Source: Populus alba (Eukaryota > Streptophyta > Magnoliopsida > Malpighiales > Salicaceae). From it: a stretch of DNA of 64,000 nucleotides. Below the pieces are notes generated by a model. The model searched no databases. It worked only from the letters and a program-made list of their open reading frames with translations, and was not told the origin of the DNA. Location of the stretch: NCBI RefSeq assembly GCF_005239225.2, contig NC_133301.1, positions 3,497,157 to 3,561,156 of the forward strand, read 5' to 3'. Within the stretch, counting starts at the first letter, position 1. Each line of letters opens with the position of its first letter. Below, piece by piece: positions 1 to 64,000 of the stretch. The position numbers and the translations under genes are program-made.

Positions 1-1035
1 ATAACAGCTCATATGAGTATAGCCACCAATCATAACATTCCATGAGACCACATTCTTATCCTGTATTTTCTCAAATAGATTGCTGGCTTCTTCCAAATCT
101 CCACATTTAACATACATGTCAATAAGTCCGTTTACAAGCCTAAGATTTGATCCAAGTCCACGATCTTCAATCCAAGACCGAACCCAATTGCCCAGTTGAA
201 GAGAAGATCCTGATTGAGCGCAGGCCGAAAGGACACTAAGCATTGTGCTCACATTAGGTGTAACCTTTGCTCTACGCATCTCTTCAAAGAATGCCATTGC
301 CTCTTCGACTCGACCACCCTGAGCATACCCAGAAATCATAGCATTCCACGACACAACATCTCTCACAGGAATTTCATCAAACAACTCTCGAGCTTCATCC
401 AAAAAACCCTTCGAAGCATACCCAGTAATCAAAGCAGTAAAAGAAACAGCATCTCTCATAGAACTTTTATCAAACACTAATCTTGCATTAACCAAGTCAC
501 CATTTTGAGCATACATGTTAATCAACGAAGTATGTACAAAGGCATTATGTTCAAGCCCAAGCTTCAAAACATGTGCATGGACCTGTTTCCCTTCATGGGC
601 ACCTCTAATTTTGGTGCATGACTTGATAATAGAAGGAAAGGTGTACTCATTCGGCTCTGTACCAGAACTAATCATATGAACATAGTATTCTAAAGCTAAA
701 AAAGGGGATTCGCTCGATGAGAGACCCCTGATCATATGATTCCAAATCACATGATTGGGGTTTCGAATGGTTTTGAAGAGCGAGAGAGCATAAGAGAGGT
801 CACCATGTGGAGAGACGGCGCAAAACTCGATGAGCTTGCTAAGAGCGAAGTGGGTGTTGTGGAGGCCAGTTTTGATGATTTGGGAGTGGATTTGTTTGAG
901 AGTCTGGAGGGTTTTGCAGTTGGAAAGGAGAGTTAGAGAAGGATGGTCATGGACAAGCTTGTATGGAGGAGAAGAATCAGAGAAGGAAAGAGCTTGGAGA
1001 GTACTTACGGGTGAAGCCAATACCACCATCTTCAT
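1..1035 (-). CDS. OTP82: PPR protein, OTP82-like chloroplast RNA-editing factor (3' end outside window)
   Basis: A single open frame of 345 codons runs from an ATG at 1035 to the window edge with no stop. It is read on the minus strand and its end is missing. After about 35 residues it is a string of pentatricopeptide repeats of the PLS type, with recognisable repeat cores such as VVSWNAMISGY, VVSWNVMIGGY, HTSLINMYAQNG and NGLIDMYVKCG. The N-terminal block around HPSLTLLSNCKTLQTLKQIH and the repeat order resemble Arabidopsis OTP82 (At1g08070). That protein is a DYW-class factor needed for C-to-U editing of plastid ndhB and ndhG transcripts. A second in-frame ATG lies two codons downstream (1029). 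The E and DYW domains would be off the left edge and cannot be checked. PPR identity is certain; orthology with OTP82 is inferred from overall similarity as I remember it. Confidence 0.85.
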   Translation of the reverse strand, partial: MKMVVLASPVSTLQALSFSDSSPPYKLVHDHPSLTLLSNCKTLQTLKQIHSQIIKTGLHNTHFALSKLIEFCAVSPHGDLSYALSLFKTIRNPNHVIWNHMIRGLSSSESPFLALEYYVHMISSGTEPNEYTFPSIIKSCTKIRGAHEGKQVHAHVLKLGLEHNAFVHTSLINMYAQNGDLVNARLVFDKSSMRDAVSFTALITGYASKGFLDEARELFDEIPVRDVVSWNAMISGYAQGGRVEEAMAFFEEMRRAKVTPNVSTMLSVLSACAQSGSSLQLGNWVRSWIEDRGLGSNLRLVNGLIDMYVKCGDLEEASNLFEKIQDKNVVSWNVMIGGYTHMSCY

Positions 1036-1625
1036 TTGTAGTTTGTGAATCTGGAGTTCCTCTATTCAAAATTTTCAAACAAGAAGAAGGTCGGATTTTT
1101 ACCCTTGTAGATTTATTATTGTTTCACTTTCACCCTCATATCTTAAGATTTCACAATATTACCTCTATAGTTTCCAAAATGTCTTTATTTTACCCTTGAT
1201 AAATAACTACTTTTTTCATAAATTATTTCTTGGTTATAAATTATATATCATAATCATGTCTAATTAATTTTTTGAATTATTTATTTTTTCCTTTTTTTTT
1301 TAATTTGGTTCCGTTCACCATCTTTTATTACTCTATTGCATAAAAATGGTTGCATGCACATCAACATTAACTACAAATATTCTACCAATCCATACAATAA
1401 TTATGCAATAGTACAAAGTCACATATAAATAAAAAAGAATATCTTACTTATTTTTAGCTAAAAAAAAGTTAAATAATCTCTTAAAAGATAATTATTCATC
1501 GGTGTATATTTTTTATATTGTCATAATTTTTACTATTAAGTTTTTAAAAAATATTTCAAGAAAATGTATAAATTATAATTTTTCTTAATTAATATTTTAA
1601 GAAAGATTTTTCAACCAGTTTCATG

Positions 1626-1628
<3 letters not shown>

Positions 1629-1683
<55 letters not shown>

Positions 1684-1687
1684 ATAA
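1629..1687. repeat. (TA)n microsatellite
   Basis: About 58 bases of almost uninterrupted AT dinucleotide repeat with one ATT interruption, in the spacer between two divergent genes. Its length is likely to vary between individuals. Confidence 0.9.
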
Positions 1688-2146
1688 TGCTTATTGAATA
1701 ATCAAACATTTTTAAAGCCATGGTTAATGCAAAAAAGAATTTCAACCACACAACATTCCACTTTCAAACACACTCATGTTGAATATGTATCATTAAAAAT
1801 TCTAATTTTAAAAAAAATCAAAAGCATGTGATTAATGTTTGGTGTTTTTAGAGGTCTAAACAAACCTCAAAACCTTTGACTCAAACAAGATCTTAAATGG
1901 TTCAATTAAATTTAAAATAATCTTGAACTGCCAGCGATAAATGGTTCAATTAGGGCAGCCTTGATACATCAAAAGGATCAATATAAGAAAGTATAAGAAA
2001 TGTAAGAACCAAAAGTGAATTTTATAGCACCGTTTAAATAAACGGTAAAGAAATGGCAAGCGTTGCCGGTAACTTCCCTTTTGTCTCCATTTTCCATTTT
2101 GCCGCCACCTCACTCTCTCGCTCACACACCTCCTCCTGTGCTGGTG

Positions 2147-2153
2147 TATAAAT
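2147..2153 (+). promoter_or_regulatory. Candidate TATA box of VTE1
   Basis: TATAAAT lies about 115 bases upstream of the VTE1 start codon, followed by a CT-rich stretch suited to a short 5' leader. It is the best-placed TATA-like element in the region. No transcript start is known from sequence alone. Confidence 0.5.
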
Positions 2154-2265
2154 GCCAGCCTCAAACCCCCCTGCTCCTCTCTCTCTCCAAACAGCCATCC
2201 ATTCTTAATTTCTCTCACTCTCTCCAGTACTCAATTAATCTTTCAAAAATCTTGAATTTAGAATA

Positions 2266-7153
<4,888 letters not shown>

Positions 7154-8386
7154 CCACTAGGCCAGCTCTTTCATTATGAAAATGGATCAAACTTGGAAGT
7201 TTGAAGAGCCAGAGAAAGGAAGATGGCAGTTTGGTATGAAAGACGATCCATTGTGCCCCAAAACAGCAGACTGAATGTTTCTCCATGATGCGGTAAGTTG
7301 CATGATCAGTTCTTTTGTTGTAAATTTCACTCAAATAACATTTAGCTTGGGCAACTGCAGTTAAAAGGGAACTGGGTGCTTGCCTTAGTCTGACTTCATC
7401 TATTCTGAGGCATTTTGCATTAGCGACTCTTTTTTTAACCACATAGCTAGTGCAAAGCTAATATAGAATTTGTATACCTTCCTACATCGCTTTTTATTCA
7501 GCACCTTCTGCGACTTTGTGGTCATTTATTGCATATTTTCTGGTTTGTTATCCTGATTTTTTCATTTGCAGCTATCAGAATGTAGCAGCGATTGCCTTTA
7601 AAACCGTAAGCAAAAGTAAGGGTGCCTTTACTTGTGAAGTTGTTCTCGGTTTTTTTCAGATTTTTTTCTTAATAAACCGAAAATTAAAGAAGATGCATTC
7701 ACTGAATTGTTTACTTAGAAACAGGTGTTCTCTAATTCTTGAAAACACCAAATAGAGATGGAAACAAAACATAATTTTCAGAAATTATACCCTTAAATTT
7801 CTCAAAAGTGTTCCTGTTATCCAGATCTGTTTACGATCTTATGTTATGTTTTATATCACTTATGATATGTTTATCTTTTTGTCACATGCATGCCAAATTC
7901 CTCATCCTTCCAGATTTGTCTCATACGGGAAAAGTTGGTCAAAAGCAAGTTTAACACAACAAAACAAATTTACAGAAGTATTTTATAAGATTATTATTAG
8001 CACGGTAACCATCATTAATTAACTCATATCATTTACTTTTTAGTTTTTAAATTAACTTAAGCAGACAATTGAATTGCATTTTCTTTTCATGTATATTATT
8101 TTTCAAAAACAAATTACTGTACATGAAATGAGCTTCAGCAGCCAATAACCCCCTGTTTATCCCGGTCCATATCTCTCGGATTAGGCATGGTTCATAATTT
8201 ATGGATCCCTTGTGTTGAAGGATATATAAAAAATCTAAGAATATGTTTATTCAAAAAGAAAAATTACAGGAGAAAATATACTCAAGCCATTCTGAAGTAA
8301 TGGTAACCCTGACCCCATTCTCAAGATAAAAAGAAGAGGAAAGACATGGTAACCTTAACTCATGGTAATCAATTTTGTTTTGCTTC
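7154..8386. other. Convergent 3' spacer between VTE1 and NPF copy 1
   Basis: The two genes converge here, so the left part should hold the VTE1 3' UTR and polyadenylation site and the right part that of the NPF copy. Small open frames in it show no family motif. I see no RNA gene or element in it. Confidence 0.6.
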
Positions 8387-10012
8387 TACTCCAGCAGACG
8401 CTCCTTCTTGTCCTCAGCAGGTCCATAAGCCCAAAAACATACAGGATAATACACAATTAATTATACTCAAGACAGTGATCAGCCAGTAATAATCATCTAA
8501 CCGACCCTTGTTAAGATTACTTGAGAACCAGCTCTCCTTCCCTCCTGTGGATAACCCTGCCCGCAACATACACCAAACCACTCCCTATCAGATCAGCCAC
8601 CGCGGTTCCGAAAGTGAAAAGAGCCACCGCAATGGTAGACATGCTTTTAGGGAACTGAGAGTAGTAGAATTCGATCTGTCCAATTGAATTAAAAGCTTCA
8701 GCCAATCCAAGCAGGATTTTTGGTGGCAAAAGCCACACTACTGACATGTTCACCACACCGTCTGGTTCGTCTTCTAGTCCTTCCTCCATAGCAGTTTTCC
8801 TTCTTATGGTTTCTACTACTGCTGACATTGCCCTTGCTGCAACTGGGACTAGCAAACCAATTCCTATCCTTACTTTAGGACTAAGCCCGCCACGTGGCCT
8901 GCCGGTGAATCTTGCCAACAATGGCAACAGAATTCGGTCATAGAAGGTTAGCCAGATTGTGAGAGTGAGAACCAGAAACACATTGAGGGATCCTGCTGGA
9001 AGTTCAAAATTCAAGATGATCCTGTCCATGGTAACTGCTTGGAGGGTGGCAAATGAGTTTTGGTTCAAGTTGATATGCATCATGATGCCTGTAGTCCAAA
9101 TGGGGATGACCCCAAGCAGAGCTTTCAGTGACTCTACCTGATCAACTGTGCATAGCCGCCATGGATTTGAAGCTGACACATCAAGATTTACATCCCTATC
9201 AGGATCTATTATGATACAAGCTCGGTTCAGACACCTGCACAAAGTGTTGAGAAATATTAAGGAGGGATGATTTGGATAGTCAAGCATCGAAGAAAAACTC
9301 CGAGTCGTCATTATGTTAACACTGGTGTACCTTAATTATCAGCAGGGACCTGGAACTCAGAGTCATCACTGTGGTAATACTGTTCAATGCTACTGTGAGA
9401 TAGATTGAGCTTTCTGTTCCTGAATGCTGCAACTACAACCTGAACAAAACCTGTAAATAAGCTCGAGGAGGTCTTCCCTATGATGTACTGGGAAGAACCC
9501 ACCAGAAACATTAAAGCAGAGAAGAACATGAGAATTGCAGGAACGGCAAACCCAACTTTCCAACCGAGGTTATCTTGAATGTAGTCTATGTAGACAATAA
9601 CAGTAAATGCTATAATTGTCGATAATCCTGTTGCAGCATAATACCAATTAAAGAAACTCTGCAGGACACTCTCATTGTTGGGGTTCTCTTCGTTGTCTTG
9701 GTCTGCGTCGAAGGCAATAGAGCAAGGCCTAATGCAACCAGCTCCAATGGATACAAGGCCGAAAGAGAAGAATAAGATAGCCAGTTGGCCTGCTGTAGCT
9801 GAGCTGCACATATCGGTGAATCGGTCACAAGGTGGAGGTTGTAGTTGTGGTATCATGGCAGTTAACCAAAGAAGAATCATCCCCTACATGAACAGAACAG
9901 ATTAAGAGGTCAAGACTCAAAACCCCTATCCCCCCCCAGAAACTTGGAAGCAAGGCCAACAAAGAAGAAACTCGGTGAATATGATAGCGGGAAATGACTC
10001 ACAAGAAGGCTC

Positions 10013-10462
10013 TGTTGTGCGCGGAATCCGGCGACCGGTGATGAACTGATTATTGCTCATAGGAGGGTAAGCACACTGAGACACAATATTTTACGTGGTT
10101 CGGCAAAACCGCCTACATCCACGGGAGAGAGTCATTTTATTAGAGTAGAGAAAGAATACAATAAATACATGGAGGAGGATCTCATCACTCAACTCCCATC
10201 TCTCTTGCTGCAGGGCTGCTGCCTCTTTCTCTTCTCTTTCTCTTCACTCTTTCACACACTCACGTTATTCTCCCTCTCACATAGCTCTCTTTGTATGGTG
10301 CCTATTTATAGGCAGGATGGTAGCTTCTCTTCTTCTTTCCAGCAGCTGCACATGGGAGTGGGTGGCTGCCATCTTCTTCAACAAAGGCTGCTGCCACTTG
10401 CTTGGTGGTGGTGGCCACTTTGTTTGGTGGTGGGGTAGTCCCACTAATGACAATACCTAACA
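10013..10462 (-). repeat. 3' LTR of the 3.87-kb element
   Basis: 450 bp, bounded by TG...CA. In element orientation it starts TGTTAGGTATTG and ends CGCACAACA. A TATA-like TATAAATA is present on the minus strand near 10310 and is probably the LTR promoter core. Confidence 0.92.
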
Positions 10463-11314
10463 ATCACCCCCTTTGCCATTCATGTGGGGCAATTGTCCGC
10501 TTGCTTCTTCAGCACAAGCTTGCATCTTGCAGCTCTTCCAAGCTTACCATTCCGAGAGCGTCTCCGGCCAAGTTTATAGGTACTCGCCAAACCTTTCAAT
10601 CACCAGAGTCACCAAAGCACACCCTTTCTTACACCAAAGGATCACTTCAACCAGATGGTCTCACACATCACATCTGAAGAGTGTTAACGCTTGTCTCTAG
10701 GACACAACATTCCCCTTCGAGCGTATCAGCCATGCTCGGTCCGGAATGATTTATCAAGCCTTACACCAAGGCTTACAACACCCCCTCAAACAGATATTCC
10801 AAGTGCGACAGTCATTATTTGAGTATCTCAATATGATCACAAGCCCACCACTCTTCCAAGAGTCTACTCATCCAGGAGTTGCGCCTGCCCTCTGTTCCAC
10901 CATAGGAACCACGCCTTACTTCTCCATGAGTCTCTCGCTCTTAGTTGTAAGAGTCCAGGTAGCTCTCCACCTTTAACCATGGGGGCAGCCTATTAAAGGT
11001 TGATCCATATCTATCTTCATACTCTGAGTATTACAATGCCATTACCGAGCTCACCACCTTGACAAGAGTCAACTCGTTCCCGGAACCTGCGCATGCCCTC
11101 TGCTCCTTCATAGCAGCCGCGTCTTAATGCTCCACAAGTCACACACTTATTGTCCAAGGCAAATGTCTTCTAGCTCATTGATCTTTAGCATGGGGGCAAT
11201 ATCCATGAAAGTCAATCCTGCATTTGTCTTCATACTCATCATAGCCACTTCATTGGCTATCCATATTTCCACTTATATCTAGCCATCACATCGGCTCTGG
11301 GGTGTTCTAAACTT

Positions 11315-11520
11315 GGGCTCCTATCCTGGCCCTCACACCTTCTCATGAGGTGTCTCCACTCGTCGTTATGCGGCGGTTTGAACTCTGGGCTCATATCATG
11401 GCCCCCACACCTTCCATTAGGTGTCTCCGCTCGTCGTCATGCGGCGGTCTGAAATGGGCTCATATCATGGCCCTCACACCTTCCATCCGAGGTGTCTCCG
11501 CTCGTCTTGGAGCGGTCTCA
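11315..11520. repeat. Short tandem repeat inside the 3.87-kb element
   Basis: Three diverged units of about 70 bp. Each contains a CTCACACCTTC-like block followed by GGTGTCTCC and a CTCGTCG-like block. No coding sense. Confidence 0.7.
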
Positions 11521-13431
11521 TCCTCCTTCATCGGGATGCTTCAGTGGCTCCAAGATTCTCTACCACCATGTGGACTTGGGAGAGATTACTGCCACTAACG
11601 ACATAGAAAGAGAAAGTTGCGGTATACTCCTCGCAATCCTCCACCTCGATTTCTATGTTTGGAGCTTCTACGCCTTTCTGCTTGATAGCTCCACCTACAC
11701 CACTCTTTTTGGTGTCTACGCCTTTCATCATAGGCGGTCGCCTTTTATCACAGGCGTTTGCACCCCCTCAATTAGGTGCCTCTGCAACAGCTCTCTTTCC
11801 ATCCTTGCATGCATTGGAAAGGTCTTTGCCTGTTGTCTTCATCAAGAGCATAAAAGACTTCCTGTTGTACAAACTTTAACAGTCTCTGCTCTGAGCTTCA
11901 TCTGGGAACTCTTCTTCTCCTTGCACCTGTTGTCTCATTACAGTACCTCGTTAGGATCCTTCGGGTACTCCTGCACAATCTCCGTGTGCCCTCGTGCAAT
12001 ATCTGTTCTCCAGATTTCTCCCTATTCCTTGCTTATGTTTGACAGCAGCTCATCCTGTCACAACACCTGTCCAAGTCAAAATAGGGTGTCAATCTTCATC
12101 CCCTTGCTGTATTTCTCTTCCATTATCAGGGTCTTCATCAATTCTCCCCTCGAGAAATCACAGTCACCGAATCTAACTTCTTTGGAGAAATCACCACTCC
12201 ATTAGATCCTTGATCATATGGAACCCAACTGTTCCTCTGTGCCGTCATCTTGCTAGTCTTCAACAGTTTCATAACAAACTGTCACATATACGAAAATAGT
12301 ACCGTATGGATAATCCTTCCACTAAGCAAGTTCCCAGGAAAGATTGGAGGGGTCACACTGGTCCCGCTTAAAACCCAATCTCCTAGACAGAACTTCTTAG
12401 AACGTATCTATCAACCGTACTGCCTTTTTGTATATACAACCATTTGCTAGCTTTGTTGCGGCTTTACTTTACAAGTGATCTGGGATATCCCGGTTTTATA
12501 CCTGATTTCTCAACATCTGGCGAGACTACCAGTGCTTAGATTCGTCAAGATTGGTCTTCATCAGTTTCCACTCTCCACCTCAAATCGTCCACATGATCGG
12601 GTGTCTAGAGTGTCCCAATTTTGCCTTCCATCAAGGCAATTAAATTTTCCCACTTAAAAGTTCAGCACACATAATTGGGCAAATGTGTGTAACTTATTCT
12701 TCTTCATCTCCATCGACCACCATGACGACCTTCAGATGCCTCCTGATCGGGCAATCTCTCTTTGCTAATTCACCACCGCCATTTTTGGTCTCGCATCTCA
12801 ATGATCGGACCGTACCATTGCATTCGGAACGATCAAATTAGCTAGAAACATGTCTTGAATCGTCCAAATCGCACATCAAACGGCTACGATTTGATCAAAA
12901 CAATTCTGGCCTGATCAACGGCTCAGATTCAATCTCAGATCCGGTTGCATGTAGGATCAGCTACACGGGATCCTATCCCTCGGCTCACGGCTCGGCTCGG
13001 CTCCAATTTGGCTCGGCTCGTGGCTGATGACGTGGCAGGTGGGCCCCTATGCTGACATGTTCGTTAACTAGTCAATGTTTTTGCTGACTGTGTATGCTGA
13101 TGTCATCCTTGCATCACGTTGATGTCATCCTTTGCATGGCACGTCACTGTTCAGGCCTACTGTTCACATGGGTCGGGTCAACTGGTATTCGGGTCGGGTC
13201 AACTCATCCGGGTGAAGAAGACGCGTGGCACGCGTGGGGCGCATGGGCAAACACCTTTCCGGAGCGTGACGGCGCGTGAAGGAGATTCCGACGTCCGTTT
13301 TCGACGCGGTTTTCACCAGTGGCTTCGTCTCGTCCTCCTCTACACAGTGGTATGGTCAAAACACAATTTTGACAACTTTCATTTTTGAGCAAAAATCAAA
13401 CACCACTTAAACCATATGCTCTGATACCAAT

Positions 13432-13881
13432 TGTTGTGCGCGGAATCCGGCGACCGGTGATGAACTGATTATTGCTCATAGGAGGGTAAGCACACTGAGA
13501 CACAATATTTTACGTGGTTCGGCAAAACCGCCTACATCCACGGGAGAGAGTCATTTTATTAGAGTAGAGAAAGAATACAATAAATACATGGAGGAGGATC
13601 TCATCACTCAACTCCCATCTCTCTTGCTGCAGGGCTGCTGCCTCTTTCTCTTCTCTTTCTCTTCACTCTTTCACACACTCACGTTATTCTCCCTCTCACA
13701 TAGCTCTCTTTGTATGGTGCCTATTTATAGGCAGGATGGTAGCTTCTCTTCTTCTTTCCAGCAGCTGCACATGGGAGTGGGTGGCTGCCATCTTCTTCAA
13801 CAAAGGCTGCTGCCACTTGCTTGGTGGTGGTGGCCACTTTGTTTGGTGGTGGGGTAGTCCCACTAATGGCAATACCTAACA
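13432..13881 (-). repeat. 5' LTR of the 3.87-kb element
   Basis: 450-bp copy identical to the left LTR except for one A/G difference near the end (ACTAATGGC against ACTAATGAC). The primer-binding site lies just inside it, which makes this the 5' LTR of a minus-strand element. Confidence 0.92.
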
Positions 13882-14392
13882 GGCTCCAGAATGATCCGTC
13901 CCATGAATGAATCGGAGAGGAAAGCTCTGAAGATGGACAATCCATTAGACATAGCAAACCATAAGAAGAGAATGGTCGACCCATTTGCAGCCTCCAAGCG
14001 ATAGTTATTCATCAGGTAGAATATCATATTTGGCATCAGCCCATAGCTAGCCACCCTCTCAAACGCCTCATTAACTATAGATGCACAGGACAGGAAAACA
14101 AATAACCCAACTTGATTCAACAGAAAACAAAGAACAGAAGGAGGAAGAAACTTAACAGTAGACTCTGAAGATTACCTATGATGAAGGGCATGGTCCTTAG
14201 GCCACCCCTTTTTTGGTCCTTGTCCTTCGGAATGAGAACCATCGTCTCCTCTGCAATTGTGTTTTCCATTTCTTTCCTCTCTCTAACAGCACACTGCTAT
14301 TACAGGAGTCCATACATTTGAAAAGATTAAAAGAAAGAAAATTAATAAAAGAAAAGCTAAAAGAGCAAACAACTATAGCTTTTCTCATATAA

Positions 14393-16120
14393 TATTGCTA
14401 TAGTATTTTCCTATATTATTTTATTTTTCTCTTGAATATATGGTTTTTTTTTTTACTTTTCCTTTTTTTTTTTGTTTTCTTTGTTTTGTTTTTTTCCAAA
14501 ATTATTTTTTTCTATTTTATATTTTAATATTGAGATTGATAATTTAACTTTGTAATTTTTATTTTTTGCCTTGAGATTAACGTGATTTGCGGGTTTGTCG
14601 AGATAATTCAGGTTGCCCAAGTTTATGGATTTGATGGGTTTTTTTTTTTTTAATAATTGAATTTGGTTTTTTATAGTTTTTTTTTTCTTCATATTGTTAG
14701 AAGAATAGTTTTAAAGAAAAATCATATTATTAAACTTTATGAAGTAACACAAATTAAAGGATGTGGGGGAAATCATTGTTCACTCAACACCCATTGCACT
14801 GTGGATTACAATAGTAATGCACAATGTTTTTTTTTGTTATGATTTTTTTTCAAATTTATTTTTGTCGATTTCATCCTTTAAAATTGATATTGTTGATAAT
14901 TTAACATTGTAATTTGCTTCCTTTTATTTTATTTTTATATGAGGTTAGCTTGATTTACAAATTTACCAAAGTAATCTAGGTTGCCATGGTTTACACGTTT
15001 GGTGGGTTGTTTTTTTTTTAATTGAACTTGATTTTTTTTATAGTCTATTTTTTTCTCATATAGTTAAAAAATAGTTTTAAAGAAAAGTCATGTTATTAAA
15101 TTTTATAAAATAATAAAAATTAAAGGGTGTGAAAAAATTACTATTCACTCATACACATTAGCACTGTGAATAACAATAGTAATTAATAGTATTTTGCTTT
15201 CCTTTTGTGATGATATTTTTTCAAATTTGTTTTTTCTAAATTTTATCTTTTAATATTGAGATAGTTGAAAATTTAGCTTTATAATTTGTTTCTTTTTATT
15301 TTACCTTTCTATAAGGTTAACATAGTTTACGGGTTTACCAGGGTAACCCGAGTTGCCTTGGTTTACGAGTTTGGTGAAGTGTTTTTTTTTTAATTGAACT
15401 TGACTTTTTTATCGTTTATTTTTTCTTATTCAGTTAAAAAAATAATTTTAAAAAACTTTATGTTATTAAACTTTATAAAGTCCATTGATTTATTCACAAG
15501 TTTGGCTGGTTGACTTGGTTTGCGGGTTTGACAAGTTTAACTTTTTTTAAATTAGCTTTTTTTTTTTATTCTTAGATACCGAGTTAATTAGAAATTCAGT
15601 TTCATAATTAGTTTTGTTTCGCCTTTTATGAGGTTATTGCGATCTAAAAAAAAAAATATCTTGGTATTATGTTAGTTTTTGATTTCATAATCTATTTTTG
15701 TTATCATATAGTTAAATAAAAAATAGTTTTAAGAGAATAAATTATAATCTTACTGGAGTCCAAAACCTAGTTCACAGCTTTGACATATTAGTTTGGTTTA
15801 ACTGATTCATAAGTTTGACCAGTTTACCCACTAATAGAACATACATTTTTTTTTTTAAATATTTTTTGGTCTTTTAATTGTTTTTTTTTTAAATTTTATC
15901 ATTTAATATTAGATTGGTTGAGAAATAGACTGTATTATTGATTTTTGTTTGCTATCTAGGGATTATTGTTTCAAATAAATCTCTATTTTTAGGTTGATAC
16001 TCAAATTTGTGAGCATTTGTTTTTTATCATATAATTAAAATAAAAAATTATTAAATCCAATAAAGTCCATGATCCGTGTTGGGGGAGAGCCGAGGTCGAT
16101 CCAATCTGTCATTGTCTCAA
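14393..16120. repeat. Degenerate tandem repeat, unit about 373 bp
   Basis: The blocks beginning near 14565, 14940 and 15312 share an ordered set of words: a TTTACGGGTTT-like start, GGTTGCC, GGGTTTTTTTT, GAACTTGA, TAGTTTTAAAGAAAA, TTATTAAACTTTATAAA and CACTGTGAATAACAATAGTAAT. The spacing is about 372-375 bp. Further, more eroded units seem to continue to about 16.1 kb. No open frame of note. Confidence 0.65.
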
Positions 16121-16675
16121 TAGTTTTTTTAAAAAGTATCATCTTAAAGTTTTTTTTTAAAGCTACATCATGTTTTAACGATAATTAAGGTTGTATTTGG
16201 ACATATAAAATTGATTAATTTAAATAAAGCTTGTTTTTACATGATTTAGTTAAAAACTTGAGTTGATAAAAAAATGAATTAGAAAATTTTTAAAATTAAC
16301 CTTCTTAGTTAGGATTAATCATACTATTAAAAAATTCTTCCTAATCGTAACAACATTATAGTCACTAATTAATCCTGCTCCATGATCCGATATAATAGAT
16401 ATGCTCTTAGTGTCTCCCTTGTCGGATTTTTTTGTTTGTTTTCTTTGAAAGGCTGATTCACGTGTGATGTCTAATTAACAAATATTTTAAACTACAGTCC
16501 ACACTCATACTTGTTGCTTGCATTGTTTTGATGCCATTTTTTATCCTACCTGAAAGGGAAACCCTTTTAATTTGCATAGTCACGTACGATTGTGATTTAT
16601 AAAACACATGAGCCGTGTTGATAATTAATTAGACATGAAAATAAAATTTTTGAGAACCATCAAGGAATGTGAGTA

Positions 16676-17008
16676 TTTAGTTGGCTAATTAAGAGAATTA
16701 TGTGATAAAAAAGATTAAAAGAATAATTAACTATTCCTAGAATGCCATAAGAAAGGAAAGAAGAAATAAAACCCTACTTGAATTGTTTAGTTGGCTAATT
16801 AAGAGAATTATATGATAAAAAAAAAGAATAAAAGAATAATTAACTATTCATAGAATGCCATAAGAAAGGAAAGAAGAAATAAAATCCTTCTTGAATTGTT
16901 TAGTTGGCTAATTAAAAGAATTATATGATAAAAAATAATAAAAAATAATTAACTATTCCTAGAATGCCATAAGAAAGGAAAGAAAAAATAAAAACCTAAT
17001 TAAATTGT
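16676..17008. repeat. Three tandem copies of a 110-113 bp unit
   Basis: Units start at 16676, 16786 and 16899, each with TTTAGTTGGCTAATTAA, then ATAATTAACTATTC, AGAATGCCATAAGAAAGG and a final AATTGTTT. Copies differ mainly in the length of A runs. Noncoding. Confidence 0.85.
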
Positions 17009-18607
17009 TTTATAAGATAACATAGAGGAAAGAGGAAAAAAAGTCACATCCCAATAACCACCAAATGTTAGTAACTTAACTTTTCACCTTTATAAACATG
17101 CTTGCTAACATTAATAAACAATAATAAAAAACCAAATTAGAAATATAAAGAGGAGGAATGACTCTAGAAAGAAAACTCTGTCAATTCCAAGAAAAAAATG
17201 TTTATGCAACTAAGATACATTTAGGTGGTGAATAACAAATTGTAATTTATTATTATTTAATGTGACTATGATTAGACTAATAATAGAAGTTTCCTAGGAC
17301 ATATTTTATAGCGTTTCTTCCTAATGTTATTATAATTTTTTTCCAACAATACATATACATATTACTTATACTCTAAATTGTGTAGGAGAAATATTATCAC
17401 AATCCACAATGTTTTTTTTTTTTTTTTTTTTTTATTTTGCTCTTGGAAAAATCACTTTTATATTGCCTGCCTTAAAAAAAAAGGGGGTAAAATGGTTATT
17501 TTATAGGACATAAATGTCAATGTATAATTGTTGGATAATGTAAATGGTTTTTCATAATTTTTTTGGACTTGGAAATGCTACATTGCCCTTGAATAAAAAA
17601 CTAAGAAATGCTTGATGTTTAGTGGTGTAATGGGATTTTTCAATTTTTTGCACAATGTAATTACTCAATTAACCTTGGACTTCAATTTTTAAAATGTTTG
17701 CTTTAAGGGCTTTTTTGTATTTCCACACCTGTTTTTCCTATTATTTTTAGATGTTCTAGTGGTATTTTTGGCTTTTCATAGATGTTTTTTTTTTTTTTTT
17801 TGTTAATTTGGGGTTTAGGAGGGGTTATTTTGGTCTTTCAATAGAAAAAAAGCTGCATACACGTGCGACGCAGGCGTAGACGTGTGAGGTGTCCCGTTGC
17901 ATTCGGGTGGCATGTGTGACCCTTTATGGCTCCAAAAAAAAATGCTATCCAAGGTGTTTTTTGATTCCTCACGACGAAGCTAACCACGCTAGGTGGCATG
18001 TGTGAGTTTTTTCACGGCAGTTTTGTTCCAATTTGGTTTTTTTTCTTTTTTATTTCTTTCTTTTCATTCTCTTTTTTTCTTGAATTACATGTTGGCCATG
18101 TAAAAAATTATACCAGCCCTTCATTTTCTTTTCTGTTTTTTATTTATTCCCTTTTCTTTTAATTGAAATTATTTTATTCACATTGATTATTTCTAATTAG
18201 ATTTTATTTTAGATTTCATCCCTGATCATTTGATTTTGTTTTATTTTTTTTTATCAAATCTGATCTTCATTTTTTAATTGATATTTGTTTTGTTTTGAAT
18301 CATTTTCTTGATTGATTTGTTTAATCAATTCCATCCCTAAACATTTATTTTCACTTAATTTTTATGTCAAATTTGGTTCTAATTCTATTAATTGCTATTT
18401 ATGAATCATTTTCTTAATTGATTTGTTTTTTTTTCAATTACATCCCTAAACATTTAATTTTTATGTCAATTTTAGTCCTAATTCTTTACTTGTTATTTGT
18501 TTTGTTTTGCTTTGTGTTTTTTTTATTGATTTTTTTTTCTTCTGAATTTCATCCCTCAATATTTGTTTGATTAAGAATCTTGCTTCTTTATTTTTTTGGG
18601 TTTGCCT
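17009..18607. other. AT-rich noncoding spacer
   Basis: AT-rich sequence with long T runs (for example near 17411 and 17790) and no supported gene. Around 17860-18010 there is a GC-richer patch with GGTGGCATGTGTGA-like words, repeated twice. It resembles the low-copy repeat sequence on the far side of the next element. No function is evident. Confidence 0.5.
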
Positions 18608-20349
18608 TGTCGCACCCCGAAAAAAATCAGAAGGCGCGCGGCATCGGCTGGCGATTTTTCATCTCGTTGCGTAATGTTTGAATTTGGTTCGTTGGAGTCG
18701 CCACCTAGTAATTAATTTCGGGCTACTAGGAAACCGGATGTACTGGTCTTGTCAGAGATCGCGGGTAAGGAACTGGTTGTGGTTAGGGAAGGTATTAGCA
18801 CCCCTAACGCACCCTACCTGAGGTAAGCTGCTTCGTGAATTTGATGTGTTAAAGAAGTTTTAATAATTGTCTTTTCATCGGAAATTAGAAATATCACTTA
18901 CGTATAAGTTAATAATTCTTAACCGTGATCCAATCAAAATATTAAATTCTTCTTTAATATCTGCAATTTTATCATTTAAAAAATAAAATATATATATAAA
19001 AAATAAAACACATACAAACACACACATTCACTTTCACTATTTTCTTTTCTTTTCTTTTTTTTGTCTTTTCTTTTACATCCATATTTACAAAATACAAATA
19101 AAAATTCAATACTAAATAAATATTACATTAAACAATTCGGAAATTACAAAAATGACCCCAAAACACCCCTGAACAGTGGCAGGACGACTTCTGGAGCTGC
19201 TGGAACAGCGGTGGCGCGTCGTTCCACGCGCCACCGTCACTGGCGGCGCGTGGATTCACGCGCCGCCGTGAGGAAAAAAGCAGGGGATCAACCACGGCTT
19301 CCTCTCTTCTTCTCCTCCTCACCGGCGATGATGCTGTGACCTGAAAGATAACAAAAAACGCACACAACAGGCAGTTGATTTTTATTTTGTGTTCTTGGTT
19401 TTAAAATCTGCTTCGGTTTTTTTCTTCTTTCCGACAGATCTGCATGTGCTTCTTCTTCTTCTCCGGTGGCAGATCGGTCGTGGAGGAGGAGCTGTCGGTG
19501 GTCGATTGAAGCAGGAGTCCGGTGGCGGGTGGTGGAGAGATGAAGAAGACCGTGGGTCTGTCGCCGGTTGAAGATGGAAGATCGCCCGCTGCCGTTGTCC
19601 GTGGGTCTTGCTACTGTCGTCTGTTAGGCTCGCCGGTCGCGGTGCTGGGAGAAGGAAGGATAGATCGGTGGCAGAAGCTGGAAGGAGAAAAGTGGTTGTC
19701 TGTGGAAAATCAGAGGAGGTCTTGGCCGGGTAAGGGAGAAGAAGTAGGGGCCGGCGTGCAGGGGAGGTTGGTGTCGGCTGGGAGAAGAAAAAAAAAAATA
19801 AACCGGTGGGTTTGGGGCTGTTTGGCTGGGTGTGGGGAGCTGTGGCTGGGGGAAGGAAGAAGAGAAAAATAAAAAATCCAAAGGGTGGGGGGCTCCGGCG
19901 GCTCCCTTTGGTTAGAGAGGGATTTTAGGGTTTTTTGTGGTTTAGGGTTTTTTGTTGTATTTTCTGGTGTTTCCCAAAATTAGCCCCCCCTTTTGCAAGT
20001 GTTGGAAACCAGTATTTATAGACCAAATTTTGCTAGGTTTTTCAACTTGGTCCCTCAACTTCTTTCTTTTTGTAAATTTTGATTTTTCTTATTTTTTGTA
20101 TTTTTTGAAACGAGCAATATCAACGTCGACTCAAATGTGAAAAATCAATGATTTAAAAATGACGCGTGAAAAGTCGAACACGTTTGAAAATCTTTTAACA
20201 ATTTAAATTCTTTTTTTAGACGACGTTGAAAATGCTAAAATGATGAAAATATATTAAAAAACATATTTTTTGGATTTTCATTGTTTTTCTCTATTTTTGG
20301 ATTTTTTGAAAATATATCAAAAACATGGGTCAAAAATTGGGTAGCAACA
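18608..20349 (-). repeat. 3' LTR of the 7.86-kb element
   Basis: 1742 bp. It contains a GC-rich block (19190-19270) with GTGGCGCG and CGCGCCGCC-like words and a G-rich block (19480-19860). Small open frames here occur identically in the other LTR and are not genes. Confidence 0.9.
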
Positions 20350-20445
20350 GATGCCCCCTCTTTACAATGCTTACGAAGCAAAACTCCTCAAAATTTTGCA
20401 TAGTAAGCTTTGTAAAGAAAACAAAAGGAAAATGATTTCATTATC

Positions 20446-20590
20446 TTGGGCAACCTGCCCACACACTCACACTGATATGTTTTCACGGGCGACCTGCCCA
20501 CACATACTCACCCTAGTCTATTTTCACGGGCGACCGACCCACACTCTCCCAATAGTCTATTTTCACGGGCGACTTGCCCACACATTGGGT
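20446..20590. repeat. Tandem repeat A of the 7.86-kb element
   Basis: Four units of roughly 40-45 bp. Each has a core such as GGGCGACCTGCCCACAC and three are preceded by TTTTCAC. The core can fold as a 4-bp stem (GGGC/GCCC) with a 5-base loop. Confidence 0.8.
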
Positions 20591-20815
20591 TTACCTGAGA
20601 TCCCATCTGGCGACCTCATTCAACTGGAACGAAAATATTGCGTAACCTGGTTAACCTGAAATCCCATCTGGCGATTCCCTTTAACCAAAGCTACATGAGA
20701 TCCCATCTGGCGACCTCATTCAACTGGATCTAAACTGTGTAACTCGGTTAACCTGAAATCCCATCTGGCGATTCCCTTTAACCAAAGCTACATGAGATCA
20801 CATCTGGCGACCTCA
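20591..20815. repeat. Tandem repeat B of the 7.86-kb element
   Basis: Two units of about 110 bp. Each alternates ATGAGATCCCATCTGGCGAC with CTGAAATCCCATCTGGCGAT, followed by TTCCCTTTAACC. A third partial unit ends at about 20815. Confidence 0.8.
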
Positions 20816-20816
20816 T

Positions 20817-21720
20817 TCTGGTCTCATTGTACGGGTGACTAACCCTAGAAAAATGCTGGTCTCATTGTACGGGTGACGAACCCTAGTGTTGCTGGTCTCA
20901 TTGTACGGGTGACGAACCCTAGTGCTGGTCTCATTGTACGGGTGACGAACCCTAGAAAAAAAGCTGGTCTCATTGTACGGGTGACGAACCCTATGTTGGT
21001 CTCATTGTACGGGTGACGAACCCTAGAAAAATGCTGGTCTCATTGTACGGGTGACTAACCCTGGAAAAATGCTGGTCTCATTGTATGGGTGACCGACCCA
21101 AAAATGGAAAAAATGTGAAGAAGTGTGGTCTCATTGTAATGGGTGACCTACCCACGTGGAAAGAATATGAAAAGGTGGTCTCGTTGTGATGGGCGACCTA
21201 CCCAAATAGAAAGAATGTGATGTGCGGTCTCATTATAATGGGTGACCTACCCAAATGGAAAAAATATGATGAAGTGTGGTCTCATTGTAATGGGTGACCT
21301 ACCCAGATGGAAAAAATATGATGAAGTGCGGTCTCATTGTCATGGGTGACCTACCCGAAAATGGAAAAAATATGAAGTAGGGTCTCATTGTAATGGGTGA
21401 CCTACCCAGATGGAAAAAATATGATGAACGGTCTCGTTGTGATGGACGACCTACCCAAATAGAAAGAATGTGAAGTGCGGTCTCATTGTAATGGGTGACC
21501 TACCCAAAAATGGAAAAAATATGAAATGTGGTCTCATTGTAATGGGTGACCAACCCAGATGGAAAAAATATGATGAACGGTCTCGTTGTGATGGGCGACC
21601 TACCCAAATAGAAAGAATATGAAGTGCGGTCTCATTGTAATGGGTGACCTACCCAAAAATGGAAAAAATATGAAGTGTGGTCTCATTGTAATGGGTGACC
21701 TACCCAAGAAAAATGTTGGC
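20817..21720. repeat. Tandem repeat C of the 7.86-kb element (about 20 units)
   Basis: The first eight or so units (20817-21095, 32-42 bp apart) carry GGTCTCATTGTACGGGTGAC followed by GAACCCTAG. About a dozen more (21096-21720, 45-58 bp apart) carry GGTCTCATTGTAATGGGTGA followed by CCTACCC and an A-rich spacer. Each core has a potential 4-bp stem whose two arms change together between variants. Confidence 0.88.
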
Positions 21721-23291
21721 GAGGGCTCAAAAGCGCACTCGAAATGAGGTAGGGTTAGAAAACACGCTACCTGAGAAGTGAGGGCTCAACGGCGCACTCG
21801 AAATGAGGTAGGGTTAGAAAAACGCACTACCCGAGATGATAGCTCAAAGGCGCTCACAAAAAGAGGTGAGAGCTCAAAGACGCACTCAAAATGAGGTAGA
21901 GTTAGAAAACACACTACCCAAAAGATGATGATGAAACACTGACCTGACAATGTTAAAAGCAATGCATTATGATCAATATGCATGTATACTTACCTGAGAA
22001 AAAATAGGTCCCCCTTTCTTCATGGTGTGTTTCTTTTCTCAAAAGTTGGAGTGTTGGCAGTGAACTTCGATGTCTTCTTCGCTCTTGCTTACTCGAGTCA
22101 TCTCTTGTGATTTTTACCTCTAGGAAAGACTTGATATCATCGTACTTCTTTTTCCTCCGCCCCTTTATCTCAAGGGTTGCCAACTTTGCTCGACATTTCC
22201 TTAGAATGGGAATCATGGAGCCTGCCCTATCATATGTTTCTTTATTGCTTCCTAGCTTGATCATGCCCCCAAGTGTTCAATTCGGGTTTGCGGACGAGGC
22301 TATATGAAGGAAGGTTTGACAAGGAGTTGTTTTCATGCAGAATTTTTGAAATTCCAAAGTTATTCCAAACACAAAAATTATTTTGACATCGATTCAAAGC
22401 AAACTCATTCTAAAAAATTCAAGTGATTCCTATGGAGAGGTTATCAGAAGTGATGAAAACTTCTTGTTTTGGCTTTTGGTAAAAAATATGAAGTGACCTC
22501 TGGTTTGTCAGAAAAGGTTTAAATCTCAATTTGAGGGTTATTGAGAACCGAGGTTCAAAGCATTTATTTTATTTGCACGAATAATGAATTGGTTCACATG
22601 AGAAAGCATTGCCTACCGATCCAGATTGCTTGCCTTTGATCAGAAAGGGCTTGATTAGGCACGTAATGTAGGCTTGGGCTCTTGGTTATGAAGAAAATGA
22701 TATTTGTAGGCTCAAAAGGTGTTTAAGGGATTTGAAGACTAAGGATCACTTGTGCTTGTTTCTTGACCTTTTGTCATTTGACTGTCTTTCAAAAATTGTC
22801 TATCGTGCCCCCTTGTATTGGGCTTGGGCTTATTCTCTTTGTTTTTGTTTTCTTCATATGGTTTTGAGCATCATAATATTGTTTTTTTTTTTTTTTTTAT
22901 GCTCAAAACTCTTGATCCTTTGGATTTTTCTTCGTGCCCCCTAGCTTTGTTTGGGCACCTTTAATGATTGAGAATTTCTTTTATGCCCCCTAGTATTGCT
23001 TGGGCATTTTCAATCATTGAGGTTTTCTCTATGTCATCGCACTTACCCCCAGTGTGGGGTGTGATCCTAACCAAGGTTATTTATCTCAAGAAAAGCATAA
23101 GGGTCAAAAGGGGACTACAAAGGATATATTTTAGCCTCGTGAAAAGATTATCAAAGATGGCCTTTCTTCATCTCAAATGCATGCATTTAGGATCGGTAAG
23201 CCTTGCTTTCATGCGAGTATGCAAAGTGATTTCTCATTATTCATGCAATCAAAACTCAGCTTTAGAGTCACTTCATGGTGTTTGTTTGTTT

Positions 23292-23327
<36 letters not shown>

Positions 23328-24720
23328 CTAGGTGTATGGTTACCTTTCTAAGGAATCACCTGAATTTCCAGAACTCGTCTGCTTTGGACAAACATCAACA
23401 TGATTTCAGTTTTCCGTACTAAACTTTTGAATTCCAAAAATCCTTGTGAACATGTGCGATCATGCATAGTTTTGAAAGAAAGGAAGCACACCCAAAGATT
23501 CTTGGTGTGATGGTTTCATGCTTAAAGATTATGCTCAATATATTATTTGCATGAAACAACAACAAAAATGAAGGTATGTTATAAACACATGATCTTATTA
23601 ACAAGAAATGCTCATTTGACAAGGAAAGTGTTGTGGAATTTTGAGCCAAGTTACCAACAAAAACTGGAATAGGTTGAAACAAAAATCAAGAAATTTTGCA
23701 GGCATGATCAAACTAAGAGTTTTTTTTTTTTTTTTTTTGACAGAACAAGAATAGGCTCCATTATGCCCCGGTAGTGCAATTCCCCTTCGGTCAGCCTTCC
23801 CACCAAAGCTTTTGCAGAAATACATGATTGTGTTGAGGCTCTTGACAAATTTTGCCCCCAATTTCTTCGGGCAGAGTCATTGTTGGGTTTTGAACAAAGA
23901 TGATAGGTCGGTTGGAAGGAACTTTCCTAGAGTTATTTTTCAATATCTGCTCGAGTAAGCTAGAAGCGAGTCACACACGTCTCCAAAAATTATGACGAGC
24001 ATACTGTTCATCTTCCGTGTTTTTCTTCATTCAAAGTCGGGTGTTGTAGACTCGTAGGGGACCTACTTTTCATTCTGGCGCATGCATGAAAAATGTATGA
24101 ACATGTAATCTATATGACGAACTCACCCTTCGAGAGGTGACAATATGGTCGTAACTCTTGTATGATGGACAAGAATCGTGATTTTTGCCCAAACTCTACA
24201 ATGAAAATTTTCGGAGCAACGGCCAATGTGTCACCCATAAGTCTTGAGTTCAAGATGCTTCAAGAAGGGTTTGCCCTTATGCAAATAACAATAGCACATA
24301 CAACCTAAGGACAGGTTCTATTCATTATGTGAACAGGGGTAGGTTTTCTATCTGGTCTCAAAAGGGTCTCATATCTGCCCAGTGACGTTCTTCGTAAAGA
24401 CAGTATGGGGGCGTTGCAAGGAATGGTTAAGGCACGTATACCCACCATTACCAAGCAGGCACTCAGATATGAGTTGGGTGTTTCACGCATCTGAACCCTG
24501 ACCAATAGTCTTAGGGCAGATCGCTAGTTCCCCACCTAACCTAGAAGCTTGTGTGTGCTTTCAAAAATAAATACAGGTGATGCATGAGACAATTCTATAA
24601 AATACATGGAAATAAATATTAACAAAAAGATAAAAAATGCAAAAACTTAAACACATCAAATACACAAAGCTTAGTCCAATAATGTTAGAAACAGTACCTT
24701 CCCCAGTGGAGTCGCCATTC
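21721..24720. other. Noncoding interior of the 7.86-kb element
   Basis: No frame shows retroelement or host protein similarity. It includes short repeats based on GAGGGCTCAAA...GCGCACTCGAAATGAGGTAG (21720-21930). A duplicated 50-bp unit containing GCCCCCTAG...TTGGGCA lies at 22934-23035. There are two long T runs (23285-23327, 23720-23738). The primer-binding site is at its right end. Confidence 0.7.
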
Positions 24721-26465
24721 TGTCGCACCCCGAAAAAAATCAGAAGGCGCGCGGCATCGGCTGGCGATTTTTCATCTCGTTGCGTAATGTTTGAATTTGG
24801 TTCGTTGGAGTCGCCACCTAGTAATTAATTTCGGGCTACTAGGAAACCGGATGTACTGGTCTTGTCAGAGATCGCGGGTAAGGAACTGGTTGTGGTTAGG
24901 GAAGGTATTAGCACCCCTAACGCACCCTACCTGAGGTAAGCTGCTTCGTGAATTTGATGTGTTAAAGAAGTTTTAATAATTGTCTTTTCATCGGAAATTA
25001 GAAATATCACTTACGTATAAGTTAATAATTCTTAACCGTGATCCAATCAAAATATTAAATTCTTCTTTAATATCTGCAATTTTATCATTAAAAAATAAAA
25101 AATATATATAAAAAAATAAAACACATACAAACACACACATTCACTTTCACTATTTTCTTTTCTTTTCTTTTTTTTGTCTTTTCTTTTACATCCATATTTA
25201 CAAAATACAAATAAAAATTCAATACTAAATAAATATTACATTAAACAATTCGGAAATTACAAAAATGACCCCAAAACACCCCTGAACAGTGGCAGGACGA
25301 CTTCTGGAGCTGCTGGAACAGCGGTGGCGCGTCGTTCCACGCGCCACCGTCACTGGCGGCGCGTGGATTCACGCGCCGCCGTGAGGAAAAAAGCAGGGGA
25401 TCAACCACGGCTTCCTCTCTTCTTCTCCTCCTCACCGGCGATGATGCTGTGACCTGAAAGATAACAAAAAACGCACACAACAGGCAGTTGATTTTTATTT
25501 TGTGTTCTTGGTTTTAAAATCTGCTTCGGTTTTTTTCTTCTTTCCGACAGATCTGCATGTGCTTCTTCTTCTTCTCCGGTGGCAGATCGGTCGTGGAGGA
25601 GGAGCTGTCGGTGGTCGATTGAAGCAGGAGTCCGGTGGCGGGTGGTGGAGAGATGAAGAAGACCGTGGGTCTGTCGCCGGTTGAAGATGGAAGATCGCCC
25701 GCTGCCGTTGTCCGTGGGTCTTGCTACTGTCGTCTGTTAGGCTCGCCGGTCGCGGTGCTGGGAGAAGGAAGGATAGATCGGTGGCAGAAGCTGGAAGGAG
25801 AAAAGTGGTTGTCTGTGGAAAATCAGAGGAGGTCTTGGCCGGGTAAGGGAGAAGAAGTAGGGGCCGGCGTGCAGGGGAGGTTGGTGTCGGCTGGGAGAAG
25901 AAAAAAAATAAAACCGGTGGGTTTGGGGCTGTTTGGCTGGGTGTGGGGAGCTGTGGCTGGGGGGGAAGGAAGAAGAGAAAAATAAAAAATCCAAAGGGTG
26001 GGGGGCTCCGGCGGCTCCCTTTGGTTAGAGAGGGATTTTAGGGTTTTTTGTGGTTTAGGGTTTTTTGTTGTATTTTCTGGTGTTTCCCAAAATTAGCCCC
26101 CCCCTTTTTGCAAGTGTTGGAAACCAGTATTTATAGACAAAAAGTTTTGCTAGGTTTTTCAACTTGGTCCTCAACTTCTTTCTTTTTGTAAATTTTGATT
26201 TTTCTTATTTTTTGTATTTTTTGAAACGAGCAATATCAACGTCGACTCAAATGTGGAAAATCAATGATTTAAAAATGACGCGTGAAAAGTCGAACACGTT
26301 TGAAAATCTTTTAACAATTTAAATTCTTTTTTTAGACGACGTTGAAAATGCTAAAATGATGAAAATATATTAAAAAACATATTTTTTGGATTTTCATTGT
26401 TTTTCTCTATTTTTGGATTTTTTGAAAATATATCAAAAACATGGGTCAAAAATTGGGTAGCAACA
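24721..26465 (-). repeat. 5' LTR of the 7.86-kb element
   Basis: 1745-bp copy of the LTR at 18608. Differences seen: homopolymer lengths near 25085, 25900, 25960, 26097 and 26135; a one-base loss in GGTCC near 26166; and one A/G change near 26254. Confidence 0.9.
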
Positions 26466-26510
26466 TGCCTTTAATGGGATCACCCTAGTCTCATAACCTA
26501 AGTCATAGAT

Positions 26511-27060
26511 CTAAATGATTAGTCTGAGTTGACTTTAGTATTTTTTTAAAGCATTTATTTTCAAATATTTTTTTGCTAGTAGTTTTTTCGCTTTTCTATT
26601 TATGGGGTTACCCTAATTTAATGTCTTAGATCATGTGTTTGATTTGTTGACCTGGGTTGGCTTCTAGGTTAACTCGAGGCTTTTTTTGGTTATCTTTTTT
26701 TTTTTTAATATCTTTCTATTATATCAACAAGTGTTCATTCCTTACATTTTATGTTCGGTTTAAGTTATTTGAAATTGTTCAACCCGGTCAACTCAATGAT
26801 TGAAGTCTCAAATTTTCTTTGAGTTATTTTTCTTATGTTCATGATACTTTTTGCCCACCCAAAACATAGCAATTAACCCAGGTTTTAAATACTCACCTGG
26901 TTTTTTTATCCTTATTTTTTTTGATGATTTTGCTTTGTTGTTTTTTACTAATTTTAAAAATAACTCAGGCTATCTTGAATTTTCAAATTCATTATTTTTT
27001 GTTAAATTTAATTACTTCTTTTAAAAGGAGTTTGATTTTAAATTAAATTAAATTATTTTT
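26511..27060. repeat. Dispersed repeat, left copy (partner at 62955-63515)
   Basis: About 550 bp aligning by eye with 62955-63515, from GATTAG(T/C)CTGAGTTGACTT to GAGTTTGATTTTAAATTAAA. Clear blocks in between include CTATTTATGGGGTTA and GAGTTGGCTTC-like words. Same orientation, many substitutions and indels, no open frame. Function unknown; an old element fragment is likely. Confidence 0.8.
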
Positions 27061-29673
27061 TAAAAAAATATATTTCATCCAACATGCCACCATCTTCATA
27101 TTTGTTCTTAATATTTTCTTAGGTTTAGAAAAAAACAAATGCTCACATACACCAAGAGTCAAATCATTTTTTTTTCCTAAGTTTAAAAAGATATTGAGAT
27201 GTTAGGAAGTTTTGAAAATTTGGTGCATACTAGAAAAAAAAAAACAATTTTTAGATACTACAATTAGAACATATTAGGTGACATATTAAGACGATGACAT
27301 ATTTAATAGACCCAAACTAGCTATAGTTAATCTATAAAACCTGAGATATAAATTAAATTAAATTAAATTAATCAATATGTTATGGGCTTAGGATTCTAAC
27401 TTCGTTATATTCTGAAGGTGCTTGTGAGACATAATTTCATCTTCCATGATTTGTTTGGTGCTTTATATAAATTAACTTTATTTTTAGGGATAAAAAAATA
27501 TTTTATGGTAAAAGATAAGCTTTGAGACAAAGAAAAATAAATTTGCATTAGATGAAAATCTTGGCTTCGAATATTGGCAAGTGCAAAACATACATATGTT
27601 TCTACTCCTTTTACACTATGCATTTTAATGTATTTTGAGTTTATTGGAAGTTATTTGTATGATTTTGGCATGCCTAAGAGACTTTGTGAATTAATTGCTA
27701 AAGATAAGAAATTCTGCATTTTATGTTTTAGACCTAGCTTCTTGTGACAAGTTTTTCACCAAGTTAAAGTTTCCGAATGAGAACGTGGGCTTAATCTAAG
27801 TCGAAGTACACATGTCAAGATTTCCAAGAAGGTATTATGGGAAAAAAAATATGATCTCATTTGGATCTCTAATCAGACCTGCAAACTTGGATTATAATCC
27901 TACTCGTAACAGGATTCTCTACTTTCACACTAGATATTCAAACGGGAATATCTTGAGCTTTAGTTATGAAATCAAGTGATTCAAAATCCCAAATTCATCC
28001 ACACATCCAGGACGACAACTTTCATGAAGGATTCCAAGTCAGATAAAATCATTTTAAAGGCCAAACTCTGGACGCAACCTAAATGATGAGATGGGTCTCC
28101 TAATCTGATTAGGAAACTAACGGTGCCGAGCATTCCATTACGGCTGAGAGTCTGACATAAAAACGGTGGGCCTTATGACCCAGTAAAGATACAAATCAAG
28201 CCTCTAACATGCCATGAATGAATGAATACAACTGGGATGGTTGGATATTGCAAGAAACCAACTCAAAAACAAAGTATAAGTTACAACAGAGTTGGAATTA
28301 CAACAGAGTTGTGACAACAACAGAATTAGTTTTCAACACAAATTTTGAGAGATTTATCCATTCTTAAGGACCAGATAAAGAAGTAACGAATTAAGTATCA
28401 TGAAGACTTCTAATTAGCCTAATAATCCTAAAGAAACTCGGCAGCCAAAAGAGAGGATAAATAGAGCAGAATATAGCTGAAACAAGGTTTGAAAAACATT
28501 CATTTCTTCTTTGTTTTTGGCATTTTTCAAGAAACTATGAACTAAACTCCTAAATTCGATTAAAAAGGGATAAACACCATCTCCATTAGCAAGTTATGAG
28601 AAGTAAAGTTATCATTATAATTCTTTTAGATTCAAGTATTTATTTTTTCTTGTTCAGAATTATGTTATTGATTGTTATTCAAGCTTATTGAATTGTTTTG
28701 AGATGGCTTGTATGCTCTCTAATTTCTTTTAATTCATAATTGTTGTTATAAACTAGAGTAAGAAGAAAAAGAATTAATTTGATTGCTGTAACTTTCATCT
28801 TGATTTATTAGGGAAGAATAAACTAAGCTAAATTGTTAAGCTTTTGAACATTTGCTTAGAATAAATACATATATTTTATTCCTAGACGACTTCCGAATGA
28901 ATGAAAATTGCATTCAATATTACATTTACTTGATGATAAGAAATTGATTAGAGAGCTTTTTTTATAATTTCATAAGTGTGATTGCTTGCCTATAATAGAG
29001 CAGGTTGAATTGGAACTCCATTTGTTTTTGCTGGTCGTTCTCGGTTGATTTAATTAAATGAATACATGAGCTTCTCGATTTTATGATTATGATTTTTTTT
29101 TCTCAAAGAAAGGCATTAAAAAAATGCTCTATCATATTTTTAATAAAAAAAAATTACAACCTATAATGAGGCGCAAGTTAATGATTCATTTAGTTAGATA
29201 TATGCATGGTCTTTTTAATTTATTATTTCTATTTTAACTTAAAAAACATTAAGAACATAGCTATTTTTTATTTTTTTTGCTAAATTTTAAAAATATTTTT
29301 AATATGTCAAATTATATTATTTATTTAGGAAACAATCTAATTTTTTTTTTTTTTGAGGAAGAGGAACAAATTGATTATTAATAAAATAGCTAATATTCTA
29401 TCTTCATGCTAGACAAAGATAATTTATCTTCACATTTGTCCCAATTAGGGAGGTGATTTTGAATATGGTGCATAGATTGTCTAGTGTGCACCATATGAAA
29501 CTTGAATAAATGAAAATAATCAAGAATTGGAATATTCATAAAATAGACATAGCTGTTTATTCAAGACCTTTGAATTTCCTTCCAATCATTCCAAAGTGGC
29601 TATCATGGACAAAGATGAAGATCCAGCTATAAACCATACATGGAATCTAACACAATTCCACCATTTTTAACCA
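27061..29673. other. Noncoding spacer, probably old repeat sequence
   Basis: No supported gene in either strand. Around 28200-28340 there are short repeated words (ACAACAGAGTTG). The stretch 28480-29060 (TATGAACTAAACTCC, then AT-rich text) looks like the untranslated part of an LTR element, but I found no paired repeat. The last 300 bases should be the 3' flank of NPF copy 2. Confidence 0.45.
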
Positions 29674-32407
29674 CTAATCCTCATCTGTCAAGGCTTCCCC
29701 TCCATCAGTAGCATTGCCTTCTTGTCCCTTGCAAGGACCATATGCCTTGCTACAAGCACGATAATATATGAAGTTAGCCAAACTCAAACCAGCAAGAAGC
29801 CAATAATAGTAATCGTAATGTCCCTTGTTAATGTTGCTTGAAAGCCAACTCTCCTGATCGTTTCCCTTGAAGAAGTTGCGCACAATAGTTACTAGCAAAC
29901 TTGCTATCAAGTTTGAAACAGACAGTCCCATCTCGAACAGATTGGAGGCTACACTAGACATGCTGTTGGGCAATTCAGTATAGAAGAACTCATTCTGTCC
30001 AATGCCACAGAAAGCCTCAGCAAATCCGGTTATGGAAAAGTATAGCAATAACCACAATGCTGAAATGTGCAGAACGGAATTAGGGTCATCATAAAATCCT
30101 TCTTTGATCGCAGTTTTTCGCCGAACACTCTCTATAATTGCCAAAGCTGCCATGGCAGCAGAGGATGATAGGATGCCAATTCCTATTCTTTGTTTTAAGC
30201 CGAGGCGAGTTGGTTTTCCCCTGATTTTTGATGCTAGAGGGATGGCTACACGATCGTAGAGAGCAATCCATATTACTGAAGAAAATAACTGAAATGCAGT
30301 GAAGGAGCCAGCAGGAACTTGGAATTTTGAAGTAATGTGCCGGTCCATAGTAGATGCCTGGAGGACTATAAAAGAGTGTTGGAGTACATTTATAGACATC
30401 AAGACCCCTGTGGACCATATTGGGATTACCTTGATCAGTGATTTAAGCTCTTCCACTTCATCTACTGTACAAAGACTCCATGGATTTGAAGCTCTTCCAT
30501 CTGGGATCAAGTCTTCTATAGGATTTCTAATGACGCAAGCTTTGTTTAGAAACCTAAGACAAAATATATGATACAAAACAAATTAATACTTTTTAGGAGT
30601 CATTATAGAATCCTGACACAATAGAATCCTATTGAGGTAAATCTTGGATATAAGACGGAAATTAATTTTAGGGCACAAAGTTTTTGAGCATATAATGATA
30701 CCTTAATTTTTCAGATGGGACGAGAAGTCTTGATCCTTTCCTATGATGATACACATCATCTGTGACTTGGGATGATAATTTGATACTTCTATTTCGAAAG
30801 GATGCCACCAAAACTCGAGCAAATCCATCCAGCCAGCCTGCCTTAGCCTTTGACTTGACATAAATGGGAGAAGCTAAGAAGAATGAAAGAGTTGACAGGA
30901 TCATGAGCACCAACAGGAAATTCCAAAAACCCACCTTCCACCCAAGTTATCTTGAATGTATAAAATACAGGTCATGGCAAGGAACACCGCAACCGAGACT
31001 GTCGCATAGTACCAGCGGAAGAAGCTCTCTAATATTCCAGCACGTTTGAGGCTGTCCCTCTTGCCCAACTGATCAGCGCCGAAGGCCAAGGACGATGATC
31101 TTATGCCGCCAGCTCCAATGGCCATGAGGCCTAATGAAGAATATAAAAGCAGAAGCTGCAATGTCGATGCGGATTCGCAACTGTCATGAAATTGGACACA
31201 AGGAGGTGGTCTTGCTCCTGGAATTATAGTTGTTAACCATAGTAGAATCACGCCCTGTACAATAAAATTAGGTTGATTGCTGCTATTGTGAGGTTGGTAT
31301 ATAGACTTGGAGTTAGTACTCTCTTTTCGATTTAGATGAATAGTTGGTCTTCTTTTCAATCTCACAATTCCATATTTCGAGAATTAAAACAATATTTTGA
31401 ACTTGAATCTCGTTTTGATGCAATGAGAACTGTAAATTCATGGATTCCTTTTTTATTTCTTAACTTTTGTTACAAAACCTTAGTTATTGGAATAAAAAAA
31501 TCTCTAATTTTTTTGACCCTTACAGCCGAGTAATCTCTCTCTCTCTCTCTCTCTCTCAATATGCACCAGCTTGAAGGAAATCGTCCATAAAGACAACCAG
31601 CAAACCCATCAATGGAGATTTCTCCCGGTGAAACTTTGTGATGTAAGTATCTCTTAAGTGACGACTATCAAAACAATCATGTGGTAAAAAACTCAAGTAC
31701 ATTCGATCCCTAATCTTCTTAACGATCATTGAATTAAAATCCTAAAGGGAAAAACAAAATCAATAAAATAAATCGGACATTTTTTAGGTGTAAGATTCAG
31801 TGGTTGTTAAACTATTGTACATAGGATCAAACCCTTCTAGCAAGCAATCTCAGTGAGAATAAAAAGGGATTCAATATTTTCTCTCTCTCTAACTTAACTC
31901 GATGATACGCATAACAACATCAACCAATTAACAGATGGAAAATGGACAAAATTAATCACAATGTAAGAAGAGCAAAGGTTATTATGTAGGATCTAGAATT
32001 ACCAGAAGGCAAGCAATACATCCAAAGCTGATCATGAAATACCGGCCCACATAAGTATCCGCAAGAAAAGCACCGATAAATGGCGTAAAATTCGTGGCAG
32101 CTGAATGAAGGTAGAGTATTTGTGCACCATTGACAGCATCAATACCATACTCTCTTGTCAAATACAGTATCAGGTTTGTCGAAAGCCCATAATTTGCCAG
32201 CCTCTCAAATGCCTCATTTACTATGACAAGTTACATCGAAAAACATATTCTGTGAAAAGGATAATCAGAGCATAATATACATGATTTTTTTTTTTTCAAT
32301 ATGTACGTACCTATGATAAATATCAAGGCTCTTAAGCCACCCTTAGTAGTACTGCTTCTCAAGAGCGGCTCTTTGATTTTCCCTTTATGATCTAAAGGAT
32401 CTTCCAT
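29674..32407 (-). CDS. NPF1-like transporter, copy 2, with a frameshift in exon 3
   Basis: Exons on the minus strand: 32407-32311, 32220-32003, 31254-30702 and 30553-29674, with the same intron positions and phases as copies 1 and 3. Start chosen at 32407: an in-frame stop lies upstream with no other ATG between. ExxER motif (EAFER) is near the start of exon 2. Exon 4 carries the family signatures FFYTELPNSMSSVASNLF and NINKGHYDYYYW. In exon 3 one base is missing between DNLG and WKVGF (near 30947), shifting frame. Within the next 30 bases three single-base additions relative to copy 3 cancel each other. All four changes are in short homopolymers. The total of 1748 nt is one short of a multiple of three. 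Either a recent pseudogene or an intact gene with sequence errors; the rest of the frame is clean. Membrane proton-coupled transporter, substrate unknown. Confidence 0.85.
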
Positions 32408-33568
32408 TTGCTCTTCTTGGACCCTCTTCTTGCCTGAGGGAGTATCACTGTTGAAACTGAATCTCGCTTAATGCCCAGGCTGTGAGAGAGGGCAGGGTTG
32501 CCTTTTGCCACTCCATCATATGCTGGATATTCTGTTGCCCTGTCGGGTGGGTCCCCACGATACTGGTACAGAAGAACCAGCTACATTCTATTAAAACAAA
32601 GCAAGAAAAAGAAGAAACGAGGAATCATGGATGTTTTTTTAATAGGAAAGTCATTTCAAGGATTCTTGATCCTAAAGCCAAGGTTGGCTTTGGTTAATCT
32701 TGTAGTTTTCTGCACGTTAGCATACAGTGAATAGCAGTCCAGCCTGAACTAGAAAACAAGAGAAATGGAGAAAATTGTGGGTAGGATTTTTTGAGAAATG
32801 GAATTTGTATATTCAACTACGCATGTGATCTTAGAATGGGATAGTATATATTTCAAATTGAAATGGTTTTTTTTTTTTTTTTTTTTCAATTCCTTTTGCC
32901 TCTGTAACCCAAGAGTTTTTCAAAAATAGGGGAGGTACGCCATCCATTTAAATAGAAGTTAATTTTTGTTGCAGCCTCAAGTTGGTTCAAGGAAGACTTT
33001 CATTATATTTCCACTACTTCATAAATAAAGGATTTGACTACACTTAACTTCATGATTTTTTCCTTTACATCACGTTTTTCAGGCAATAATTTATAAATTA
33101 TAGGTAGAACATTGTGAAATAATAATGGAATTACTGATAAATATTTTGTGGCTAATGACAACAACGAATAAATATTTTTATTGAAATTGAATAAATAATA
33201 AATAATTAGTTGAGACAATTATTTATTAATTTGATTTATTATTTCATTTATATTTTGACGCAACCTTGAAATTGTGTATAAATGATAATTGATTATTAAA
33301 TTATGAAATCATTTTTAATTACTAAAAGATTGATGAATTTTTAATTCATGGGGTTATGCTATTAATAAATATTATTATCAATATTATATATATGTTTCAT
33401 TAATAATGCATGATTGTTCTTGATTGTAATAAGATTCACTCCAAAACTTGTATAAAAAAATTATTATAAGAGGGTGAATGCTTTTACTATTTTTTTTTAA
33501 AATTTTTTATTCCAAAAAATATGATTGAAGACAAAGACCTAAATGTTCATGTGTAAAGTCCAAAACTG
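32408..33568. other. Upstream region of NPF copy 2
   Basis: Should hold the promoter of copy 2. AT-rich, with a T run at 32867-32886. No coding frame, TATA choice or element can be supported. Confidence 0.45.
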
Positions 33569-34600
33569 TAACGCCCCAAAATTTAGATGCAATACAGGCT
33601 GTTTAAAAATGTCACATTCATGAAAATATTGACATTGTTTTTACAACTCATAATGAAACAATCCTCCATTTTATATTGATCTCCGATTCAATAGTTCCTT
33701 TCTCATCTTCACTTTTCAATTAAGCTAACCTTTTAAACACTACATATGTTTCATTTTTTTTTAACAATTTTCACTTTGTTAGTCTTCATGAGATCTTCTT
33801 ACATGATACTTGATATTTTCTCTCACATTTTGATCATACTTACCATTCATTCTTATCCACGTGATAATGAATTTTATATTTTAATTAGCCTTTCATTTAG
33901 GATTGCCAACTAAAATTGTCTATAATATGCATTGGCGAGATGGAATATCAAATAATATCTATCTTATCCTGGTATGTTGATATACTTCAACACATTAAAA
34001 CATCCATTTAATAACCATTCTTTTTTTAACCTATTTTACTCAAACAAAATTCTTTTCCTTATGAAACATACATATTACCCTTCTAGGCCCGGCCCCTTTC
34101 ATAGTACTAATAGTTTATCAGGTTAAATTGATAGATTTACTCTATTAAATGAAATTTTAACAGAGTTTATCCTATACAGGACCTATCTAAAATCTAATCC
34201 ATGCAATAACCTATATGAAAAATCAACATCACAATTACAATCACTCATCACTATATAACACAATCCATTAGCCATCTCTGATCTCTAGGATCAATTAAAA
34301 AACACCCCCTCTTATATGGATGGCTTAACTATTTCTGATTAGTAGCTCCCTTTTATAGATATAGATGGCTTAATCATCTCCGAACAGTATTCTCACTCAG
34401 GTTGTTAGCTTATTAATTTTTAATCGGTAGTCCCACTCATATGACTGACTTATCAATTATCCGCTCATATGGCTAACTTATTGATTACTAATCAGTAGCC
34501 CTCATAACTCACTAATATGATTGATTTATCAATATCTTTTATATTTCTTTGATTTCCGTTTGGGATGTAGCCACAATAACAAGAAGCTTAAAAGTAACAT
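33569..34600 (+). repeat. Possible truncated Ty3/gypsy LTR
   Basis: TGTAACGCCCC at 33569 resembles the usual start of many plant Ty3/gypsy LTRs (TGTAACRCCCC). From 34270 on, short diverged units containing ATGGCTTAA, CTGATTAGTAG and CTCATATG(A/G)CT follow one another. No second LTR, primer site or coding relic was found, so this rests on the terminus and texture only. Confidence 0.3.
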
Positions 34601-34734
34601 TGTTTTAATTAGAAGGACAAGCTGGAAAAGGCACTGCTGCCTCTCCTGATTAAAAAGGAGATACAAACATCAATTTATAATTTTTGCAGTCTCACTAATC
34701 GATATTCATGTTTATTCTTCCAGTTCATCTTGAG

Positions 34735-36180
34735 ATTTGGTACCCGTTCCTGTTAGAAAAAAAACCTATTGGTTATAGATGGTTGTTTTCTATTAAGCAT
34801 AAGCCAAATTGTATATGAGTTTGAAATCAAGATATAGTGTTGTTTATAGTCTTGGTTTCGTGTGCAAGTTGGAAAAGGAACTTTACACTTATTATTAAGA
34901 AATATGGATATGAGCATAGCAATGTCAATCACCCTCTATTTCTAAAGAGGTATAATGGCAAATTAATGGCACTCATAATTTATGTAGATGATACAATTGC
35001 CATTAACAATAATGAAGGAATTTGATATGAAAGATTTGGAAGGGGGATGAAATATTTGAGCATCTACACACACAAATCAAGGAAATAACTCATCATACAA
35101 TATTTTTACCCTAAAATTACTTGGTAATTGAAAATGTACGAAAGGATAAGCTAAATCAGTTCTCCAATGTGAATAGTTTTGGAAAAATAATGATAATAAT
35201 TTCATCTAACAACAACAACAACAACAACAATTGTTATTATTAATTAATAGGTTCCGAAATCTCGTAGATGAAAGAGATTCTAATATCACTAGAAATACAG
35301 CTTATTGTTCATTAATTAATTGTTTCAATGTTATGAAAAAGTCAACAACTACTTGCACAAGAGTGCACCGTCGCCAATACGCCGTGAGTCCTGATCACCT
35401 CAATCCCTATATATATATATATAAAGAATATATTATATGGGTACCAGGAGCCGTACCATCAATATATATGTAATGAAAATGCAAAACGGGGGAAAACAAA
35501 AGCTTACCAGGTTTGCAGAGACTTTGAACAAGAACCTGTAGGTGCTGGGCGAAGCTTCTCTTTTCCGCTTCCTTTCTGCTCTTTGTTCCTTCTTTTTCTT
35601 TGTCCTTCCTGTTTTGTTTTCTCACGTTTTGTCTCTCTCTCGTCCCCTCTGTGTTTTTTCTTGTTTTCGTGCATCCTCTCTCTGTTTTTGTTTTCTTTTT
35701 GCTTTTTCGTTCTCTCTGTTCTTTTCTGGCTTTAGTTCCTCTGTTTCTGCTTCTTTTCTTTCGTATTTTTTTTCTCTAAAGTTAGTTCCTGTCTATGTTC
35801 TTCTCCGTCTTCTATGTTTTTCTATTCGTCTTTGTTGTTTCCTCCTTTGTCTTCTGTTTTTTTTTTTTTTTTTGTCGCCCCTGTGTTTTGCTCTCAGTCC
35901 CCCGGTCTACCTCTGTAGTAGTAGCATCAATATATATATTCCTTGGTAATAAGGGGGAGTGTATATATTCCTTGTAGTAGTAGCATCAATATATATGTAG
36001 TAGCATGAGGGGGAGTGTTGGTGTAAGGCTAGGAATATGTTAATTTAGTTTTCTCGTAAATATAGGTATCAATGTAAATAGAGCATCTACACAAGCTAAT
36101 CAAGGAAATAACTCATCATACAATATTTTTACCCTGAAATTACTTGGTAACTAAAAATGTACAAATGAATCAGCTAATAT
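34735..36180 (+). mobile_element. Ty1/copia relic (RT fragment plus 3' LTR start)
   Basis: 34742-34820 encodes KKPIGYRWLFSIKHKPN, a block of copia reverse transcriptase, ended by TGA. 34880-35025 encodes GYEHSNVNHPLFLKRYNGKL and LIIYVDDTI with the RT active-site YVDD. A purine tract followed by an LTR-like start (GAGGGGGAG|TGTTGGTGTAAGG, TG at 36016) gives plus orientation. A direct repeat, 35056-35153 against 36085-36180, is a duplicated LTR piece. Between them lies a T-rich stretch with no protein similarity. Heavily decayed. Confidence 0.75.
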
Positions 36181-36387
36181 ATATATTGATGGTACGCCTA
36201 CTGGTACCCATATAATATATATTTTTTTGCTTAAAAATAAATACCAGGAAATTGTGAAAATTGAAAAATGAACACACTATCTTGAAAATTTCTAAAACCA
36301 TCTTTCAAGGTCTATATGAAGCAATAACCTCACAGTTCTCTTACTGTATATGGTAAGCACGAACATACAAAGATCCTGAACGTTAAC

Positions 36388-39377
36388 TTAAACTACATCA
36401 TCATCATCATCATCAATCAATCCTTCCCTAACATCTCCAGTAATGCCCTGTTGTCCCCCCTTACAAGGACCATAAGCCTTGCTACAAGCAAGATAATAAA
36501 TGAAGTTAGCAAAACCCAAACTAGAAAGCAGCCAGTAATAGTAATCATAATGTCCTTTGTTGATGTTGCTTGAAACCCAACTCTCTTGATTTGCTTCACT
36601 AATAAACCCACGAACATTACTTACTATAAAACTGGCCACCAAGCTTGCAGCAGACAGTCCAATACTAAAAAGATTCGAGGCCACGCTAGACATGCTTTTA
36701 GGCAATTCAGTGTAGAAGAGCTCATTCAGTCCAACACCATTCATAGCCTCAGAAAATCCAAGTAAGAAATAAAATGGCAATAAACACATTGCAGACATGT
36801 GCGTAACCGCGTCAGGAATATCTGAAATTCCTTCCCTGATTGCAGTTTCTCGTCGCACCCTCTCTATAATTGCCAGTACTGCCATGGAAGCAGCCGAGCC
36901 CAGAATCCCAATTCCTATTTTCTGTTTCAAGCCGAGACGTGTTGGTTTTCCCGTGATTTTTGATGCTAGAGGGATGATTACGCGATCGTATAGAGCAATC
37001 CACGTTGTTAGAGAGAGCAACATAAATGCATAGAATGATCCAGCAGGAATTTCAAATTTCGAAGTGATATGTCGGTTCATAGTGGATGCCTGGAGTAATA
37101 AGAAAGAGTTTTGACAAACATTTACAGACACCAACATCCCTGTCGACCATATTGGGATTACCTTTATTAGTGCTTTTAGCTCTTCTACTTGATCTACTGT
37201 ACAAAGACGCCATGGATCTGAAGCTCTTCCATCTGGCATCAAGTCTTCTTCAGGATTCTTAACCACACAAGCCTTGTTTAGAAACCTAGGACAAGATAAG
37301 ACAAAAGGAAATCCTTAAAGGAACTATCATATATAAAATTACCTTCTTAAGTGCTTCACAGGTAGGTTAATTACCTTATTCTTTCACTTGGCACGACAAG
37401 TGCAGATCCCTTCCTAAGATGATACAGCTCATCCGTGTCAGTTGAAGATAATTCAATCCTTCTCTTTCTAAAGGAGGCCACGAGAACTCGAGCAAATCCG
37501 ATGAGCCAGCTTGCCTTAGCCTTTGGCTTGACATAAATGGGAGAAGCCAAGAAGAACGAAAGAGTTGACAGGATCATGAGAACCACAGGAACTCCGAAAC
37601 CCACCTTCCAGCCCATGGCCTCTTGAATGTAAACCACACAAGTCATGGAAATAAATACAGAAGCCGAGGATATAACATAGTACCAACTGAAGAAGCTCTC
37701 TAATATTCCAGCATGTTTAAGGCTGTCCCTCTTGCTCAATTGATCAGCACCAAAGGCCAGGGAGCATGATCTTATGCCACCAGCTCCGATAGACATGAGG
37801 CCCAAGCAAAAATATAGAAACAAAAGCTGTGGTGTCGTCGCGTCGTTACTGCATCTGCTACTAAATTGGGCGCAGGAAGGCACCGTTGCCCCAGGAATTA
37901 TTGTTGTCAGCCACAATAGAACCATTCCCTGCACATTTATTTGATTCCAGTTAATTTTTTGACATGATCCAAAGTTTTGAGAATGTTTTTTTCCTACTTC
38001 TAGGCTTCAACTTCGTATTAATTAGAGAAGTGCAAACAACTTTAGTGTGTGTGTGTGATGAAGATTTGTCAATTTGGACATCACATGATAATAGGACTTG
38101 TTGAAGATTTTTATAAAAGGATTTAATTAAGAATAATATATATATATAATTAAACGTGTGTGTGTAAGGACTGATAACTGTATATTTTCCCAAGTAGCCT
38201 TGGTTTCGTAACAGCATCTCATTGCTTATTTATTAATTAATTCTTGTGAGATTGGCTTCCGAAACAAGCTATGGGTCCATCCATAAGCAGATATCTCACT
38301 ACTTATAAAATATTCAGAAATATAATAATAAAATATATTGTTGTTTTCATCAGCTATGTTAAAAGGAATTAATCATCCAGTAATAAAATATTACTGGTGG
38401 AGGAGGATTCAATTTAGGCGGCAGTGTTTGGAAACGTTGGAATGAGGTTTACATCGTGTTTAAAATTAAGTGAAAATGAAACTTATCAATTACGGGCTCT
38501 CTCACGTGGTGTTATATATATATATATATCTGAAGCTATTAATGAGTTCGATGTAAAATAATATATATTAACTCCAATATATTTTAAATGAAAATCCTTT
38601 AAATTTAAAATTTGTAGAGGTTATACTATAAAATATTATAAATTTTAAATTTAATTAAAAAAATTAACACGTTTAGTATATTAAAAATTATTTCAATTTA
38701 AAAAACTCATTGAAGAATAATTTTATATTAAATCTAAAGCATATTATTAAATGTTTTCCAGTGAATCTCTACTACAAGGTGGGAGTCTAGTCAATTGGTA
38801 CCTACTAACCTAACAAAATCATGATTCGAAATATATGAACACAAGATTAATTGTCTGTTTCCCCCCCTTTGAGATTAGCAATGGACTTAGTTAACCACTT
38901 TTGTTTGTGAGAGAATCGCCGGTGAGCGAGGCATAGATCCGTTGGCCGGACACATGATTGTCTTTGTGACAAACAGAAGGGAGAAAAATAGAAAGACAAG
39001 AGTGGAAAGAAATAATGTTACCAGAAGGCTCGCAATACATCCAAAGCCGATCATCGGGTATCGACCCACATATGTATCAGCAAGAAAAGCCCCAATAATG
39101 GGCATGAAATTCCCAGCAGCTGAGTAGAGGAAGAGTATTTGGGCACCGCTAGCTGCATCCATACCATACTCTCTGGTCAAATACAGTATCATATTTGTTG
39201 ATAGCCCAAAACTTGCTAGCCTCTCCAGTGCCTCATTTGCTGTCAAAACATGAATTTAAACCACATTACTTGAATCGTAAATATCTATAAGTTGCTGAAA
39301 GTGTTTTAAATACCTATGATGAAAAACAAGGCTCTTATGCCACCCTTCGGGCTGCTCAAGAGTGGCTCTGTGATCAT
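36388..39377 (-). CDS. NPF1-like proton-coupled transporter, copy 3, intact (577 aa)
   Basis: Exons on the minus strand: 39377-39314, 39239-39022, 37928-37375 and 37285-36388. They sum to 1734 nt with every junction in frame. The start is the first ATG after an in-frame stop. NPF proteins are 12-helix plasma- or organelle-membrane carriers. The ExxER motif is at residues 24-28 (EALER) in the first helix. ESFFSWYY, the long central loop, FFYTELPKSMSSVASNLF and NINKGHYDYYYW are all present. Length is normal for the family (about 570-600). It resembles the NPF1 clade (Arabidopsis NRT1.11/NRT1.12, legume LATD/NIP) in exon 4. The tail is an Asp run (residues near 572-576). Nitrate transport is possible but not shown by sequence. 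It is the only undamaged member of the local trio. Confidence 0.94.
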
Positions 39378-40689
39378 CTCCTTCGGATCTGATTGTGCAC
39401 TCTGTCGATGGAGGGAAAGAGTCTCGCAGCTTCTTCAGTCCACTAATTTGTTGTGAGAGATCATTTGGTGCACGATGAATACATATATACACCCAGAGAG
39501 TTGCTGCCTTCAGTAAGCTTTAGGTTTTGTCTCTTCCCATTCTTTTCCCTCTGCTGGTTAATTTTGGCCTCATTAGCTGTTCCTCTAGGCTTCATTAGCT
39601 GTCCTTCGATTGATTCTATCCATCCAAAAGAAATATATATTGAACGTTGGTGTCACTGGATAATAATTCTCTAGTAAACGTAAGATTTTGTCAACTTGCA
39701 ATTTTTTATTTCACTCTAACCTGTTTCCCGGAAGCTAAGTATCCAAGCACAGACAAGCTGAATTTTGTAGAAACAGAAATTTGGATTTAGGACCAGGTTT
39801 TTGGATTAAATTATGTATCCTTTTTAATCCAATCAACTTCATGTATGATCTTCAACAAGGATATTGCACATGTCAGGTGGTTTTTTCGTTTCTAAGAGAA
39901 CGGCGTTCTTCTTTTATTTAACACACTGCCACACCGTCTCGCTTATTGTACTTCAACTTGCATATATAATAAATTGAAAAAGAAATCAAACTAACACGAA
40001 TAAGAATGAGAACTTTCGATGCAAGAGCGCATTTAATTACTTAATTAGTTATTTTGAAAAGACAATTAAAAAAAATTACATAAATTGCGCTATTCGTACG
40101 CATTCATTGTACTCTTTGCTTATTATTATTATTATTATTTTCTTTGCTTTTGTTTTTTGTGGTTTGTGAACGATTTGATAAAATAAAATTGTAGAAGTTG
40201 ATAGCAATGAGCTCAATGCTCTGCATCAACCTTGTTATGGGAAATCAATCAGTATCAAGCTAGGAATAGAAAATTGTCTCCCATTGCAAAGCCAAAATGA
40301 GCTTCAATACTGGCAACATTTTTAAATGCAATATCATGTATTATATTTTCTTACAGCCCAGAATATGCTGGACTCTAATATTTTTTTTTCAGTTCTTGGG
40401 TTTGAAAGAGTAAAAATATTGATACTTTAAAATAACGAGAAACAAAGTTATAGGTTTGATACAATGAAACTCGTTTTTCCTCTCTGAACAAATGTGATGG
40501 TGGTGCTCAGCAATGAGCTCACTGTTTCTTTGTAGGGACCATTAATTTGAACATTAATCTTTTCTTAAACCCTATAATTCCAAAACCTTTAGCCTACTCG
40601 GTCAGTTAACTTTCTGTAAGTGAGTTGTCATCCTTTTTCCATTACTTTTTTCATGGGTTTGTTTTATTTATTTATTTTTTAAATGGGAA
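39378..40689. other. Upstream region of NPF copy 3
   Basis: Presumed promoter and 5' leader of copy 3. A TATATAT on the minus strand (39483-39489), about 106 bases upstream of the start, is a possible TATA box. Short open frames are not conserved-looking. The right boundary is the copia element. Confidence 0.45.
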
Positions 40690-40869
40690 GTTGAGAATAA
40701 TAGAATGTGTTGGGTTGTGCCTTAGCCAACCTTCCTATTTATATAGAGGCAGTAGAACACTGCAATAACTGTAATGATTACAACATCCTATATTAGAATC
40801 CTATTCTGATAGATACATGAGTAACTGTAATGATTACAACATCCTATATTAGAATCCTATTCTATAATA
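40690..40869 (-). repeat. 3' LTR of the copia element
   Basis: 180 bp, with the same 5' and 3' ends as the copy at 43427. The purine tract lies immediately inside it. Confidence 0.85.
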
Positions 40870-40871
40870 TG

Positions 40872-43354
40872 CCCCCTCAAGCTGAGGGTGGGGGATCAAC
40901 CCGAAGCTTGAATCGAAAAGCAGTAAAGGATGCAACAGGAAGCGAACATGACGGGAAATATAAATACGGTGAGATGCAATGTCAAGACATCGATAACCAA
41001 GATGCGAGGAACTATATCCAAAAAACACACATGGAGAGGAACGAAAATCCAATTTATGATTATTATATGGACGCAGAAAAGGAAAACAAAGACACCCAAA
41101 GGTACGCAAAAAATGATAATCAGGAGACCGTTGAAATAAACAATCAAACGGAGAGCGATGGGAAAGAATAGGAGTACGCATGCGATTTATAAGATAAGCA
41201 GAGGTTTCAAAAGCATAATTCCAGAATCGAAAAGGTGTTTTACATTGCCCTAAAAGAGTAAGACCTATTTCCACAATATGCCTATGACGACGCTTTACTT
41301 TTTCATTTTTTTCATGAGTGTGGGGACAAATCAGACGATGATGAATACCAATGGTCTGAAAAAATATGGATAGTTTTCGGTATTCACCACCCTAATCAGT
41401 TTGAACAGATTTTATTTTTAAGGAAAATTGACGTTCGACAAGAGTTTGAAATTGATGAAAAATAGAGTAAACATCAGACTTGGCAACTAGAGGATAATAC
41501 CATACATATTTAGTATAAGCATCAACGAAGATAACAAAATAACGATAGCCATCTGAAGAAAAAAGAGGAGCAGGGCCCCATACATCACTAAAAATTAATT
41601 CAAGTGGAGCAGAAGTTTTGTGACCAGTAGGTCCTAAAGACAAACGCGATGATTTTCCTAAAGGACAACTTTGACATTGAAAATTAAGACGTTTGTTGTT
41701 ACAAATAATCTTATTTTTCAAGATTAACAATTGAAAGATACGTGAAGTAGGATGACCTAGTCGACGATGCCATAAATCGGCAGAGGCAGAAGTGCAGGGA
41801 GACCAATAGGCTTGAGGAACTGACGTGACGGAAGACTTGGTCAGGGCATAGAGACCATCTTTACTCTGACCTGAGAGAAGGACTTCATGGGTGTTGAAAT
41901 CCTTGACATAAAACATACGAGGGTGAAATTCAAAATAAACATTATTATCAAGACAAAATTTCTGAACAGAGAGCAGAGGTTTTGTGATTGCAGGAACATG
42001 AAGAACATTAGATAAGGTGAAAGAACGATGTGGTGTATATATTTTTGTATGACCAAGATGAGATATAGGAAGGCCCTTACCATCACCAACATGCAAATTA
42101 TCATTACCAAGGTACGGTTCTGAAGCGGTCAAGGTGGCAAGATCAGGTGTGACGTGTTGATTGGCACCGGTATCTGGAAACCAATCAACAGAACCGGTTG
42201 AGGAGAGATTACGCTGCACCAGGTTGGCAGTAGGTTGTTGGCCATAACCTCGTTGCTGGAATTGAGGGCAATGGGGAGCTGTATGGCCGAAATTTTGACA
42301 CAGTTGACAGCGTGGATTCTGCCCCCTATTACGCTGCCAAGAGCCTTGCCTATTGTCACCGAAGGAGGAGTTTTGGAAGCTGCGGTGATGAGGTTTGGAG
42401 CTAGCAAATCGGTTGCCTCTGCTGTTGGACTCGTTGGGACGCCAGCCACCGTTGAAGCGGCCCCTACTACGGCCAAAGTTGCCAAAAGTCTGGTGCTGTG
42501 CAACAAGAGTAGAAGATGGAATGCTGGGTGTGGGCAGCAGAGGAGCATGTATGGAAGCAGAAGATTTGTGAAGAAATTCATGTGTGAGGAGATGGCTATG
42601 AAGATCTGCATATGATAAAGGTTCAGCCTTGGTAATAAGACTGGTAACTAAGTCTTTAAACTCTCCTCGAAGACCACGAAACACATATAAATTGAAATCT
42701 TCAAGTGAAACTGGCCGACCAGCAGCGGCCAATTCATCAAATAAGGCCTTCGCTTTTTGCATAAATTGAGTTATTGATTCATCATCCTGTCGAAGATCCT
42801 GAAGAGAGCCGTGAAGTTGCATAATACGAGAGTTGGAGGTGGAAGCGAGAGTTCGCTCAAGAGTGCCCCAAGTTGAACAAGAACTTTGACAACCAACAAC
42901 AAGATGCAAAACTTTCATAGATAGGGAGGAAAGAAGAGCACTTAGAATGAGTTGGTCCTGTTGTTTCCAGGTTTGAAAAAGCGAATTTACCTGAAGAGAG
43001 ATACCATCATGGGCAAGAACATGTGTTGGAGCCATCAACAAAACCAAAAACTCCTTGGCCTAGGAGATAAGGTAGCATTTGCATACGCCAATATAAATAA
43101 TTGGTGTTTGTTAATTTGAGGGAGATGACTTGATGAGTGTGAGAAAGAGAGATAATGCTTGCGGCAGTAGAGGCAACAAACGTGGCCTGCAAGAGGAGGC
43201 GTTCATCAGCCATGGCAGAGGAGAATCCAGGCGGTGACGTAGTAGAGGAAAGCAGAGGAGGCTCTGCAAGAGAAGAGGGCTGCACTGTTGGAGAAGAAGA
43301 AAGCTGGACTGCTGGTGCTGCAAAATTTGAAGATTTATGTGGTGGCTGTTCCAT
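40872..43354 (-). pseudogene. copia gag-protease-integrase polyprotein, broken
   Basis: Starts at 43354 (MEQPPHKSSN). One frameshift near 43020 joins the N-terminal 110 residues to a 551-codon frame (43047-41392). Gag is followed by a CCHC zinc knuckle (CQLCQNFGHTAPHC), the protease active site DTGA (WFPDTGANQHV), and the integrase zinc-binding region (LWHRRLGHP...CQSCPLGK). The integrase core begins FSDVWGP. TAG interrupts after VQTD at 41392; the frame then continues GGEYRK to about 40872. The third catalytic acid of integrase, expected in NG..ER.H, reads K (NEKVKRRHRH). Both the TAG and the E-to-K change fit single G-to-A transitions. There is no RT or RNase H. Confidence 0.87.
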
Positions 43355-43426
43355 TGAAAGGGAGGTTGGGAGGCTATGAGAAAATTAGGTTTAATTTATT
43401 TTAGGGTTTTGTTGCTCTGATACCAA

Positions 43427-43606
43427 GTTGAGAATAATAGAATGTGTTGGGTTGTGCCTTAGCCAACCTTCCTATTTATATAGAGGCAGTAGAACACTGC
43501 AGTAACTGTAATGATTACAACATCCTATATTAGAATCCTATTGTGATAGATACATGAGTAACTGTAATGATTACAACATCCTATATTAGAATCCTATTCT
43601 ATAATA
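43427..43606 (-). repeat. 5' LTR of the copia element
   Basis: 180-bp copy differing from the left LTR by A/G and C/G substitutions. The initiator tRNA-Met primer site lies one base to its left. Confidence 0.85.
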
Positions 43607-45429
43607 GGGAGTAGTACTGTTTAATTTCTTTTTTTATATAAATCTAGTATCAGATTCAACCCCTGCAATTCTAGAATAACATTTTTGATATGGGATGCCA
43701 TGTATTATGGATAATTGTTAGTCGTATGTACACGAGGTGTTGAATGCTCAAGATATTATCATCTGATTCAGAAATAGTTAAGAAACTTGAATGTACTGGT
43801 CTTATAAAAAATTTTAAATGTAAAAGACTGGTTGTAGCTAATAAAGATATTAGCACTTGATATAACCATATTATTCAATAATTTCACCTATATTTAACTA
43901 GTGTTTTGCCTTTTTTATATGTATAAAATACCTTGATTTTCTTTGTTTTATGTTTTGTAGGCACTTTTGGATGAAATATGTAAAAAGAATCAAAACAGAG
44001 ATAATTGTCAAATTTGACCTTTAGTCCATGTTTTGTGCAGAGCATGAGCTTTAAAGGTTGAAATGAAGTGATTCCAATGGTATTAAAAAAGCTAAAATCC
44101 ATACCTTTCTGAACATCTAAGTTAAGAAATAAAAATAAGGAAGAGCATAGAAATCGTAGCCTTCAAAGTCAAATCTCGCAATCAGCCAGTGTTGACCTTC
44201 AACCATTTCGACTTGAATATCTTGAGCTAAAAAAGTCCATTTGATGCAAAATCAATTTCTTTGGATTTCTGACTTAAAGACCTATCAACGCAAAAAAATT
44301 TAATTCAAAACATATCTCATATGATGGAGATATGATTTTTTTAAGATGACAGATGAATTCTGCCAGCAAACAAGTTTTATGAAGAAACGAGTCCAAATTA
44401 CGTCCCAAAGCATCCAAACTGACATCCATAACTTGAAGATTTCATGCAGGGTTAGTTTTCCTTTTTTAGAAAAATAGTTAGTGAAGTACTTAAATGTAAA
44501 CTGTCTATTTAAGAGAGGACTATTTTGTAAAATAGAGACTTGGGTTTCCTATTATATAAAAAGAAAGAGAGAAGGAAGAGAGGGGGATGGTTAGAAGAGA
44601 GGAACATAAACCCTTTCTCCCACAAACTCGAATTCATGCATTCTTTTTTTTTTTTGGTTAGCTGTTCAATAGAAATGCAATGCTAAACTCTTTTTCTTGG
44701 TTGTAAGGACACAAAAACCTTCGGATTTCAAGAACTATGAGATCTATTTTACCTTTACTTTCCAGTTTATATGATGAATGAATATGTTTGTTCTCCTATG
44801 CTTATTTCCTATGATTGTTTATTTTAATTACTAGAGCGGACTCTAAGTTATTATTGTGAACAATCTATTACTAAGTTTGTTATCAAAACTGGAGTTGTGG
44901 TATATAAACTTGTGAAGCAACTGAGATTAATAATTGTGGTAGGTCTAGATTAGTAATATTAGGGAGAACATTCGACTGATCAAATCAAACATAGACTGCG
45001 AACAATTATGTTGTCTAGATTAATCAACTCATCTAGTTCTTAAGGCTGCTATTGAATTAAATTACTAGTGCGGAAATTGTGGTTGTTTGATGGTTAGGAT
45101 TAGTTATACAATGAATCAGTTAACTAATCAACATAAAAAAATATATAGATATTCAGAGTATAAATTAACGTCTCGTTTCTATGATCAATTCTAATTTCTA
45201 TAGGTGGATGTTTATTTGCGATCAAGGTTTGTTTTCTTAAGAAATTTTAGTTTTATTTAATTTTTGCTTGATTGTTTGATTCTGTCATAGTCTAGATAAT
45301 CACAAACCAAACCTCCCAATTGCATAATGTATAGCATACAAATCTGACTTGAACCTTCCTCGTGGGATCCATCCCTTGCTTGGTCTATACTATCTTGTAT
45401 GTTGTGTTTTAAGATAGGGTAATTAATTT
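43607..45429. other. Noncoding spacer with faint LTR-like signal
   Basis: 43790-43860 (TGTACTGGTCTTATAAA...GACTGGTTG...ATATTAGCAC) resembles the early part of the 7.86-kb element's LTR near 18740-18810, so an eroded relative is likely. 44560-44900 looks like untranslated LTR-element text. No gene found. Confidence 0.4.
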
Positions 45430-46779
45430 GTGTGAACATGACATTGCAACAGCACCCCTAGTACAGCTTACTTGAGGTAGCACCCTTAACACACCTTAGT
45501 CGAGGTAAACTTCATGTGAATAAATCTAATATTTTGAATTTATTATGGGCTCGTGTGCCCAAATAAATTCTTATGGAAAAGGTTCATATAGGTTCCCTAA
45601 CAGGGTTCACCTATCTTGAAAGGCAGAAGAATTTTTCACAACTCGTGTGTTGTGGTGAAAATACTTTCAATTAAAATGTAATGAACCTAGGAATCTCATT
45701 TAAATGAGCCACCTCTTTAAAGTAGAGATGGGCAATCCAAGCAGCATCCATAATCTCTATATTTTTTTGTCCTTTTGGCTTTAAATATTCAAAAAAAAAT
45801 GAAAGAAAATACAAACACACACACACACACACATTTGTTTTATTATATTTTACTAACATAAGCTACAATTAAATTTTTTAGATATCACCAAAATTCAAAA
45901 CAGTTCAAACACACACACAATAGACATTTCAAATTTACAAAATAGGCCTCCTAAAATTCATAAATTAATATGGAGAAATTGCTAGAAATTCAGGAACAAT
46001 GCTGGGAAGCTTCCAAGTTGCAGGAACAGTGGCGGTGCATTGGTCTCACACTTCACTTGTCCTCTGTTTTTTCCTACGGTGGCGCGTGGAGCAGATGCGC
46101 CACCACTGTTCTTGCATTCCCAAAAGTATTCCTCTGCAATTCCTAAATATTTGGGGTCTATTTTGCAATTTCTAAATTGTATCATGTAAAAATGATGTGT
46201 GAGTGGAGCATAGTAAAAATGGATGTGTGTGTGTAATTTGTTTTTTCTCCTTTCAAATTTTGAGAATATATATACATGGTTTGTTGTCTTTAATTGCAAT
46301 TAACTGTGATACTTGTTCCTTTAAAAAAAAATTAAATGTTTTCCTTGTATGCTGCATACGACCGCTACCCTTACATATTATTAGAAATAACCTGTTATTA
46401 TTTACTGTTAATATTTGGATAAAGAAACACTAAGTGGTTAATATCCAAAATATGTTTTTAGGAATAATACGTCATTATCCCTTAACAATATAAGGACAAA
46501 GAAACATATGAAAGGTAAATGTCCAAAATATTGTTGAGAGTAATACAACTTGTTCATTTTTATCATAAGGGTAGATTTATGCCCAAAATGTTATTTAGAA
46601 CAATTTAATTGCACATCCTTGAAAGAATCCTTAATTTTAATTAAGGATATTTCAATTTTTGTTCCACGGTTCATGAGTCATGAAAGTATAAAATATTAAG
46701 GAAAAAATTGGCTTTTAAAGCACCTTAAATTTCCTTAGGTTTCTAACTATGTTTTTTATTTATTTATTTATTATTGTTT

Positions 46780-47335
46780 CTCTTCTTTGCGATTTTTGAG
46801 TCGCAAACACTTGAAATACTAAGAAAAATTGAACATTTAAGCACATTGAATCTCCTTGAATTTCTATGATAGTTGTTTCCTAATCCATGAGTTGCAAATT
46901 TAGTTTAAAGCAAATACAGATTTCAAGAGATCTGCATTGGTTCTCTTTGGTACTTTGTAGACATACCTAAGGTATGATACATATTGGCCAATGATTCTTT
47001 CTTTTTAGACTTTGAACTCAAGTTTGTTCATCGTAGCAAATTTATCCTATGAAAATTGATGGGATTAGTGAACACCAACACCATAGCAATTATAAGGCAA
47101 ACAAAACACCAAGCAGCTTACGTTAGGTAGGGCATACTAGAGGTGCTAAAACATTCCCTTTATGCAACCAGTCCCTTGTCTTAAAATCATTAAAAGACTA
47201 GTTAGGTTTTCTAGTGACCATAATACTAGGTGGCAACTACTTTGTTCATAAAACAAAAAAAGCCTGAAATCAATCCCCACTCCTGGGGAGGGTTGCTGCG
47301 ACGTCGAGCTCTCGCGAGGGTGCGACACCAATATT
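46780..47335 (+). repeat. Inverted LTR terminus of a related element
   Basis: 47090-47335 read on the minus strand starts TGTCGCACCCTCGCGAG. It then contains GTTGCCACCTAG, ACTGGTTGC, AGGGAATG and AGCACCTCTAG, in the same order as the LTR start at 18608. It therefore lies in the opposite orientation to its surroundings, suggesting an inserted and truncated copy. The left limit is uncertain. Confidence 0.45.
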
Positions 47336-49319
47336 AAGCAAAATTGTTCACATGCTATGTAAATAGTGGAGTGTGGAAAAGGTGAAGCATAAAAAGAAAG
47401 GGAATAAAAAGAAGAAGAGGGACTGACCTCGCGGTGAGGTGTTGTTCATGGTGGCGGTGTTGTGGCAGCAGGCAGCAGTTCCTCCTCCTTTTTTCTTATG
47501 TTTCTGTGTTGCTTCTTCTTTTTGTTTCTATTCCCACGCTTCTTTGTTCCTTCTTCTGTTTTTCATGGTGGTGTTGCTGTTATTGATTGTGGCTCAAGGT
47601 AGTTCTTGTGGCGGTGAAAAGGAAGGTAAGTAGTGGTGCCCCTTTTTTTCCTTCTCGTTCCTTCCTTCTTTTTGTTTCCTCCCTTCTCCTTTCCTTTCCT
47701 TTTCTTTCTCTGTTTTATGTCCTTTTGTTTAGTTCTTCTTTTTGTCCTCTTTTTCTCCATTTCTCTCTTTTTCCTTCATCCTCTATTATTAAACAACCAC
47801 CCCCATCAACTCTTTTTCTCGGTCTCCCCCTATTTTTCACCTCCTTTGTTTCCTTCTCTCTATATTGTCCCCTCTGTTTCAAATCGCTCCCTCAACCTTC
47901 TCTCTATGTCTTTCTCTCCGTTTTGTTCTCTCTCTCTCTTTGGTCCTCTAAAAAAATTCTTCAATGTTCTCTCAAAAGTCTCCTGCAAATTGTCCCCCTT
48001 TTTCATTCTCCTCACTCTGGTATTTATAAGGGGAAAAAGGGAGAAAGCCACCTTACCCTGTCCAATCGCGTTGAATGGTTAGGGTGGCTAGACGACCACT
48101 ATGCAGCATCTGTAGGGCTTGTCTCCTATGCTTTTCCATCTTAGGAGGCCAATAGGCGTGGTGGGTCTTGTCAGTTTTGGGTTTTTTAGGAGAGAGAGGG
48201 AAATAAGTGTTGCAGGGGACAAAATCTCCTTCTTACCCTGCCTTTGCGTGTCTAGTGGAAGAAGGAGATGTACTGTGTCGTTCAAAACAACACTGTTTCC
48301 CCTATTTTTTTAATAGTGGATGAAACAATGTCATTTTGAACAAAATGCGCCGGATCATTTAAATGCAAATGGCATCAAAGATGTCAATTTCCAAATTGGT
48401 CCTTAATTTTTTATTTATTCAATCAAGTCAATTACAATTTTGATTTTAAAAATCAATTCAATTGCATCCCTGCCAAATAGAATGTCAGCCTTAAAGTTGG
48501 CCACCTTTTTCATTTTGGTCTTTGGTCTCGGATTTATGCAATTTGACCCTCAATTGATCAATAACCTATCATTTTTTTCAATTTAGTCCCTGATAGTCAA
48601 TTCTTGTTCCTCTATTTACATGACTTTTCCAGTTTGGTCCTTCATTTCAGATTTGTTCAATCAAGTCCCTAATTGGCCATCAAACTTCAATAGTTTTTGG
48701 AACTAAGTCCCTGATTTAACCAAATCAATTCTAAAAAATTATAATTTGACTGCTGAACTTTAATTTCTTCTAATTAAAGCCTAAATTGACTTAAAAATTA
48801 ATATTTCTTGCAATCAAACCCTTCATAAATTCAATTGAACCTTCAATAAAATTTAATTGAGTCCATAAACATCTGATTTTGGAATTGTTTTCTTAAATTG
48901 AATTTTCTTAGTCAATAGGGCTCTTATTAGTAAAAAACATACTGTCAAATTTTAATATTTGTATTTTAAAACCTCTTCAACCAATTTCTAGCCATTTTAT
49001 GGGTGCTCTGACATCCTCTTCTTTCTCCTATTATTTTTTGAGATTTTTTGGTTTTATTCAACGTATTGTTTTTGTTTAATTTTTGAAGAGAAACAAATGA
49101 ATTTGAGGAATAACTCAAAATGGGTTATGACAATTGTCCCCCTCTTTACAATGATTGTGATAGAAAGTCACGTAGAAAACTTTAGATAATAGCTTTGTAA
49201 AGAAGAGAAAGAAAATGATAATAAATTCACCATATCAAGAAATGATGAATTGTTTTGAAAGTATTTAAAGTGAGGGCTAGAAAGCGTTCTCAAAGGTGAA
49301 ATTCAAATATTTTGAAATG

Positions 49320-50100
49320 GTTGAATTATCATGGGTGACCTGCCTAAGAAAAAAAATAAAATGATTTTTCGAGATGGTCTCATTATAATGGGTACCCAAT
49401 TTGAAAAATACAAAGATTTGTCCAAAAAATGGTCTCATTGTAATGGGTGACAAACCCACACACACTAACACTGGTTTATTTTCAAGGGTGACCTGCGTTT
49501 TCGGTTAGGTTAACTTGAGATCCCATTTGGCAATCTCCTTTAACTAGAACCAAAGTTGGTATGTAGCTCGATCAACCTGAAATCTCATCTAGTGATTCCC
49601 TTTAACTAAAGCTAAAATTTGTGTATGGTTAGGTTAACCTAAGATCCCATATGACGATCTTCTTTAACCAGAACCAAAAACATATATGTGTGGTCTCATT
49701 GTAATAAGTGATCTACCCAAGTGGAAGATGAAAGTGAAGAGTGGTCTCATTATTGTGGGTGACATATCCAGATGAAAAATAAAAAGTGAAAAGTGGAAGA
49801 TGGTCTCATTGTAATGAGTGACCTATATAGATGGAAAAAATATGAAAAACAGCCTCATTATAATAGGCGACCTACCCAAGTGAAAGATAGTCTCATTGTA
49901 ATAGGTGGCCTACCCAGATAAAAGAAATATGAAAAATGTTCTAAATATAATAAGTGACCTACCCAAGTGGAAGAGGATCTCATTGTAAGGGGTGACGTAC
50001 CTAAATGGAAAAGGGTCTAATTGTAATAGGTGACCTACCCAAGTGGAAAATATGAAAAAAGTCTCATTATAATGGGTGACCTACCCAAATGAAAAATGAT
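49320..50100. repeat. Degenerate tandem repeat array of the old Ogre-like relic
   Basis: About 12-15 diverged units with GGTCTCATT(G/A)TAATGGGTGA and CTACCC, homologous to the array at 21096-21720. Many copies have lost the matching stem bases (for example AATAAGTGATCTACCC). 49500-49680 also carries the GATCCCAT(T/C)TGGC(A/G)A units of repeat B. Confidence 0.8.
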
Positions 50101-51149
50101 TTGAAGAGTCTTGAAGGGAGAACATGATAGGGCTCAAAAGGAGAGAAGGGCTCAAAGGCCCCCTAGAAGGAAGGTAAGGTTGAGAAACACACTACCTGAA
50201 ATATAAGGGCTCCAAGATGAACTTGAAAGTAGGTAGAGTTAGAAAAGGCACTACCTAGAGATGAGAGTTTAAAGGTGCACTTAAAGGAAGTGAGGGCTCC
50301 AAGGCGCACCCGAAAAGAGATAGGGTTAGAGAAAGCACTATCCAGAAGATAAGGGCTCAAAGGCGCACTTAAAAGAAAGTGAGGGCTCGAAGGAGGATAC
50401 GAAAAGAGGTAAGGTTAGAAAACATACTACCCAAGAGGTGATGATGGTATACCAGTCTGTTAATGTTGAAAGGAATGTATTCTGATCAATATGCATGTAT
50501 ACTTACTTGAGAAATATAGGTCCCCTTTTCTTCATGGAGTCTTTATTTTCTCAATCTTTATTTTCTCAAAAGTTTGAGTCTTGGTAGTAAACTTCGATGG
50601 CCTTTTCACTATTACTTACTCAAGTCACATCTTGTGATCTTGACCTTTGGGAATGGCTTGATATTAGCATAACTCTTAGCCCTCCAACCTTTATCTCAAA
50701 GGTCACACCAGTTATGCCCTACATTTGATTTTCTTAGAGAGGGAATCATGAAGCCAGCCCTACCATGTGTTTTTGAATTGCCCCCTAGCTTGAACATGCC
50801 CTTAAGTGTTCAATTTGAATTTTCTTTAGGGATGAGGCTATGTGAAAGAAGGTTTGGTTAGTGATAAAAAGTTGGTTTCATGTAGAACTTTTGGAATTTC
50901 AAAGCTACTCTAGACACACAAATCATTTTGACATCTATTTAAAGCAAACTTATTATGAAGAGATTCAAGTAATTCCTATGGACAAGTTTTCATAAGTGAT
51001 GAAAGAATTTTTGTTTTGCATTTGGTGAAAATGTGCAGTGATGTTTTGTTGGTAAACAAATGATTCAAGATTCAAACTGAGCGTTTCAAAGAACCAATCT
51101 TCAAAGCATTCACTTTATTTGCATGACTAATGAAGCTTGTTTCTCATGG

Positions 51150-51768
51150 TTCCACCTATTTTCTCTTATGTTTATGCATTGCTTCTTCTTTATGTTTCTA
51201 TACCCCCCGCTTCTCTGTTTCTTCTCTTGTTTCTAACAGTAGTTGTGTTGTTGTCGATGGTGGCTTAGAGCAATTCTTGTGGCGGCAACAAGGAAGGTAA
51301 GCAATGGTACCCTTTTTTTTCCCTTCTTGTTCCTTCCTTCTTTCTATTTCCTCCCTTCTCCTTTCTTTTCCTTTTCTTTCTCTATTTTATGTCATTTTCT
51401 TTCACTCCTCTATCTCTTATCTTTCTCTCCTTTATGTCTCTGTTTCTCTCTCTACCTTCGTCCTCTATTCTTAAACAACCATCCCCCTGTCAGCTCTCTC
51501 TTTGGTCTCCCCTAATTTTTTACCTCCTTTGTTTCCTTCTCTCTATATCATCCCCTCTGTATCAAATAGTTCCCTCAACCCTCTCTCTAAGTCTTTCTCT
51601 CCCTTTCATTCTCTCTCTTTCTCTGGTCCTAAAAAAAAAAAACTCTTCAATGTCCTCTAAAAAACTCTCCTACAAATCATCCCCACTTTTGTTCTCCCTA
51701 CTTTGGTATTTATAAGGGGAAAAGGGGAGAGAGCCACCCTACACTGTCCAATCACTTCGAATGGGTAG
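51150..51768. repeat. LTR piece of the old relic, left of the Athila insertion
   Basis: Parallels 47490-48080: CATTGCTTCTTCTTTATGTTTC, TTCTTGTGGCGGCAACAAGG, a long CT-rich stretch, then TATTTATAAGGGGAAAAGG. Its continuation lies beyond the Athila element at 60575. The long open frames in it are a result of the CT-rich composition. Confidence 0.75.
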
Positions 51769-52065
51769 TGACACGACCAAAAGCTTGATGTCTTCTCCCA
51801 AGTGCAGGAGTGTCGAAGTAATAAATAACCCGGCAAGACCGGGGTCGAACCACAGAGAGGTTAATTGTATAAATTATAAATAACAAGACAACAACAACAA
51901 CAACAATAACAACAACAATAATAACAATAATAATAACTATTATACTCAGTACGTGGCGTTGTTATACCTGAGAATGATCTAAAGATCGGGTCACAGGTTT
52001 CCAGCCTATATACTGAGTTTATGAAAAGATCAAATATATATATTATGTAATATAAACAGAATGTA

Positions 52066-52097
<32 letters not shown>

Positions 52098-53510
52098 AAG
52101 CAGAAGATGAAGAAATTAATGAGAACTTTGAGATGAAAGATTAACGTAAGGATTAAACAATGATAAAAACAAATGTCAAGGTTAGAGAATCCACTAATGG
52201 TACTTCAAACAAGTATAATATAAACTCTTATTACTCAATTGGAAACCACATATAAAGGAGGTTCCATTCAGATTATAAATTATTAACATGATTACATTAG
52301 TTATCTTATTCGAATAAAGCTAATACTTGTAAATGTTGGCAGGCATTCATGATTATAACTTATGTTAACAACAAATCAAGTTCCTTTCACAGCTCAGGTG
52401 TCGGTTATACCATACAGTATGAGCTATGAAAGTGCCAAGTATTTGTTGTACCAAGTGTTATACAACATAAATCTAGATTAACCATTTAACAAGCAAAGTA
52501 TTAAAAGTGAACAAGATAACAAATATAAAACATGTTAGTATCCAACGTTAAGGTCCATGTTAAGTTTATATTATACTTATTCTTACACCATTAGTGTACC
52601 CTTTTCACCTTGACATAATTAACTTAGCTGAACATAATGAAAGAAAGAAACATAAATGAACAAGATAAGAACATAAATGAGAAAGACGTTAACTAAGTAA
52701 AAGAAAGGAAATGAAGTGCATAAACTTGATATTAATGAAAGAAAAGCATAAGCAATACAAAGAGAGAAAGCAAGAGCATGATCTTGATCTGGAAACCAAG
52801 ATGCCTCAATACATGGTAAGTGCCTCCTTTTATAGGCCAAAATTTGGAACTATTGATTTGTTGACTAATTGATGAGTGGGTGGCCATATCTTGACTAGAT
52901 AACAATCCTTATCTTCTTGTCTAATCAAGACGTCATTGCTAACATCATAATTTGCCCAGAATCCTCAAGAATGTTCTAGGAAATTATCTCAGCTTTCCAA
53001 CAAAAAAAAGATGAGGTCATTTGGACTTCTAGAACTCAAGATATGGGCTGAACACTAAATAGTGTTTGGGCTGCAGGACAGCTTCGGACTTCTTCGTTGT
53101 TCCTTCCATTTGGACTTCAAAACGACCTTTTCAAATCTTGGGCTCCTCATGAAAGTTGTAGGCCTTTGTCTTACCTTTCCATCCATATAAAGTGGACCTA
53201 AATCCGAAATCTAGAGCTCCAGATATGATCCAATTACCGAGCAATGTTCCGGTTTGGACTACACCGACATCTCTTTTTCTAAGTTTGGCCATCTCTTTGT
53301 CCTTTAACTTTCAATGCTTAAACTCATCAATCAATCCTTTTATTTATGTGATAGTCCTGCATTTAAAATGAGCATTTACCATAAATTAAGGTATCTTATA
53401 ATATCAAAGTTGTTATTATAAAACATGCTTTAGTTAAGGAGTTATTGATACTTCAAGTGCAAAATGATGATATAAAACCTTGATAAACATGCACTTTTAA
53501 GTACTAATCA
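51769..53510 (-). repeat. 3' LTR of the Athila element
   Basis: 1742 bp with CAA/AAT microsatellite blocks at 51885-51950 and 52065-52095. It differs from the right LTR by five one-base length changes in short homopolymers. Confidence 0.92.
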
Positions 53511-54750
53511 CACCCCCAACCAGCTTATTACTAGTCCCTAGTAATCTAAAGCGTTAAAATAGAGAAACAATTTGCAAGTTCCACAAAGCAAGGCATTCAT
53601 CATTCAACTTCCATTAATCTATCCAGATAAACAAACTCTCATTAAATTTATATTCCTGCTTCATACTTCTTAAACAAGATATTAATAAACCTTCTTTTTG
53701 TGTGCTCAATGAAAACATAGATGATGGGGCTTTTGTTGGAAGAAAACAATATTATGTTCAAATGTTTAAGGTGAACTTCCTTGGGTTGGGATTATTTTTT
53801 TTTTTCTTTTTATTTATATACACATACAACTTAAAACACAATGTATCTTTAACCCATGTAACGAGTTTTAGGCTAATGACTCCCAGACCAGTTGGTCTTA
53901 GGGCATTAGGTGTTGAGACACCCCTACGAGCTTAACAACTCGGGTTGCAGATACTAATACGTAGATAGTGCAATGTTTGATTCCCTTAAGCTTTTCTCCT
54001 TAACCCATGTAACAAGCTTTGGGCCAATAGCTCCCAAGTCAGTTGACTTTAGGGTATTAGGTGTTAAAACACCCCTTCGGGCTTAATTGCTTAGGTTATG
54101 GAGGCTACGAAACCAAACTTATCCACGTTTTATTATCATCAATACTATCTTTCTTTTTTTTTCTTTTTTTTCTTTTTTTTTTTTTCTTTTTTTTCTTTTT
54201 TTTTCTTTTTATTAATTATATACTATCCTTTACCCTTAGTTGTTACCTTCAACAAAAGAACATAATTACTGTAATAATCCAATGTGCAACCCACAATCAT
54301 ATGTTAAAGTGTGTGTGTGAAAATGAAGGTTTAATAATACTTGTTAAATGAGTATATGAGCAGAATCAAGTGATAACAATGTGAGAGTTTGTAAACCTGA
54401 ATATTTCAAGAAGTATTATGATAGACCTTGGTAATGAAACTTACTAAGATGCGTCTCTAGAGTCAATAAAATTGATTCCATACTCTGCCATCCTAATAAC
54501 AATTTTGTCAAATGGTTTTAATAATAGCAAAAACAGTTAGCAAGTTAGTATTTTTTTTTTTTTTTAAACTACTACCCTCTCCCCCCAACCAAAACGAGAC
54601 ATTGTCCTCAATGTTCGAAGGTAGAAAGATAGAGTATAGAAGACATCACCTGAAACAGCGAACAATGACAAACCTGAAACACACTTAAACAAACATAAGA
54701 AGTAACAAAACAAAATAATATGCTATTAATAAAACCAAAAGACACAAGGT
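53511..54750. other. Noncoding 3' part of the Athila element
   Basis: Contains two related blocks of about 190 bp with TAACCCATGTAACGAG, CTCCCAGACCAGTTG and GGCATTAGGTGTTGAGACA-like words (53848-53960 and 54000-54110). T-rich runs also occur. The conserved GAGGACAATGTCTCGTTTTG on minus lies near 54590-54612. That last motif is usual between the coding part and 3' LTR in this family. No protein is supported here. Confidence 0.65.
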
Positions 54751-54751
54751 T

Positions 54752-55398
54752 TCACAGATGAAGGCTCAAATCTAATCTAAGCTTTTTACGGCTTTCCTTA
54801 GTTGACCAATCTAGACGACTCATGCAGGGATCAATGACAGGGATGAAAGATTGTAGTTGGTCAATCAATTGTTCAGCAGTAGCAGCAGAAATTATGATTC
54901 GTCGTGTCGAAGAAATTCCTGTTCCACAGCTTGATCAAGGAAAGACAGCAACTTATCATAAAAACCATTAACATTGAACAAACCTATGGGTTTATGGTGA
55001 ATGTGCAGTTGGGCCCAAGATGAAATATGAAAGATCTCTTCCAATGTGCCCAGACCACCTGGTAATGCAATGAAGGCATCAGCATGGTTAAACATGGTAT
55101 TCAGTCGGTCAGACATTGTTGGGACCTGTAGTTCTTCTCCAATTGTTTTTCCAATGATGTCCCCATTTGCTAAAGCTTTGGGGACAACCCCCAAAACTTG
55201 ACTGCCTCCTAAAAATGCAGCCATTGACACACCTCCCATTAACCCAAGGCTACCTCCCCCATACACTAAATGAATCTTTCTCTCAGCTAGTACCCGACCA
55301 AGATGATTTGCTGATTCTAAAAACTCTTTTTCTTTCCCAGAACTGGATCCACCGAAAACACAAATATTTCTTATATGATGACTTGAGGAACCTGCCAT
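54752..55398 (-). pseudogene. Captured, intron-free LOG-type cytokinin-activating enzyme, C-terminus frameshifted
   Basis: An open frame of 168 codons (55398-54892) encodes a LOG family protein. LOG enzymes release active cytokinin bases from their riboside 5'-monophosphates in the cytosol. Visible motifs: a Gly-rich N-terminal strand (ICVFGGSSSGK), VYGGGSLGLMGG, the conserved Arg in TMSDRLNTM, and the family signature PGGLGTLEE near residue 115. After FLRHDES a stop follows. The rest of a LOG C-terminus (RRIIISAATAEQL ... LDWSTKESRKKLRL, stop at 54752) is readable in another frame, so one indel removed about 45 residues. The catalytic core is complete, but the last helices are lost. There are no introns, although the plant LOG genes I know have several. 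It is sense to the element and sits where integrase core would be. Confidence 0.88.
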
Positions 55399-55462
55399 TT
55401 CTACACACTTCTATATTTGATGAATATATGGGATGAGTAGAAATGAAGGGAAGGAAGAGAAG

Positions 55463-55470
55463 AATTTATA
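55463..55470 (-). promoter_or_regulatory. Candidate TATA box of the captured LOG gene
   Basis: TATAAATT on the minus strand, about 65 bases upstream of the LOG start, with a (CT)n tract at 55530-55550 further upstream. This suggests that the captured piece includes promoter or 5' leader sequence and not only coding sequence. Confidence 0.45.
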
Positions 55471-55759
55471 GATGAAAAAGTGAAAATGCAATCATACCAC
55501 CTATATGTAGGCCAGCTGTAGTCTCACAAACTCTCTCTCTCTCTCTCTCTATTAATTATTTATTTTGAAAAAGCATGTATGTACAGGTAGTTGTGATTGT
55601 GGCTCACATCTTCCCTTGGTTTTACGTCCAAGAACGGCTTAAACGCCCTCTATGGGTCGGGGATAGGCTTCCCATCCAGTTTTCTTAAAAACTGGCAAAC
55701 AGGGTCTTTTTTAGTCAGATTCCCAAGACTAAGTCGATCATGTTCTTTATGGAATTGTG

Positions 55760-58090
55760 TCATAAGTCATGAAATGCACAATGCACATTGCCACCAGGAT
55801 ATGTTGCAAAAGTCAATAAAAGATTATCCAAAGATTCCTTATGTCTTGAAATAAATCCTGACTTTTGACAATTTTCACAAGTTTTGCAGAACACATGTGT
55901 GTCTTTGAACATGGTGGGCCAATAGAATCCAGATTGTAAGATTTTTACAGTCGTCCTTTTCGACGAGAAATGACTCCCACATGCTTCAGAATGACAAAGT
56001 TTAATGACATTACTTACCTCATTGTCGGGAATGCATTTTTGAAATATTTGATCAAGACAATTTTTGAATAAGTAAGGGTCATCTAAGTAAAAGTTCTTCA
56101 CTTCGTTTAAAAACTTTCCTTTGTCTTCGGTACTCCAGTGAGCTGGCAAATCTCCTGTTGCAAGAAAATTGATATTTTTAGCAAACCAAAGCATTGAACT
56201 GAGAGAAAGTAAGGATTCTTCAGGAAAGTAATCATCGATTGGTGTGATGTCAGATATCAAATCTGTTGTCACTCTTGACAAAAGATCGGCATCAATATTT
56301 TCGGTGCCTTTTTCATCCGTTATTTCTTCCTGAGAATAAATCATTTGCAAATCTTCATATTCATCCAACTCAATTTTACTCAAAGTAGATTCAAGTTGAT
56401 CATGAACTAATTCTTCAATATGATCTACTTCTTGTAAATCATTATCATCTCCAGGTTGCTTGCAAACGTTGAAAATATTCATCTCCAATGTCATGTTTCC
56501 AAAAGATAACTTCATGAGTCCATTCCTACAATTAATCAATGCATTAGAAGTTGCAAGAAATGGACGTCCTAAAATAATAGGAAATGAATTACATGCTTCA
56601 ACAGGTTGCGTGTCCAAGACAATAAAATCCACAGGATAAATGAATTTATCGACTTGTACTAACACATCTTCGATTATTCCTCTAGGCACTTTTACAGATC
56701 TATCGGCGAGTAAAAGAGTTACAGAAGTTGGTTTTAACTCACCTAGATTGAGACTTTGAAAGACTGAATATGGAAGTAAATTCACACTAGCTCCAAGATC
56801 AAGTAAGGCTCTTTCAATTTTATGTTCTCCAATAAAGCAAGAAATTGTAGGACAACCAGGGTCTTTATATTTCAAAGCATTATTGTTCTGAAGAATGGCA
56901 CTTACTTGTTCGGCTAAAAATGCTTTCTTTTTCACATTCAATTTTCTCTTCACAGTGCACAGATCTTTCAAAAATTTAGCATAGGAAGGAACCTGTTTAA
57001 TAGCATCCAACAAAGGTATATTGATCCTTACCTGTTTGAAAATTTCAAAGATTTCAGAGTTGTGATTGACTTTCCTTTGTTTGGTCATGGCATGAGGAAA
57101 TGGAAGTGTTGGCGGGGAATCAGCCTTTTCTTTGCAATGTTCAGGTTCAACCCCTTCCATACCCTCAGAGATAGACTCATCATCTTTCTCACAAGGTTCA
57201 AGAATGGGTTTTTCAATAACCTTACCACTACGAAGAGTTATGACTGATTTGACTTGATCCATGTGTTGGCTTCCAGAACCACTTGCATTTGCATTGTATT
57301 GCCCCTTTGGATTTTGTTGTGGTTGAGATGGAAACTTACCTTTCTCTTGGAAACTGAGAGCAGATGTTAATTTTGCAAGAGCATCTTTAAAATCTGTCAT
57401 GCTTTGAGCAAGTTGAGTGTTGATTGTCTCCTGCTTTTCAATGAATGCATGCAATGTTTCCTCAAAATTTCTTTTAGGAGGTGGAGCATAAGGAGGTGCA
57501 TATCCATGAGAATTTTGGAAATTATGGTGTGCTTGAAACAGTGGATGTGAAGTTTGTGCATTGTTGCTATCACTCTTCCAACTAAAATTTGGGTGATTTC
57601 TCCAACCAGGGTTATATGTTTGTGAGTATGGGTTATGGTTGGGTCTTTGGAAACTGTTTAAAGCATGGGCTTGTTCATGGAGGCATTCCTTGAAAGAAGG
57701 CAAAGTTGGACAATCATTTGTTGAGTGTTCCTTGGTTTCACAGATTTGACACACAATGTCTTGAACAAATTTTAATTGACCACTCTTTTTCAATTCAAGT
57801 GCTTCGACTTTTCTAGCTAAAGATGCAAACTTTGCTTGGAGGTCATGATCTTTCCTAAGGTTGTGCATACCTCCACTAGATGTATGAGGTTGAGTTTTAC
57901 TTGGTGCCTCATAAGTACCTGTGGTGTCCCAATTTTGAGCATTTTCAGCTAGCAAGTCTAGGTACTCCATTGCTTCATTAGGGTCTTTATCTTCAAAAGT
58001 TCCATTGCACATCAATTCAACCATTTGCCTATCTCTAGGTGTTAAACCTTCATAAAAATGTGAAACCAATCTCCATGTTTCAAAAACCAT
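55760..58090 (-). CDS. Athila gag C-terminus/protease/RNase H end/integrase zinc finger (776 codons, RT deleted)
   Basis: One uninterrupted frame. Residues 1-110 are the end of the retrotransposon gag domain. A CCHC zinc knuckle (CQICETKEHSTNDC) is at 114-127. The aspartic protease with active site DLGASVNLLP lies near 430 and ILGRPFLAT near 500. Around residue 595 the sequence passes directly from the post-protease region to KGTENIDADLLSRV, which is the last part of RNase H. RT and most of RNase H have therefore been cut out without loss of frame. The integrase zinc-binding region (CHSEACGSHF ... CKTCENCQKSG) follows at 700-745. The last 30 residues (after ISRHKE) match nothing I recognise, marking a second deletion junction just before the LOG capture. 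Frame retention over 2.3 kb suggests youth. It continues the gag frame at 58123-58668 through two one-base T additions. Confidence 0.85.
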   Translation of the reverse strand: MVFETWRLVSHFYEGLTPRDRQMVELMCNGTFEDKDPNEAMEYLDLLAENAQNWDTTGTYEAPSKTQPHTSSGGMHNLRKDHDLQAKFASLARKVEALELKKSGQLKFVQDIVCQICETKEHSTNDCPTLPSFKECLHEQAHALNSFQRPNHNPYSQTYNPGWRNHPNFSWKSDSNNAQTSHPLFQAHHNFQNSHGYAPPYAPPPKRNFEETLHAFIEKQETINTQLAQSMTDFKDALAKLTSALSFQEKGKFPSQPQQNPKGQYNANASGSGSQHMDQVKSVITLRSGKVIEKPILEPCEKDDESISEGMEGVEPEHCKEKADSPPTLPFPHAMTKQRKVNHNSEIFEIFKQVRINIPLLDAIKQVPSYAKFLKDLCTVKRKLNVKKKAFLAEQVSAILQNNNALKYKDPGCPTISCFIGEHKIERALLDLGASVNLLPYSVFQSLNLGELKPTSVTLLLADRSVKVPRGIIEDVLVQVDKFIYPVDFIVLDTQPVEACNSFPIILGRPFLATSNALINCRNGLMKLSFGNMTLEMNIFNVCKQPGDDNDLQEVDHIEELVHDQLESTLSKIELDEYEDLQMIYSQEEITDEKGTENIDADLLSRVTTDLISDITPIDDYFPEESLLSLSSMLWFAKNINFLATGDLPAHWSTEDKGKFLNEVKNFYLDDPYLFKNCLDQIFQKCIPDNEVSNVIKLCHSEACGSHFSSKRTTVKILQSGFYWPTMFKDTHVFCKTCENCQKSGFISRHKESLDNLLLTFATYPGGNVHCAFHDL

Positions 58091-58122
58091 GATGTGGGCA
58101 AGTATTAAGCAAATCTCGATAC

Positions 58123-58668
58123 CTATCCCAACATTGGTAAAAATGTTTCTCCTGGTTTTTGAGTGAAAGTGATGATTTGTCTTTTGAAAGAGTTTGTTCT
58201 GTGAGATGGAAAAAACTTCTTTAAAAATTGTTGTTGCATTTCATCCCAAGCACGAATGGATCCCGGTCTCAAATTTTGTAGCCATGTTTTAGCTTTATCT
58301 TTTAATGAAAAAGGAAAAAGCTTTAATCGAATGATGTTCATGCTACAATTTGAGTCATTATAGGTATTACAGACCTCCTCAAATTCCCTTAAATGCAAGT
58401 ATGGATTTTCTAAGTCTAAGCCATGAAAAGATGGTAAAAGTTGAATAATGCCTGGCTTAAAATTAAAATGAGATGCATCAGGAGGGAAAACTATGCATGA
58501 GGGTGCACTTGTTCTTGTGGGATTCATGTGGTCTCTAAGTGTTCTCATACGGTTATTCTCATTATTCTCATTATGAAGCGATTGATTATCTTCTTCAGCC
58601 ATATTTTCTGAAAATGATGAAGATACCCTACAAAGTCGACCACTTAATGTACGTGACCAAACTCGCAT
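58123..58668 (-). CDS. Athila gag, N-terminal part
   Basis: 181 codons starting MRVWSRTL; an internal Met before AEEDNQSLHN is another plausible start. It carries the retrotransposon gag core (PSFHGLDLENPYLHLREFEE, LFPFSLKDKAKTWLQ, FLKKFFP). The frame ends early at KPGETF because of an extra T near 58140. The next 17 codons (YQCWDRYRDLLNTCPHHGF) are in the shifted frame. A second extra T near 58085 leads into the 776-codon frame. Both sites are T runs, so an intact gag is possible if they are sequence errors. Confidence 0.85.
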   Translation of the reverse strand: MRVWSRTLSGRLCRVSSSFSENMAEEDNQSLHNENNENNRMRTLRDHMNPTRTSAPSCIVFPPDASHFNFKPGIIQLLPSFHGLDLENPYLHLREFEEVCNTYNDSNCSMNIIRLKLFPFSLKDKAKTWLQNLRPGSIRAWDEMQQQFLKKFFPSHRTNSFKRQIITFTQKPGETFLPMLG

Positions 58669-58833
58669 GCACGTGTAAAAAGAGAATAAAAGGAAGAAAG
58701 GAGAAGAGAAGAAAAAGAAACAAAAGAAAACAAAAGAAACAAAAGTTAAATAAAATGAAAGTGAAAAGAGAAAATGAAATAAATATTATAATTTATACAA
58801 GAATTTACCTCCCCGGCAACGGCGCCAAAAACT

Positions 58834-59130
58834 TGACACGACCAAAAGCTTGATGTCTTCTCCCAAGTGCAGGAGTGTCGAAGTAATAAATAACCCGGCA
58901 AGACCGGGGTCGAACCACAGAGAGGTTAATTGTATAAATTATAAATAACAAGACAACAACAACAACAACAATAACAACAACAATAATAACAATAATAATA
59001 ACTATTATACTCAGTACGTGGCGTTGTTATACCTGAGAATGATCTAAAGATCGGGTCACAGGTTTCCAGCCTATATACTGAGTTTATGAAAAGATCAAAT
59101 ATATATATTATGTAATATAAACAGAATGTA

Positions 59131-59162
<32 letters not shown>

Positions 59163-60574
59163 AAGCAGAAGATGAAGAAATTAATGAGAACTTTGAGATG
59201 AAAGATTAACGTAAGGATTAAACAATGATAAAAACAAATGTCAAGGTTAGAGAATCCACTAATGTACTTCAAACAAGTATAATATAAACTCTTATTACTC
59301 AATTGGAAACCCACATATAAAGGAGGTTCCATTCAGATTATAAATTATTAACATGATTACATTAGTTATCTTATTCGAATAAAGCTAATACTTGTAAATG
59401 TTGGCAGGCATTCATGATTATAACTTATGTTAACAACAAATCAAGTTCCTTTCACAGCTCAGGTGTCGGTTATACCATACAGTATGAGCTATGAAAGTGC
59501 CAAGTATTTGTTGTACCAAGTGTTATACAACATAAATCTAGATTAACCATTTAACAAGCAAAGTATTAAAAGTGAACAAGATAACAAATATAAAACATGT
59601 TAGTATCCAACGTTAAGGTCCATGTTAAGTTTATATTATACTTATTCTTACACCATTAGTGTACCCTTTTCACCTTGACATAATTAACTTAGCTGAACAT
59701 AATGAAAGAAAGAAACATAAATGAACAAGATAAGAACATAAATGAGAAAAGACGTTAACTAAGTAAAGAAAGGAAATGAAGTGCATAAACTTGATATTAA
59801 TGAAAGAAAAGCATAAGCAATACAAAGAGAGAAAGCAAGAGCATGATCTTGATCTGGAAACCAAGATGCCTCAATACATGGTAAGTGCCTCCTTTTATAG
59901 GCCAAAATTTGGAACTATTGATTTGTTGACTAATTGATGAGTGGGTGGCCATATCTTGACTAGATAACAATCCTTATCTTCTTGTCTAATCAAGACGTCA
60001 TTGCTAACATCATAATTTGCCCAGAATCCTCAAGAATGTTCTAGGAAATTATCTCAGCTTTCCAACAAAAAAAAGATGAGGTCATTTGGACTTCTAGAAC
60101 TCAAGATATGGGCTGAACACTAAATAGTGTTTGGGCTGCAGGACAGCTTCGGACTTCTTCGTTGTTCCTTCCATTTGGACTTCAAAACGACCTTTTCAAA
60201 TCTTGGGCTCCTCATGAAAGTTGTAGGCCTTTGTCTTACCTTTCCATCCATATAAAGTGGACCTAAATCCGAAATCTAGAGCTCCAGATATGATCCAATT
60301 ACCGAGCAATGTTCCGGTTTGGACTACACCGACATCTCTTTTCTAAGTTTGGCCATCTCTTTGTCCTTTAACTTTCAATGCTTAAACTCATCAATCAATC
60401 CTTTTATTTATGTGATAGTCCTGCATTTAAAATGAGCATTTACCATAAATTAAGGTATCTTATAATATCAAAGTTGTTATTATAAAACATGCTTTAGTTA
60501 AGGAGTTATTGATACTTCAAGTGCAAAATGATGATATAAAACCTTGATAAACATGCACTTTTAAGTACTAATCA
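58834..60574 (-). repeat. 5' LTR of the Athila element
   Basis: 1741-bp copy of the left LTR with the tRNA-Asp-type primer site six bases to its left. Confidence 0.92.
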
Positions 60575-61410
60575 GGTAGGGTGGCAGGGTGGCCATTAGG
60601 CAGCCACACGTAAGGCTTGCCTCCTTTATTTTTTCATCTTGGGAGGCCAATAGGCGTTGGTCTTGTTGGTTTTGGGTTTTTGGGAGAGAGAGCGAAATAG
60701 GCATTGCATGAGAGAAAATCTCCTTCTTCCCTTGCCTATACATGTCTAGGTGAGGAAGGAGATGTACAGTGCTATTCAAAACGACATTCTTTTCCCCTCT
60801 CTTTTTTAATGGTGGATGAAACTGTGCCGTTATGACCAAAACACGTCGTTTCATTCAAATGAAATTGGTGCCAAAGAAATCAATTTCCAAATCGCTCTTT
60901 AATTTTTATTTATTATATCAAGTTCTTAATTGTAATTTTGATTTTAAAAATCAATTCAATTGCATCCCTACCAAATATCATGTCAGCCCTAAAGTTGACA
61001 ACCTTTTTAATCTCGAACTTTGGTCTTGGATTTATGCATTTTGACCCTCAATTGATCTATAAACTTCTATTTTCTATAATTTAATCCCTGATTCAGTCAA
61101 TTTCATTCCCTTTATTCACGTGTCTTTTAATGTTTGGTCCTTGGTGTCGGATTTCTTCAATCAAGTCCCTAATTGGCCATCAAACTTCAATATTTATGCA
61201 ATTAAGTCCCTGATTTGACAAAATCAACTCTTTAAAATATTAATTTGACACCTGAACTTTAATTTCTTCCAATTAAAGCCCAAACTGACTTAAAAATCAA
61301 TTTTTTTTGTAATCAAGCTCTCAATAAATTCAATTAAACCTAGAATAAAATTTAATTGAGTCCATAAACATCTAATTTTGGAGTTTTCTTCCTCAAATTA
61401 AACATTCTTT
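60575..61410. repeat. LTR piece of the old relic, right of the Athila insertion
   Basis: Continues 51150-51768 and parallels 48060-48910. It has GGAGGCCAATAGGCG, GAAGGAGATGTAC, TTTTGATTTTAAAAATCAATT and AAGTCCCTAATTGGCCATCA. It departs from that copy near 61410. Confidence 0.75.
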
Positions 61411-61439
61411 GTCAACAGGGCTCTCCTTAAAATTTGGGT

Positions 61440-62600
61440 ATAAAGACAGCAAAAAAACCAGCCTCCCTAACTCGGTTTCTGCTGCCAGTAGAACCTCCCT
61501 CTCCCTCTCTCTCTCTCTCCACCACGACGGTCAGCCACCAACATCATCACCACCAGCTTGAACACCTCCATTTCCATCATAAGCAACTGCTCGAGCACCT
61601 CATATAGTGAGCGCGCCGTCGAGCCTCTCTCCTCTGTAAGTTTTCTTCTTCCTTCACCAGCAACAGACATTAACCACCATTCCGTCCATCGAAGCCTACT
61701 GAGTCGTCGACAAAACCTCCTCATCATAGCCAAGCTTCCATCGCAGGTCAGCCTCCTTCCCCTTTCCTTTCTTCTTCTTCTTCTTCTTCGGTGGTCTCCA
61801 CTGTTCACGTGCAACGTAACAAAAATTTTTTTTAAAAAAAATTTAATTCCAAAAAGTCTTTTCTACATTTTTTTTATTTTCTCATGTATTTTTCTATCTA
61901 TTTTGTGTAATATTGGTTTGTATTTTTATACTATAAAGATACAAATCCGGTATTAAAATACCTGGTTTTCATCAAAACATTGCAAAAAATTATATAAAAA
62001 AAAATTTGTTTTCATGCATACGGTCAAGTCTCTCAAAGATAAGAAAAAAAATCATCACATTGTATTTTCATAAATAAAAAAATCATATTGTTTTTTACAC
62101 ATAAAACAAAAACATTCAAAAAAGGTTATAGCATGCACTTTGGCTTTAATAACAAGTTTGTTAGAGCCATAAGAACTTGACCAATATTTCAAAAATTCTA
62201 AAAATATATTTCTATCTTATTTTAGTATCTGAGATTACGAATTTATACGTAAAATTTATTCCTGATATTAAAAATATAGTTTTTTTATATAGAGGTTAGA
62301 AAGGTTAGAATTTTACCCAATAGGATAAGGATCTCCTTATCGAGGAGGACTTTTCTTGAATCATAGAAGGACCAATAATTAAATAACACCTTAGCTTTTT
62401 ATCAGATAATCAATCAATGCAACTAACCTTAGGTAAGGCGCATTTGGGGTGCGAATACCTTCCCTTTACGCAACCAGTCCCTGTACCCGATCTTTGAGAC
62501 CAGTTAGGGTTCCTAGTAACCAAGATTTTCTTGTCTCCCCATATTTGCCAAATAGATACATTTAGATTGAAGTGGAATATTCGCCACGGCAATGCATACT
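61440..62600 (+). repeat. LTR relic in opposite orientation
   Basis: Read on minus, 62400-62560 contains TAGGAACCCTAACTGG, GGGACTGGTTGC, AGGGAAGGTATTCGCACCCC and GCGCCTTACCTAAGG, in the order of the LTR start at 18740-18830. The left part has a CT-rich block and GCGCGCCGTCGAG. No coding sense; probably one end of an old, inverted Ogre-like element. Confidence 0.45.
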
Positions 62601-62954
62601 ACTAAAACTTTGCTAAATTGTGTGTGGTTCAAAATCATGTATGAGTTCAAAATTTGCTTTATCATGCCAACAAGTCATTTTTGCAATCAAAATACTTGTA
62701 ATCTTTAAGGATTGATTGGCCTTGATTTTGCATGTTGTAGTTTCATCAAAATATGTTGTCCAAATAAAATGTTAAACATCTCCCACCTTCAAAACAATAA
62801 AGAGACAAACAAGATACATGTTTTGTTAAATGGTAGGATGTGATCCCAAAGCAAAATCCAAAATGAAAAAACTCCATTACAAAATCATTGACAATTCAAC
62901 GCCATTCATGGATAAAGTTAAATATATTTATAAAATAACCAATAAATTAATTAA
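62601..62954. other. AT-rich spacer
   Basis: No gene, repeat pair or motif seen. Confidence 0.5.
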
Positions 62955-63515
62955 AGATTAGCCTGAGTTGACTTTAGTATTTTTTTAAGCATTTCTTTTC
63001 AAATATTTGTTTACTGGTATTTTTTTTGCTTTTTCTATTTATGGGGTTATCCCCATTTCATGTCTAGGTCATATGTTTGATTTGGTCACCTGAGTTGGCT
63101 TCCAGGTTCGCTCGAGGTTTTTTTTTTGTTATCTTTTTTTATATATCTTTTAATCATATCGACAACTGTCCATTTCTTACATTTTAAATTTGTTTTAAGT
63201 TATTTGAAATTATTCAACCTAGTCGGCTTGATGACCCGAGTCTCAAAGTTTCTTTGAGTTCTTTAAAAATGCTACCATCGTGATTTATTTTTACATTTGA
63301 GATAATTTTTTGCCTATCCACAACGTAGCAATTAACCTAGATTTTAAAGACTCGCTTGTTTTTTTCATCCTTTTTTTGGGATTTTTCTTTGTTGTTTTTA
63401 TATAATTTTAAAAATAACTCAAGCTATCTCGAATTTTTAAATTCATCATTTTGTTAAATTGATTACTTCTTTTAAAGGGAGTTTGATTTTAAATTAAATT
63501 AAATTAGTTGCTTTG
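62955..63515. repeat. Dispersed repeat, right copy (partner at 26511-27060)
   Basis: Same orientation and block order as the left copy, ending at the same GAGTTTGATTTTAAATTAAA. It is followed directly by a copia fragment. Confidence 0.8.
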
Positions 63516-63517
63516 TT

Positions 63518-64000
63518 TTTGCGGTATTCACCGCCCAAATAAGTTTCAACAGATTTTATTGTTAATAAAAATTGAAGTTCAACGAGGGTCTAAAATTGAT
63601 GAAAAACAGAGTAAACATTAGACTTGGCAATGAGAGGATAATACCATACATATTTTTTATAAGCATAAACAAAATAATGATAGCCATTCGAAGATAAGAG
63701 GGTAGTAGAACCCCATACATCACTAAAAATTAATTCAAGCGGAGTAGAAGTTTTATGACCCATAGGTCCTAAAGACAAACCCGATGATTTCGCTAAAGGG
63801 CAACATTGACATTAAAAAATTAAGACGTTTGTTGTTACAAATGATCTAATTTTTTGAGACTAACAATTGAAAAATACGAGTAGGATGACCTAGTCGACAA
63901 TTCCATAAATTGCCAGAAGCAAAAAATGTAGGGAGACCAATAGGGTTGAGGAAGTGACGTGACGAAAGACTTGGTCAGGGCATAGAGACCATCTTTACTC
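63518..64000 (-). pseudogene. copia integrase fragment, second copy of the 40690 family (runs off window)
   Basis: Matches 41380-41870 of the copia element at nucleotide and protein level. MSLGPMGHKTSTPLELIFSD and KKYVWYYPLIAKSNVYSVFHQ correspond to the GAG-pre-integrase/integrase junction and core. It has small deletions and stops. It ends abruptly near 63518 in the GGEY region, and the upstream part continues past the right window edge. Confidence 0.8.

Follow-up and report, generated by a model that had tools for sequence, protein, structure and literature searches.

A young, probably Athila-like LTR retrotransposon of Populus alba carrying a nearly complete LONELY GUY coding sequence

A long terminal repeat (LTR) retrotransposon of 8.8 kb, located on the minus strand at positions 51769-60574 of a 64,000-nucleotide stretch of Populus alba contig NC_133301.1 (hereafter, the window), is a real, young gene-capture element that holds a nearly complete LONELY GUY (LOG) coding sequence as cargo. 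The reading that we consider quite probable is the transduction of a host LOG gene, now the cargo of a non-autonomous, probably Athila-like Ty3/gypsy element. In the proposed mechanism, the LOG sequence and its upstream region would have been joined to the element by read-through or template switching during reverse transcription, and splicing of the sense transcript would have removed the LOG introns. An autonomous relative would afterwards have copied, in trans, the resulting chimera, which is devoid of reverse transcriptase (RT)/RNase H and of the integrase core, and the insertion at its present position would have taken place very recently.

The anatomy of the unit is that of an inserted LTR retrotransposon, comprising paired LTRs, TG..CA ends, a target site duplication (TSD), a primer binding site (PBS) and gag. 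The 5' LTR (58834-60574, minus strand) and the 3' LTR (51769-53510, minus strand, with TG...CA ends) are 99.7% identical to each other, and the TSD GGTAG is read at both element edges (51764-51768 and 60575-60579). A G-rich tract adjoining the 3' LTR (53511-53521, minus strand), also read directly, is likely the polypurine tract. The element splits an older LTR, whose left half (51149-51768) is similar to 47478-48082 and whose right half (60580-61424) is similar, over 60610-61424, to 48112-48924. When the two flanks are joined (1465 bp) and compared with this related LTR (47478-48924), which represents the empty site, the alignment is continuous across the insertion point, with 80.7% identity. 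Taken together, the LTRs, the TSD and the older LTR aligned through the insertion point reveal a single coherent insertion and a contig that is collinear across the element. Hence, LOG is indeed enclosed by intact LTRs and a target duplication, as a first-pass annotation of this DNA had proposed. A host LOG gene with element fragments scattered around it was also considered, and is ruled out by LTRs, TSD and empty site.

Concerning its age, the element is very young: over 1744 alignment columns its two LTRs are separated by no substitution (0), and differ by 5 single-base indels. At substitution rates of 1.3e-8 and 7e-9, the 0 substitutions translate into an upper bound of about 66-123 thousand years. 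The indels are all (five of five) one-base run-length changes, an outcome with a probability of 0.0003 if indels made up one fifth of real mutations, which is an assumed share. This looks like the product of run-length assembly errors, the simpler reading of the LTR differences, at about 5 per 3.5 kb, suggesting that single frameshifts elsewhere in the window call for caution. An assembly that appears to carry such errors might also be suspected of having created the LOG block as a chimeric join, which we regard as extremely improbable, given that two breakpoints within a coherent unit would be needed and that collinearity holds across the element for the LTRs, the TSD and the older LTR that it splits.

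Not all LTR pairs of the window are alike. The pair 18608-20349 / 24721-26465 differs by 4 substitutions and by 7 gaps, each one or two bases long. It bounds a second LTR element (18608-26465) with 1.74-kb LTRs, a 5-bp duplication TGCCT and an internal repeated stretch near 20815-21711. A third pair (10013-10462 / 13432-13881), with 1 substitution and 0 gaps, forms the 450-bp terminal repeats of a short LTR-type unit (10013-13881) that has GGCTC on both flanks and a 250-aa internal frame with no Pfam match. The window also contains Copia-type gag and integrase-region frames (40852-43059, minus strand), as well as three PTR2-family transporter copies at 8381-9883, 29677-31383 and 36391-38006 (minus), the proteins of the second and third being about 65-70% alike and those of the first and second about 47%.

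Coding content of the LOG-bearing element is reduced. Its gag ORF (58123-58668, minus strand) matches Retrotrans_gag (PF03732), and is followed by a 776-aa frame (55760-58090, minus strand) that matches an aspartic protease weakly, scoring 22.8 bits where the Pfam cut-off is 24.3 bits, and contains an integrase H2C2 zinc-binding domain (PF17921). RT, RNase H and integrase core gave no Pfam match in the three long frames of the element or in 7 small frames; the latter, taken from around the insert (7 of 22 frames listed), had no match in 7/7 cases, and the element contains no further stop-to-stop frames of at least 140 aa beyond its three long ones. Judging from these frames, pol is apparently heavily deleted and, on this evidence, the element would be unable to copy itself and would have been copied in trans. 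A pattern scan of the 776-aa frame against viral contigs yielded 0 matches and a tRNA scan 0 genes. As the first-pass annotation had stated, LOG lies in sense with gag/pol, all of them being on the minus strand.

Assignment to the Athila lineage of Ty3/gypsy, which we consider probable, is based on the PBS and on tail motifs. The PBS, TGGCGCCGTTGCCGGGGA (58810-58827, minus strand), was read directly and is what we take to be the complement of the 3' end of plant tRNA-Asp. PBSs complementary to tRNA-Asp are linked with the Athila lineage. Other hallmarks of the lineage are its place in RT/RH/integrase phylogenies and the lack of an aRH domain, and in this copy RT, RH and integrase core had no match. 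The Athila ORF-1 domain PF03078 was not matched in the frames scanned; this domain is found in just 16% of Athila elements (PMC6317226), and is thus not required for membership. Extra ORFs are described by Neumann et al. in most elements of the Ogre/Tat/Athila superclade (PMC6317226).

The captured gene is represented by a 168-aa ORF (54892-55398, minus strand), identified through the motifs GGGSLGLMGG and PGGLGTLEE, Pfam, NCBIfam and solved relatives. The motif PGGxGTxxE defines LOG, i.e. cytokinin riboside 5'-monophosphate phosphoribohydrolase, and is present in the frame as PGGLGTLEE. The frame scores 120.4 bits with PF03641 Lysine_decarbox (cut-off 27, E 7.6e-35) and 163.1 bits with the NCBIfam model TIGR00730 (cut-off 96.35), and matches PDB 2a33 with E 2.5e-50. 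A chance ORF is ruled out by the PF03641 and 2a33 E values. Among 17 solved relatives that it matched, two LOGs of Arabidopsis rank first, At2g37210 (E 2.5e-50) and At5g11950 (E 6.8e-45), and the alignment with the former covers 156 residues without gaps, 83 of them identical (53%); solved relatives at this level of identity point to the fold of the predicted protein. The NCBIfam LOG equivalog NF058542 reaches 110.5 bits, below its curated cut-off of 300, but it is a model for bacterial and archaeal annotation, so that this score limits the exact name and not the assignment to the wider LOG family. Apart from its own locus, the LOG protein has no match within the window (the next hit has E 2.9), and its 9 pattern matches to viral contigs gave 0 confirmed ones.

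The gapless alignment of 156 residues also establishes that the LOG frame, with both motifs, has no introns, just as the first-pass annotation had described it. Peanut LOG genes contain 3-7 exons, mostly 7 (PMC13257298), and set against them the gapless frame supports transduction, with introns that would have been lost relative to the donor LOG gene. It should be noted that transcription of an LTR element should lead to splicing of any gene that it holds in sense; the loss of introns would thus reflect passage through RNA and not necessarily a first capture from mRNA.

The coding sequence continues past the stop at 54892 in another frame, which reads RRIIISAATAEQLIDQLQSFIP... and ends with a stop at 54752. 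This C-terminal piece (54752-54904, minus strand, 50 codons plus stop) gives a weak match to At2g37210: its first 35 residues align with residues 172-206 at E 0.24, weak on its own yet collinear with the main match and the better of 2 hits. A full-length uninterrupted LOG frame is absent, the two pieces being separated by a small frameshift. The C-terminus, previously described as lost, is therefore there, out of frame at 54904-54752, and the suggestion that truncation gives a LOG with an altered dimer has no ground, for the same reason. Since run-length errors are likely in this assembly, the frameshift may be genuine or an artefact; by default, and barring such an artefact, no full-length enzyme would be produced from this copy.

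Both borders of the insert were inspected for traces of how it arrived. On the 5' side, a (GA)n tract and TATAAA precede the LOG start codon (55399-55590, minus strand), with TATAAA at 55470, 72 nt before the ATG; this region is possibly a former promoter/5' UTR, and the insert thus seems to include former promoter sequence of LOG. Farther upstream, the pol-like reading ends near 55830, as judged by eye, and a Pfam scan of three frames located in 55555-55766 gave no match. The segment that separates LOG from the integrase zinc-binding domain (55590-55830, minus strand) may be what is left of pol, or else another captured fragment. On the 3' side, the LOG region runs into ATTGAGGACAATGT (54612-54599, minus strand) and a G-rich stretch, a combination that we take to be typical of Athila-like element tails; the motif was accordingly read as the start of the non-coding 3' tail. 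The earlier placement of LOG between an integrase fragment and the 3' tail of the family holds for the integrase side, with the PF17921 domain preceding LOG, and probably for the tail, as judged from the Athila-like motifs.

The upstream TATAAA and GA-rich stretch, which lie beyond the normal 5' end of an mRNA, raise the question of whether LOG was acquired as genomic DNA from an already intronless donor and not via spliced RNA. We consider this rather unlikely, in view of the 3-7 exons of peanut LOG genes (PMC13257298); moreover, a sense gene in an LTR element would be expected to shed its introns at the next round of transposition anyway.

A different origin would be the arrival of a LOG retrogene (e.g. 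LINE-mediated) or of a DNA fragment in an element that had already been mobilized, or in an event unrelated to its mobilization, with LOG as a passenger of this single locus. It is true that the LTR and TSD evidence dates the element and not the LOG join, and that no second copy was seen within the 64-kb window, neither the internal region nor the LTR having a blastn match elsewhere in it (E 1e-3). A run of 15 A in LOG sense is also present at 54565-54551, beyond both ATTGAGGACAATGT and the G-rich stretch and some 190 nt downstream of the LOG stop. The Athila-like motifs would place this run in the element's own tail, yet it could be a poly(A) remnant, which lowered our confidence in transduction. 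Flanking duplications are, however, absent from both borders: at the border near LOG there is no common word of at least 9 bases between the two sides (8-base words: 2 seen against 2.9 expected from shuffles), at the border set at the 15-A run there is none either (8-base words: 1 seen against 1.0 expected), and the 5 bases adjoining the run do not recur in 55399-55860. The lack of common words argues against a separate later insertion, and the lack of a flanking duplication at either border favours transduction or template switching during element replication over a separate LINE-type retrogene. A late arrival would also have had little time, considering the 0 LTR substitutions and the bound derived from them, and LOG is present in Ty3/gypsy consensus sequences of other plants (PMC9289625). 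On balance, we consider such a late landing quite unlikely.

Transduction of a host LOG gene during the element's replication remains the preferred reading. Transduced genes are usually in sense orientation (PMC7264820), and the sense orientation of LOG supports it as well. The earlier proposal that a host LOG was taken into the element is accordingly well supported by an intron-free sequence, in sense, within a young LTR/TSD unit and with no flanking duplication of its own.

Retrotransposon capture of hormone-activating genes makes it possible to examine directly if plant development is altered by mobile elements, and the 0 LTR substitutions make this copy young enough for its source element to be, perhaps, still present and active. 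A far-reaching extension, which we consider very unlikely, would be a currently mobile non-autonomous family in which a working LOG has taken the place of RT and integrase, so that a cytokinin-activating enzyme under LTR control is spread through the genome. If true, such a family would parallel, in plants, the acute transforming retroviruses, whose viral genes are replaced by a growth gene, and local cytokinin could favour the element through division of the cells where it transposes.

LOG-like cargo has precedents. Steinbauerova et al. 2011 reportedly described two Athila-like elements similar to LOGL4. The YgdH domain, known otherwise from the LONELY GUY family, was found by Alvarado-Marchena et al. 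2022 in two Citrus species, C. sinensis and C. clementina, within Ty3/gypsy consensus sequences, and also, without the five-consensus filter, in Ty3/gypsy of Populus trichocarpa, a finding stated there to be in line with Steinbauerova et al. 2011 (PMC9289625). In the literature searched, no report joins LOGL4 with a retrotransposon, and LONELY GUY occurs together with Athila in PMC9289625 alone. A 2026 review describes Bs1, a TRIM element and Rider-sun, its main text making no mention of cytokinin or Athila (PMC13317346). Given that gypsy elements of several plants contain LOG-family sequence, either capture took place repeatedly or a lineage with LOG is old, as these occurrences suggest.

Regarding gene capture in general, the first-pass annotation had considered it much rarer for LTR elements than for Pack-MULEs and Helitrons, and thereby implied too low a frequency. 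Published figures speak against it: LTR elements have captured 672 genes in rice, and the count for sorghum is 1,343 (PMC3726574, abstract; section 6 of that paper puts the 1,343 under rice), and 8% of NLR genes in tomato, 18% in potato and 5% in rice lie inside LTR elements (PMC5664825). In its favour, captured genes are reported to derive mostly from Helitrons in maize and from Pack-MULEs in rice (PMC7264820), and fixation or stable gain of extra domains by LTR elements has been called rare (PMC9289625).

The LOG-bearing locus is new as far as tested here, and LOG capture by gypsy elements is already in print; the present case fits the existing reports and opens no new class. Maize Bs1 is not known to hold replication genes. 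Closest by description are the YgdH-containing elements of Citrus and P. trichocarpa, which, like this one, are plant Ty3/gypsy LTR retrotransposons carrying LOG-family sequence; their consensus sequences were found via their RT, whereas this copy has no RT match (PMC9289625). Bs1 is likewise a plant LTR element with transduced cellular gene sequence, but contains segments of three genes, none of them full-length, whereas the element described here holds one nearly complete coding sequence (PMC13317346). LTR-retroduplicated NLR genes of pepper and other plants share with this LOG a host coding sequence that lies inside LTR elements and has lost its introns, although they belong to another gene family and are present in many copies, in contrast to the one LOG copy found here (PMC5664825).
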